From contig CAJNDT010002857.1 of NCBI GenBank assembly GCA_905221615.1, positions 62,001 through 126,000 on the forward strand: 64,000 bases of DNA, read 5' to 3'. Under the pieces are notes generated by a model that saw nothing but the letters and a program-made list of their open reading frames with translations, was not told where the DNA came from and made no database searches. The translations under genes were made by a program, and so were the position numbers. Source of the DNA: Symbiodinium sp. CCMP2592 (Eukaryota > Sar > Dinophyceae > Suessiales > Symbiodiniaceae). This document shows, in pieces, positions 1 through 64,000 of this stretch; the first letter of the stretch is position 1, and each line of letters starts with the position of its first letter.

Positions 1-2999
1 CACGTGGCTGTCCACCTGTCTAAGGGGCCAGCACGAGACACCAAATGAGCGACATGCTCAATGTACGCCACCTACTCGAGTACTCCAGATGCCAGCCGTT
101 AACCGCTTCACGCCGAGAGCGATTAGCTGAGCTTTGCGATTGCGTGCCCGGAAGCTTGCGTCAAGGGTCGTGACAAGGCCCCAGTCAAGGATGCACAGCC
201 TGCCATCTCGAAACATTCCCATGCCTTCATCCCTATCATATCTGTCGATTCACCATCCGAGGGTTCTTGCTGCCAGGGGTTGACAGTAGCCTTCGAGCAA
301 TCGGTTTGTATCTTGTGCTGAGAGGCGCTGGATCCCAGATCTTGGGTCGGGTTACAGCATCTGCTCCAATGCAGTTTCCGGCAGCACAGAAGCGAAAGCA
401 GTTGTTCTGCAGAATCCCTGCAGACCTGCCATCCGGAGTTCTGAGAAGGTTACCTGGATGCGGATCCTGGCGTGAAGCTAGCTGGACTGTCGTAGAACAG
501 AAACACACTCAAACAAGAAACAGTGAACTGCATCCGTGCTAGTCGCGGGTCCGCGTGAAGAAGTCCCGTCTCCAGCATCATGGTCAGATATGTGTTCATC
601 GCCACCGAACATAGCTTCGTCACGTCCTGCAGCGGATGTCCATGATTGCCCAAGCTATGCTGATGCATCAAGCTTGCGAGACCTTCAGAAACTCTCAGAC
701 GGAGCACACAGAGAGAGGCGAGGTATTCCCGCCATGGAATGCCATGATCGCGTTGTAGCCAGCCAGCCCGTGTTCTCTGCAGGAACAAAGGGCATGGTGC
801 GGTTCGGTGCTCCATTGCGGCGGCTTTTGCTGCTTTTGGGTGCAGACACGAACCTTGCATGATGCAGATTCCCATGCGCGAAGGCGGGAGGCCGTTCATC
901 ACAGCGACCACGAAAGGAGTCACGTCGGACTGCATCATCCTCTACGATCCTGATCCCTCAATCTATGACTTGCTCTGCCTTGTATGTAGCCTGCCAGGCA
1001 GCTGACGAACCCACTGACAGGCGAGGTTTAAACCATCGAAGAACTGCCGCATACCTGATCATACCTGCAGGAGGCACTGCCATGGAAGAGGTAGCTTCGT
1101 GATGTTGCGCGACGACGCACGCTAGGTTATCAGTGGCGCTGTATTCGAGGAGACTGGTTTCTGGGCATCTGCTATGTACAATGCGTAGAATTGCTGCTTT
1201 TTCATTCATGGAGGGTAAGAGCTTGGGGTGTGTTTCTTTTAGTGGTATTTAAGAAGGGCTTGACCTGCATTAACTTCAAGAAAAATCACCAGGGCCGCAA
1301 CAACGCACATCTGACCGCCTGGAACGATGTGCTGCCGCCGGAACGTTTGTCGTGCAATCTCAAAGCTTAGGCCCTGTAAGCTTTGAGCTCCGTTTCAGAT
1401 TCGAAAGCCGTGTCGCGAATCGTTAGCAGGCATCGTCATAAACAAGCAGCAGGATGAGCATGCACAAACAGACAGGACATACTGGAGACTGGAGACTCTG
1501 CAAGTTCCCTTGTTCTCGAGGACTACGACCTTGCGGCTTATGACGACTGGGAGCATTGGTGCTCTCTTGTGCCTGTGCGATCGAGACGGGCGGAGAGAAC
1601 TCAGTGCCCACCTTTCCTACCTGGCTCCGTTGCAGAACAGCGGGATCCCTCCCGCCGCCCCACCGTCCTCTGCTTCACTTTGCTCTAAGCGCTCTCCGAT
1701 GATCCACTCTGTCGTCAGAACCTGCAGGTCAACTGTCCATGTGCCAAGGAAGTGCCTTTGCCCTCGTCCGACAACGGCGAGTACATTGACTGCTGGGCCT
1801 TTGCACTGGAACATGCCTCTACGGGCGGCGGAGCAAACACCTGGCCACATCGGAGCACAGCAACACTGTCATTGGCTTCGACGCGCAAGCCGATGTCACC
1901 AAACAGTCGATAAAGCACAGGAGAGAGCTACTTTTGCAGGCGCCCAGTTCGTGTTAATCCGGCCAGGCAGGCTGCTCCGGCCAGGGGAGTCTTCGCGATG
2001 TCTTCCTGGAATTGTTTCGCATTGCGCGCCTCGGAAGGCAGGTGCCAGAAGCTTGGCAGAGCCACTGCACTCTGCGGCACTCTGCTGCACTGCTTCGCGT
2101 GGCGAGCTGGAGCCTCCTCTCGGTAGTCGAGCTCTCCAACAAAGCCCTTTCCCCACTCGTCCACCCTGGGCTGGTTTCGTCGTGGTGTGACACGCTCAGC
2201 TCACCGTGTCACAGAGAATCATCAAATATTGCTGCCTACACCCTGAAGATGCAGCACACATCTTTAAGTTGACTGAGTTGGTGGCGTTCCGGCAATGTCG
2301 GTGTTAAGGCCAGATCTCGTGAAGGACAGCAGCGTCCTGTGGCTGGGATCCATGCGGTAAAGATGGTGCTGCGGTCTTTTGCACAATAACGGTTCGTCTC
2401 ATTCTTTGCCGCAGCACGGATGCGGCTGGGGATTACAGTGACAGGGAAGCGAAATGAGCTTTCGGACTTTGAGCTCCAAGATTTGGGCTTGGCGATGCTT
2501 GGCGGCTTGGCTTTCGCTCCTCGCCTGAAAGGTCCTGCGCCCAGCTTCAAGAGGTAGAGATCCTCGCGAGTTTCGGGAAAGGGCGCCCACGGCCATTCGT
2601 CACTGGTAGTCGTGCTGGGCTGCTTGCGAGAGCGACCACCTCTTCCATTCCAGGCCGCCTCAGACATATGCGGATAGGAGCTGTCAGGGCCTGCTGCTAG
2701 AGTAAAGGCCCGGCTGCACTTTTACTGCAACCTCCGGGCCATCACGAAGCTTGGCCTTGTAAACCTCTCCACCAGGCTTCGAAGATGCGGTGCGGACATG
2801 AAAGCAGCCATGCCTGACCCAACGATGCTGAAGCGATCGGGGCCGGCGAGATCTCTTCAAAGAGCTCACCGACTGGCCTGGTGTTGCCGAGGAATGTGTC
2901 TACTCGATCTTCCTCTCCGGATTGTCGAAAAATGTGCGGCAATGCTGCACTCTGAAAGTTCCTGAGTCGTTGGTGAACTCTTACATCTCGCACGTACAC
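1..2999 (-). CDS. ABC1/ADCK (UbiB-type) atypical kinase, intron-rich, runs off the left edge
   Basis: Kinase-like ABC1 family; relatives act on quinone or lipid metabolism in mitochondria and plastids. Exons read from high to low coordinates. PIASASLGQ ends at 2814, and after a 49-nt GC-AG intron VYKAKLRDGPEVAVKVQ follows (2764-2714), giving the Ala-rich loop and the VAVK lysine. Then come REDLYLLK (2570-2544), DEWGKGFVGELDYREEA (2164-2111), RNAKQFQEDI (about 2030-1982), VLTTEWIIGERLEQ (about 1725-1668) and MLETGLLHA (to 552). DPHPGNLLRTPDG (466-428) is the catalytic loop and LCILDWGLVTTLD (from 200) the DFG-like metal site. YIEHVAHLVSR continues to base 1. The wording resembles plastid or cyanobacterial ABC1K proteins (inference). 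The intron at 467-551 is GA-AG. The 5' end is not located; the C-terminus lies outside the window. Confidence 0.85.
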
Positions 3000-5900
3000 A
3001 TTTTGCAGTACACGTTAGGTTGGCTTTTCCTAGATCTCTTCGAACAAGTCTAGTGTGCTTGCCATCTCGATGTGACACACAAGTCCGACTGGTTTTCCGT
3101 GTGTGCAAGGCTCCAGTCGGCTTGCCTTACAGCAGGCACGACCACATGCACGTGTGCACTGAGAGTGAATTGAGGGAGGATTCCACGAGTGCGGGTGCTG
3201 TGCTTTGTGTACGAACGGGCCACAGGGGCATTGCATGGAACGCACTTCGCAGTTCCAGGCCTTTCTGCAGAAAGGAACCGAGATTTTTTTCATGCCCGGA
3301 CACGACCTCCACAGTCAGGCTAGGATCGACAATCCACAAACTGGGTGCGCCTTTCGGGGCCTTTCGTTTATGCCTCATCATCTCATCGGTCGTATTTTTC
3401 AGAAACTTTGAAGCGCTCCGGCTTCGCTACTGCTATGCGCAGTGTACAGGTCCAAGGACTTGCGAGTATCCGTTCTGAAGACTATCTCCTCAGACTCCTC
3501 ACCCCATGCCCTTCATCCCATAATGCAACTTGAAGATTCTTGCACAGCTCAGTACAGAGTCCTTTCAGGCTTCCCTTGCCCGGCTGCTAGTGATTGAGGC
3601 ACACTTTTTCGCAGGTATTGACCCCGTGTAGCGAGCCTCTTGTGCACGGTGCGATGCAGCTTTGCCATGATGTCAAGACTCTCGGGTTCGGACCGTCCTA
3701 ACTCAGATTCGATAATCTCATCCGCTTGAGCTGTCGGAAAAGGCGGAACTCTGTCCTAGAGTCAGCCCGCGTGTTTGGCATTGCCAAGATCCGTTTCGCA
3801 TGGTGCTCATTGCCTGTCCTGCAGCTCCGTGAGAGCCTCGAGATAGGCCGGGGAAAGGAGGTCCGCACGAATCGACAGCGCCTGGCAGAGGCCCACTAAG
3901 CTGTAGCAGCCTCAGCTTCTTGTGAAGGTGGGGCCGGGACTCCCACTAAGCTGGTAAGCTGGGTTCAGTAAGGCCGATTTGGATTCCGAAATCACGACTC
4001 CCGCATCCTCTCCAAAGGCAAGACATTCACATGGGCCGTGAATGATACACCCTAGTCGTGGAACGAAGCCTTGGCTTGGTGGTAAACGCAAGAAGCGCAA
4101 AGAAATCCCTGGCCGTGTGTTTGCCATGCACGGGCCTGCCCAATCTTTATGAAGGTCGGGCCGAGACGAGTCAGGATGTCTGTAAGCTCACGTGCCCGTT
4201 CGGAGCTCATAGCCTGCCGGGCAAGTCTGGGAAATGTGGAGGTTCAAAAACTCCTTCAGCCCCGTTGCCTCTGATACTTGTGCCAGCGCACTCGCGTGGG
4301 CTGATTAAGCCATTGCGAAAAAAACTTCCCAGTGACTGAAAACGGTGCTTCGGCGGGGTTGCAAGGTGTTGCCCTGAAGCTGCATCGGACCGGATTCTGA
4401 CATCGCTTCCTTAAGCTGACCATCTGCTGTGCAACTCCCAGCCTCCCACTGCCCAGTCTGAGAATCTAGAAGAAGCTTGACCTGCAGTGCCCGATGCCGA
4501 ATCACTCATCTGGCATGAGATGTTCACATTCCGCCGACAACTACACACCATCTCAGTGCACCCGGCTATAGAGCTTTGGCTGTGCTGCCGCCACAAGTTT
4601 TGTGCAGAACCGTGGCCCGTGCAGCAAACCCCAGGCTCGTCCCCACGAGCTCAGCAGCACGTAGGGTGACCAGCCATGGACCTGTTAACCGGAAATGCAG
4701 TCTTGAAGCCTCGCGCTCGCATCAGCTCCGGATGCTCTGACTGAAACTCATCGAGCGAAAAAACAACCAAGCTTGTGCTCAGAGCTTCGGGCTTGATTTT
4801 TGCTGCACACCACATCATACTCCGGTGGCTCTGCCGCGACATGCTGTATCACTGACGGTTGGCTGACGCTACGGTGATCTCACTCAAAGTGGGAGGTAAC
4901 GAGTGGTGTTTTCAAACATGCCAGAATCACGACCGGCAAAATATGCAGCTGCCGTATCAGCATCATATCGGCCATCTGCAGTAAGATCAAGGGTGCGTAT
5001 AGCAGTATGGCATGGCGCAGCCAATCAGTTCTCCAGGCGCTGAACGACCAAGGCTGTGACCAGGATATGGGCGTGCTTTGCAAGGCACCCTATGCTTCCG
5101 CCTTCGGTGGACCACGTAGGATATGCCTCATGCATGGCTTTGGGACGATCGATAACACAAGCAGCTCGTCTCTCCAAAATTCTCCAACACACAACAGTAC
5201 TACTGGTCAGTCAGGCCTGAAATTGATGCAGGCTTCGCGAGCACAGGTGCGCAACACTGCGAGACGGGTCTTGCCAAGGGGCGGCCCAATGGCGAATATT
5301 TGCAAGCGAAGTCCATCGACGCACAAGAATGCACAAAAACTCCAGAAGAAAGCAACATGCCAGACACCAGGGCAGGTGAACCGGGATTGCTCACCTGCAT
5401 CCAGGTCTACTCGTTTTCAAGCTCTATGTCTCGATCTACCTTTGGAAATCTCGGGCTGTTGGTGCAAGTGCGAGACCCGACCAGCGACGCTGCACCAGAC
5501 ACATTCAGGCAAAGGCACCCTAGCACTGGCACAAGGGCTGTTGCATCATCACCATGGATGGTGGCCTAGAATCGCAGCTGAGCTGAATTGAGGGTGAATG
5601 ATTGCAAACATAATCCAAGACGACACCAAGGCAAGCAAAAGAAATCAGAATCCAGCGCAGGTCCTAAGGCGAATGCATCCTGGATTCTGTGCCTTTATTC
5701 GCAGAACCGGTCTCACTGCCCTCCATGTTCACTCCGCTGTGCCGGCCAGGGCCATGGATACAAGCAACAGCGGAAGAGCTCGGACCGGCATTGCTCCAGC
5801 AAGAAGCAAGAGAAGCAAGTACCACTGAGCTGATGCAGCGGGTGCTTATGAACGGAGCCTTTGAAGGAGTTTCAGTCGGAGCTTCAACGACGGAGCCAAC

Positions 5901-7680
5901 ACAAGCGACGAACAGAAGTCCACGGACCTCTTCTTGCAGTTCTTGAGACGGCTCGAAAACACGAGACCATGAGAGCAAGAAGCGATCATGATGCCTCTTC
6001 TACAAGCTACTTCTGGAAAGCTTCTCCAGCCTGCTAGAACTCCACCGGTCGGCCATGCTAAAGAAGGTTGTGACCTCCAAGGTTCAGACTGTCGGTTGAA
6101 GTCTTGCAGCCGCACCTCGCAGTCGCTGGGTGGCTGGTCCATGTTGCCTTGCAGGGTCGGCTGCTCGCGCGTTGCTCGCGGCAACCTCGCTGTTCGAAAG
6201 CAGTGGCCCTACTAGTTGCATGATGCTGTTCCTGTGACCCTTAAGTCTCACTGGCTGTTGGACTGGATCTTGGCTCTAAGTCCTCCGCAGTGGCATCACC
6301 GGCTCGTACCCTCTCGATGTCATACCTTGAACTCCTGCGGCAGCAGGGCCATGCCCAGCTCCGATCTTTCCCGCGTGTGAATGCTCAGCCAGGAGCTTAA
6401 GCGGTACTGGTACTGTATGAACAAGCCCAGAACCAATTCAGTTCCTGAACCTCCAGGTGACGCCTTGAGACGAAGCAACCAAAGGTGGGAAGGAGTACAA
6501 AACAAGTATTCCCCCCCTGAGATTCGCCACGGGAAACCCTTTATTCGACACTGGCGCTAGTGTGAACTCAAAGGTGCGTAGGCATGTCGAAGATGATGGT
6601 AAGGCACGTGGGCTGCGGCCTTTTGCAATCCGGCTAAGGTCCTCAGTCCTTGTCGTCGCGAAGCAAGCGCCGGAGGCGGAGGCTCCAATGAGCAGAGCGG
6701 CGGCCCCGGCTGCCCTGGACTTGCCTGCCAAAAAAAACGATTGTTTTGCCCCCTCGGTGTCGCCTTCGTCTTGGCTTTGCAAGCCCTTGCCCAAACAGAA
6801 CTGCTCGACTGGTAAGCTTGCGGGCGTGGGGTCTAGGCAGACTACACTGATTTACAATGATTTGCAGGCTTCTTCACGCAAGTAAGGTTCACCATACTAA
6901 AACCCAGGCAGCCGACAGAAGCGAGCAGAGTGGAACCGGGTCGCGTGCATTTGTGGAAGAAGAATATTAAAAATGGGGACGGGTGCTCATCGACATGGGT
7001 ATGATGTGTCAAAAGCAGGAGCTGCTGAGCTTCAGTGCAACTTTCAGTAGTGTTTCAGAATCTGGATTCACGGATCATCACGGATCCCTGCTGGGGCGGG
7101 GAGTTTGTGCAGTGTCTTCGAATGTGGGCTGCATGGAAAATTTCGATCAACGCACAGAGCACACCACGAAGTCCATAAACATGCAGCCATCCTGGCGAAA
7201 GTCAGGCTAAAAGGCTCCCAACGCTATCTGCAATCTCCACCTCCCTTGATTAGCACAAACTGGATATGAAGAAGCCTCGGGTGCTTGGCGGCGCCATGGC
7301 TGTACGCAGGCTGGTCGAGTGTTCTGCTCTCGGGCAAGGATCTGATTCCAAAGTTCGATAAGCTACCGGCGTCTACAGGCCAAGATGATCTTCGCAGGCA
7401 GCCAAAGACTGCCGCCATTGTGCATGCAGATCTGTCTGTCCGGATCATGCGGCCCCTCTAGATTGTGCGAAATTTCCATCACAACGTGAAGCTTCTAGAT
7501 GGAGCATCAATCGTGCAGATTGGAGCAGCGAGTTGGAAACCAAAAACGAACTTTGAGCTGCAAATGCACACGTTCTCAACCTGATTTTAAGCTTGGTGGC
7601 TCAGTCAGCCCGAGTCGCTCCCAGACTCATCAGAACCTGGGGCAGGTCCAAAGTGAAGGTACATCCGCTGTTTTGTGCTA
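3000..7680. other. Stretch without an assignable gene
   Basis: No recognisable domain. A few minus-strand segments look like exons and could be upstream exons of the ABC1 kinase or another gene: ECLAFGEDAGVVISESK (about 4030-3960), LVVFSLDEFQSEHPEL (about 4775-4715), and an Ala-rich hydrophobic segment around 6640-6730 containing AAGAAALLIGASASGACF, which could belong to an organelle-targeting region. A plus-strand frame is open at 5007-5588 but shows no family signature. Confidence 0.3.
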
Positions 7681-7689
7681 AGCGTGTCC

Positions 7690-10600
7690 CTGCCAGTTGC
7701 AGGTTGTGTTGTAGAAGCCCTTCTTACCGACGTACTGCAACCATGATGTGCTGAACATGTTGGCTCTTGCTCTAGCAGTCAGCTTCAGGCAGGTTTTCTT
7801 CCAGGCTGAAAACTTCATCACAGGTCGAAGTCCTGATGTCTGGAGTTCTGATGCAATCGAAAGACCGATCTCCTCCTCTTCTTCTTCCTCCTCCTCCTCA
7901 TCTTCGTTGGCGCTGGCCTCTTCTGACCCATCGTCATTGCCTGGCAGAGCTCGCAGCAATACCTGGGACGCAACTTCTTCCTGACCTGCAGTCGTGCCTT
8001 TGGAGGTGTCGCCTTTCAGATTGCTTAATCTCGCCTGCACAACATCGCGATTCTAGAACGGTGGAACCCTAAACATTCGCTCTCAGCACACTCCCTGAGG
8101 CCAAATGGCAAAACAAATCCTCCCGGCCACAGCCGTCGCTGAGCGGCTTGCAGCTTACAGTACATGCTCCTTTCAATCCTGTCAAAATCTCCACTCTTGC
8201 TCGACTGCTGAGATGAGTGTCGACTAAATACCCAGGTACAGTGAGTCATAACCTACCGCAATGCCACGAGCGGTCAACCGCCCGGTGCGAACAAAAAAAC
8301 AAACATGCACATGCTTGCTCTAGTCTCGCTAAACTTGTCGCATGCTTCCAGCCTTTGCATCTTTCAGCCGCTTCTCGGCCTCTTGAAGCTTCTCCGCCTA
8401 GCTCTGGACTCTCGGGGCATTTCCAGAAACTCATGCGACGAAGACATCTCAGCAAGGAAGGCTTTGAGAAGGCCGGTACATCCGGTACTGCAACCATCGC
8501 ATCTATTTGCTGAAACATCCTAGCATCCAGTTTCATGGCTGAAGATGCAACAAGCACACTCAACAAGAACACCGAACTAGCGAAACCGCCCCTCGACACC
8601 TTTGCAAGTCCCACAAACCTGCAAAGCCCAAAATCCGACAGCTCAACCTTCAGCACCTGATTGCTAGACTTGAAAGCTGAACATTCCACTAAATGGCTTT
8701 CGTACGGTGTCCTACAATTGTGCTTCTTGTGGCGGATGACTCTCAGGATTGATACTACAGTGTTTCGACGATTTCGACCTGCACTGGAGGTCCGGATAGC
8801 TACTGGCACTATGTTGGAACTCAACCCGGTCATTTCACTTAAAACACTTTCGGTTTGCCAGAGTGTGCGCCTTCTTGAGTGCGCTCGGGCTGGCTTCACG
8901 AGATCTATAATTACCGTCTTTGCCCGATTCAAAGTCGACAACAGCAGGGCTGGTCGAGGCTCGATAGAAAACCCAGCATGATGAGACAGCATGCTGCGGG
9001 TCTCGGCATTAGCGGCTAGCGTCACGCACTCCGCGGAAGAACCCGGTCAGCTGGCAAGGAGGGCACCTGTCCATTAAGCTGCTTTGCTCGAGCATCCTGG
9101 AGAGCCTGCTCAGGAGACCCAGGCTGACGGCCCCGAAGCGAGACGGCCCAGGCTTTCAGCTGGTGGCCTTCTGGGCCTTGGCTTCGAGCTCCTTGCGACC
9201 CTGACAAAAGCAAGATTTCTCCTACTTAACAATTTCAGCAAAAGGAACGAGGGGACCTCGTCAACATTTGCCTGGATAGCTTTGCGCATGTTGGCTGTGG
9301 CCTCCGTTCAAGTCGAATCGAAAGGACACGAAAATCCGGTTGTGGCGCTCCCACACTCATCATTACTAAGCCAAGCACGTCTTGCAGGCGACAGGCGAAA
9401 ACCTGCCATGCTGCGCTAACTTCGCATGCTTGGCGGCACTTTGGAATTGAGCAGAACTTGGTAAATGCAGGGCACGCATGACATGCATTAGCTCGAAATT
9501 GCTACCACCGCCTATCACCTGTGAACACAGAGTGGGAGACGGTGTGGTAGCAATACCAAGCGAAGTTTTAAACCAATCCCATGCAATTATTACATCCCGG
9601 GATGCGCACTGCCTGGTCAAGCCTCTCCTCAGCCTCCTGCAGTCGCGAAGCCTTTTCTGCCATCAGCTTCTCCTGGCCATATCGGAGCGTGGCGGCTGCC
9701 GTCCTTCGAGCTCCAGAAAAGATCATAGCCTTGGCATCCGACAGTCTGGCCGCAATCTCCTGCTCCACCTCAGAAACCAAACCGGAGCACCCGCTTTCAT
9801 TTGCTCTGCTTTCCTGCCTCGGCTTGCACTGCAAGAACGTCGCCCTCGACCTGTCGACGAGTCGAGTGGCTGTGATGCAGACTCTGAAGGGCACTCCGAC
9901 TCCTGCGCTCCTTGCCTGGGCGCGTTGCCTCGCTTCTTCTTCCTTTATAGCATCTTGGACGGCCTGGACATGAACTGACGACACTGCTGAACTTCGTCTA
10001 TGCGATCACTGCAAGATACTGCAGAAGTGGTGCAAGTGGCTGTCGAAATTCAAGCACTCAGGCAGCCTTCCGAGCTTGCGTGAGTGCCTTTTCCTCGGCC
10101 GACGTGACACTCTTGCCGAGGAGCTCTTCTTACTGACTGCGGGCCCGGACGGTAGCTTTCACGGCTGCTTCTTTGGCAGCTTGTTGCTTGTCCTCCCGAA
10201 ATCATGTGCTGCACTACACGACCCCCCTCCCACAAAACCTCGGATGCCTGTTGACCACGAGCTCAGACTTTCACATTCGCACCCCGACAGAACTGCGAAG
10301 GTCGCAGGAAGCAGTGCCAATCGGTAAGTCCTCACTCCGCTCGCTTTCCTGCCAACATTCGCGGCCGCATTCATATTCATTACGGCACTCTGCACACGAA
10401 CTCCAAGTGCATCCAGGTGAATCAGTGAAAGCAAAAGCCGAATGCTCGTACGGTGTAATTTCTTCTTTTCGAAGGGTGCACCAGGTAGTTCAAGCCTCGT
10501 CGCTTTCGGAGTCTTTGTCCTGAAAACGCGAAGTGGGTGGAGGCTTCAGCAAATCGGGCAGAAAGCTGCTTCGCTCCTCGGCCTTGCTGGGAGAATACGT

Positions 10601-11010
10601 GCTGGCATCACCTTCGCAAGCATTTCACTAAGCATGTTGCGCTTTGCGCATGTGCAGCGACAGGTGTATCATTGCGATTGCGATGTGCAGCGAGGCACAG
10701 CATCTGTACAGCGGCAATACGGCTGCAACCTAGCCCCTGGGTGCTCGACCTGATTTTGAATCGGGCTTTGCCTTTCGGCGCTTTCTTGATCTCGAGCGAG
10801 ACCTTCGCCGCTTCTTCCCCCTGCGCCTCCTCCTGTGCCGCCTCCTGGCAGTGCAAAGCAATGCTTTGTGCTGCAGTCTTCTGCGGTCTTCTTGAGGCCT
10901 CCGGTCTCGGTGCCGACGTCGATGTCGACGACGACGACTCCGTCCTCCAAAGGGCCGATCAAGTGACCAAGGGCCGATGAGCTCCTGCCTAAGTGCGTGC
11001 GCCGACATGC
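7690..11010 (-). CDS. Arg/Ser-rich, coiled-coil protein with a Glu tract near the C-terminus (multi-exon)
   Basis: A series of minus-strand segments with one composition, read from high to low coordinates. An Arg-rich part contains KKRRRSRSRSRKRRK (about 10830-10760). Exon 10582-10496 contains AEERSSFLPDLLKPPP and DKDSESDE and ends before a GC donor. Then come DKQQAAKEAAVKATVRAR (about 10190-10140), TSAEEKALTQARKAA (about 10110-10065), AIKEEEARQRAQA (about 9950), SEVEQEIAARLSDAK and SRLQEAEERLDQA (9770-9610), KELEAKAQKA and QALQDARAKQ (9200-9080) and KLQEAEKRLKDAKAG (about 8390-8350). The last long exon (8040-7700) holds a run of about ten Glu followed by IGLSIASELQTSG. The heptad-like pattern predicts a coiled coil, and the RS-like part suggests a nuclear or splicing-related protein (inference). 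Exon borders are approximate, one gene rather than two is assumed, and the family is not identified. Confidence 0.5.
7868..7912 (+). repeat. TCC/TTC microsatellite encoding the Glu tract
   Basis: A pyrimidine-rich trinucleotide run on the plus strand that reads as consecutive Glu codons in the minus-strand exon 8040-7700. Confidence 0.8.
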
Positions 11011-12340
11011 TCCCACCTCGACGGCGGGTCCTGCTGCGACTGCCGCCTGGAATACAACGAGTGTCCGTCCCGCTTCATGTCAGGTGTGCATACCTAACCT
11101 ACAGGAAGGTCGCTTGCTTCACTTCGCTAGATGTTATTCTATCCTAATTGGGATAGTCTTGATATCACGGTTTTGACTAGATGCAGGGCACCTGTTACGT
11201 CGGGCCCCGCTCTCCCCTTCCCCAGGCATCTGTGTGAACTGCACTTCACATCTTAAAGTTTGTGGAAAGCACCATGCCACAAGCATCCCTGCCCCGTGTG
11301 CGCTACTGCAACATAATCCTGATAGGCATTCAGGAGATTCAATCCCTACACTCGACTGAGGCACGGACTCCGGCTTTCGCAGCTCTGACTACGGCTACCT
11401 GTGAGCATGGCTGTATCGTCGCCGAAGAATGAGGCAGCTAACCACGTATGTCAGTCTTGGTTTGCTGGTTGCAGGAAACAGCCGCTCGACCGGGGACGGA
11501 GATGCTGGACCGCGGGTCGGACACTGGTTGCACACGCTCCGGGTGGATGCTGGTTGAAACGGTTCGGTCTTCAAGCGGCTTTTTGGATCATTTTAGAGGA
11601 CCGTCACCTATGATAAAGCCGATGGCTTGGCCAGCGGGGCTGCAGAGAGCAACACTCGGCCAACATGCAGAATATGCGCCTGCGGCGCGTGCGAGTTGTG
11701 TGTCAGGCGTTGCACGCGTAAGGTTTTGGGAGTTTCTTCCGGTGAAGTGTCCTATAGGGATTCTGCCTGCAGCGATTTGTCCTGCGACAAGTGGTTGCAG
11801 AAGCATGGCAGGGCAAAAAACAACGACTGTGCAGTCCTTACCGCCTCTCAGCTCTCGGATTTGAGCGTCTGGCTGTAGCTGTCGCCCTTGCCATCAGTCC
11901 GCTTCTTCTCCAGGTCCAAGAAATCCTGGCGACTCGTAATTGGCCAATACGCGGAACAGGGCATCAAATACTGTCACCGTCGATATCTCGCAACAGAATG
12001 CTTATTGTTGGCATGCTGTTAACAGCATTTACAGCTACTTCGCATCAACTTTATTATCCAATCTGCCGAAACGAAAGCTAACCTACGAGAACTGCATGCT
12101 CAGCATCGCAGCACAACAAAAAACAACAACGCAGACCTGAAATTGATTGATATGTGTAGCAAAAGCACAGAGGACAGCAGGAAGACATAATGATTCGAGC
12201 CGCAATGCATGACAGACCAAGTGCAGCAACAGCACGATGTACACAACATACACAAGAACCTCAACCACTTGAGACCCAGAGGGAGGTGACGAAAGCTCTA
12301 GGTCTGGAATAGCACGCGCGGCGACGAGTCGATTTTGCAG
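11011..12340. other. Stretch without an assignable gene
   Basis: Only short open frames on both strands, none with a recognisable motif or repeat. It could be the promoter region of the coiled-coil gene or intron sequence. Confidence 0.3.
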
Positions 12341-12348
12341 CCTGGCTT

Positions 12349-12362
12349 AGGGTTTAGGGTCA
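12349..12362 (+). repeat. Telomere-like TTAGGG pair
   Basis: Two adjacent TTAGGG-type units (TTAGGGTTTAGGG), matching the TTTAGGG telomere repeat used by dinoflagellates and plants. Confidence 0.5.
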
Positions 12363-12549
12363 GCCGCGGCGCAGGCATCCGCGATGCCACACTGCCCGGA
12401 TTCACCGGCCAGCACGCCCGCTAGAACCGAAAAGCGCGGCACGGCAAACAACCATCGTGAGCACGAGTCAAGACTAAGACCGCACACACAAGAAGCTGAG
12501 CGTCGCAAAGCAGCTACGCGCATCATGAGCATCCTGGGATCCCAATTAG

Positions 12550-12616
12550 CGCCGGCAGGCGAGCATCAGGAGCATCATGGGGCGCCGGCTGGCGAGCATC
12601 ATGAGCATCATGGGGG
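12550..12616 (+). repeat. Two-copy 33-bp tandem repeat
   Basis: GCGCCGGCAGGCGAGCATCA begins the first copy; the second starts 33 bases later with two or three changes. In one plus frame it reads APAGEHQEHHG then APAGEHHEHHG, an 11-residue repeat, so it could be coding, but no gene around it is recognised. Confidence 0.7.
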
Positions 12617-13429
12617 GCTCGTTTCTCCATTGGAGGGTGGTTTAAGAACCCACCCGCTGGAGCCAAAAAAAAGGTCTCGACCGGCCCAGCCCTAAATCCC
12701 GGCATAGCTTCAAAAACGGGCCCAGAGTGGCGACCTCTTGGGGGGGGCCCCGCCGCACACCCCCTAAGCCTTCTGGCAGAACAAGTTCTGGGCTCTCATG
12801 GGAGAGCTTTCGTGACTTTCGATGCTCATGCACAAACAGATCTGCAGTCCTTGCTGCAAACGCACTGATATGGCAGGGAATTGCGCGGACATCAATATTT
12901 GCATGTTAACCATGTTGTTTGACCACCGTGGAAACAGTAGAACCACAACTCCCGAAGGCAGCAGGGCAGCAGGTGCAACAGATCGAAGCCGAGCCTAAAG
13001 CATGTCAGAGCAAATCCCCACTGAAGCCTCACACGACAATGCACTGTTACATACTGCCGCATCCGGGGATAAGCGTTTGATCCCGTGCCGCTTGACTCCA
13101 AAAAGCTTTCACAGCCCGGAGAAAAGCAAAGGACTCCTGCGTTTGCGCAGATGCCGTGGAGAGGTCAGCCCACAACATTTTGTAACCGCGTGCTGGTGCG
13201 GGGCTCAGCATTCTACCAGCGCCCGGTCATAACCTTCCCCCTTGTCATTGGCTCCGTGGCTCTGGTGAAAAACTACCCTCTCGTGACATTAAAGCCAGCA
13301 CGGCAGTTCACATTTCATTTGGCCAAGCCATGATGGACTTGCCGTGTCCCAGTTGTGCCTGCAGATTAATCATCCAGTCATCTATCTAAACACCCACCCA
13401 GCAAACCCGTCGACTATAAACCTTTCCAT

Positions 13430-13560
13430 ACACCCGGCTGAAGACCCTTCTAGAAACCCTACTAAAATCCTCCCATAAAACATAAATCTATCTATACGTC
13501 CTTCCAGAAACCATTCTAGAAGCCCTTCAGACCTCCTTGCAGAACTCCTTCTAAAACACC
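13430..13560. repeat. Degenerate TTCTAGAAACC-type repeat
   Basis: Variants of CCTTCTAGAAACC and CCTTCCAGAAACC recur at irregular spacing just left of the large mobile element. There is no coding signal. Confidence 0.45.
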
Positions 13561-13880
13561 TGTATTATGCCACCGTAGACCCCCAAACAGTGAAGGAGCT
13601 CCCCGACGACCTTCACGACCACGACCACCTGGACCGCCAGGACCACCACGACGACCACTACTTCGACGATCGGTTGTTTAGTACTTGAGTAGCAAAGTTG
13701 AGGGAATTATACAAATGCGATAGTCATGGTTAGCAAGTTCGCTAAGTCATATTTAGTGGAGTTAATAAGACCTACATCTATAGTAGTTGCATTACAGTAA
13801 TTAGTACTTGTGTTGAAGCAGATACTGTTTGAATACAATGTAGGCTATCTGGATAGCATGGTTATGCTAGGACTTCCGTG

Positions 13881-13892
13881 AGTTAGCTAAGT
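13881..13892 (+). repeat. Left subterminal inverted word
   Basis: AGTTAGCTAAGT, an exact reverse complement of 26469-26480. Its core TTAGCTAA is itself palindromic. The neighbouring AGTTATGTGT at 13960-13969 is inverted at 26448-26457. Confidence 0.6.
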
Positions 13893-13997
13893 CCAAACCA
13901 GCACAGATAGTGGAGATAGGATAAACATTCTATGTCACATGTGTACTTGTGCTAAGTGCAGTTATGTGTAGAATATATGCATGTCTAAGAACAGCAT

Positions 13998-16680
13998 ATG
14001 TCAGAAATCCGCATGAAAATGGCACACCAAAAGCACCATGCTCGCAAGCCCTCTTTTGCATGGTGGATTGGTGTGGCTGCCGACTCCCGGGATGTTCCTT
14101 CGGTCGAAGACCTCAGTCTAGAAAGAGGCCGTATCGAAACAGAGGAGGGTCCAACAAAGTTTGAAGGACCCACGGTCCACGATCTTGGGCCAAAATGGCA
14201 GAGCCATTTTGGCAGACGTCTCCTGACATAAGTCTTGCAAGTCGGCAAGCCTTGGTAGCAAGTAACTATTTATCATGTCCAAACAGCACATTATTGTTTG
14301 AATGCCACGGACATTGCTGTGTTTGCAGACTTCAGAATCATTTTTTTTGATGATTGCCTCAAACATATCTTCATGATTGTAGCAGCTCGCCGGCATTTTT
14401 AGCCTGGCAGGGCTTATTTTTGCATAGAAACCCATGGACTGTTTTTTGCAGCTTCTGGCTGAAGACTTTGTTTGTTTTGGAACCGACATTTCCCGATGTC
14501 GCTGACACACGAAGTGTCGCAGCAGATCCAAGCGATTTTGGATTCCTCGTGAAGTCGGTGCAAGAGCTCTTTGGGCTCCTTCGCAAAGCTGGCCTCATGA
14601 CCAGCATGACCTTGCCACCCCTTTCTGTTGGAGTGCATCCACAGAACCGTGATGGGATTATGCTCAACCAACAAGACTGCCATGAGCTGTTAGACTCCAT
14701 AGCCCAGGTGGGCTTCGTGCCAACCAGGGTCGAAGCCATAGGTGTGGAGGTGTGCAACGAGCAAGAGAGGTCGTACAACGTCCAGCTGTGCACGGCAGCA
14801 GCGGGGAATCTGGGCTCGATGGACCCGGGGGCCCTGAAGATCCTCAGTCTCACTGCCTCTCACACGAATTTTGCACTCAGGCTGGTCGCCAGTGCGGCAC
14901 CGCATGTTTCTGACACGTTGTCAGTGAACGGAATCCTCAGCCTCGAACAAGTTCGTCTGCGAGATCCTGTGCTGGCCCAGCATGTGGAGCAGGGGCTGAC
15001 ATGGAATGTCATTGCCAAAGAAGTGGCAGTGGCCCATCCTGCTGTACTTCAGCTCGTGCAAGCCAGCCAGAATGCGACATTACAGAAATCGGAGAGCGAG
15101 ATGCAGTTGCTGAGGAGGGTCTTTAGCTTGTGCAGTCGCGAGAACCCTCCAAACTTCCAGCAGGTCAAGAGCATGGCCCTGAACTCAAAACCCCCGTGTG
15201 CGGAGACATTTCCTGCTTTGTACACATTCGCACTTCGGTGGCTGGGCTTTGATATAGATGCTAAATGTTTCTCTTTATATAGGGATTTGGGTGCATGCAT
15301 GCATGTATGAGGTATTGCGGCGGCTCTGCGGGGAGATTTCTCCGTGAGACGGAGGTGTTCATTCGGAGTCAAGGCAATACCCGGTCTTTGGGCTTGGGGT
15401 TCTGGCAGCTGCTCGCCCAGGACTTCATGAAGGGGCAGCAGCAAGTTCCCCACATGAGGCATGCAATCCTCAAAGTTGCCTTGTCTGCTACTGGTTTGAC
15501 ACAGACCAATGCCAAGAAGATGTTTTCTCGGGATTGCAGCACCAAGATCTTGGAAGGAGAGAAAGTTCTGAAGGAGCTTCGCGAACTCGTCTCCAGTGCA
15601 GGCACTGACATCTTGCAGGATGTTCGTTTCGTCAACATTCTCGGCATCGTGGATATGACGGTGGCCAGGTTTTGCCTTGGACTTCAGGCAGAGGACAAAG
15701 ACACCGGCAAGGATTACAAGAGCATCCAAGGCATTGCTCACGATGCCACCATGGTCTTCGCAACCATAGGGGTGGAGTTGACTTCTCCGTGGCAAGCTTG
15801 TGCCGAAGCATCGAAGGGAGGGCAATCCTCTGCACAGGCAGCAACGGAGAGAATGAGGGAACTGAATGCCGACGGATCCTTGCGGAATGCATCAGAACTT
15901 CTTGCAGACAAGGGTTTCAAATTGCAGGCATTCGTCCGCCGAAAGGCAGACAAGCTAGAATGCAGAATCGATGCCTTCCAGGGCCAGCATGTGCATCTGA
16001 CCGAGCTCGGAAAGAAGGGAGTGATGAAAGTGCCTTTCGAGCAATTCATGGGTGGGGCCTGGGCTACATTCCAGCCCAGGAGTGAGCCTGAGATGATCGA
16101 GGACCTCAGTGTCTTCCACCCGTCGGAGTGCCATGACTTCCAGGCGGCTGTGGTCGTGGCATGCATTCAGAAGGAGCTGGCCACATTGACCGAGGATCAC
16201 AAGGATGTCCTATCGCAGCTATCCATGCAGCTCAAGCCGACGAAGGCCCTCGTGACCAAGGAGAAGTTCAATAAGGGGCAGCTCGTTCTGGTCCCATCTT
16301 CCTTCAAGATCGTGCAGAGGCCCACATCCCAAGGAGATTTGCCCAATGGTGTGAAGGTCCAGGTTGATTGGACTTTGGATGAGCGATCATTCTGGATTAC
16401 GGCATCCAACAGCATGCCGAAGGAAAGCGAGACCTTCCAAGTTGGTAGGTATTGTTTCGCTCCCTTCTTCATGGTGCCAGCTTCAGAAGAAGTCGATTCC
16501 GTGAACCTCGTCTTGTGCAATGCAAAAGCCAATGTCGCGAAGCTGTTGATCCCCATCTTGAAGAATACCCATGCAATCCCCAAAGGCACCTCGTTGCTGC
16601 AGGCCCCGATCAAGAAGGACAACAAGAGGGAGAACTTGGAGATGCCGAAGCCCGTGAAGCGGGTGAAAGGCAAGCACTGA
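13998..16680 (+). CDS. Element gene A: large uncharacterised protein (812 aa, 4 exons)
   Basis: Exons 13998-14217, 14329-14392, 14452-15237 and 15312-16680 join in frame to 813 codons including the stop. Introns are GT-AG (111 nt), GC-AG (59 nt) and GT-AG (74 nt). The last junction restores FALR followed by YCGGSAG across the stop-containing gap. The protein is mostly soluble, with segments such as LNQQDCHELLDSIAQVGF, LTASHTNFALRL and FLRETEVFIRSQG, and ends in a basic tail. I believe this family recurs in dinoflagellate predicted proteomes, but I know of no assigned function. ATGs at 14013 and 14019 are alternative starts; exons 1 and 2 are less certain than 3 and 4. It is the first gene of the putative transposon and may be a structural or accessory transposition factor (inference). 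Confidence 0.7.
15238..15311 (+). other. Intron of gene A (GT-AG, 74 nt)
   Basis: Starts GTGGCTGGG and ends ATGAG before GTATTGCGG. Removing it keeps a single reading frame through the whole of gene A. The intron carries a TGCATGCATGCATG run just before its acceptor. Confidence 0.8.
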
Positions 16681-16781
16681 GTGCATTTGACCGTGCCGGA
16701 GTTTTGGTGTCAGACAGAACGAGTTTTGGCGCACAGAGCTGTTGAAACGGGTTCGTGCATGCTCGGATGCCATCACCGCCC

Positions 16782-16806
16782 TGCAGGGCTGCAAGCTCGC
16801 AGGCAG
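16782..16806 (+). promoter_or_regulatory. Shared upstream motif, copy 1 (before gene B)
   Basis: Contains GCAGGGCTGCAAGCTCGC. Close copies sit before gene D (22171-22196) and gene E (24322-24348), and inverted after gene E (26348-26374). The function is unknown; promoter element, trans-splicing region or recombination site are all possible. Confidence 0.5.
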
Positions 16807-16942
16807 TTTCTGTGCAGATTGCATGCATGAGCTGATTCAAACCTGACATGAAACATGACATGTACCCTGCATGAACCCTGTGCTTCGAAGCTGGCAGAGA
16901 ACATTTCGAGCTTGTGTCTTTTGTGTATAGGATATCTCTGCC

Positions 16943-17539
16943 ATGGCTTTGACAGTGAAGATGCAGCGGGTCATTTCAGATGGCAAGCAAGATCTTGTGC
17001 TTCCTCAAAAAGAGGTGTCGGGCTTGGGGTTCGTTTGCTTGGAGAAGTGGAACCGGCAGCTCGTGAAGGTGCTGACAGGAAAGGCCCTGGACCTTAGGCC
17101 GGGAAAGGCTGCAGCATCCGGCAGTCTCAGCTCGAAGGTTTGGGGGGAGATCGTGAAGCAGCGACAGAATGTCGCCAACCAAAAGCTCCAGGAAGCCCTC
17201 GAGGTTGAGGTCAAAGATAATACTGCCAATGGTGCCCGAAAAAAGCCTAAGGCAGTGAGGGCAAACAGCAAGCACATGATTATGCTGCCAGAAGTGCTCG
17301 ACATCGAATGTCGCGAACATAGCCTCAAAGTCTTGACTGAGGGGATCAACACCCAGACCATTTGGATGCACTTCACAGAAGAGAACATCAACTGGTTCAA
17401 GAACGAGCTGGATACAGAGGAAGCGAAGCCTCGGGTGACACGACGATCCGGCAGCAAGAAGCGAGCCCGGGGTCACAGCAGCGACGAGGAGGCCGAGGAC
17501 GGCGAGGTTGTTGGGCAACAGAAGGACGAAGACTATTGA
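16943..17539 (+). CDS. Element gene B: 198-aa basic/acidic-tailed protein
   Basis: A single uninterrupted frame from the ATG at 16943 to TGA. The middle contains SKHMIMLPEVLDIECREHSL and a WMHFTEENINWFKNEL segment. The C-terminal 50 residues are a Lys/Arg cluster (RRSGSKKRARG) followed by an acidic stretch (SSDEEAEDGE), typical of nuclear or chromatin-associated proteins. I recognise no named domain, but the layout resembles a small protein family seen repeatedly in dinoflagellates. It starts 262 bases after gene A on the same strand, and the shared motif lies 136 bases before its ATG. A DNA- or protein-binding accessory role in transposition is an inference. Confidence 0.7.
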   Translation: MALTVKMQRVISDGKQDLVLPQKEVSGLGFVCLEKWNRQLVKVLTGKALDLRPGKAAASGSLSSKVWGEIVKQRQNVANQKLQEALEVEVKDNTANGARKKPKAVRANSKHMIMLPEVLDIECREHSLKVLTEGINTQTIWMHFTEENINWFKNELDTEEAKPRVTRRSGSKKRARGHSSDEEAEDGEVVGQQKDEDY

Positions 17540-18019
17540 TCGGCAGCATGTTTCCCATGTCTATATATTACATAGACGATTTTGAGGGGCCACTTTGCAT
17601 TCTTGCGAGGGAAAGAAGAAATGTGGTATACAGCTTTGCTTCTTGCCATATCATACAATGAATGATGGATGCCTTTTCTATACACACACACATGTAGCAT
17701 GTTTGAATATACATATGACACGGGGAAAGGGAAAGTGTTCCAAATCGCAGGGGTGAAAGAAGGGGCAGGAGAAAGAGACGGTTACGAGAGAGTGTATGCT
17801 TTTGTTGCTTGCGTTGTCACTGCTTCCTGCATTTGCCGCCCCGCATGCACGAAGGCTCTCGCAACAGCATGTGCACGTGCACAGGAGGATGCATGCAGCA
17901 GGCATACAGCCAGTGAGGATGCATGCAGCAGGCATACAGCCACCGATGCATGCATGTCCAAGTATAGGGCTTAGGAGGCCTTCGGGGTTTAGGGCTTCAG
18001 CTGTCGAAGCGACATAGCC
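17540..18019 (+). other. Spacer between genes B and C with short repeats
   Basis: Holds a 30-bp tandem duplication (17885-17944), several TGCATGCA words and TTTAGGG-like pieces at 17966-17996. No coding exon is supported. Confidence 0.5.
17885..17942 (+). repeat. Two-copy 30-bp tandem repeat
   Basis: GAGGATGCATGCAGCAGGCA begins at 17885 and again at 17915, nearly identical over the unit. It contains the palindromic core TGCATGCA. Confidence 0.8.
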
Positions 18020-20155
18020 ATGGCTTGCTATCGCCTCTTTTTCAATGGAATGCCCGAGGCATGTCTGCTGCACTGCATGCCCTACATATTTGTAAAAACC
18101 CCTAAACCCTCAACCCTATATGCAGGCAGCGGAGCACGACTTGCAAGCTTCGATCGGAGACCTCTTCACGAAGGCGACGGCCACAGGGGTTGTGCACTTC
18201 TCCAGGTTGAAACTTTGCAGTCTGTGCATTGGACGAAGGACAATAAGAAGAAGTGGAGGTGGCTTTCGGGGCCGGCTGCAAGGCCTTGGGGAAGGCTGAG
18301 GTGGACCAAAGCAGGTGGGGTGCATGTGCTGACCATGCATGGAGAGAAATGATTTTTTTGGTCCAGGCTGGCACGTGGACAAGATGGGGGACTCCGAGGA
18401 GGTGCTCTCCATCTGGTTCAATGCCTCGAAGTCCGTGGAGCCTCCTGAGAAAGGCCTGTGTGAACTTCAACATACACCCAGCAACCCAACACACCGATCA
18501 GGCTGGAAGTTCTGGTGCTCCAAGAAGGGCCGGTACAGGAACAGCCAAATCTACTTCGAGGACCTTGGATGTGTGTCTGAAGTATTTCGGATGGAACATG
18601 CAGTGTTGTTGTATACAGGAAGTCAGATCCGGCGAGGAGCCAGCCGAGGCACTCGATCGTTACAATGGTTCTTCTTGTCACCCGATGTGGTGTGAAGAGG
18701 CTTCGGGCTCGAAGCCTCCTCCGGAGCCGAAGGGCTCGCCTCCTCATGAGGTCGAGGCCTTGGCGGTCATGGTTCCATTGATGCTGTTTCCCATGATGGT
18801 TCTTGATGTACATTTATATATAAGGTCTCTGGCCATGATGAGGAGTTCCAGGCTGGAGTGGCCACGGAAAATGGAATTTGTTTTGTGTGCTGTCTGCGAC
18901 AGGACCCATGGGCGGATCAAGATGATGAAGAAGCCCGTTTGGGAGGGGAGGAGGTGCCACATTGTATACATATTGATATTATACCCAAAGTATTGTGACT
19001 GCAGGAGGAAGCGGAGCAGCACTTCCACGAGGATCAGGTGCTGCATTCTTTTCCTTAAAAGGAAGCAAAGGTTCAGCTCGATGTTGAGTGCAGGAGCTTT
19101 TGATGGACCCGGAGCCTGCCTTGGAGGAGGACCAAGTGCTGCTTTGTTTTTAGAAAGGAAGCACAGGTGCAGTTCGATGTTGTGTGCACGTGCAGGAGCT
19201 CATCGGGCCGATCATCCACGAGGATGATGACGAGCAGGTGCTGCATAGATTTCACACAAGGAGCATAGCTTCAGGCATTGTGTGTGTGTGTTCACGGAGG
19301 AAGAAGTTGCAGTGGATCCGCTGCCCGAAAGGACAGAGGTTCGCAAACACAGAAAGAAGTGAGAACCCATGCAGTTATGATTCGTTGGCCTTTGTGTTGT
19401 TCAGACTGCTGTCGATCTCACGGGCGAGCACAAGGCGAGGGAAACACTCACCATTAAGATTTTCGTCTGTGGCCGGTGTGCAGGCTGTGGTGCCTGCTGC
19501 CAAGGATGACCCCTTCAAGGCCAATGAAGACACGAACCGCCGGAGTGAAGCAGCCCTTCTGTTATTGTCCTGCTGCAGGCTTTGACTGTGCAGGCGGGGA
19601 AGCCGCCGACCAAAGCCAGGCTCCAATGACTTCAAAGCTCGCTCTGGCATGCATGGACTTGCTTGTTTCAGGTCGCTACGGTGGAGATCGCTTCCGGGAA
19701 AGCTCCATGGGCAGTCAAGAAAGCCACCCCGGTGCAGGGCAGACAGATTCATGGCTTTCTTGATGAGAATGGAGTTCTTTGGCCGCCTGGCAGCGGAAGG
19801 CACTTGCAGGGTTGAGGGTGTCTTCTTTTTCTAGGGTTTATGGACCCTGCCCCGACTGCCGACAGGATCCGGTCGAGAAGCCGTGGTGGCCAGAGGGTCA
19901 ACGGCCAGGAGTTCAAGGCCATCAGCACGATGGCTCAGACCCTCACGAACCAGGCCTCCTTCTCCACATGTCTCCCTCTCCCCTCCTTCTCTGCTCCTGC
20001 TGCATCTGTGGCTTTGGGGTTTGTGCTTCCTTGCTTCCTGGCAGACTGAGCTCCAACGGGAGATGCTGGGCTTCCAGAGGGAGATGTTTGCCTCGCAGGC
20101 TTCGAGCTCTTCCCAGGGCGAGGTCTGCGACATTGCTCTGTTCGAAGTACATTGA
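18020..20155 (+). CDS. Element gene C: 17-exon gene, 375-aa Trp-rich/acidic/coiled-coil protein
   Basis: Exons: 18020-18058, 18126-18173, 18221-18314, 18367-18453, 18502-18572, 18619-18750, 18903-18953, 19005-19037, 19094-19135, 19196-19237, 19300-19338, 19405-19434, 19484-19519, 19579-19614, 19672-19789, 19835-19953 and 20045-20155. All phases agree and the sum is 376 codons including the stop. Of 16 introns, 8 are GT-AG and 8 GC-AG, mostly 45-70 nt. The protein starts MACYRLFFNGMPE, then has a Trp/Lys-rich block (WTKDNKKKWRWLSG, GWKFWCSKKGRYRNSQIYF), an acidic repeat block (EEAEQHFHEDQ, ELLMDPEPALEEDQ, ELIGPIIHEDDDEQ), a Lys/Pro-rich part, RIRSRSRGGQR, and a short helical tail (ELQREMLGFQREMFASQ). 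No named family recognised. The start codon is a choice; earlier exons are possible. Confidence 0.65.
19005..19299 (+). repeat. Tandem duplication of exon plus intron within gene C
   Basis: Three consecutive exons start GAG, encode short acidic peptides, end in CAG or CAA, and are followed by introns that begin GTGCTGC. The first two of these introns share AAGGAAGC and the TTC(A/G)ATGTTG words before the acceptor. The unit is therefore exon plus intron, about 90-104 bp, repeated three times and diverged. Confidence 0.7.
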
Positions 20156-20254
20156 GAGCCCCAAACACCCGACAGGACAAGTGGAAGAACACTGTCACGT
20201 GGAGCCGGCGATGGTGAACCTCCACAAGGACTCTGTTGTGCTTCGGGAACACAA

Positions 20255-20417
20255 GTTTATCGATCTATAAACTCTCGGAGTTCGGGGGGGGCAAGGGTTT
20301 ATCGATCTATAAACTTCTGTCCCGGCCTTCTCTCTTATAAGGAGGACGAGACCAAGGGTTTATCGATCGATAAACTCCCGGGTATCATCGGGGCCAAGAG
20401 TTTGTAGATCGATAAAC
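20255..20417 (+). repeat. Four spaced copies of an 18-bp palindrome
   Basis: GTTTATCGATCTATAAAC at 20255-20272 and 20297-20314, the perfect palindrome GTTTATCGATCGATAAAC at 20358-20375, and GTTTGTAGATCGATAAAC at 20400-20417. Starts are 42, 61 and 42 bases apart, each preceded by a CAAG or CCAAG word, with GC-rich spacers. This resembles an iteron or operator cluster for a dimeric DNA-binding protein. It begins 100 bases after the stop of gene C. Confidence 0.85.
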
Positions 20418-20419
20418 TC

Positions 20420-21036
20420 GTGGTTGCATCGGTCGTGGTGTCATCCAGGGGCTTTTGCCTCTGCTGTCCCGATTGCAGGATGCTGGGCATCCACATGGGC
20501 CGGATGATCGTGCCGGCTTTTTATCTCCAGGCACGGACCGGAGATGATGTGATTTTGTGTCGGCTGGCGGTTGGCACCCTGTGGCAGGCCCATGCACTCT
20601 GAGCTCGGCTGCAACAGTGCCGGGAGCCTGGAAGAAGCAGGCAGCCAGAACAGGCACAACACAGCAACTCACACACCAGATCTTCCACAGCACACAGCAC
20701 ACACAGCAGCAGGGCGAGAGCCACAAACCAACACACAAACACAAACATATACAGCACGGCTGCCGATCATCTTCCAGGTGGCCCCAAATCCCTGTAGATG
20801 TACCTTGCAAGGTACCTGAAATTGGCCCCGGACCCCGGCCAGTTGTAGTCGTTCGACGGAGACACAGTTTGACCGGCTTCAGCTGAAAATGGCGATTTCG
20901 GCGGTTGTGCGCTGAGAGCTGCTTGCTCGGTTCCATGTACTGAAGACTTGTGACAGTTGTGTCCTTGAGGTCAGAAACATGTTCCATGTATCGACATAAT
21001 ATGCATATATATAGTCATGAATCGTTATATGAATGT

Positions 21037-21077
<41 letters not shown>

Positions 21078-21759
21078 TATGTATATATATATATGTATAT
21101 ATACATATATATATATATTTATATATACACATATACATATACCTGTGTATATACACACATGTAGGACAAAACAACAAAAGAAACAAGCAAACCTTTTTTG
21201 ACCATTGCACCAAACAGAGAAACCAAAAAGAGAAACAACATCATGAGCAAAAACAACAATGCACGTGTGCCTGCGAGCACAAGTGCCCTGCAAGGCCAAA
21301 ACACACAAAGGCAAAGACTCGAATTGCCAGGCGAGGACACACACACACACACACACGACAACAACCCTCCTCGGCCCGGCAAAGCCCACCTTTACTGTGC
21401 TTTGCTTCCTGTCCTGCTCGTCGTGATAAATGTATATGTATTCTTTTACATATATACATGTATATATATATATATATATACATATGTGTATATACACATA
21501 TTATTTGGTGTTGTATGTTGTTTTATACATTGCACATATTCGTATCTCCCAGCTATAGGTTTTACTTGTTCATGTACATTTATTATGTGTATATATATAT
21601 ATATCACAAGTCTGTCTCAGGTATCATCTGTAATGATTACTTTGTGTGGCCTCTCATTTCTTACATCTAAAATATAATGCTGTATATATATATATATATA
21701 TATCTACACACATTATATATGCCATAGTATATACATATATACAAGTGCATATGCATCAG

Positions 21760-21801
<42 letters not shown>

Positions 21802-22170
21802 TATATATATACACATATATATACATGTATTGGTACACATATTTCTGGTTGTGTCTATATATGCTTCTATACGCATATACTATATATATATATATATATA
21901 TACACGACACATCTATATGTCGAAACACCATGCACCCACCCCATCCCACCCCAACCCTCCACCCATGCACAGCATGCACACCGGCATGCATGGGGCATTG
22001 TTTGTATGTGAGGAACATGCACTGCCAGGCGAGCACAATGCCACCATTGCATGATTGTGAAGCATGGATGTTGCCCTGCAATCTTGTGCATGGAGGAAGG
22101 GGCATCGATTTGCAGCATCCTGTTGTTGTACTCTGAATGCATGAGGCTTGGCTCTGTTTTCACATTATCG
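20420..22170. other. Spacer between genes C and D, rich in microsatellites
   Basis: No supported gene. It includes AT/TATA runs at about 21040-21120, 21453-21482, 21588-21605, 21683-21708 and 21880-21902, a (CT)n run at 21765-21797 and a (CA)n run at 21338-21355. Open frames here are produced by the alternating repeats. Confidence 0.6.
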
Positions 22171-22196
22171 CCAGCAGGGCTTCTAGCTCGCTGGCA
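22171..22196 (+). promoter_or_regulatory. Shared upstream motif, copy 2 (before gene D)
   Basis: CCAGCAGGGCTTCTAGCTCG begins the site and CTGGCA closes it; the gene D ATG follows 20 bases later. Confidence 0.5.
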
Positions 22197-22215
22197 GCTC
22201 GTGTGTGTCTCGAAC

Positions 22216-23892
22216 ATGGCAGCTTCAACCGCCGTGGACCAATTCAAGGGCGACCTCTCGGCGACCATCAAGTTCCTGGGGAGCATGTCTTCCATGCCCA
22301 ACTATGAGTCGATTCGCCAGATCCAAGCTGATGCCCTCACGAAGCGAGCTGCAGGGCTTTGCCTCGACCCTGAGGCAGGGGCAGCACTGGCCGATTCGTG
22401 GAGCACCGGCCCATGGTCTGTTGACCAAACCAAAGCCTTTTCTGAAGTGCTGGCCAAGGGTGTCAGTGCAACAAGTGGGAGCAAAGGCAGCAAGAATCGC
22501 AGGGAGAATCAAATGTGCAGCAGCTTCGAGTCCTACCTGAGCGAGAAGGACGTGGAAGTGCTGACTTCTGATTCCAGCATCCACATCAAGATCGACACTG
22601 CAGCAAGCAGGTGCTGCCGATTGAGGCTCACATTGCCCTCAGAGCAATGTGTGAAAAGTATCCTGGCCGCCATCGCTGCAAGATCCGGTGGCACATGCAC
22701 TGAAGCCGAGCTCTTTCTCCAGGTGGCGGAGTTCAAAAGAGTGCTTCGTCTCAAAGCGAAGAAAGTCCCAAAAGAAGGGATTCACATTGAAACCCATCCG
22801 GTTGGTGGGCCTCGTGAGCTACCGGATGTTTTGTTCAAGGCGGCCTACGATGCCGAGGATGGACCGGTTAGCACTCTGCTGCCTGCTGGGCAGGTGGCAC
22901 TCAAAGCCATGGACATTTCGCTGAGACCGACGAACAAGAAGGTGAGAGGCATCTTTGCCACACCGAAGGCGAGCACTGCCATGGTGCCTGCAAATTCTAT
23001 GCCGATGCCTGGCATGCACATGGCTGGCATGAACATGATGGTTAACCCCTACATGCAGGGAATGATGGGCATGCATGGCATGCCAAATGCTTCGTCCATG
23101 CAGGGCCTCATGCAATGGATGAAGCAGCAGCAAGATTTGGTGCAGCAGGGAGGGTTGCAGAACCTCCAGATCTTCGCTCCCGGCACGGGGTCCTCTTCGG
23201 GATCGCAACAGCCGCCATCTTCTTCGACACCGGCATGTGCACAGCAGCTATGTTCTTCGACACAGGCACAGCAGCCATCTTCTTCGACACAGGCACAGCA
23301 GCCATCTTCTTCGCCACAGGCACAGCAGCCATCTTTGCCATGTTCCGGCCAGAACGGAGAAAGCGGCATCGAGACAAAGCCTGCAGACCCCTTCGCCTTC
23401 CAGCTCGACACAACTCAGGCCCTAGAGGAAGCTACCAAAGTGTCCGATGCATTGGACAACCGCAAGACTGGAGGCCAGGGCAAGCGAACGGCTGACGAGT
23501 TCGAGGGAGTTGCCAAGCCGAAGGGGAAAGCTAAGGCTAAAGCAAAAGCTAAGGCCAAGGCTAAAAGTGAGTCCAAGCCGAAAGCAAAGGCCCAGCCCAA
23601 GGCAAAGGCCCAGCCCAAGGCAAAAGCCCAGCCCAAGGGCATCTTGAAGAAGCCTTCAGCCCATGCTGCCGGCAAAAAGTATTGGCAAAAAGTATTGGGC
23701 CTCGCTCCCCCTCGCGAAGCGAGTCTTGTTGAGGCCACACGGTTGCTCCAAATGCAGGTCCAAACCGGGCTGCTGCCCAAGCTGTTTCTAAACCCGTTTT
23801 GCCACGAGGGACAAGAAAATGTTCCCTCAGTTCCGCCATTTGTGCATCTTCGTCCAGCAACATCAAGCATGCCTGCAGATGGGTCTGCGTGA
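22216..23892 (+). CDS. Element gene D: 558-aa Met/Gln-rich protein with Lys-Ala repeat tail
   Basis: Single exon; the ATG at 22216 is chosen because the shared motif ends 20 bases before it, although the frame is open further upstream. Residues 1-260 form a mixed alpha/beta-like region without a recognised family. Residues about 262-305 are Met-rich (MPMPGMHMAGMNMM), then comes WMKQQQ. Residues 329-375 are Ser/Gln/Pro repeats from a 27-bp DNA repeat. Residues 435-475 are Lys-Ala and KAQPKA repeats like histone H1 tails. This suggests a nucleic-acid- or chromatin-binding protein with a disordered C-terminal half (inference). It is 470 bases upstream of the transposase gene on the same strand, so a DNA-compacting or end-binding role in transposition is possible but unproven. 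Confidence 0.7.
   Translation: MAASTAVDQFKGDLSATIKFLGSMSSMPNYESIRQIQADALTKRAAGLCLDPEAGAALADSWSTGPWSVDQTKAFSEVLAKGVSATSGSKGSKNRRENQMCSSFESYLSEKDVEVLTSDSSIHIKIDTAASRCCRLRLTLPSEQCVKSILAAIAARSGGTCTEAELFLQVAEFKRVLRLKAKKVPKEGIHIETHPVGGPRELPDVLFKAAYDAEDGPVSTLLPAGQVALKAMDISLRPTNKKVRGIFATPKASTAMVPANSMPMPGMHMAGMNMMVNPYMQGMMGMHGMPNASSMQGLMQWMKQQQDLVQQGGLQNLQIFAPGTGSSSGSQQPPSSSTPACAQQLCSSTQAQQPSSSTQAQQPSSSPQAQQPSLPCSGQNGESGIETKPADPFAFQLDTTQALEEATKVSDALDNRKTGGQGKRTADEFEGVAKPKGKAKAKAKAKAKAKSESKPKAKAQPKAKAQPKAKAQPKGILKKPSAHAAGKKYWQKVLGLAPPREASLVEATRLLQMQVQTGLLPKLFLNPFCHEGQENVPSVPPFVHLRPATSSMPADGSA
23217..23338 (+). repeat. 27-bp coding minisatellite in gene D
   Basis: About four copies of a unit containing TTCTTCGACACAGGCACAGC, keeping frame and encoding Ser-Ser-Thr/Pro-Gln-Ala-Gln-Gln-Pro-Ser. 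Confidence 0.85.
23583..23636 (+). repeat. 18-bp coding repeat (KAKAQP) in gene D
   Basis: Three tandem copies of GCAAAGGCCCAGCCCAAG with single-base changes, next to a Lys-Ala run at 23520-23570. Confidence 0.85.
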
Positions 23893-24321
23893 GCATGATC
23901 GCGAGCCGAGACAAAAACATGCAGATTGCATGCCTTTGGCCGGAGCGAATGCATGCATGCACATATCGACATGAGAGTTGCTTCGTCAGCCGTGCATGTG
24001 GATTTGTTTGCAAAGCTGGATCTGTGCCAGGCCATGTAGTCAGATCTCATGAAGCTGCTTTGACACCTTATGCCATTCCAGGACTTAAGGGTTATCGTTT
24101 TGGGTTAAGTTATATAGGGTTGAGAGCTTATGTGTATGGGTTTTAGTGTTAAGGTTTTAAGGTTTATGGATTTAGGGTTTATAAATAAATAAATATAGAA
24201 CATAGATAGATATAGGGAAGGGAAGCCTCAATACAGGTAATTATATGTCCTTCGCAAAATTGCTCGTAGTTATAAAAGCCGAGAGCATGATATTATACAG
24301 ATTTTCATTGGGGCCCATCAA
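23893..24321 (+). other. Spacer between genes D and E
   Basis: No gene. It contains ATGCATGCATGC at 23948 and a degenerate telomere-like block (TTAAGGGTT, ATTTAGGGTTT and similar) at 24086-24181, then an AT-rich stretch with an AAAT run. Confidence 0.6.
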
Positions 24322-24348
24322 GCCGGCAGGGCTGCAAGCTCGCCGGCA
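24322..24348 (+). promoter_or_regulatory. Shared upstream motif, copy 3 (before gene E)
   Basis: GCCGGCAGGGCTGCAAGCTC continuing into GCCGGCA, ending 14 bases before the gene E ATG. The outer GCCGGC parts form an inverted pair around the core. Confidence 0.55.
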
Positions 24349-24362
24349 TTCAGAAACTAGCC

Positions 24363-26336
24363 ATGTCGTTGGACGTGGCCAGCTTGGGTCGGAAGCATTA
24401 TGTGAGCCAGAGTGGTTTAGCAGCTGTTTTGAAGGAGGTTTCCGAATCGTCTTCCACAGTGGCACCTTCCAGATCAGGCATCAAAAGAGCCAGAGAGGAA
24501 CAGGTCGCCATCGACACACCATATGGCGCTTTGATCGACAATATGCAGATCAAAGACAAGAAGGGAAAGGAACGGAGTTTCCCAACATTGAACCTGAAAG
24601 CCTGGATGTGGTACGTCGTCAAGAACCTGCTTGTTAGTTTTTTCAGCAGGAAGTTCCTGGAACACCCGCCCAAGGCAAACACACCTTGGCGGGTGTGTTT
24701 ATATTGTGATGAGATATCACCGGGCAACCAACTAAAGCAGCAAAACACACGGAAGATCCAAGCCTACTACCTTTCCTTCCATGAATTCGGGGCGGAGTTC
24801 CGTTGCCAAGAACAAATGTGGTTCACGGTGGCTTTGGCGAGGTCCCATCTGGTGAACCAACTTCCTGGCGGCCTCTCGCAGTTCACCCACCACCTCCTGC
24901 AAGCACTGAAGCTTGAGGACTTCGAGCATGGTTTGCTTCTGGACTCGGGCGGTGAACGAGTTATGTTCTTCGCCAAACTGGACACCATGGTGGCAGATGA
25001 AGCTGCCTTGAAGGCAGTCTTTGATGTGAAGGGCTCCTCGGGGACACTACCATGTCCTTTGTGCTCCAATGTTGTTGCCAAGACGAGCATGCTGGAAGGC
25101 TGTGACACAACTGGGACACTGGTACCTGTGCACGAAACTGCTCTGGAGAAGTTTTGTGCAAGAACGGACAATACCATCTGGCAGGGCTGCAGGTTACTGC
25201 AAAGCCGATGTGGCCAAGTCTCCAAGAAGGCTTTTGAGCAGCTGGAGCAGTCACTGGGGATGAACCATAACCCAGATGGTGTCCTGTTCCATGGGAGTTT
25301 GCCTTTGGCCTCCACTTTGATGTACGACTGGCTACACTGTTACTTGGTAGCAGGACTGATGCACGTGGAGCTGGGGCTTTTGTTCCCCATACTCTATACC
25401 CACGGTGTGACAGTGGAAAGTCTGAAAGACTGGATGTGTTCCTTCGAATGGCCCTACGGCTTGAGGACACACCGCAACGAGACACTGAGGAGTTTCGACA
25501 AGAGAATTCCCCCTGGCGAGCTCAAGTGTAGTGCCTCTCAAGGTCTGAACCTGTACCCATTGCTGCGACTTTTCTTGCTCAGTCTTGCAACAGGAAGCAT
25601 TCCAGATTTACTGGCAAAGGCGATGACCAGTTGTTTGAATTTGTTTCTCGTCCTGGATCTCTTGCTTAAAGAGAACCGGGGAGAGCAGGTGCCACCAGAC
25701 GACTTGGAGGCCGCCATCCTCAAACACTGCCGGGCATTTCTTAGTGCATATGGCTCCGAGCATGTTGTGCCTAAATTCCACTATAGCCTGCACCTTGGCG
25801 CTTTTGCTCGAAAGAAACCGCTGATTTCCTGCTTCACTCACGAAAGAAAGCATCGCCAAATCAAACAGCTGGCAAACGAGATTCACAACCCTGGAGACTG
25901 GTTTGAGAAATCCGTCTTCAGAGACGTGTGGGGCGAAGTGATCCTGCAGATGCAAGCGGACTCTTTCAGTCTGCAGCCCCATCTGCTGTCACCCAAGAAA
26001 GCTACGATCTCTTTGCAGGCCATGTTGAATGCAAACTTCGGCGATCGAGCATGCGGTGCGACTGTTTCCTTTCAGGCCGTTTGCAGGCCGGGCCAGAGCT
26101 GCGAGAAAGGTGATCTCGTGCTGCTTTCTTCTGGTGATGTGGTCCAAGTGTGGCTGCATTGCCGCCTGTATGACGGGGACATGTGCACTTTGTGTAGCAT
26201 TCTGAAGCCTCTGGGTAAGAATCGCTTCCTCCTGGACGATTCCACGGCTCGGTTTATTCCGAGTGTCCACATCCAGAGGGCATGCTACTATAAGAAGTGT
26301 CCCAAGGATGGCGAGGTCATGGTCACTCCTGCCTAA
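24363..26336 (+). CDS. Element gene E: TNP2/Plavaka-like DDE transposase (657 aa)
   Basis: Single exon from ATG 24363 to TAA 26336. The order of motifs fits a CACTA-superfamily RNase-H-fold transposase. A first acidic position lies in LYCDEISPGN (Asp116). A CPLC knuckle (Cys231, Cys234) follows VKGSSGTL. MYDWLHCYLVAGL gives Asp322, and KFHYSLHLGAF followed by SCFTHERKHRQIK gives Glu494. TNP2 and Plavaka transposases share the CPxC insertion and the KxHxxxH...E pattern near the last acid. This is motif-level recognition, not an alignment; assignment of the three catalytic acids is inferred. No stop or frameshift is seen, so the gene may be intact. Upstream motif copy 3 ends just before its ATG, and an inverted copy lies 12 bases after its stop. 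Confidence 0.65.
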   Translation: MSLDVASLGRKHYVSQSGLAAVLKEVSESSSTVAPSRSGIKRAREEQVAIDTPYGALIDNMQIKDKKGKERSFPTLNLKAWMWYVVKNLLVSFFSRKFLEHPPKANTPWRVCLYCDEISPGNQLKQQNTRKIQAYYLSFHEFGAEFRCQEQMWFTVALARSHLVNQLPGGLSQFTHHLLQALKLEDFEHGLLLDSGGERVMFFAKLDTMVADEAALKAVFDVKGSSGTLPCPLCSNVVAKTSMLEGCDTTGTLVPVHETALEKFCARTDNTIWQGCRLLQSRCGQVSKKAFEQLEQSLGMNHNPDGVLFHGSLPLASTLMYDWLHCYLVAGLMHVELGLLFPILYTHGVTVESLKDWMCSFEWPYGLRTHRNETLRSFDKRIPPGELKCSASQGLNLYPLLRLFLLSLATGSIPDLLAKAMTSCLNLFLVLDLLLKENRGEQVPPDDLEAAILKHCRAFLSAYGSEHVVPKFHYSLHLGAFARKKPLISCFTHERKHRQIKQLANEIHNPGDWFEKSVFRDVWGEVILQMQADSFSLQPHLLSPKKATISLQAMLNANFGDRACGATVSFQAVCRPGQSCEKGDLVLLSSGDVVQVWLHCRLYDGDMCTLCSILKPLGKNRFLLDDSTARFIPSVHIQRACYYKKCPKDGEVMVTPA

Positions 26337-26347
26337 GAAAAAATCTG

Positions 26348-26374
26348 CATGGCGAGCTTGTAGCCCTGCCTGCG
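26348..26374 (-). promoter_or_regulatory. Shared motif, inverted copy (after gene E)
   Basis: Read on the minus strand it contains GGCAGGGCTACAAGCTCGCC, 19 of 20 bases identical to the copy before gene E. Confidence 0.6.
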
Positions 26375-26447
26375 AGTCTATTGAGATTGTGCATACACAC
26401 TCACAGTTATATGCACTCATATATAGAAACACCTATACATAACTCCG

Positions 26448-26480
26448 ACACATAACTCCGCTATGTGTACTTAGCTAACT
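26448..26480 (-). repeat. Right subterminal inverted words
   Basis: Contains ACACATAACT (26448-26457) and ACTTAGCTAACT (26469-26480), the reverse complements of two left-end words in mirrored order. More AGTTA-type words follow toward 26530. Confidence 0.6.
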
Positions 26481-26577
26481 ACACTACTCTACATATCGTA
26501 AGTGTAACTATGACACTTTCCTAACTACATATACCTAACCTCGACAAGCCTGCTATTTATATACTAAGTGTGCTACT

Positions 26578-27900
26578 GGAGACCGCGAGGGGACTGCGAG
26601 GAGACCACGAGGAAACCACCAGGGACCGCCAAAAGCCAGAGCAGTCCACCAGCAAACCCCAGACAACCAAGACGACACGGCCACAGGAGCACCACCTTTG
26701 CTTCCCCAATCACGCCCAACATGCTTCTCCCGTGTACTGGCGCAATTCAGGACCACGATTCAGCGCAACAGCCAAAGTGCGTTGCCCACTTGCCCTTCCC
26801 CAGACAGTCGAGGTCGCAATTGTCTGTGCACATACGCGGCCAATCGTCACGAAAGATCCCTGGTAGCAAAAACGCTGGTCGCAAGAGACTGAAAGGTGGA
26901 ATCGATACTCAGGCGACAGAGGGACTCTGCTCCGTAGTCTGTCCTGCAGGAACCGCTGCTCATGCCGGTGTGGATCATAGAAACCTTTCCCGTACTTGTC
27001 ACAGTAGTCCCACCTGACACACCAAACCAGCGCACTGGGGAGCATGGTTCCCGACCCAGCTCTATGAAGCTTGCTTGAACCAGAGAAGTCCGAGGATGCT
27101 GAATTTTGAAAAGCGGCCATCTTTCTTTGAAGCGCTTCGACTCCCGCTGACCTCGCTTGACCTGACTCCCATCTCAAGTGTAGACCCTGCATCCGAGCAT
27201 TAACATGCATTATCCTTGCCTGATCCGCGAGAACACCGCCCTTGGAACCTGTGTGACGAACACCATCCGTCACCAGCCCACTGTGCTGGCTTGGCATAAC
27301 TCGCCGGCCTTTGCTGCCGTCCCCGGGCTTCGCAGCACTGCCGGCCCTGTCAAAGATAGGCTGCCCAAAGGACTGGCAGAGTGCTGCTTGAGTATGGGCA
27401 TGTGAGAGGCAGAGGAATCAATGAAACGTTCCTACGCCGGTCCTACTATGTTGATTGCCCTAAACTCAAAACGAAGGGAAACTAAAAGTGGATCTTGACA
27501 CCGCTTTCACTATAGCAAGGCACAAAGATCCGCGAAACTTTTCGTTGGCCTGCGCTGCCGCCCGAGTTCAGGCATGTCACGACCGCAGAAAGCTGTGAGG
27601 CAGGAGTTTCGCAGTTGCATTCGATGCGAGCAAGAGCGAGTGACAGTGTGACCTGTAGGATTTCCGACCTCGCGGCTTCCTGCGGTGCAAGGCAGGGTGA
27701 GACTATATACATAGAAGTGCTGCAAACTTCAACCGATGTGCTAGTGCATCATTGCTGCGTACAGGTGAGAAAACGTGCCAGCTCTTACTGTGAAAGCAGA
27801 GCAAATGCTTCTTTCGCTGATGATCTTCGCATCTGAATCCTAGTATGCCGCTCTGCCTCACTGCTGCGCAATACTGTACCACCTGGAAGCCTGAAAACAA
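26578..27900. other. Right flank of the element, no assignable gene
   Basis: Begins with GACCRC-rich sequence (26578-26700) resembling the left flank at 13610-13660. After that there are only short open frames without motifs. Confidence 0.35.
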
Positions 27901-27995
27901 ACATGATTATCATGATGCGACGTTTGACGAAGTCATTTGCTGAGGATGGCAGAACTGAGCCTGCTCTCGCAGGCTGCACATGTCATTCGCCATCC

Positions 27996-29498
27996 TCAAG
28001 GCACTGCAGACCGAGGGCCGAGAGTACCGGCGCCGCGCTCTTCGAAGAGTCCTCTCCAGGCACCTCTTCTTCTGGAGGCCCTATCCCACCTCCGCAGCTG
28101 CGTACGCTGGTAGTTTCCCACAAAAGCCATGAGGTCCCTTTCTGCCGGAAGGTTCCCGCCTGCCACGGCGTCGTCTGTCATTCGCGCACCCGTTGCCAGA
28201 CGGTCGACCACCTTGTAAAGGTTCCCCTTGCGGGAATTCTACCACCAACGAAATCATTGAAGAGCGGCATCTGCTACACACAAGAATCCATGCGGACCCA
28301 ATCAGGATTGCAAAGGTCGCTCTGGAAGAGAGACTCCAGGGTCTGAGGCCTTACAGGTAGACTTGAGAAAGGCTTCTGCGACGATAGTCATTAATTACTA
28401 TACAAAACCCAAAACGCCCCAAACCCCCCAAAACCAAAGTTGTCCAAAGGAGCATGGTCTATGATTCCTGCATTCCCTATTCGAGAACCTCTTATTCTTG
28501 CGCACTCACTAGTACTGCGCACATCGTAAATAAGTGATCGGCCGTGGTGATGCGCTTCCGCAGCTTTAGGGTGTCCTGCGTCTAGACACACGTTGAATTC
28601 GATGTGTGCTGGCAGTCATCTTGCTGACCGTCTTGTCAGACAATGGTGAGGAGTGCGGAACCGAGCTGCTGAACGTTTCTTGACTCCAAGGTTAGTTCCG
28701 GCAGCACCAAGGGGTTTCTTGGGCCGAAGCTCGAAAAACCACCACGGGTGAATAGAGATTGGCTTCGCTGAACATCTGTACTCGCAGGGTGCAGTATCAT
28801 CGAGAAACGCTCACGATCGAGAAATTCTTCTGGGAATGTTTTGAAACTGCTTGCAATGTTCCAACTTTAAGCCCCTACGCCAGCCCTACGCTACGGCCGC
28901 TATGGCTTCATGAAGCTGATCGCAAAGCGTGCAAGTATGGTCATGTGGTGCCACTTTGGCCCCAAGGTCCTGAGGCACCTTCATAGGAGGAGGCAAGCTG
29001 TTGCCTTCCTTCACGCTTCTCGCCTCAGAATCTGCCGGCAGAGTACTAACCCAATCGGACCTAGCACCCTTTCGCTCAAGCGAACCTGTCTGCCTGGCCT
29101 TGCTACGAAGGCTTCACGGAGGGTCGGTCCAAACCACGTCAACCGAAAACGAAGCCTGACCTCCACAGACCTCAAGACCAAACTTCTCGGGCTACCATGT
29201 ACCAGTATCTTGTGTTGACCTGCAGGTGCCGAAGGTATTTCATCATGCAAGTCTGACAGACAGCTGGGGGTATTCTAGAACCTCCCTTCAACGGCACTGG
29301 GCTATTGACTATTGGGAATCTACACATGAACGGGCAATCTTGTGCTCGCAGCCGATTGTATAGCATGTCGAACTGGACTCGGTAGCCTTTCGACCGTGCA
29401 TCAGACACGCACATCTTGGGGGGCTGCCAGCCCCCACTTTCACGAAGCTTCAGACATGTCTCTAAAGCAAGATCCCGGCCAAAGTAGTACCCCAACAA
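27996..29498 (-). CDS. Unassigned minus-strand exons
   Basis: Segments that read like real exons, from high to low: LALETCLKLRESGGWQPPK and KGYRVQFDMLYNRLRAQ (about 29490-29345), TCMMKYLRHLQ (about 29251-29219) followed by a GT donor, and VDRLATGARMTDDAV with VGNYQRTQLRRW (about 28210-28090). They lie just downstream of the BBS9 stop in the same orientation. I recognise no family, and the parts may belong to more than one gene. Confidence 0.35.
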
Positions 29499-29953
29499 CA
29501 GTTATCATTTCCGTCGCTGCGGGTTTTCGGTCCTGGTATCACAACTTGTCTTGCTCTGGTGGCTCCCCTGTTTATCGATCGAACACGCCCTGCATGCACG
29601 GGAAGAGGCGCAGTTGCATCGGCATAGATAGACAGATATAGACAGAATAGACGCTGCTTAATAAAAGACTGAGTCCGCAGGCCAGCGCTGTTCGCAAAAG
29701 ATGGAGCAAGGAGGTGTCTACCTGTCGTTGGGGAGGCGTCTCAGAAGCCAAGCGTGCTTGCTGAATGTGTGTCTGTGTGATTCCTTTCTGTCGTATTGGT
29801 GTTTCGCAGACTGCATGTAACTGCATGTTGCCCCAATAACGTACGCTGGAAGGCTTGGCAACGAGCCGAGACCTCCCTTGCCCTTCTGTCTTGTCCTTCT
29901 GATTCTAACATCACTTCGGCTCCATGCTTCATAGGCAATCAAAAGGGGCGAGC

Positions 29954-32900
29954 TTAGAGGCTTGAAGAGCCCGCCTTCTCCTCCCAGCCCTGCTCCGTGG
30001 TGTCACAAACCTCTGGGGTCAAATGCCTGCAGGCCCGTGGGGTACAGCACCCGTCATGTTGAGAAAACCTTTGATCCAATTGCTAACTTGCCTTCTGAGG
30101 GCGATGAAATTCTCCTCGTCCATCCCGAATCTAAACTTGATCAGCAACAGCACGAGTCTTGGCCAGTCCGGCAGAACTCGCGACACCGTGATGCTGACTG
30201 GAACAACAGCTGTAGGCTGGGGGAACAGCTCAGTCGCAGCCGAGAGATGGCAAGAGACCTGCACATGTCCAAGCCGAGATGAGCCGTGTATAAACTGCAC
30301 ACTGGCATCAGAGCCAACAAAGTTATTTCAGGATCCACTGATGACACAGCAATACCTGTCATTACAAGGCTGACCGTTCTCAGAGCTTGTTCCACGTCGT
30401 CGATGGCATCTGTAAGCAGCAGTGTCTGCTCGAAGGTCAAATTGAGCCTCGCATGCCATCGAGACAAAATGGAGCTACCTGTGACAGCACTTGGGCGCGG
30501 CAGTGTATCCAGATGATTCAACGGTGATGGATTCCGATCCTTAAAGCGAACCAGCCTTAGAGCAAGCTTGACAAATTCTGCGCCGGCCCGCTGAAACTGT
30601 TCTGTTCGTCCAAACTACACTAAGCTGGAAGCAATCTCTTCTGGATGACCCGGTACTGCTGCGTTCGATCTGCTAGGTCCTGGGAAACAATCGTGCGCTT
30701 TGACAGATAACGCTGGTCTCATTCCCGGGCTAAGGGTCACAGACTACGACATCGTGCGAGTCGGCAAAGTCAAAAAGGCTCATGACACTCGCTCGGGCAC
30801 GTGCTTTACGCAGTTCGTCCAGATGTCGTCGAAGATCGAAATGATCATCAATCAATGCAAAGTAGTCATGCCTCGGTGGAAAAATCTTCACATCGTGGAC
30901 AGCAAGTGCATGCACATGGATGTGATGAGCAGCGAGCAAAGGCAAACTGTCTTGGAAAGTGATGAAGAAAGGCTCCTGACACCGTATAACATGCACAAAG
31001 CAGCTGGCCTCAAACCCCTTTGCACCCTGTGACCTGGCCTCGTCGTCTGCGGCAGCACCTCTGCAATGTAAGCAAGGGTTTTTGAAGGATGCTCCTCTCC
31101 GTTCCTGACGAACCGCCTTCACCACCTGGTCCAAAATACTCATAGAGGCGGTTGCAAAGCTCCTGACTAGAACGACGGCACAACACTGCACTACCAATTC
31201 TTTCTAAGGATTGCTATATCAGGCAGATGCTGCACCGGAGATACTCAGTGATGCAACCGTCTCCGTGGACCAGTTTACGGCGGTTGCCCAGAGATGTTCA
31301 GCAGCATAGTGTGGGCTCTAGCTCCAGCGTGCAAATGCATGCAACGAGAGTTGAACCATTGAACATGAGCTATCCAGGTCAGGAGATTTCACAGTAATCC
31401 CAGCAACGCCAGCGGTGCGGCTTTTGAGGAAGTATTTCAATGCGTTCCAACATGTTCCAACAACTCAAAATCCACACAAACCCCTTCATGCACTCCACCG
31501 TCCTCCCTCTTGTCTGCGCTTCTACTGGGGTGTGGGGCTTTCGAGTCCACAAGCTTCACTCGTGCCCTCCGGCACAGCCGTCGATGTCGACAGCTCAAAG
31601 AACGATCACACCTTTATCATGTCAGCACCATAAAGGAAACAGACAAACGAGCTAACGTTGTTTCAACAGCATAGAAAATATGGTGGAGCTTCCTGATCGC
31701 ACGAGGTCATTGCAAGACTGCAGCCGCAGCTAGCCGCGACAAGCATGTCCTGCGTCAATACCCAGAGAGCGGCGAATTCTGCTGCTTGTACGCAGAAGCG
31801 CCCGCTGCTCTTCAACCTTAAAACGCCATGATGTACTCATCCTGTGAAAAGTGTGGAAAGCAATCCTTCTCGGATGGACAAGTGGCTAGCGGCTGGCATG
31901 GACTCGACATCTTTACCAACGGGACTTCTCGTTAGACTGGGTCTGCTGCATCAGCACTGTTGCTTCCGTTCCGGAGACATACTGTATGGAGAGCAGGTTG
32001 GACCTGCCACATGCCGGTGCGTGAAGCGACCATGAAAATTAACCCCCGAAGTACGGCATCCTTCCGTCATAAGAGCCAGACATGCCCTGGCTCACTGCAG
32101 CCGACCTCTCTAAGAGTCTGTGGCATGTAGAAGTGCACTTAGTTGCTCCTCAACGGGCTCCGAACACATGCGGCTGGTTGAGCAGGCCGGCAAACAGCAC
32201 TTGCAACTGTGGAGGCTGCCTGGGCTGCAATACTTCACGATTGCAGGTGCGAACTGCGCTGAGATGTCTGCTTGTTGCAGTCCAGCTGAATCTTGTGCTT
32301 TGCATTTTTGACGGGCGGAATCGGCTTGGCCTCGGGTGCAAAGAAACCGTCGACGCTGCGGCGCGCCCCCGAGAGCGAGCGTCGCAAAGGCGGATTCTCA
32401 AATCTGGCTGGTCTGAGTCAGGGTCCACTAAGGCAAATGGCAACAGGAAGGAAGATGCGACGGTACGAGGCTCATTGTTCAACGAATAGTACCTTGCATT
32501 GATAGACAGCCCGGAGGTTCTGTGCTCAACATCCGGAGATGCACGGCGCACGATGCACAAACAGCTACCTCCAAGTTGGAGCAGAGTATCTTGTTCCACC
32601 TTGGCACTGCACGTGTTGACAGCTGCCGTTGACAGCTGCCGCTGGCAGGTTGGCAGCACAGACTGCCCTCAAATGCAGACCAAAAAGGCTCTGGCACGCG
32701 AAAGACGATCGGAATGATCACGGGTGGCCGGCCAGGCTCGACCTTCATCTGAAAGCACGCGAAACCAAAGTTGATAGCATTCGTCGCATTTCGTCGCCAC
32801 GAGCATCAAGCATTGATGGCCTTGTCTATGAAGATCGATGTCTGCGACAGGGCGAAGCATTGCGGCGCCTGCCACTCTTGGGCCCCACGTTTAGTCGACA

Positions 32901-35900
32901 GTTTGAAGAATTGAGCCAGCGAAGTTGTAGGCTCGCACAGGGAACACAACGGCCTGCCTTCAATGTGATCGACACCTCAGCAGCGACTTCAGAAGTGTGA
33001 CAAGCTGATCAATTTGGGAGAGGAGAGTCCGCTGCGTTCTCCACGGCTTTGCCACCGCCCAGAGTGACACACAAGTTCACTGTAAGCTGCATCACCATGC
33101 CTCCGGAGTAGCTGCAAGTTGTGCACGTGTTGCGGCACATGTGTGACAAGGAAGCACATTCAAAGGCCACTGACCGTCTGAACGTCCCACGGGATCATCC
33201 TTAGCAGAAGCAGATTGGAACCACAGGTCGATTTTCGAGTAACCGCGACAAATCGACAGATCCCTGCCATCCACCTTTTTTACTGCCTGGCTGTCACTCT
33301 GCATAGGAATGGAACTCGCCGAGGAGAACTACAGACTTTTCTTTCGGGGCCAGGGATCAGCGTCGCAATCGTCCTCGTTCATGCCCAGGTCGAGGACTTG
33401 AGGCACCTGCAGGAGCCCCAGGAGCTTTCTGAATGGCGTGTCTTGGCCACTCTTAGCACGCCTGCGAGTCCACCACTAGGCTCTCTTCAGGCTCTGTGGC
33501 CCCATCGCCATGCGTTTGCCTCAATTTTCATGCAGCCGGCCCAGAAGCACGTTTCCATTGAGGTCTTTTGGGATGCAGCTGTGACCTTCTCGCTCTGAGC
33601 CTGGAATTCTGAGCCCTGGACCGAATGACACGCAACAACTCCTGAGCACAGCCACACGGTCACACGGTGTCTGAATCGCAGCACCTCGCAGGGGTCCTAG
33701 GCTTCCACGTTGTCTTTCTCTGCTCGCTCGAGGCCTCTCCTCCCTCCCTCGCTCCCAGTCTTTCCCTTCCCCTGCTCTGTCCTGATGCTCCTCTTCCATC
33801 TCGTCGTAATTCAACTCCTGACAGGACTGGCAACAGCAGCCAAAACCAAACAACAAAGGCAAGAGTGTTCGAACTTCGAACTTGGACGGTAAGACGTCAG
33901 GTGCTCCGGGGAGACTGCCGCACTCGGCAGACACCCCAGATAAATGCAAGCGGGAGCAACCTTTTCTTCAATCGTCCCCCCCATGAAATCAAAGATCCAA
34001 GAAGACAGAGACCGACTCTGGGATCTAGACGCTGTGATAGTACATCAAACGACTCACCTTCTGCAGTAGACGATAGCAGATGTCAGACGCACCGACTTCA
34101 GCAAACAAGAACCTGCAAGCAGACGCTGGAAAATCATAGAACGCATGAAGGCATGACTTTCCAGGCTCAGAGTACAGAGGCCGGCAACGGCTGGACAAGC
34201 GAGGCTCATCCAGGCTCAACACAACGATATGCTGGCAGCACAGCCCAGAGGCATTGGCAAACAGGATACCAAGACGAGGATTTACTGCGGTATCAAGGCC
34301 AGGTGTTTTACTGCAATGTCATCAAGGCCATGTATTGCGAGCATGGCAGCATGTAGGGACAAGGCCAGCGGGACAACAACTCTGAGGAAGCAGGGCTAAA
34401 GGAATCATCAAGCTGCCGCGGCCGCATGCTGCCATGCTCAAGCGAACTTGAAGTGACATCTGAGCAGAAGATGACATGCCAGCGTAGGCCCCAAACTCCA
34501 AACAGTTAATCAGAGCACCACAGAGCGCCTAGCAGTCCAAGCTCTACTCCTCCCCAAACTATCCCTTTTGAGAGCACCACCGAGGCTCCCAAGACCCCAC
34601 ATGCACTAGGACGGGTGGCAACCTAAAGGGAGCGCGGAACTACGGCGATGTCCACTCAAAAACACGCAAATCAATGCATGCATATGTATATGTATGCGTA
34701 TATGCGTATGAGCAGATTATACAAACACACATGCAGAGAGACATCCATGCCTAACCGATTGATCAAGTTCGGGCATGCCAATGTATTGCATGACCCCATG
34801 ATCTTCGTGACTGCGGTGTTTCCGGGACTGTGTAAAGACTGCGATGTTAGTCGCCGCGGTGTGCCGGCCAGGTGCGCCTTGCGCTTCCCCTATCCCTTTC
34901 CCTGAACGTAGGAACCCGACAGTACTACCCACGCTGATTTGTACAAACCACACTCTGCACACAAACGGCACAAGTAGGCATTAGGTGCGAATGTGAGAAG
35001 AGGGAATAGTAATAATACTTATTTGGACCGTCCAGAATTTCTTGTACAATCACTCAACGTTTTCATTGCAAACGGAGCAGAAAATGCTACACACGAGAAG
35101 CTAACGCTTGCACAGCTTACACATGTATGACGAGGCCGGAGGCCTCAAGTCTAGTGCGGCATGCCGCTTCGTTGCACACTCTCGGTTCTCTTCTGCTTCT
35201 CTCACCCTAGACCTGGCGGAAAATCCCAGAAATCATACTTGAAGCGATCCATGATACTACGGAAACTCTGCTCGATTCACCCTTGCAGAAGAACAGCTGG
35301 TATGTGCCACCTTCATTTCCGTATTTACCAAGCTCGCAGTGGGTGGATCCGTGCCTCGGTGGTCTGGTACCCATGTCACAGTGTTGTGGCGGAACTGACT
35401 GATATCAATCAAGCATCAAACAAACCCAATTCAGGATCAAAGGTAGAGTCAGTCCCGGTATGCACATTTCTTGTGCGCTCTCATTGACCGCTCGAGGTGT
35501 ATTGAGGCCAACGCCCAAATAGCATATCTGAAGCTTGCCTTTGCCATCCATCAGCACCACCATGCCTGCGTTCCATGCAGCTCGGCGGGCAAATGCAGAG
35601 AAGTCAAGCTGACAAACCGACTTGCACGCGACACGGTCACACTCGCCTCGCACGCCGCCAAGAGTGTCGACGCAAATTTGCGCCGGGACCTAACAGTCAC
35701 AACATGCTCTCCAAGGTCCAGTTGTGGAAAATATTCGGCTTCGCATGTGAGTAGGTACGTCACAGCACGGCCAGCGATAGCCTGTGGGACACTGAGGGGC
35801 TGAACCATTCCCTGCAGTCGCGCGCACCATACAAGCTGCATCTCCTTCAGAACCAAGCAGTGACCTGATCTGCGAAGCAGAGCTGCCACGACCATGCAAA

Positions 35901-38900
35901 AGCTTGTTCACATCAGGATAAAACGACTTAAGCACCGCACGAGCAGTCAAATTGCTTGAAATTCCAATGTATCTCCAACGAGCAGTCAAATTGCTTGAAA
36001 TTCCAATGTATCTCCAATAAAGGAGCTCGAAACAAAACACTTAGGGGCATCTGAACCCCCATGGAGCCACCCTTTCTGCCCTCAGGCATGTGCCGTCGAA
36101 AACAGCATGATGTCTCTCTCGTACCCTGGATTAGGGTGTAGTTTAGAGCAGCCTTCACGAGCTTAATGGAGAAAACCCACACTTTCAAACCGCGAATCCT
36201 GTCATGACGAACTGCTACAACAGTGGAAAACAATCATCATCGCTGATGAAAATTGTTCGTGCGGCTTCGAAAGCGGCGACTCGCGGCACCAATACAGCGG
36301 CATTTCTCACGTTGGCCCGAATGCACGCAGATTGATTTGGAACATCAAGGATGCACGGTGGTGCGTTTGTTTATCAGGTGTGTCGGCGCTCTTGTGTACA
36401 CTGCGGCACTCCTGTGTCGGCTGTGGGTCTCTTCCATTCTCTGCTCTGGCGGTCGAAACTCCTGACTTCCCAAAACACTTAATCTTCTCAGGCTACGAGA
36501 CAGTCCGTCTGTCAGCAGCTGAGTGTGTTACCAGTGCTTGTTCCCAGGATCAGATTGTGATTCGCCGAGGCCTTTGCGCACGCTCAGCATCAAGCTGAGG
36601 CTTGGCAGCATTCTTGCTACAAACATTACTTAACTTCCCTCCCTCTTGCACCTGTTATGAATTACCTGGAATCACTGCATCTCGCACGTGGTTGCTGCTC
36701 CGTGTCCCTGTGAGGCAGCGGCGTCTGGTGACTCTGGCGGCATCTTGTAGGCGAGGGAGGCAGCTGAGGCAAACGCGTGTCTGGATGAGTGCAGCAGAAC
36801 ATGCGGAATGCACAACTTCAGCGGCCTGCCCTTGCCAAGCCAGAATTGGTTTAGTCAAGACAACGTTTGGCATCAACTTGGCTCCAAGCTGATTCCATAC
36901 TCGGCCAGACGCTTTTGGAGTCGGATGCCACCACTATCCTCGTCAAGCCAACTAGGACACATTGCTTGGGTGTCCGCATGTGGATGCAGTGTGTGGGCAC
37001 TTCTCCAGCTTTTCCAGAGCACAGTCAGCTCACAGCCAACTCGGTCGCACGTCTCTCTGGGTCGCAATGGCGGCCACTCCTTGAGAGTGTAGATGGTTTG
37101 CTCGCCCACCACCAGAATCTCCTAGCATATTGGTACCACTTCCAAACTGTGCACGAGCCATCGATTAGATCTTCCTGCTGATTCGCGGAGAGAGATCGGC
37201 TAAAGCGCACCACCTCGATACTCCGAGCCTGATGCAACAGCACAGTGTCGATTCTGGCATGATCAAGCTTGGACTAACTTGGGGACATGTCTTCTGCGCT
37301 GCTAAGGCTTGTGCATGCTCACCAATGTTCGTAGACCAGTCGACCTTCACCGTCGATTCCATTACAAAGAACTCGAGAATCTTGTCTGCAACGCTTGAAT
37401 GCGAAGAGCCGTGGAAAAGGAACTCTCGCAATGTAGAGCTAAAAGGCAACTTTGAGTGACCATGGGCACATGTTAAAAAAACTACATACACACACACTCT
37501 CTCTCTCTCACTCACTCACTCACTCACTCACACACACACACACACTGACTGATTCGGCCGAGAGTAGGAGTGCAGGAAGGGGAAGAGAGAGAGGCGGGAG
37601 AGAGGCACGTTGTCGTCGTCAAGTCGCGTCGTGAGGACGAGGTTCTTGTCCTGTATTGTCGTCAAATGCCACGTAGTAGGGATAATGGGTCCTGTCCGTG
37701 GCATTATAATGTGGGACAGGTTTCTGTCCCCGGAGCCAGACATAGAGAATGGCTGCCGCTGCCGCAGTCGAAGTGCGATGTCCGGGCAGGGCGTAAAACG
37801 TTCAAAATGCCAAGTAGTAGGGATTGGGTTCTGTCCCTGGCACATCGGGGATATGGTTTCCGTCCCCTTGCAGGTACGTTGCAGCACCTTGCTATCAGGC
37901 TCTTCGTTGGCCATTCCCTGATAGCAAGGCTGAATGGCCCCCTGCAAATGTCCACATGTGAAAAACAGAAGGAGTGACCCTCTGCTCCCATGCGCTAGGG
38001 AGGTTCACACACACACACACACACACAGCCCCGTCAGGGGCGTGTATTGAGAGAAGTTCAGAAAGAAAGAGACGAGAAAGAGAGGCCGATTACTTCCCGG
38101 CGGAAGCTGCAACCACTTGCATTAGACGACGGTTACTGCACCTGCACTCATGTCAGAAGCACATGCCCTTGCAGTCCCTGAGGAATAAAGAAGCGGTCGA
38201 ATAGAGGACAGACTAGCGAGGTAGTCCTGTGCATTAGCGGCCAGTAACTGCACTAGACGCCAGTTACTGCACCTGCACTCATGTCAGACTCACATGCGAG
38301 CATCAGAGAGAGAAGGTAATCATAAGAAGCATCGGGAGATCTGAACGGTCTGAACGAAGGCTGAACATCCGGTCTATCACCGGTTTCCCTTTCGGAGGAA
38401 CACCACGGCGCCATGACGGAAAGCCGCTGCTCAGGAGTCTCATGACCCACGATAGTCACACTGACTGATTCGGCCGAGAGTAGGAGTGCAGGAAGGGGAA
38501 GAGAGCGAGGCGGGAGAGAGGCACGTTGTCGTCGTCAAGTCGCGTCGTGAGGATGAGGTTCCTGTCCTCTATTGTCGTCAAATGCCACGTAGTAGGGATA
38601 ATGGGTCCTGTCCCTGGCATTATAATGTGGGATAGGTTTCTGTCCCCGGAGCCAGACATAGAGAATGGCTGCCGCTGCCGCGGTCGAAGTGCGATGTCCG
38701 GGCAGAGCGTAAAACGTTCAAAATGCCAAGTAGTAGGGATTGGGTTCTGTCCCTGGCACATCGGGGATATGGTTTCCGTCCCCCTGCAGGTACGTTGCAG
38801 CACCTTGCTATCAGGCTCTTCGTTGGCCATTCCCTGATAGCAAGGCCGAATGGCCCCCTGCAAATGTCCACATGTGAAAAACAGAAGGAGTGACCCTCTG

Positions 38901-41185
38901 CTCCCATGTGCTAGGGAGGTTCACACACACACACACACGCACACGCACACGCACACGCACGCACGCACAGAGGCACGCATGCAGGCACACAACACACACC
39001 CGCACACACGCGGACGTGCACGTGTTGTATACAAAGTTCGCCCCGCTCTTCTCTGTGATCATCCTGAATGCTTTGCAGGCTTGAAGCTGGATAATCACAA
39101 CTTGGTGGCTGACTACTGTACCCCTTCAGCCAAATCTGCTGCCATGCTTACTGTCTGCTACCGCATGAAACATCTGCCTGGACCTTCTTGCCAGGGGCGC
39201 CGTCTCCTTCAACTGATGTGTGTTGGAAAATCGGGCTCACACGGATCTGCTCTCGTGCGACAGAACAGACCTGCTGTTTGGTCAACGTTGTCTGCAGCAG
39301 CTGCCAGAACCTGTGTTACAGTATGCGACCCAGAGATGTGAAATGATGTGAAGCAGCTGCAATGTCTTTCTTGCGTTCTGGTCTGCCGCACCTGATACCG
39401 ATAGGCCTCTATACACATTGCATCGGTGCCTTGGCTTGGCTCTGTGAGCTGCCATGACTCTGCCATGTCAGAAGGAAACGAACCAGAGTCGAGATTACCA
39501 TGCGGACTAAGCCAGCTGCATATGACAAAGCTGTCGATCTTTGGCACATAGCATATGGGGCCGGGCACCCTGTGCTGGATTCGTCACTGACGTGCCAAAG
39601 CTCGGGCAGAACCGATCTGAAACAAAATCTGAGATCAAAGCAGAAAATTCGTTGTCAACATCCGGCTGAAGGCAAACGACTCCTGACACGGCGTGACCCC
39701 TTGCCTCCTGTCCCAAGAGCCGAGGGTCTTCTATTCGTTGCGTCCTGCTCGAAAAAGGACAGCACGCCATCCAACGACCTGGAATTGCATTCACAGAGAA
39801 CTCCGCTGCAGGCCAAATCTGCTGCGCCTCGGAAGCTCGGATATGCGGCCACACATGCCCAAGTGCCAGGCTGGACACAGAAATAATCGCGATCTCTAAC
39901 ACCACCTTGGTGGGATGCGGATGGGTTGGGCTCCCGGACTGAAACTTAGTGTCACAGCGACGGGCTCGGCCGCACACCGAAACATCCGTAACACATGTTG
40001 AAGGCCGGCCTCCCACTGAGCACATGAGCGCACACACACACACACACACACACACACGCTCTAAAGACTTTAAGCCTTAATCAAGACTTCAGCTCCACTT
40101 CTGAAGTGCCTTGAAAGCTTGTGCTCATAGGCCAGAGCAATGGAGTAGTAGTTAACCGAGCCGCCAGACGAAACTGCCGACCTTAACGTTCAACCAATGG
40201 CAGACGCCTGCGATGTCCTGCACATCAATGGCCTCTACTTCACCCGTGCGAGCCGCCGGTGCGGCGCAAGCAACACAGAACTACATTTCCAAGAATGTCC
40301 TGCTCGCACTAAATGGGTCAGCTATGATATTTGCTTGCTTGACGGAGCACTGGACCCAGTCTCCTGACAATGGAACGGATGTTGAGGCCAACACACCATG
40401 TACACCGACAACTTCAGTGGGTGAAGCAAAGCCATGCAGATCTCTCGACCTGAGCAATGCTCTTTGACAGTCCAGTCCGGCATTCTCCCACCCCTCCTAT
40501 GCACTCCTTCCAGAAGTCTTGGCTGGCTGCTGCCCTGGACAAATCTGCCTGCCTCAATCTGAAGGATCGGCGCCTGTGCAATGCAAAACCGCTTACACGC
40601 AAGAGCAAGATAGCCCTGTCGGATGTCGCTTGCCTCCATGTTGCTCTCGAGAATGAGGTCCTCGATTTTGTACTCCTTCTGCTTCGGATAGTACCTACGA
40701 AAACATAAAGCAAACGTGAGGCAAGCAGTATTCGGACTTGATGATGGAGGTGGGCAGTGCCACCCACTGGACATCTCTTGCATCCGCATAGTCGAAGCGC
40801 ACATGCGGAGCATTCCCTGGTAGCTTCCAGTGATGATCTTGTTCGCGCCGCTTGGCCTTAGAAAGAAGCATCTGGCGATACATAGGTTGGCACAAGCAGG
40901 ATTAAGGCGATGGTCGCGAGCCACGTCTACTTTGTGAACATTCGTATTAGGAGTCTCTTGGGCGACAGTGGCCACACAAAGCCGCGTGGCCAGTGGCACA
41001 TTCATCCTCAGGAGCCGGGCTCATTGTCAATGTTGGCCAGGCACAAACAACCGGTGTCAAACCTCAGCAATCCAAATGCCGCTGTGCATGAAACCAGGAA
41101 AGACCGTGAGCTGGGACAGTTGCTCCTCATCTTCGCTAACTTGGGTGCTCCACCACTCCCGCGCCTGCGAAGCACAGCAAGACAT
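29954..41185 (-). CDS. BBS9: BBS9/PTHB1, BBSome subunit (multi-exon, about 11 kb)
   Basis: BBS9 is a beta-propeller core subunit of the BBSome, which carries membrane proteins in cilia and flagella. Exons appear in family order. N-terminus: AREWWSTQVSEDEEQ (ATG near 41185), FDTGCLCLANIDNEPG (about 41070), NKIITGSYQGMLR (about 40845), YYPKQKEYKIEDLILE (from 40690), APILQIEAGRFVQG (about 40576). Then SLDGVLSFFEQD (about 39790), LPGPICYVPKIDSFVIC (about 39565), CIEAYRYQVR (about 39415), LVLKEMQLVWCARL (about 35865), GMVVLMDGKGKLQICYLG (about 35570) and ELNYDEMEEEHQ (about 33820). C-terminal part: YYSLNNEPRTVASSFLLPF (about 32490), NLLSIQYVSGTEATVL (about 32005), LTFEQTLLLTDAIDDVEQAL (about 30445), LVLLLIKFRFGMDEENF (about 30165) and EQGWEEKAGSSSL plus stop (29954-29956). 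Exon borders and some middle exons are unresolved. Confidence 0.9.
35940..36017. repeat. Two-copy 39-bp tandem repeat
   Basis: CGAGCAGTCAAATTGCTTGA starts both copies (35940 and 35979); the 39-bp units are identical. It lies in the large BBS9 intron just upstream of the LVLKEM exon. Confidence 0.95.
37500..37548. repeat. CT/CTCA/CA microsatellite
   Basis: CT run, then CTCA repeats, then CA repeats at the border of duplication copy 1. Other CA runs in this intron are at 38008-38028, 38922-38972 and 40029-40060. Confidence 0.9.
37541..38028. repeat. 485-bp direct duplication, copy 1
   Basis: Nearly identical to 38457-38935, 916 bases away, with only scattered substitutions. It begins in CA repeats and ends in a CA run. 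Inside are two related about 60-bp halves (each GTAGTAGGGAT ... TGTCCC ... GGTTTC(T/C)GTCCCC) and a perfect 13-bp hairpin. Located in a BBS9 intron. Confidence 0.95.
37887..37929. repeat. Perfect 13-bp hairpin in duplication copy 1
   Basis: CCTTGCTATCAGG (37887-37899) and its exact reverse complement CCTGATAGCAAGG (37917-37929), with a 17-base loop. The same hairpin is kept at 38803-38845. Confidence 0.9.
38117..38305. repeat. Two-copy about 45-bp repeat between the duplications
   Basis: GTTACTGCACCTGCACTCAT occurs near 38131 and again near 38261, each within a larger similar block starting TGCA(T/C)TAGACG. Confidence 0.8.
38457..38935. repeat. 485-bp direct duplication, copy 2
   Basis: Second copy of 37541-38028, same order of internal repeats and hairpin, followed by a mixed CA/CG repeat tract. 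Confidence 0.95.
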
Positions 41186-41390
41186 ACCAAAGTTTGCCCA
41201 CATGACATCTGAGATGAGACTGAACTTGTATCCTCCGCGAAGCGGTAATCTCATTTCAGCTATGGCCGCAATTGTTCTGGCAGAAAAGTGGTACCAAGGA
41301 CGCTGGATCGAGCAAACCCAAAAGTGTGTGTTTGTGTGTGTGTGTGTATGTGTATATATATATGTATATATGTACATGGTCGCTCCCCAG

Positions 41391-41848
41391 TTGACAGACC
41401 ATGCCCTTTCAACTGAGTCGTAGTGCCTGGTCTGTCATCGGGGGGAGTCCGCACTCAGCCCTCAAAAACTCAACTCCAAAAATACGGAAATTTCCCAAAT
41501 TCTCTCCTCTAACTTTCCGGATATCCGAAATTTCCAAAATTTCCAAAAAGTCCGCCCTTCTGTGTTGGAAAAACACTGTCCACTAGGTCGGTAAAGTTCG
41601 GAAATTTTGGAAATTTCGGAAATTTCCAAAAAATCCGCCCTTATGTGTTGGAAAAACCCTGTCCACTAGGTCGGGCGGTTTGAAAAGTTTGGAAATTTCG
41701 GAAGTTTTGAAAATCTTGGGAAGTTTTGGAGATTTGGAAAATTTTGGAATTGTTGAAACTTTTGGAATTGATTTTTATGAAGGCTGATTAGACCCATCCG
41801 ATGACAGACCATACACTACGACTCACTTGCAAAGGCAAGGTCTGTCAA
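41391..41848. mobile_element. MITE-like element with compound 51-bp inverted ends
   Basis: The left end (41391-41441) and right end (41798-41848) are reverse complements over about 51 bases with a handful of mismatches. Shared parts include TTGACAGACC, TGAGTCGTAGTG and TGGTCTGTCATCGG. Each end is itself an inverted pair (TGACAGACCA with TGGTCTGTCA). The inside has no gene; it holds GGAAATTTC-type palindromic repeats and two copies of a 49-bp block. Confidence 0.75.
41543..41674. repeat. Two 49-bp internal repeats of the MITE-like element
   Basis: TCCGCCCTT(C/A)TGTGTTGG and CTGTCCACTAGGTCGG recur at 41543-41591 and 41626-41674, separated by GGAAATTTC-type repeats. Confidence 0.9.
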
Positions 41849-44800
41849 TACTCATGCCAATATTTAGACGAATATCGACGTCCATATATATATATATATA
41901 TATGTATTGGTACTCCTACGAATACTTTAAACTTTACAGCTACTAACACTGACATTGATCATTTATTGAATGCTCAAGCTAATACCAGCATTAATACAAG
42001 TCGAATATTACACTTTTACAACGCCAAATACGAACATGCATAATACAAATACTAACTTTGATTAATATTGCCACGAATATTCCTACGCATATCAATCGTC
42101 ATATCCATATTGATATTATTGTATACAAATAACAATACCAATACACACCTGCCCAATACACACCTGCATATACTAACGTACATAAATATACATACCACTA
42201 TATCAAAACACACATACATTAACTCATTCATGTATTCATCTGTTAGTATATTTATGTAATCAAGAGTAATACTCATAAAAACATTCCTGCGAGTACACAT
42301 CATATTAGTACTAGTACTAACGCAAACACTATTACTAATGCTAATCACAGTCTTATTCAAACTAAAATCAATATTTATATGGGTATTGATGCTCCTACGC
42401 ACACTAATACATATACTTTTGAGGTGTTGACAGTAATGAAATCACCAATACTACCACGAACATTGATAGTTTGTTTAATATTCAAGAGTATAGTATCATT
42501 ATTAGCATTCACGCTTACATTAAGGCTAACACGACTGTGAATAATCCTAATACTAATATTAACATTCATAGTCCTACGAATATCAATAATCATCTTCATA
42601 TTGATATGACTTATGAATATTAGTACCATTACTAATAGACACTTGCCTATACTAGTGTAACAACATACACACTGCTATCTTAAAAATACAGATGTATATT
42701 AATGCATTCATGTACTATGCTTTAGGATAAGCATATACCCATATACCAATGTAACAATATGCTACTTATTAATGTATGAGTCTTCTATACTAATGTGCAA
42801 ATATACTAATATACGAATACTTTAATATGTAAGTAAACCGACATGACAAATTAGTATACTAATATGCCAACATACTGATATACTTAGAACTCATTAGACA
42901 ATGCACGAGTACAGTGAATATATTGACTGGTATGCTAATATACTAATATACTAATACACCAGTATACTGATGTATTCATGCACCAGTTGTACTAATATAA
43001 TGAATATACTAATATACAAGTATACAAATAGGTTACTGCTCGAATATTGATATATCTATCTGCTAATATACGAAACTATCAATATGCTAACATATCAAAA
43101 CTAATTCTTATACTGATACTACTACTACTAGCACTTCTGCAAAAATTCACTCATATTAAAACCAGCAATAAGACTGATACTAATGCTAGCAGTAGTACAA
43201 TTACAGGCATTGACATTGGACTAACACCAGTACTGACACGAACATGAGCACTAGCACTTATTTATATCTACTAATATTGATATTTATACTTACAGTAAAC
43301 ACTATTACTAATGGTAATACTCATCCTAATATCAATACTACCACGATACTATTGACTCATGTGCCGCGCTTCTGGTGCATGGGTCCTCAGTACATGGCAT
43401 GTTAAACATATACATTGTATATCTACTGTCAAGGTTTTACTGTACAGATTATCGTCGTGTGTAGTGTGTTTAGATACAGTATCTCCCCCGCGTCCCCTGC
43501 CAAGAGTACTCTGTCGAAGGGCATGGTCTGTCAACGGGGGGTGGGTGAGATATGTATATATATATATATGTGTGTGTGTGTGGGTGTGTGCGTGTTTATC
43601 TGTTTATCGTTTTTACCTATATGTATATATCCAGATATGGTGAATGTTGAGCATGATATGTTGTAAAAAACACGAGACATCATATGATAAATAACACACT
43701 GTATAAAATGTATCACGTATTACGTGTCACGTGTTTTAAATTTTATATACTGTCGGTTATACATTATTGTATAGGATACATTACAGACCATACATCCTAT
43801 ACTACATGCAATACATAAAATATTGAACATATGCTGTACGCTGTAATATGTGGGCTGTAAGCTATTAATTTGTATTGCATATGCTGAGATATATAAACAG
43901 GTGTATTGTGTGCATAAGATTTTGCACAATACAATTAAGCCCCGTTCCAATTGCGGCCTTCCAACTTTCTGGCCGCAGTCATAGTATCATGCCTTTGACA
44001 TGGCAAATCATCAATTTTGTATGGTACATCATATAGTTTATATGGTGGATCGTTGCATATTTTGTGATACTTGTATGTGCATGCATGTGTATATATATAT
44101 ATGTATGTGTGTGTATGTGTAGGTGTGTGTTTGCATTCGTATAACATGTTTTCAGGTATCTGTTGCAGATCACATATTCAAGCTGTATTTGCAGATCGCA
44201 TAACCGACATCTTATACTGTATGTGGCATAGCTTACATGTTGTAGTATGTCGTGCATGTGATGTGTTCTATGCTGTGTGATATAGGCTACGTATTTCATA
44301 GTATGTGCTTCAGATTTAAATACTACCGCCTGGCTGTTGTATATTGCCTGCGCAATCAACACCTGTGATGTGCTACCTAATGTCTATTTTGTCTTGAACG
44401 GTACCGCATATACGGTGTGCGCCGTATGCTGGCCTGGATTCTACATCATCTCATATCAATCATATCATACCACCCTGTCTCATATTATATCCTGATGCAC
44501 AAACATCTCTTTAGATTGTGTGCTATCATATCGTATCATATGGTATCATGTTTGAGACCATGCCATACTGTACTGTATCTTGTTGCACCGTAATGTACCA
44601 CAATGTACCATAACATGCCAAATCATATGATGAAACATCATATGCCATGGAGTCACAGTAGATCATGCTATGTTGTATCACACTGTAATGTGTTGACCCT
44701 ATGCTGTATTCTATGCAAACATATCATGTTGCTTCTTGCTACATACCACTTCATTACCTTATACCGTTATACCATATCAGATCAGATTATACCACCTATC

Positions 44801-45058
44801 ATATTACATGAGATTATGTTATACTATACTACATTATGTCATAATATGCTACGCTGTATTTTACCATGTCACATTGCACTTCTTGTTTATTATGTTTGTT
44901 ACATAATGTCATCATATCACATCACTGGATTCTGTCCATGGGCACATCGTACGAAATACACTGTACTATGCTGCGTAATGGTATTCTTTGCAAAATGTGT
45001 TGTATGTTGTTATCTTGTGGCATACGTTTATGATATCATAACATGCTATACAGCATTT

Positions 45059-45091
<33 letters not shown>

Positions 45092-45280
45092 CACGTATAT
45101 ATATATATGCTATCTTGTATCGGTACGATACTATAATATACTACACTACATTAATTATCCTATAGTATACTATGCTATACTATATGTTGTCGTAGCTCAT
45201 GCTATATTATGATGTGCTGTCTGCCATGTCTGTATATGCATAATATGCAGATGTATCTGTACATGTGCGTGTAGAAATCT
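41849..45280. repeat. AT-rich cryptic simple-sequence island
   Basis: About 3.4 kb of AT-rich DNA with no gene. Word use changes along it: scrambled ACTAATACT and CGAATATT words to about 42650, ATACTAATATAC words to about 43060, ACTAATACTAC to about 43340, then ATATCATAC/TGTATC words from about 43700 to 45200. TA/TG runs occur at 41880-41905, 43554-43590, 44090-44130 and 45060-45108. The short open frames here follow the repeats. Confidence 0.75.
43517..43535 (-). repeat. Inverted third copy of the MITE end
   Basis: Reverse complement of GTTGACAGACCATGCCCTT at 41390-41408, exact over 19 bases, 2.1 kb away. Both copies are bounded outside by C/G runs. Confidence 0.8.
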
Positions 45281-46470
45281 GCATGTATGTCTGGCAGCTT
45301 CAATGGGAGGGAGAGGGAACCCTTGTATCCGGAGACCCCCAAGTTTTACGAGAGGATATCAGGGTGTCCTTTTTTGCATATGCATCTGCCTCAACTCTCT
45401 AAGCTGCTGTTGTTCGGTGTGCCACCTCCAGCTGAACCCCTTTGGCCTGGGGTGTCCTGTAAGCGGCCGAGACTTGCAACGCAGATCATCCTAATATCCC
45501 GGTCAAGATGGTTCGGTCCATCGTCAAAGGTGTCACCATGTCCGGCACAAGGGAAACTTCCAACACTCTTTGTGCAGTGGTCATCAACTAGCGGCCAAAG
45601 AGCTCACGTGCGAGGGAGCCTCTTACCAAGTTCAGGGGCCACGCGAATGTCGCAACGCAAAACGGTACTGCGTGTGAACGCCGGGTAAACTAGCTTGACT
45701 CACGGCGAATCGACCAAGAAACCCTAGGACTACGTGCCCCGGGTAGGTACCGTTCCACCTCAGCCTGACTGGGCAGGCAAGCTAGGCTCTCAGAGACGGC
45801 AAACATGTTTCAATTAAGTACGAACAAAACATAGCGAAATCCGATAATGCATGATAATGCTGATGATGCTGCTCTCGGGCGAAGTCTTGCGCATGTCGAA
45901 GTTGGCTCTGAGTTAGCAGAGGTGCCCTCCTCTGAGACATAAAGCTGCTCCCTGAACCAGCCTAGCAACACAAGACAGCGTATCCGCCTGGAAAAGGCTC
46001 ATCCACAGGCCATGCGCTTCACCTTCTGCCGTGCGACCCGAAGCCTCAGCCGGTTGGAATACAAAAACGGCAAAAGTAACCAACCACCGTCTGAATCCCT
46101 GAAGAGAAAATGGAATGTCATTTTGCCCGGCATTCCTCCTGCCTTTAGATGGCTTACTTGCAAGCGCAGGGCTGCAGAAAGCTTGAAAGCACTGTGAGGC
46201 TTACTGGTCTCGACAGCATTGGGGCCCTCGCAGTGGAAGAAGGCTCAAGATCTATGAGAGGAGCACAAACGGCAGCGGGGCGAGGCAGTGGCAACTAAAT
46301 GAACAGACACCGTCTTCGGGCGAAGAGAGAGAAAGAACGCGAAATTCAGAGCCAACTTCCGGAGGCTGACGAACTGCTATACGTGGGCACAAAACGGATG
46401 CGCTGGCCTGGCATCCTGACTCTTCTTGCCTTGCACAAAGTCTATTGATGAAAACGTCCGAAATATGTTT
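45281..46470. other. Stretch without an assignable gene
   Basis: Normal GC content again; only short open frames with no recognised motif on either strand. Confidence 0.3.
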
Positions 46471-46479
46471 CTTGACTTG

Positions 46480-48586
46480 ACTGGCCTTGCTTTGTAGATG
46501 AGGAAGAACGAGATCTCGAGCCCGAGCATGAGTTCGAACGTGATCTGGATGGAGAAGCCTGCTGTGACTTATGATAATGAGTCAGCCGTTACCCTGCATT
46601 TGCCTGGCTGCTCGATCTGAGCCTCGATTTCCAGCGGTTCCTGCGCCTTCACGGCTCCATTCCTGGCTGGCTTGTCTTTGGAAAGAGCAGGCTTTGCTGT
46701 GACTGGGGCTGTCTGCGTTAAAACTACATCTAACGACCACGGGTGACCCCAAAGACTTGAATGCCCAGGCATGCATGATGGCTGGCCTCGTGGAAGCCAC
46801 ATGGACACGTTTAGCATGCTGGCAGCCATCCGTTGAAATCGCGTAGTGCTTTTTATACCCTGACCTCCGAAGCAGAGTAACAGCCCTGAAGCTGAGCAGT
46901 AAAATGCTTGAGATGGCTTGCAAAATCTGTCACGAGTCACGACCACACAACCCAAGCGCAAGCACAGGCCTTTCGACAGCCGTACTCAGGGGTGGCAAGG
47001 CTTTCGCAAGGTCAACTTTCGTGATTGTACAGCCGCTGGACGAAGCTGTGTGCCAGAGATGGTGTGGTGCGGTGGGTGTGCAGCAGTGGCTTGGAAAAGT
47101 GTTGTCATCACGCGCTGCCTTCATGGCTTCCTCCCCGCACGGCCACGACCCTGAGAAATAGTTTGCGGAAACATGCCCGGGAATCGCTGGTGCAGAGACT
47201 CGGGTGAACAGCTCACTGCTGTCTCCTGTCCTGGCGGTCGTCGAGACAATTCTTCCACTGACTATACGCAAACACGTGGCCTCACGACTAGCTGTGAATT
47301 CGACGACTCCATCTCCAGGCGGCATTGTATTTCCTGCACGAAACACAGCCCTGCAAGATATGAGCTGTTCTTAATGAATCTGGTGCCTGCGAGCCCGGCA
47401 GTGATGCAATCCATCTTTTCGGCCACTCCTGAATGCGTGCAGAATGCCGACTCGTTCGAAATCATGCTATCGGTACTCCAGCCTTCTCGGCGTTGACCTC
47501 GGCCGTTACCTGCAACCCAACCCGAGGGTAAAACATCCCACAGTGAACCGCGCCCGCCTGCCAAGAGCAAGTCTCCGCAGCAAACTGTAGAGACAGCTCA
47601 CCTCCTGAGGTGTTATGCAAGAATAGGGGTGCAGGACTTGCAGGCATTTATGATTGGCATCTCAGCGTCCGAATCCGACTCGGAGGCTCCTTACCTTTCC
47701 CTTGGAGACCCAAGGGAAACTATGCAAAGAGTTGCGGGAAGCTCACAGCTTTGCTCCGTCCGATTCTGCATGAGGGTTCGGAGAGGCTTACAACAGCAGT
47801 CAGGAGCAGGCACAAACTCCAAATGAACACAAAAACGTCGATTCGAGCGTCTTATGCCGAGTTGTGTTCTACGGCCTGCTACTACTTGCAACTCAACCGA
47901 CCTATCCAAATTGGGACTCGGATGTCCTCTAGTTGTATCACTGGTACCAGGTGTGACAGGCATGGCTGGGAGCCTCAACCACACTCTCAAGCTGACTCCG
48001 TACATGCGTGTCCTTGTAGGGAGATGCTGAGGTTTTTGCCCCCTCAGTCAGCTGCACATAAGTGGCATGTCGTCCACACGCAAAGCCCGAGCATGCAAGA
48101 TCTTCGGTTGGGCCCCGAACCACTTTGCCATCTCCCGCACACAACACCGGATTGGCCGGAAGTGATCTCCTCAAGGCATGCTGCATTGGTTTGCGACAGG
48201 ACTTCGAAAAAAAACCTGTAGCCATCTATAGCCTTCAGTGCAGCTGTGCACCCCTCCCAGCAGCTGTGACCTCCATGCGCTGCGGAGGTCGGAGAAGAAA
48301 GCAGCGGGGACGGTTTCCCAGCCATCACAATGCGGCGGAGCAAAGCTGTGCCCGCAATGAGTTCTGCTTGCAAGTTGCAAGTGGATGTTAGTCTCCGCAC
48401 CGTCGTCGGCATAAACAAGTTCACGCACTGTCCTGCAATGCAACCGTGATCTGCTGCAGGCTTCCCATATCGGGCAGGTTCAGGAGACTCACTCGTCGGG
48501 CGTTTCTTGTCGAGCGTTTCGGCTGTTGTTTCTGTGTCGGCTGCATCATCAGCTACAGACGGCTCCATCACCAGTGACCTGTCCAT
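46480..48586 (-). CDS. Unassigned minus-strand exons, one RS-like
   Basis: Exon-like segments, from high to low: SVADDAADTETTAETLDKK and ARYGKPAADHGCIAGQCVN (48586-48420), YRFFFEVLSQTNAACLEEI (about 48220-48160), SMISNESAFCTHSGVAEKMD and GTRFIKNSSYLAG (about 47485-47360), TKVDLAKALPPLSTAVERP (about 47030-46970), and an RS-type stretch ASPSRSRSNSCSGSRSRSSS (about 46560-46500). No family is recognised, and they may be parts of one or two genes in the host orientation. Confidence 0.3.
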
Positions 48587-49053
48587 CGATGCAGCACTTG
48601 CCGAAACCGCCGACGGTTCATGTGTTGCAGCCTACGATTAAACATGCTGGCTGCCTTTTTAAAGCCTGGAAAAGCAATGTCAGCAGAAGATTCTGTTTCC
48701 TTGCAGATGCAAGAAGGTTGCCTGCGGCCGAAGGCCTTGCCTTTGAAAGCCTTCTAGCTGAGATCTTCCCAGCTTTGCCTGAAGCGGCAATAGATCAAAA
48801 GATCTTTACCGAGCGAGGTGTGTTTCACTTGTAGCGCTCGATGTGCTTCTCAATCAATGCCTGGAGCCTCATTAGATCTTGGCCGATCTTGTGTGTCTCT
48901 CAAGGCCAAGCACTTACTTTCTTGTGCTGCGCCAGGGAACCATTGAGCCTCCACCTCGGGGAGGCCTTCCTGCCTCAGCGCAGCCAAGGCACGGCATTCA
49001 CAGCACAAGATCTTGACTCTTGTTTCTCAGCATTGCGACACGCAGCCACTTAG

Positions 49054-50160
49054 CTACGCACAGAGACAAGCATGTTGTTCGGAAGTTGACTGAGTGCTAC
49101 TCCACTTGCACTGCACTGCATGGCTCTCAGAAGGCAGCACTTTCACGCTCACCAGGCCCTCTTCCAGCCTGCAAACTGCGATGTGTTGACTGTGTCCTGG
49201 GACCGTAAGCCCGAGAAGCCTGCTTGCTTCCAAGGAGCACCACATCCTTGCCTCCAGTGGACCCATTGGTCGAAACAAAGCACTGGAGATCGGCCTGCTT
49301 CGGACTCCGTTGGCACTTTTGCACATTACCCAGGTGGAATCCGAGCCGCTGGCTGTTCGGCCTTCTTCGAGAACCTTGCCATCTACTCGGCCTTGGCATG
49401 GACACATGTGGCCACGGGCATCGACAGCTCTCACCGCTTCGAGAAGGATGACATCCAGGCACAACTTTCACAGGGCGCTACTGGATCTGAAAGGCTTCAC
49501 AGCAGGTAGATCACGTCAGATGATCTCTCAGCCTACTACGGCAATGGCCCGAATTCATGCTTCATGATATGTACAGGGTTGGCCATTCCTGCACTCTCAG
49601 AATAACCTGAAATGTCCTGCAGTTGCCAAGGGGCAAGGTTGTCTTGGATGACCTATCCGAAGTAATGCCGCATGTCTTGGTGTCCGGACAACTGGAGAAG
49701 CTGCCTCGTCATGTTACGCTGCACGTCTGCATCGCTCCCCAAGTCCGCAGCTGTCAGGTGAGAAATTCGACGATCTAGGATCTTATCGGTCCTCTTGTCT
49801 GAAAAAGTCGCCACAGATCTCAGAGGAACCCTTGAAGCACACAGACATGCACCGTAGCAGAGGTTTGTGGATGCACAGCTTGCTATGCTCAGGTCCCAGT
49901 TCAAAGACAAGGCCGCTTCTGAAGACGTGCCAATTATCAAGGCATCTGGAAGCGATTGCACAGTCTCGCGGTCGCCACAGTCGCCGTCGAAGATGCGCAG
50001 GGTGCCATCGATGCGGATGCTGAAGAGCATGAGTTTGTCACGAGCACCATAAGCCCGCGAGGAGCGGCGTTTCAGCGGGAAGCCGAAGAAGGCACCGAAG
50101 ACTTCGCCAGAGAGACTTTCACACGCTAACAGCTGCATCCTCCCTAATGCTGCAGTTTGT
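49054..50160 (-). CDS. Possible beta-propeller exons downstream of the F-box exon
   Basis: Minus-strand segments with WD-repeat flavour: DKLMLFSIRIDGTLRIFDGD (about 50040-49980), LGSDADVQRNMTRQLLQLSG (about 49740-49690) and QHIAVCRLEEGLVSVKVL (about 49190-49130). The frame through the first two is open for 750 bases (49653-50411). The plus strand also shows exon-like readings here, for instance 49641-49757 ending CAG before GTGAGA, so strand assignment is not secure. Confidence 0.3.
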
Positions 50161-50635
50161 CGTAGCAGGCTCGCCAAGGAATTCCCGTGGTACCGTGACG
50201 AGAAGGAGAGACATGCAGTTTGCAAATTGAATCCTTTTATGTGCAAGTGCATGCTCAGACTGTGAAGGCCAAGACGAAGCTTCTCGGCAGCGCGCATATC
50301 GAAGTGGACGAACTTGTTGAACTGCCGAGGAAGCAAAAGGCTTGGAACAACTACTTGCCGGACAATGAGGTTTGTAATCGCCAGCAGGCAGGCAAGCAGG
50401 CAGGCAGGCACGCACGCAGGGAGGCAGGTTTGTGAATTATTTACTTAGTTAGGTTAGGTTGGATTGAGGTTTCGCTTTAAGTTAAGCCGGTCGGAGGTGC
50501 TTAGGTTTTAGATCAGGCCTAGTTTAATAAGTTTGGTTTACATAGGAGTTAGGTTAGGTCAGGTTACGTTACGCTATGTATCGTTAAGTTAGCTCAGATT
50601 AGATCATTTTGGCAGGTAAACAGGCACGCAGGGAT

Positions 50636-50998
50636 GGCCTGATGTCTTGCGCCGCAACTGCAGAAGCCAGGAACAAGTCTCCGTGCATGGCAGACGTTGC
50701 AGAAACGGAGAGTTGCCACAGCCACTTTGTCTAGGACTGTGCAGCCGCCCAAGTCCGTAAACTCCTCGACCTTGTCTCGTACGACCAACGGGAAGAGCTT
50801 GACGTAGAAGTGCTGCCAGAAGCTGTCAGCTCGGAGGGTTGCTCGCAGTTGTTTGCAGCTTCGCATGATGTCATGGATGGTCGGAAGACTCAGAAACTCA
50901 GAGAGAACATGAAGCACTTCCGATGGAAAATCTGCAAGGGGCACGCCGAAAGCAATCACTGCATCATCTTGTTGTGGGAACAGGACGTTGCGAACATC
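50636..50998 (-). CDS. F-box protein exon with a Cys-rich tail
   Basis: F-box proteins recruit substrates to SCF ubiquitin ligases. The exon shows the F-box pattern: FPSEVLHVLSEFLSLPTI, then MRSCKQLRATLRADSFWQHF, matching the usual order of Leu-Pro start, two helices, the CK.. turn and the W..F end. Downstream, FCNVCHARRLVPGFCSCG has a CxxC...CxC pattern that may bind zinc. The segment is open from about 51016 to 50594; splice ends are not fixed. It follows the minus-strand host orientation. Beta-propeller-like segments lie on both sides, so it may be part of an F-box/WD-type protein (inference). Confidence 0.65.
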
Positions 50999-51052
50999 TT
51001 CCACCTTGCAGGGCATGTAACTAATCACATTAGCGGACACATGGAGACAAAG

Positions 51053-51400
51053 TCATTCTGTCTGCATCCAGGGATGCTGGACTCTGCTCCCCACCTGACT
51101 TCGCTTCAGCTTGAGTACCATGGTCAAGGGTTCGCAGCAGCACATGTGCCGGAGCAGCTTTGTGGTCCAATTAGTGCGGCTGAGCTCGAGGTGCGAAGAG
51201 CCCCAGCGAAGCCGAAGGTGGCTCAGCGGAAACACGGTTGGTGGCTTGTGATAAGCAACGTAGACGCGAAGATCCTCCGATCCGATCGCGAGGATACATC
51301 TCCTCCTCTCCCACAAAGCAGAGACTGAAAAGCGGCATCCAGGAGTGCGAGCTTCTGCGATCCGCTGAAGGTCTGGGCCGGCTCTGGCTCGCTCACGGCT
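51053..51400 (-). CDS. Unassigned exon upstream of the F-box exon
   Basis: Minus-strand segment containing ALWERRRCILAIGSEDLRVY and ELSRTNWTTKLLRHMCCC, open for about 110 codons. It has beta-rich composition, possibly the same gene as the F-box exon. No family is recognised. Confidence 0.35.
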   Translation of the reverse strand, partial: SRERARAGPDLQRIAEARTPGCRFSVSALWERRRCILAIGSEDLRVYVAYHKPPTVFPLSHLRLRWGSSHLELSRTNWTTKLLRHMCCCEPLTMVLKLKRSQVGSRVQHPWMQTE

Positions 51401-52039
51401 GGCCGTCGCTACCTCTCTGGCACGGCCCTGAAGGGGGCCCTGAGGGTCTTGGTCTTGACCTTTGGGGTGAAGGCTGCCAGACAAGCCCTTCGGCTCGGGC
51501 ATTGCACACATGTTCGTCGCGTAGCTTCTCAGTCTCAACTTGACCCTGCTTAGTGTAATCAAGTCTATTCCGCCCTTTGAATCGATAAACGTTACAGCGG
51601 ACAGCGTAGGTCAAACCAGTAGTTGCCCTCAAGTGCTCGCACTGCCTGAGCAAGCAAACGGCAATTGGAACAGAAACGTTGCTCCAAAGTGTCTTCCGTC
51701 ATCCGAAATCAAGCTGCTCGCCTCTCACTCCGATACAGAATCAGCACCACTGACTAGGTCAGACGCCGAATGTCCACCGGTCACCATCAATTTTTAGTTC
51801 TGTTGCTCCCCGTAGAAGAGGGCCGAAGGTTTCCTGCACGGCACGAAGTAGCTGCTACAGCTGTTCTCGCGAAGCTACTGGCAAACGCTGAAGTCATAAC
51901 CGGTCGAGCGGAAAATTGCGACATGGCGAAACCCCTCGGAACGCATCGGTTAGGTCAACGTCAATCAAGTCATGACCGACCCACTCAAGATGTTCAAACC
52001 AAGCGAAAAACAGAAGCCCCACCCGGCCCCAAACCCTAA

Positions 52040-53030
52040 CTGGCCCTAACTACCGAACACACGCTCAGCCAAGCACAGAAGCCGCCACCCCACCACCCAA
52101 GCGCCAAAAACAGTGGCGGTATCCCATCATCCCCCAAATCCCAACTGCACACACCTCCATACATGCGCACGAAGCAAGCGAAAATCAGTCGCCGCATCCC
52201 CCAAACCCGTCCAAACCCTATCTGCACGCGCCAGCGAAGACTTTTAACCCTAAGCCCAAGCCCTCTTAACCCTATACCCCAGAGACCCTTTTAATTTCAA
52301 GTTTTTCCTTTTAACCCTAATCCCTAAATCCCGGTCCGTCTTAACCCAACCCGGACCCTTTTAACCTTAAACCTTACACCGCAAACCCCTCCTAACCCTA
52401 AACCCCAAATGCCTGACCCTCTTCACCACCCTCTTAACCCTAAACCTGTAACCTTTGATGAACCCCCAATCCTCTTTAACCCTAAACCCTTAAACCCCAG
52501 ACCTTTGTAACCGTTTTGACCCAACCCGGACCTTCTTCACCCTAAACCCCAAACCCCACATGCGCTCAAAGCCAGCGGAAAAAAACACGCACCACCGGAT
52601 CAGGGTGAAAGCCGGCGACAGTGACAATAGCCCACATCCCCCAAGCGCCAATTACACGGCCCACCGAACATACGCTCAAAGCCAGCGACAACTACACATG
52701 CCACCGAACATACATTCAAAGCTCGCGACCAAACACATCTGCCGCATCCCCCGAAACCTCAACCAGACACACCACCGAACACACGACAAAAACGGTAGCC
52801 ACATCCCCCAAGCCCCAATTACATCAATTACACGCACCGTCGAACATACGCTCAAACCAAGTGACAGCTACATGCACCACCGAACACAATCCCCAAATCG
52901 AGCGACCAAATCAGTAATCAGTAGCCGCATCCCCCCAATCCCAACTTCAGGCAATACCGAACACATGCTTAAAGCAAGCGACGAAAACAGTAGCCATGTC
53001 TCCCACACTCGACTACACACACCGAGAACG
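52040..53030. repeat. Degenerate satellite with CACCGAACATACGCTCAAAG units
   Basis: Units built from CACCGAACATACGCTCAAAG, GCAAGCGACAA and CCGCATCCCCCAAAC recur at variable spacing of about 40-110 bases. The array is split by a telomere-like block (52235-52560). A 208-bp part (52590-52797) recurs at 60559-60770. Confidence 0.8.
52235..52560 (-). repeat. Degenerate telomere-like CCCTAAA block
   Basis: Many variants of TTAACCCTAA, CCCTAAACCCC and TTTTAACCCT over about 325 bases. It fits an old internal telomere repeat rather than an active chromosome end. Confidence 0.75.
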
Positions 53031-53210
53031 CAGCAGATCCCACACAAGAAAAGCCAGGTTTCAAGCAACGCCACCTGGACACGAACAACTCCCTAACATA
53101 CAACTGGCGCTGCCTTGCATGAAATTCGAAACCCCACCCAGGCACAAGATCCTGCCATCCCACCAAAGTACTGCCGCCCACGGAAGCAAAAAGCAACGAC
53201 TTTTAGTAGC

Positions 53211-53445
53211 TGGGGGGGGGTGCGGTGCAGTTGCAACCCGCTCAGACATGTGTGCACCAGGGGTGTACAGCTTGCGGGGTGGGGGGGGGGACCCCCTACG
53301 TTGCATTTCTAGCAGCTGTTACGTGGCCGAAACCCCCCCCTCGAGTTACATTGTCAATGCTCCTTACGTATGCTTCTGATTCGGCAAGCGTTTGGCCAAC
53401 CCCCCTCGAATTACATATCGAACTCCCCCCTTTGTTACATTTCAT
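53211..53445. repeat. Poly-G runs and C-run/GTTACAT repeat units
   Basis: G runs at 53211-53220 and 53279-53289, then four units made of a C run, a short spacer and a (G/A)TT(A/G)CAT word: ACCCCCTACGTTGCATTTC, CCCCCCTCGAGTTACATTG, CCCCCCTCGAATTACATAT and CCCCCCTTTGTTACATTTC. Confidence 0.75.
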
Positions 53446-53959
53446 TGGGTGTTGCATGGATGCTGTATGCTATGCCAGACCCCAGTGCGGATATGGCTGA
53501 AACCTGTGTGCGCATGCAATAAATACAGGTTCTCCGTTTGCTAGCAAATACAAGCAATAGAAAACGACGGGTAACAAGTAACAACATATTTCAAGAATAT
53601 TGAAAGCTTTGCAGAATGATCACCACTCTTTGAGTAATTTACCAACCTGGAAGGATTCCTGGCCAACTTATAACAATTCTTATCTCGTGCTGCGTAATCT
53701 CATGTTTCAACATGGGCAGTTTTTCCAAGTCAATTTCACCGCGCAACCTTATTTCGTATCCGCGTCTTCTTTCTGCCTCGCAGCGAGTCTGAGGCAGGTC
53801 GGGGGTGGAGGGAGGATGGGGGCAGCGAAGGGAGCGGGAAAACGAGATAGGTGGCTGCCACTTCTTCGTTTTGGCCTTTCGAGAGTTCCTTCCAAGCTCG
53901 GGTCTGAGGAGGGGAGGGAGGGGGAGGTGAGGGAAGGGTTGATTCGTTGTTGACTTCGC

Positions 53960-54377
53960 AAGCTCCGGTCTGGTGGAGGGCGGGGGATATGGGGGGCGAG
54001 TGGGGCGAAGCGCGTTTGGGACTCTGTGGACTACTCGAACACATGCTCTTGCTGGGACTTGTCTTGATGCTGACGGGGCTATCGGCGATCTGCTTGCTGG
54101 GACTGCCTTTGTCGGACTTGCTCCTGGTCGAGCTGCTGGACTCAGCAACCTCACAGTCGTTCTGCAATTGCGCAGGAACCAATGCCAGCTGTGCCCTCTC
54201 CTGATTCTGAACGAGCTCCACGTGATTTTTGCATTTCTCTGCATGTTCCTGCAGCGTCCGGTCGTAGACATGTTTCGTGACTTTGTAGCTGCTTTCGCCA
54301 AATTTGCTGCCACCACGCCTTGCATCCGATGAAGCGCAAATGCTGCCGCTCAGGAATGTCTCCTCACCTTTGTACAC
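53960..54377 (-). CDS. Ser/Pro-rich exon, unassigned
   Basis: Minus-strand segment open for more than 130 codons, starting MYKGEETFLSGS. It contains a helical piece (RTLQEHAEKCKNHVELVQNQ) and then a disordered Ser/Pro/Lys-rich part with SPSK and SPKR motifs that look like proline-directed kinase sites. The frame continues to 53736 in low-complexity sequence, probably past an intron border. No family is recognised. Confidence 0.45.
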
Positions 54378-54559
54378 GAGTCTTAGCCAACTGTATCGGT
54401 CTTTGTTCTGCTTGTATTATTCTTCCTCCGTCTCGACCAAATTCATGGCACTCTGATCCCCGCGAGTGCCCTCACACTTCCCCGCGCAACCAAATTCAAA
54501 TTTGCGCTATCTTAATCCTCAACCCACGAACCTCACATGCTCTGGGCAAGCCTTGACTG

Positions 54560-55280
54560 CGAACCACGACTGTGCAGTGATGTCTGTGGTCGCAAACCCC
54601 TGCTGGCTACCGATCTGAGCCTAAGCCGCTAAATCACCCGACAGCAAAGGTTCAAAATGCAACGGCGCCACTGAACGCCCCTGTCTGAAACGGACAACCC
54701 CCAAAACCCAAGATAAGATGCTTTGGTATTTAGGTTAGCCTCAAAGCCATAAGTAAAACCCACAGCGGAAAGCCAACAAGACCCTAAACGTCGAAACCCC
54801 CTAAAACTACCTCCCCCTGAAGCCCAATTTCGGGCTAAACAACCCCAAACAGCCTGTTCCCTTAGACGCCTCGGTGCTCTTGAACTGCTTCATTCGTCCC
54901 GTAACCGGCTCGAGGTCAGAGCTGGGTGTGTTGAACTGCCACCTCTTGGGCTTGTGGAGGTTAGGGTCTTGGGGGATCTTCATAGGGTTTAGGGGCTTAG
55001 GGGTCTAGGGTTTGGGGTTGAGGTTTTAGCGCCCAGGCTTCTGTGGGCTCACAAGCGGTGTAATGGTGTGGTGGTGCTTGTGCCCCGGTTGCCACCCCGT
55101 CCCTGCCAGGACGTGGGCGGGGAACCGAGTTTTCCCGTTTCGGGCAGAAGGTGGTAGTGCAGGTGGTGGTCGGTGGTGGTGGTGTTTTCTCCTCTCATGT
55201 CCAAAGACTTGGGGGAAGGAGCTTCCGTGCCTGCAAGTTTTAGGGCTACCATTTTAGAATCCTTGTCATAAGGTTGGTTC
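54560..55280. other. Stretch without an assignable gene, telomere-like pieces
   Basis: Contains degenerate TTTAGGG/GGTTTAGGGG words at 54955-55030 and CCCTAAA-type words near 54780-54820. No exon is supported. Confidence 0.45.
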
Positions 55281-55471
55281 CTACTATTTGGGCTCTCTCT
55301 TTTATTCAGCATTGCTTTTTCTACACAGAAAGCTTGCATTGATGCGCACACACACACGTACGTGGTATCGCTGCTTGGAATTGCTTACACTATCACGAAT
55401 GACAATCGCTGGCAAATTTAAGTTTGCATGGTTGTTAAAGCAAAATCACGCATGCCAGCCCCGAATTACAC

Positions 55472-55560
55472 CCCAGTTCTGGGGCCTCCGATACAGCTTC
55501 CTAAAGGGTCTTGGGGCCTCTGATACGGCTTCCTACAAAATTTTGGGGCCTCCGATAAAA
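55472..55560. repeat. Three-copy GGGGCCTCCGATA repeat
   Basis: GGGGCCTCCGATACAGCTTCC, GGGGCCTCTGATACGGCTTCC and GGGGCCTCCGATAAAAAACAG-like copies follow one another at about 33-base spacing. Confidence 0.85.
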
Positions 55561-55640
55561 AACAGCTGCGGCAATTAGGGTTTCAATGTCAGTATGAAAA
55601 ACAATGCATGAATAAGCTGTCAAAACGGCTGGTACCTACG

Positions 55641-55718
55641 GACATCATAGCTCAACGGAAAAAGCCACGCTCCTATCGTGCTGGAGAAACTTCGCGGGTT
55701 CAACTCCCACTGTCATCC
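55641..55718 (+). tRNA. tRNA-like sequence or tRNA pseudogene with pol III A and B boxes
   Basis: A box TAGCTCAACGG (55648-55658) and B box GGTTCAACTCC (55697-55707) match pol III consensus. An anticodon-like arm CACG-CTCCTAT-CGTG puts T at position 33 and CCT in the anticodon place. A longer variable arm (GGAG/CTTC) resembles class II tRNAs, which does not fit an Arg CCT anticodon. The T stem has one mismatch, and only 4 of 7 acceptor pairs form. It is more likely a decayed tRNA or a tRNA-derived SINE head than a working tRNA. Confidence 0.45.
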
Positions 55719-55739
55719 TGCATGTAGTTTAGTATCATG

Positions 55740-57180
55740 ATCCTAGTACTTCAGGGTCACTGTATACCTTAAGATCATGACGACACTACGGTGGCTGACT
55801 AAGTTAAGATAATGGTCAATGTTGGCAGGGTTTGCACCTACCTCTAAAGTAAAACCTGAAGAAATCGCCTTAAAGTAGTCCCTATTTGAGTACATTTGGG
55901 GCCAACATGTATACCGTTTCGGCGCCATCACACCCACCACAACATGCAAGCGAGTGTGAGTTATAGCAGGGTTGTACGTACACCGTATACAACCATTCAG
56001 AGTACCAATGCCTTCCATTCGGCTACTTGGCAATCTTCGGGCCTGCTTTCAAGTAGCCAATTGCAACGACCACCTGAGAGCATTCGAAGTATTTGGATTT
56101 CAAGGGTCGCCGCCCCGCAAACTTTGCACAGGTCCAGAGCTGATAGGAAGGTTTCCTTTGAGATTCATGGGTAATTTTAAATGGGGTATAACTCGGTATA
56201 ACTACGTCGAACCTCCAAGTAGGGGTCAAGGCTGGCTTAAGTTTATGGGTCTGGATGGGGACGACCTACTTTCTGCATGGAAGCGTCTACGTAACTGGTA
56301 GAGTAGCATTTGCTGTAGCTCACTAGCTTAGCGAACCGAACCTGCAAATCCTGAATCCTCAAACCCTTATCATCCTTACTTGGACAGGTCTTTTACAGAT
56401 GGGGCAAGGCGTGTGCTGCTATGAAGGTTTCATGAGCCCCAAACCCAGACAGGCTACGCCCCACAAAAAATGGACCCTAAACCCTAACCCCTACACCCTA
56501 AATCCTAAACCCTAAACCCTTAAACCCTAAACCCTGAGCCCGTGATCGTATTGTCGGAAACCTCTGTCTTCCCATGGCACCTGAGAGGATGTGCATCGCG
56601 AGGGTGGTGCCGCCAACTCCAATCTTTCTCCGGGTTCACCACCTGCTGGGGGATTCTGAGGAACCTTAAAGCGATCCTTAAAACGTGCCTTAAGGGATCC
56701 TTTCAAGGATCTTTAAGCGTTTCTAAGGGTAATTTAAAGGGCCCTCTGTGGCAGTTTCCGGTTCAAGGCTCTGTAAGACCGGCATCGAACTTCCCCTAAG
56801 GTCCATGTGCTCAGTCACATAGTACATACTTCGGTCCTGAATCATCTATATCTGGAGTGCCCTTTTTGAAATTGGTTACACGGACGCTTAGGGTTCGTGT
56901 TTAGGTCATAGGGTACCCTATACCCGAAAACCTAAACCCCCAAACCTCAACTAATCCGGAAGAGTATGAAGCATGGGCCCATGTGGGTGTACCGGGTTGA
57001 ATTCCTTGGGCTTGAAGGGTTCAGCGATTCAGCGATTGGGCTTGAGTGTTTACTCCATGCGGCGCTCTGGGTGCTGTAGCTTACAGAAACAGTGCTGGGT
57101 TGCGTAACTATGTAATGCAAGTGAGCAAGCAAGGAATCAAGCAAGTAGATAAAGTTGGGATTGCCTGTTTCATAGAACTC
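55740..57180. other. Stretch without an assignable gene
   Basis: Short frames only. Telomere-like CCCTAAA units form a fairly clean run at 56468-56538, and TTAGGG/CCTAAA pieces recur at 56888-56945. A CCTTAA/AAGG-rich patch lies at 56665-56745. Confidence 0.5.
56468..56538 (-). repeat. Internal telomere-like repeat, best preserved block
   Basis: Runs of CCCTAAACCCTAA and CCCTTAAACCCTAAACCCTG, the cleanest CCCTAAA array in the window, about ten units with small changes. Confidence 0.85.
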
Positions 57181-57339
57181 TTGATGATCCTAAGCTTGCT
57201 GTATGCAATGCTCCTGAAGGAGGGGTGCTGGCTGAACTTGAACCCTAAGACTTACCCTGAAATCTCCGTCCTCCCAGCACGGACTGCGGGGCTCGAGAAT
57301 CGACTTGGAAGCTTTGAACTGATTCGGCTGATTCGGTTT

Positions 57340-57619
57340 TGACTGCGCCACGGATCGTCCCAGGTGGCGAAGGAGCACATTTTCTTGTGGCATGATTGTG
57401 ACCCTGCGCGCGTGTTGCACGCAAAAGCTTGCATCTCTGAAGTAGTCCGTCAGCAAAGCTTCTGCAATGTGCTGCAAAGCTTCTAGGGCTCCGGTAGACA
57501 TCTTCAGCTGTTCCACTTCCAGCAGAGTTCATTGCTTCTTCAGCACATCCAGGACCAGGTTGCCAAAGGCGGCCTGCGGTACCAACAGATCTGTGGAAGC
57601 TTGAAGCTTGGCAATGCCA
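57340..57619 (-). pseudogene. Histone H3-like fold (H3/CenH3 type) with an in-frame TGA
   Basis: The minus strand reads KLQASTDLLVPQAAFGNLVL, like the H3 alphaN-alpha1 region, then a TGA at 57529-57531, then ALEALQHIAEALLTDYFRDA, SFCVQHARRVTIMPQEN and LLRHLGRS, like H3 alpha2, loop 2 and alpha3 (LCAIHAKRVTIMP in canonical H3). The segment starts after an AG acceptor at 57620-57621. No basic N-terminal tail is visible upstream, and the frame runs about 60 codons past the usual H3 end. Skipping the TGA as a 40-nt GT-AG intron is possible but would shorten alpha1/loop 1. It could be a decayed H3 variant, a divergent centromeric-type H3, or a fold-only relative. Confidence 0.6.
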
Positions 57620-57659
57620 CTGCAGTTCTAGCAGCAGTGGCAACAGGTACACCGTATCC

Positions 57660-60410
57660 AAATGGCATAGTGTAGCTTCAAGTTACAACAAACGGTGGCC
57701 TAGAGACCTAGACTTGCTTCGGTGGGGGCTGCACAAGCCACCTATAGGCATCAACTTAGCTGTTCGAACAGCTTCCTGGCGGAAATTCAGGAATAAGATG
57801 TGGCAGAACCCCTACCCCCGGCTCTATGGCTTTATTATATTGCGCACAACGATGGCCTGCTCCGAACCGTCCTGCTGCTCTGGTGCGAAAACACGGTTCC
57901 AGCTCCTGTTTTCAATCTCTGATAACCCTATGAGCTTTGGCAGAGGTTTCGGCTTCTGTTTGCACCCCGAGCCCCGACAACATAAACTTAAAGAGGCTGT
58001 GGGGTTAAGAATTTAGGATATACGGTTGACGAACTTTTGTAAAGCAAGAGCGACCATGAACTTAACTTACGAAACATTTTACGCCCTCGAGCTTCACGGA
58101 CAAAACCTAAACCCGAACTCCTCAACCCTAAGCTTTACCCGTCGAGAGCACTTGGAGGTTCATGGGTAATTATAATTTATAAGTGGGATAACTGTAGTTA
58201 ATACCGAAATTAGGGGACTTATGAATCCTACTGAACTGCCCACAAACCCCCAAGCACAACCCCAAACCCCTAAACCGTTGTAGATCCTTCATCCTGTGCC
58301 GCCCCGCCTTCGACGAGGTGCGGCGGATTTCCGTCGGGCCAAGCAGAAGTTTAGAGGGTTCGGGGCTTATTGAATTGGGTTCAACGGTTTGGGTTTAGGG
58401 CTTAGGGAAGGGGACTCCGGGTTGGGCTTCGAGGGTTTTAAATAACAGGCTAAGCTCCTGAGCAAGGGGCTGGAGGGAGTCTCTAACGCTTTGTAGGTTT
58501 CAGAGTCTTTGGAGCTTTCCATTGGTATCCAGCTCCCCCAACACTTCCATGTTACTTACCCTTTGATTTCGGAAAACCCTTGTAATTCTTGGAGCTAACC
58601 CGCATTGAGTGTGGGGTTATTTGTTTACGGGATTCTATAGGGTTTTTTGGTGTTCTTTCGGCTTTAGGTTGCCAGGTTTGGAATTAGGACTTCAGGCCTT
58701 GAGGCTTGGGTATACCTGACTGGGGAATGTAAGCCTGCACGAGAACCTTGACAGATCCCTTACTTAGAAAGGGCCCTTTTGGGCCGGGGCTGGAGGGGTG
58801 TGGGGCTGGGGTGCAAAAAACAGCCCATCTGCCAGATTGATTGTGCGGGTGTGGGTGGTTGATACGCTGGGTGCATGTGGGTGGGGGTGGGGGCAGCAGT
58901 ACAGGTTCCTTTTTGGTTGTAGAGGGATTAAAAAGGCCCAAAATTAGCCAACAAAGGTTCAAGGTTACCTACTCTACCCTGTACTATTAGGTAAGGCTTC
59001 AGAAGGGCTCGACACGAAAGTTCATGGCTGGACAACCACCCCCACCTACTCGCCGCCAGGATTTCGCGATTTCGAGCTCACAATTGAAAGTCAATTAGGA
59101 GCGTTAGGGGGGGCTAGGATTGTATGAGCTTTAGTAGAGCCAAAGATTACAGCTGTACTAATCAAACCGAAGAGACCAGAGTTTTAGGGTTTCAGGGTTT
59201 AGGGCTCAGGGCAGAGTTTAGAGCTATAGGGCTTTGGGGCTTTAGGGTTTAAAGCTTTGCTGTTTAGGGTGGGGATGTCGGCTCTACAGCCCCGCCGCGT
59301 GATGGGCGGTTTTTGTGTCGGGCTCATTATTACTCAGCCCCGAAACCCCCCCTAATATTAAATTAGAATCCCTGAAATCAAAGTTTATATTAGGGGGAGG
59401 GGGGGCATGCGATGTTAGGGGGAAGGGATTACTCTTGCAGAAAATCCAAGGCGCATGCCGGGATTCGAAACAACACAAGTTTCCATCGAAGGCATCTGCC
59501 AAACAAAAGGCTACGGCTGACTAAGCTTTACGTTGGTTCATCCCTGGAATTGTTACGATGAATGCTCTGGAAAAGCCAAAAACCCTACCTGCGGCAGTTA
59601 GGGCGCTTTCGGCAGGTGGTTGGTGCAGACCAAAGAATCACTGTCTGTCCTCGTCGAAGTCTCGTTGAAGTCTCGAACTCCAGCTCCATGGCCAAGTCGA
59701 TAAAGAACCGCAGAGAACCACGAACCGCAGCCGCTAACTGCAAAAACCAAGAAACGCTAAGAACCGCCCGAATCGCACGGAAACGCCTTTTAAGAACAGA
59801 AACGAACCGAATGGACTGGTAGAATCAAGCCCCAAAATTAAAATTAAACCCCAAGCCCTAACCCTGAAGTCTAATCGAGGCGGTCGATTCTTAAGCCTTT
59901 GTTTCCTACGTACTAAAGCCCTGAGCGAAAGGTTGGCCCGAGTATTATTTCACACCTCGCGCCGCGCGAATTTAAGGCTATTTCGGAAACTTACCTCGCA
60001 GGGCTCGCTGGGCTCGCTGTAATTTGCCCAGAGGATTCGGATGGTCAGAGCAATTTGTTCGTGGTGTTCGGTTTTCGGATTGGAGAGGGGTTGGTAAAGA
60101 TCGGGCTACCTGGGAATGGTGGTTTCTTGTTGGTTTGTTTTTTGATTTTGGTTTGCCTTCTGTTCCCCCGGCAAAGCAGCTCCAACAGCAAAAACTAAAA
60201 CAAATCCAAAACAACAACAAAACCTAAATAACGAAAAACGCTCCTCCGCGTTTGCTCCGATTGGAGTTCGACGACGAAGAGCAAAGAACAAGTACAGAAT
60301 TAATCGGAAATTAGAAAATATATGAATAGTATGAAGGAATAGACAGAGAATGAGCAAAAAAAAGAGAGAGACAGAGAGAGACGGAAAGCGAGACAGCTGC
60401 AAAACCCTCT
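57660..60410. other. Stretch without an assignable gene, telomere-like fragments
   Basis: No exon is supported. Telomere-like pieces occur at 58100-58140, 58245-58275, 58370-58440, 59180-59270 and 59835-59865. G-rich runs lie near 58790-58900 and 59390-59425. Confidence 0.5.
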
Positions 60411-60460
60411 CTCTGACCCAGAAACCCTAAACCCCAAACCCCCGCAAACCGAGATACAGA

Positions 60461-60482
60461 GAGAGAGAGAGAGAGAGAGAGA
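60461..60482 (+). repeat. (GA)n microsatellite
   Basis: AGAGAGAGAGAG run following a CCCTAAACCCCAAACCC piece at 60425-60441. A second GA run lies at 63917-63952. Confidence 0.9.
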
Positions 60483-60558
60483 CTATTTGTCGTTCTCGGC
60501 TTCGTTAGACATTACAAGCCATTAACATGTCGCCTGCTCCAACAAAAACACACACACA

Positions 60559-60770
60559 CACCACCGGATCAGGGTGAAAGCCAGCGACAGAGACAACTGC
60601 CCACATCGCCCAACCCCCAATTACACCGTCCACCGAACATACGCTCAAAGCCAGCGACAAGTACGCATGCCACCGAACATACGTTCAAATCTAGCGACCA
60701 AACACATTGGCCGCATCCCCCGAAACCCCAACCAGACACACCACCGAACACACGTTCAAGCGACAAAAAC
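60559..60770. repeat. Second copy of the 52.6-kb satellite segment
   Basis: Begins CACCACCGGATCAGGGTGAA, as at 52590, and keeps the same order of words through ACACCACCGAACACACG and GACAAAAAC, with roughly one difference per ten bases. Direct orientation, 8 kb apart. Confidence 0.9.
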
Positions 60771-61040
60771 TGTACTTGTCTTCGACTCCACAAGCAAACT
60801 GCATGGCAAAACTGGGAAGTGGGAACCTGCTGGTACCTGTGGCTTGCAGATACCCGCATAAAGGTGAGCCAGGGTACTGTTCTCAACCCCAGCTTGGTCG
60901 TGAGCCAAGTCTGTCAGAATACTTAGCCATCGCTTGTACTCGGGCTGCTTTTGCACCAAGTCCCCGAAGGTCACTGATCCAAAAAGATCAGTGCAGGACA
61001 GAATTGCGAGCATGCAGGTGATTTGAAAGGGTTTCGAGTG
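60756..61040 (-). CDS. Unassigned exon
   Basis: Minus-strand segment with SCTDLFGSVTFGDLVQKQPE followed by YKRWLSILTDLAHDQ. The VTFGDLVQKQPEYKRWL part has the feel of the small TFG...DPxYxxW module found in several nucleic-acid proteins, but this is a weak resemblance. The frame stays open to 61298 through a hydrophobic stretch. Confidence 0.35.
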   Translation of the reverse strand, partial: HSKPFQITCMLAILSCTDLFGSVTFGDLVQKQPEYKRWLSILTDLAHDQAGVENSTLAHLYAGICKPQVPAGSHFPVLPCSLLVESKTSTVFVA

Positions 61041-61634
61041 GCGTCCTTCAGCATTCCAGCGCCTGCCGTCCAGAAGGGAAGACTGAAGAGTGCCTGGCAT
61101 GTTGCATGCTGCATGTCCCTTCTCGAGTGCCAGAGATGCAAAGCAGCTCTGGAAGCAGAGCGACCAATGCAGGCACGGGGTTACCATAAACGAGGCACCA
61201 GCGGCAATCACCCCTGCTGTCCAAACCGCAGTGAAAGTCGTCCAGGCTATTCCGAAAGAGCCTCTAGAGCTCACACCGGCTGTTGGCAAAGCACGCACCG
61301 CAGCATGGGCTCGAACTAAGACACGTGCCCAATGAAACTCGTGATTCCCATCTAGCAGGTGGAAGCAACACCTGCATCAAAGACAACTTTGCAAGTGAAA
61401 TCGATGTTTCACGATGAGCAAGTCCCCACTTGCTCGCGAGTGAACAGGGCACCCTCAGCTCCTCTCCGCGTCTGTCCACAGTTATTAGAGACCTGATCAC
61501 ACACACACACACACAGACACTCACACACAATACACCAGTCAGGCCTGCAATCTTCAGGAGCTCTGGACAAGAGCGACACTGAACGCTGCAAGCTGCACTC
61601 CGGGTTCTGCACCCACGCGGAGGCTCCAAAGTAA

Positions 61635-61776
61635 CCTGCGCCAACGGGAGAATCTCATGAAGGTATTGCAAAGCTACCAGGGACTTCTGGAATCCAACTT
61701 CCCTGAACCGCTCTCTGACTCTCCGAAATTGCGAAGCGAGCTCCGATCCGCGGGGCCCCACCTGGCTCTTGACGAC
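61635..61776 (-). CDS. Unassigned exon
   Basis: Minus-strand segment VKSQVGPRGSELASQFRRVR continuing into GFQKSLVALQYLHEILPLAQ, helical and basic. It may join FLRQPTEAVSLQRWVDAMQS (about 61895-61830) upstream. No family is recognised. Confidence 0.35.
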
Positions 61777-63379
61777 GCTCGTCGCCTGGCCTGGGCCTGG
61801 GCCTAGTGGTGAAAGTGAGGCCTGTGGAGACAGAGGACTGCATTGCATCTACCCACCTCTGCAATGACACAGCCTCTGTCGGCTGCCGCAGGAAACTCAA
61901 GGCCTGGCAGGATCGCGCGCGCGCGCGCGCACCAGGCAGCAGAAACTTTGAGCATGGTATTTCAGGGAACCTCCGCAGCGGAGCTGAACCGATCTTCGGG
62001 CGCGGGTTCCAGCCTGGTGGTGCTGGCACATGCTGCGCTTTCGGCCAATCTCATAGGTGCATGCGAGGCTCATGTTGAATGCCGAGGCCTAAGCAGTCCT
62101 TCCAGCAACTTCAAAAACCAGCGCTCCTGCAAACGTATGCACTCCGACACCACGTCCCAGGCAACGCATCCTAGCAATCCAACAAATCCTTTCCAGTGCA
62201 GAGGCGGCCCTGTGGAAGCTGCAACAGCCAAAGTTCACCGCATTGAGAAACTATACCTAAATACTCCAAGACCTGTACCCCACGCTGAAGCATGAACCTG
62301 TTTCTCCCACACTGTGCCCACGAAGGCTTGGCGAAATTTCACCTGGCAGCACTTAGCACGAGAATCTAATTTAGTTCCTGAGACAAGACGGATGAGACTA
62401 CATGACCATCTGTAATTGTGCCTTGAGGCGTTCTTGCGGCAGCGTCCCAGGCCTTGTCTTCACGGGTTCACAGGGTCGCCTAAATCGCCTTGCAACGACG
62501 CAGCATATATATATATATATACACATGTATTATCAGATTGAAAGAACTGTGTTCCGAATAACCAAGCTGGTTCTGTTTCAGATTCAAAGAACCAAGCGGC
62601 TCCAACCCCGTCGCAGCATACAACAGAGTCGCGCCAACACCTGCAGCGATTGCTGTGGAAGGCGTGACGGCGACAATCCGCCAGGATTCCACAAACCGAG
62701 GTGCAAGCTGTAGAGGTCGGACCTAGTGCCAGTTGTTGAACCGTTGCCGGTATCAACTTCATGGGGTTTAGGCGACTATAGCACTGGGATGCACTGGGAC
62801 ATACAAGCATAGCCATTGAGTGGCCATGGACAAAACTGAGGGGAGTGCTTCGGGGTAAAGACCCGACCAAAAGACTCTGGTGCCATGTATCCGAAGGTCC
62901 CTTCCGCAGTTCTGGCAGCAAGGAGTCTTGGTCACGTGCAAGTGTGCAGAATGTGCCCTTGGCCCGGCTGTCCTGGTTCCTGATCCAAGAACAGCAGATC
63001 CGAAGTCGACCAGGTACGTGCGCCAGCTGCCGAGCGTCGCTCTCTCCACGCAGGGATGTGCAGGGCCAGGCATGAGCAGGCCGCCAAGCAGGTGCCTTGT
63101 GCGCATATCATCCGATGCCTGCAGAGGCCAAGGTCTGATCATGTCCAGCTGCTAGCCAGCTTCGTGCAGTCACCCTCATTTTCCATCGGGCTTCCGCTTT
63201 CGCTCTTCGTACCCAGATGATGCACTGTCTCCAGCTGACATTGGCATCCAGATCAAGAAAGGGAAAGCTGCCAGGACCTTACAAGTTCCGGAGTTTAAGT
63301 TGAAACTGTTTCTCGAAAAAGCTGTGCTGAACAATCCTCTCGCGTGGGTTCGAGTCTCAGAGCTGAGGTGCATCGCATG

Positions 63380-63540
63380 CACCCTTCTCGAAGGCGTGCA
63401 TGGCATCCTCGCGATACTCGTGGAAATGCTACAATGTAGGCGCCTAGACTCTGGAAGTAATCGAGCGCACTTGTAACTTGCCACTGGTGAGCTCCAAGCG
63501 CAGTCATGCCATCAGTTAATTCGACATTTGTCCGCACCCC
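63380..63540 (-). CDS. Possible ankyrin-repeat exon
   Basis: Minus strand reads NVELTDGMTALGAHQWQ and ALDYFQSLGAYI, spaced like one ankyrin unit (DG.TAL ... AL.YF.SLGA.I). One unit only, with the TPLH position altered, so the call is tentative. Confidence 0.3.
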
Positions 63541-63914
63541 ATCATCCTATTTCCTGCTTTGCTTATGCTGCCTGCTCGCATTCTGGCATGTTGACAGATG
63601 TGCACGAACACTCTTCTGAGTAATATCGCGAATACACACAAGCTTTCTCTAAGCTGGGAGGTGCATAGTATCGCGACTTGTTGGAAATGACAAGCTACAC
63701 AGCCTCGCCAAAGAGCAAATGCTCCCACCAAACGAACAGGCGCTGCTGAGAAACTGAGAACAACTGTGCGGGAGGTGTCTAGAATCAAGAAAATTGTGAC
63801 ATTGGAATGTATAGAACACAAGTGACAATACAGGCTTCTTTTCAGCACACTCGGTAATTACTGCCGCAATGGCACATGCGAGTACAAGACAGTAAAACAG
63901 AGGGAGAGCGAAGA

Positions 63915-63948
<34 letters not shown>

Positions 63949-64000
63949 TGCACGTATGTGTGCGCAAGCGAATGCGTACACGCACACACCCACACAACAG

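Follow-up and report, generated by a model that had tools for sequence, protein, structure and literature searches.

Dinoflagellates have large genomes and an unusual mode of gene regulation. Several groups of cut-and-paste DNA transposons invite comparison with the locus described here. In the Spm/En (CACTA) elements of plants a DDE transposase acts alongside a DNA-binding accessory protein, and subterminal sites are repeated; the TnpA sites serve both the regulation of the promoter and the pairing of the two ends. Transib and RAG1 make 5-bp target duplications and have CACWRTG-type ends.

A recent survey places EnSpm/CACTA, Mirage, Chapaev, Transib, Plavaka, ESTA and Lanisha together in the CMCT clade (PMC12730594). 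As summarised there, the clade is marked by the residues D-D-E with C(2)C and H(3-4)H between the second D and the E, by 5'-CA..TG-3' termini 'in most cases' and by target duplications of 2-5 bp (PMC12730594). In the same summary, ESTA are fungal EnSpm-like transposons with TA duplications and a TET/JBP dioxygenase as an extra gene, PlavakaA and PlavakaB have 5'-TGT..ACA-3' or 5'-CATCA..TGATG-3' termini, and KDZ (Zisupton) elements duplicate 8 bp (PMC12730594). The introners of S. microadriaticum are described with 4-bp duplications (PMC9860276).

The block described here lies in a 64-kb stretch of DNA, the whole of which was analysed and is called the window below. Judged by its sequence and that of its relatives, the block is very probably one copy of an autonomous DNA transposon of the cut-and-paste type, with four genes and presumed activity. 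Its genes, A, C, D and E, are all co-oriented on the plus strand among the open reading frames of the window, as the original prediction had it. In open-licence PMC text we found no paper announcing this element, which may have an entry elsewhere (e.g. in Repbase), and no multi-gene autonomous DNA transposon from dinoflagellates.

Ends, target sites and copies

Inverted words had been noticed at both ends of the block, and its termini had been placed at 13688 and 26577 (AGTAGCA), giving a length of 12.9 kb. Inverted repeats are indeed present, and the true ends are further out than both of these positions. The left terminal inverted repeat (CTTCGACGATCGG..., 13661..13692, plus strand) begins with CTTCGACGATC at window position 13661, directly inside the target-site dinucleotide TA (13659..13660). 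In the three copies of which the left side was fetched (C4223, C754 and C4998) the homology begins at this same position, and the flanks are unrelated. On the right, 9 of the 11 other loci of the same subfamily (L003-L013) run on for 28 bp past window position 26577 to end in ...GATCATCGAAG, followed by unrelated flank; of the other two, the homology of C4223 ends at 26482 and the stretch from C313 has no right end in view. The window copy is therefore truncated on the right: it retains the right subterminal region (26400..26577) and lacks the true right terminal inverted repeat of 28 bp. Because it has lost its right end and its gene A is frameshifted, the window copy is probably immobile on its own.

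The terminal inverted repeats read CTTCGAYGATC at both ends in subfamily 1, CTTCTAAGGGCGG at both ends in subfamily 2, and CTTGAGAGGGCGGGG on the left and CTTGGCAGGGCGTGT on the right in subfamily 3. Before copies were available, the alignment of the two ends was only suggestive: narrow ends scored 31, a value that the best of 500 shuffles also reached, and wide ends scored 37, below the best of 300 shuffles (44). A scan for CACWRTG heptamer ends with 5-bp duplications yielded none that was convincing.

In subfamily 2 (E 49% identical) the right end of all 12 loci is ...CCTTAGAAG followed directly by TA; the flanks are common to both members in two pairs of loci, which may be duplicated regions. 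In subfamily 3 (E 48% identical) all six loci end in ...CTGCCAAG, and the right flank begins with TA in three, TG in one and CA in two (L025 and L028, which have one common flank). Eight copies could be followed to both ends (C754, C4998, C990, C1867, C366, C5101, C222 and C4874), and all eight have the same dinucleotide on both sides, TA in six and TG in two; one of them, C5101 (TA/TA), lies inside a simple repeat, which makes its duplication ambiguous. Left ends were not recovered in two of the seven copies of subfamily 2 that were tried (C1001 and C5350). Multiple copies with identical sharp ends are thus found at unrelated sites. When the flanks of C222 are joined, they align without a gap to contig C3613 over the junction, at 74% identity and with a single TA; C3613 is a paralogous unoccupied site, not an allele. 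By eye, the insertion in C222 lies inside an apparent retrotransposon reading frame.

Within the stretches compared, identity is 97.6-98.9% in subfamily 1 (4 copies), 97.7-99.7% in subfamily 2 (11 loci) and 99.1-99.97% in subfamily 3 (6 loci). Such near-identical copies point to recent movement of the element in this coral-symbiont alga. With exact ends and recent copies, the element lends itself to annotation across the genome and to the question of which short elements it mobilises. A tool for transforming coral symbionts could also be developed from it.

The four genes and the transposase

Open frames in the window run from 14354-15310, 15295-16680, 16943-17539, 22051-23892 and 24363-26336. 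Five genes had been proposed; there are four, since the first two frames are exons of a single gene A (14497..16680, plus strand, intron at about 15238-15307), whose relatives P0053-P0057 read through as one protein of about 700 aa. The original prediction did not list its five genes, and we infer that its first two correspond to gene A. Relative to these relatives, gene A of the window has a frameshift near 14.54 kb. An AlphaFold model of the A protein from 6 sequences reached a pLDDT of 38, without a usable fold.

Gene C (16943-17539, plus strand) encodes 198 aa with a charged C-terminus; it is present in C4998, C222 and C4874 and has 7 homologues at E-values up to 0.01. Gene D (22216-23892, plus strand) encodes 558 aa, with an N-terminal domain, a Met/Gln-rich middle and a Lys-Ala-rich basic tail. 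A D-like protein is fused to E in the gene models P0001, P0003, P0004, P0039 and P0049, which was a first sign that D and E belong together. Searched singly against Pfam, the proteins A, C, D and E gave matches only under the curated cut-offs. Genes C and D are separated by a spacer (17540..22165 in the window) with (TA)n microsatellites; an interval of several kilobases without a recognised gene is found here in each copy compared, with TA-rich microsatellites in the window, C4998 and C222. Rfam gave 19 matches across the block, all far under the gathering score and most inside the TA microsatellites. The window copy further contains about 268 bp (14000..14269) that are missing from the aligned copies C4998 and C4223.

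Gene E (24363..26336, plus strand) encodes 657 aa, with a RAG1/Transib-like DDE transposase at about residues 14-541 and a C-terminal BAH domain at about 537-651. The DDE layout proposed for it holds: in an alignment of 25 sequences D116 and E494 are invariant and D212 is nearly invariant. Between the second D and E494 lie C231xxC234 and H473xxxH477, the C(2)C and H(3-4)H of the CMCT clade. E is a DDE RNase-H-fold transposase of this clade, with predicted activity. Its predicted structure is a RAG1-core-like RNase-H fold with the chromatin-reading BAH domain attached. RAG2 has a PHD finger, and the RAG1-like core with a BAH reader, as modelled, would be an independent instance in which a RAG-type recombinase is linked to a domain that reads chromatin.

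At least 50 homologues of E were found at E-values up to 0.001 among the candidates scored, and those with an organism name are from Symbiodinium or Effrenium only, both of them dinoflagellates. The 1.098-Gb assembly, in which the window is C2857:62001-126000, holds at least 72 matches to E (67 of 734 candidates scored), 38 of which start at or before residue 3, end at or after residue 645 and have no stop. Compared with Pfam, 40 relatives of E matched 18 families at E-values up to 1; Transposase_21 (PF02992) was not among these, and the sole transposase-type family was DUF1258 (one member, E-value 0.16). In the Pfam member tables, which do not display the cut-offs, the best matches (E-values 0.042 and 0.0075) were to non-transposase families, by a single member each. 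A search of the PDB by sequence gave two matches, with E-values of 1 and 2.2. No CACTA transposase is among the PDB matches listed for E, so that RAG1 as the nearest relative leaves room for a closer tie to another CMCT lineage.

With RAG1, Transib and ProtoRAG (BbRAGL) E shares the RAG1-core fold in its predicted structure, but the identity is about 10% and E carries BAH at its C-terminus; the 2-bp duplication and CTT..AAG ends of the element also differ from the 5 bp and CACWRTG-type ends of RAG1 and Transib. The CACTA/TNP2 type that had been suggested fits as far as membership of the CMCT clade goes (D-D-E, C(2)C and H(3-4)H). It does not fit EnSpm/CACTA itself, since 5'-CAC..GTG-3' termini, a 3-bp duplication and a match to PF02992 are absent. 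The clade as summarised resembles the element in its three acidic residues, inverted repeats and short target duplications, and the 2-bp duplication fits its range, whereas the CTT..AAG ends depart from the usual 5'-CA..TG-3' (PMC12730594). The element further stands apart from the clade in having no sequence match to its Pfam models and in having a BAH domain, four genes and gene-associated hairpins. ESTA, by their description, likewise have a RAG1-like transposase, TA duplications and an extra gene, but this gene is a TET/JBP dioxygenase, and our element duplicates TA in 6/8 and TG in 2/8 copies. Its CTT..AAG termini differ from those described for PlavakaA and PlavakaB, and its 2-bp duplication from the 8 bp described for KDZ. 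As the introners are described with 4 bp against 2 bp here, no link to them is claimed.

It is expected that E cuts at the 5'-CTT...AAG-3' inverted repeats and drives insertion mostly at TA/TG dinucleotides, which would then be duplicated. Catalysis would be by D116/D212/E494, with a putative zinc site at C231/C234/H473/H477. The BAH domain may target or tether the element to modified chromatin, D could be a DNA- or chromatin-binding partner through its basic Lys-Ala tail, and A and C would be further accessory proteins.

A hairpin before the genes

The motif CCxGCAGGGCTNNNAGCTCGCx'GG, in which positions x and x' covary, occurs three times in the window where shuffles predict none: upstream of C (16780..16805), D (22171..22196) and E (24323..24348), always on the plus strand. 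An inverted hairpin follows E (26342..26380, minus strand). A covariance model built from these four sites gave 29 matches up to an E-value of 1 in 109 kb, 19 of them at an E-value of 0.005 or less. These 19 include the four model-building sites, their four counterparts in C4998 and one site listed twice (in the overlap of L043 and L030), leaving 10 distinct sites in subfamilies 2 and 3. Among these ten are sites before C, D and E in both subfamilies and the inverted site that follows E in subfamily 3; the two corresponding inverted sites of subfamily 2 have E-values of 0.011 and 0.031. The spacer between C and D in the window holds one weak match on the minus strand (21268-21294, E-value 0.13), and outside the block the window has one match, at an E-value of 0.33. 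Upstream of A the hairpin is inside-out (14384..14414, plus strand), likewise in C4998 (upstream of A) and in C222 (two copies).

Across 25 distinct hairpins 95.9% of the cells pair and 22 cells have two-sided changes, against a shuffled mean of 4.6. Pairing is favoured here by the fitting of the alignment to the structure, and the weakest hairpins may be chance. Slid structures had at most 4 two-sided changes. Folded singly, 2 of the 5 hairpin sites in the window clearly exceeded shuffled sequences in stability (z about -3.5) and three did not.

The hairpin could quite conceivably, if not quite probably, be a duplex DNA site for an element protein (e.g. D or A) that would regulate the promoter and pair the ends, by analogy with TnpA in Spm/En. 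Like Spm/En, the element would have a DDE transposase, an accessory protein that binds DNA, and subterminal sites in several copies. The position of copies upstream of genes, the inversion of the copy near the right end relative to these and the Lys-Ala-rich basic tail of D are in keeping with such a site, but the half-sites are spaced variably (about 5 to 8 bases apart) and the hairpin upstream of A is turned inside out, both of which are awkward for a dimer on duplex DNA. It is possible, though rather doubtful, that the hairpin is instead an RNA signal marking a spliced-leader trans-splice acceptor (GCAG/GGC), by which one long transcript would give several capped mRNAs. In each of the three subfamilies, C, D and E have hairpins ahead of their start codons. 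The loops of the hairpins vary in length while the paired bases covary and a bulged A and a G-U pair are mostly kept, as in a folded strand. In the public gene models P0001, P0003 and P0004 the hairpin upstream of E contains an acceptor exactly at GCAG/GGCTGCAAG; these are, however, predictions in which an ordinary intron, and not a leader, connects D with E. The inverted copies after E, and the copies on both strands in the spacer without a recognised gene, also argue against an RNA signal.

The recurrent hairpin may be the element's own recognition signal, tying its ends and genes to one element-encoded protein. Our tentative proposal, which we regard as somewhat unlikely in its entirety, is a distinct superfamily-level RAG1-like DDE lineage whose four-protein machine, made up of the BAH-fused transposase with A, C and D, recognises a folded hairpin, placed before its genes and inverted near its right end, coupling expression (perhaps via spliced-leader trans-splicing of the host) to recognition of the element. 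The conserved order of the four genes and the covarying hairpins offer a testable system for the expression of a multi-gene element in a trans-splicing nucleus.

Gene order and flanks

The order and strand of A-C-D-E are constant in four copies from three subfamilies (the window, C4998, C222 and C4874). C4998, of the same subfamily as the window copy, has A, C, D and E in order, with A and D frameshifted, and is 96.7% identical to window positions 14269-26511 over 12.3 kb. In C222, A is followed by C (40%), D (34%) and E (48%), all on the plus strand. The stretch of C4874 that was searched contains A (37%), C (46%) and D (35%), followed by the start of E, with the rest of E in L030.

Four conserved genes are unusual for a DDE transposon and might suggest a domesticated or viral gene cluster instead. 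This is very unlikely, since the same sharp ends recur with 2-bp duplications in unrelated surroundings; moreover, no relatives of E were found in IMG/VR viral contigs, GTDB prokaryote contigs or phage records, none of A in IMG/VR viral contigs, and no significant match to the structure model of E among predicted viral structures. A single match of an 18-mer to a viral contig was taken as chance. A chance neighbourhood, in which only E would be mobile and one of its copies would lie beside host genes A, C and D, is hardly credible. It is refuted for the four copies examined (the window and one copy from each of three subfamilies), where A-C-D-E stand colinear before the same right ends, although the public protein matches to A and C appear by eye to be on contigs other than those of E, with the exception of the C match P0060, apparently on a contig with an E copy (C5119).

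The original prediction of a transposon-like block is therefore supported by homologues of A, C and D adjoining E elsewhere, by common ends with 2-bp target duplications and by a related unoccupied site; it was right on the co-orientation of the genes, DDE layout, inverted words and flanks, and wrong on the number of genes and the exact ends. The flanks had been called GACCRCC-rich. Clusters of at least three GACCRC per 60 bp are absent from the minus strand of the 64-kb window and occur only twice on its plus strand, at 13617-13653 and 26581-26624, right outside the block on both sides. Every nameable host gene had been placed on the minus strand; a Pfam search of the minus strand of the flanks (1-13.5 kb and 26.7-40.2 kb) identified one family, an ABC1 kinase at about 2.7-2.9 kb.

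Insertion site of the window copy and termini of the element

Clusters of the GACCRC word (three or more within 60 bp, plus strand) lie at positions 13617-13653 and 26581-26624 of the window, one on each side of the element, and no others are present in the 64 kb. Judged by these flanking clusters, it is as if the element had inserted into a single GACC-rich tract. The termini of the element read 5'-CTT...AAG-3' at both ends; the 3'-terminal AG therefore adjoins the flank whichever way the element inserts.

At 2700-2900, two minus-strand frames hold pieces of a gene for an ABC1 atypical kinase. This gene belongs to the host and is located upstream of the element.

Target sites of other copies

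The left flank of the copy on contig C222 (L042, positions 1-1100) contains, judged by eye, a retrotransposon integrase-like reading frame, which hosts this subfamily-2 insertion; on such inspection, the site looks like a mobile element within another mobile element. Two further copies, on contigs C5101 (L023, L049) and C3458 (L031), are adjoined by CTACCA/TACTAC simple repeats, fitting a preference of the element for TA targets.

Other repeats in the window

The 487-bp direct repeat at 37541-38027 and 38457-38943 (97.5% identity) is a recent local duplication. A dispersed repeat of 201 bp is found at 52585-52785 and 60554-60754, with 91% identity between the copies. The 0.46-kb stretch at 41391-41848 is self-complementary (68% match to its own reverse complement), contains an 83-bp tandem repeat and borders an AT-rich region, the GC content being 0.32 in 42-44 kb.
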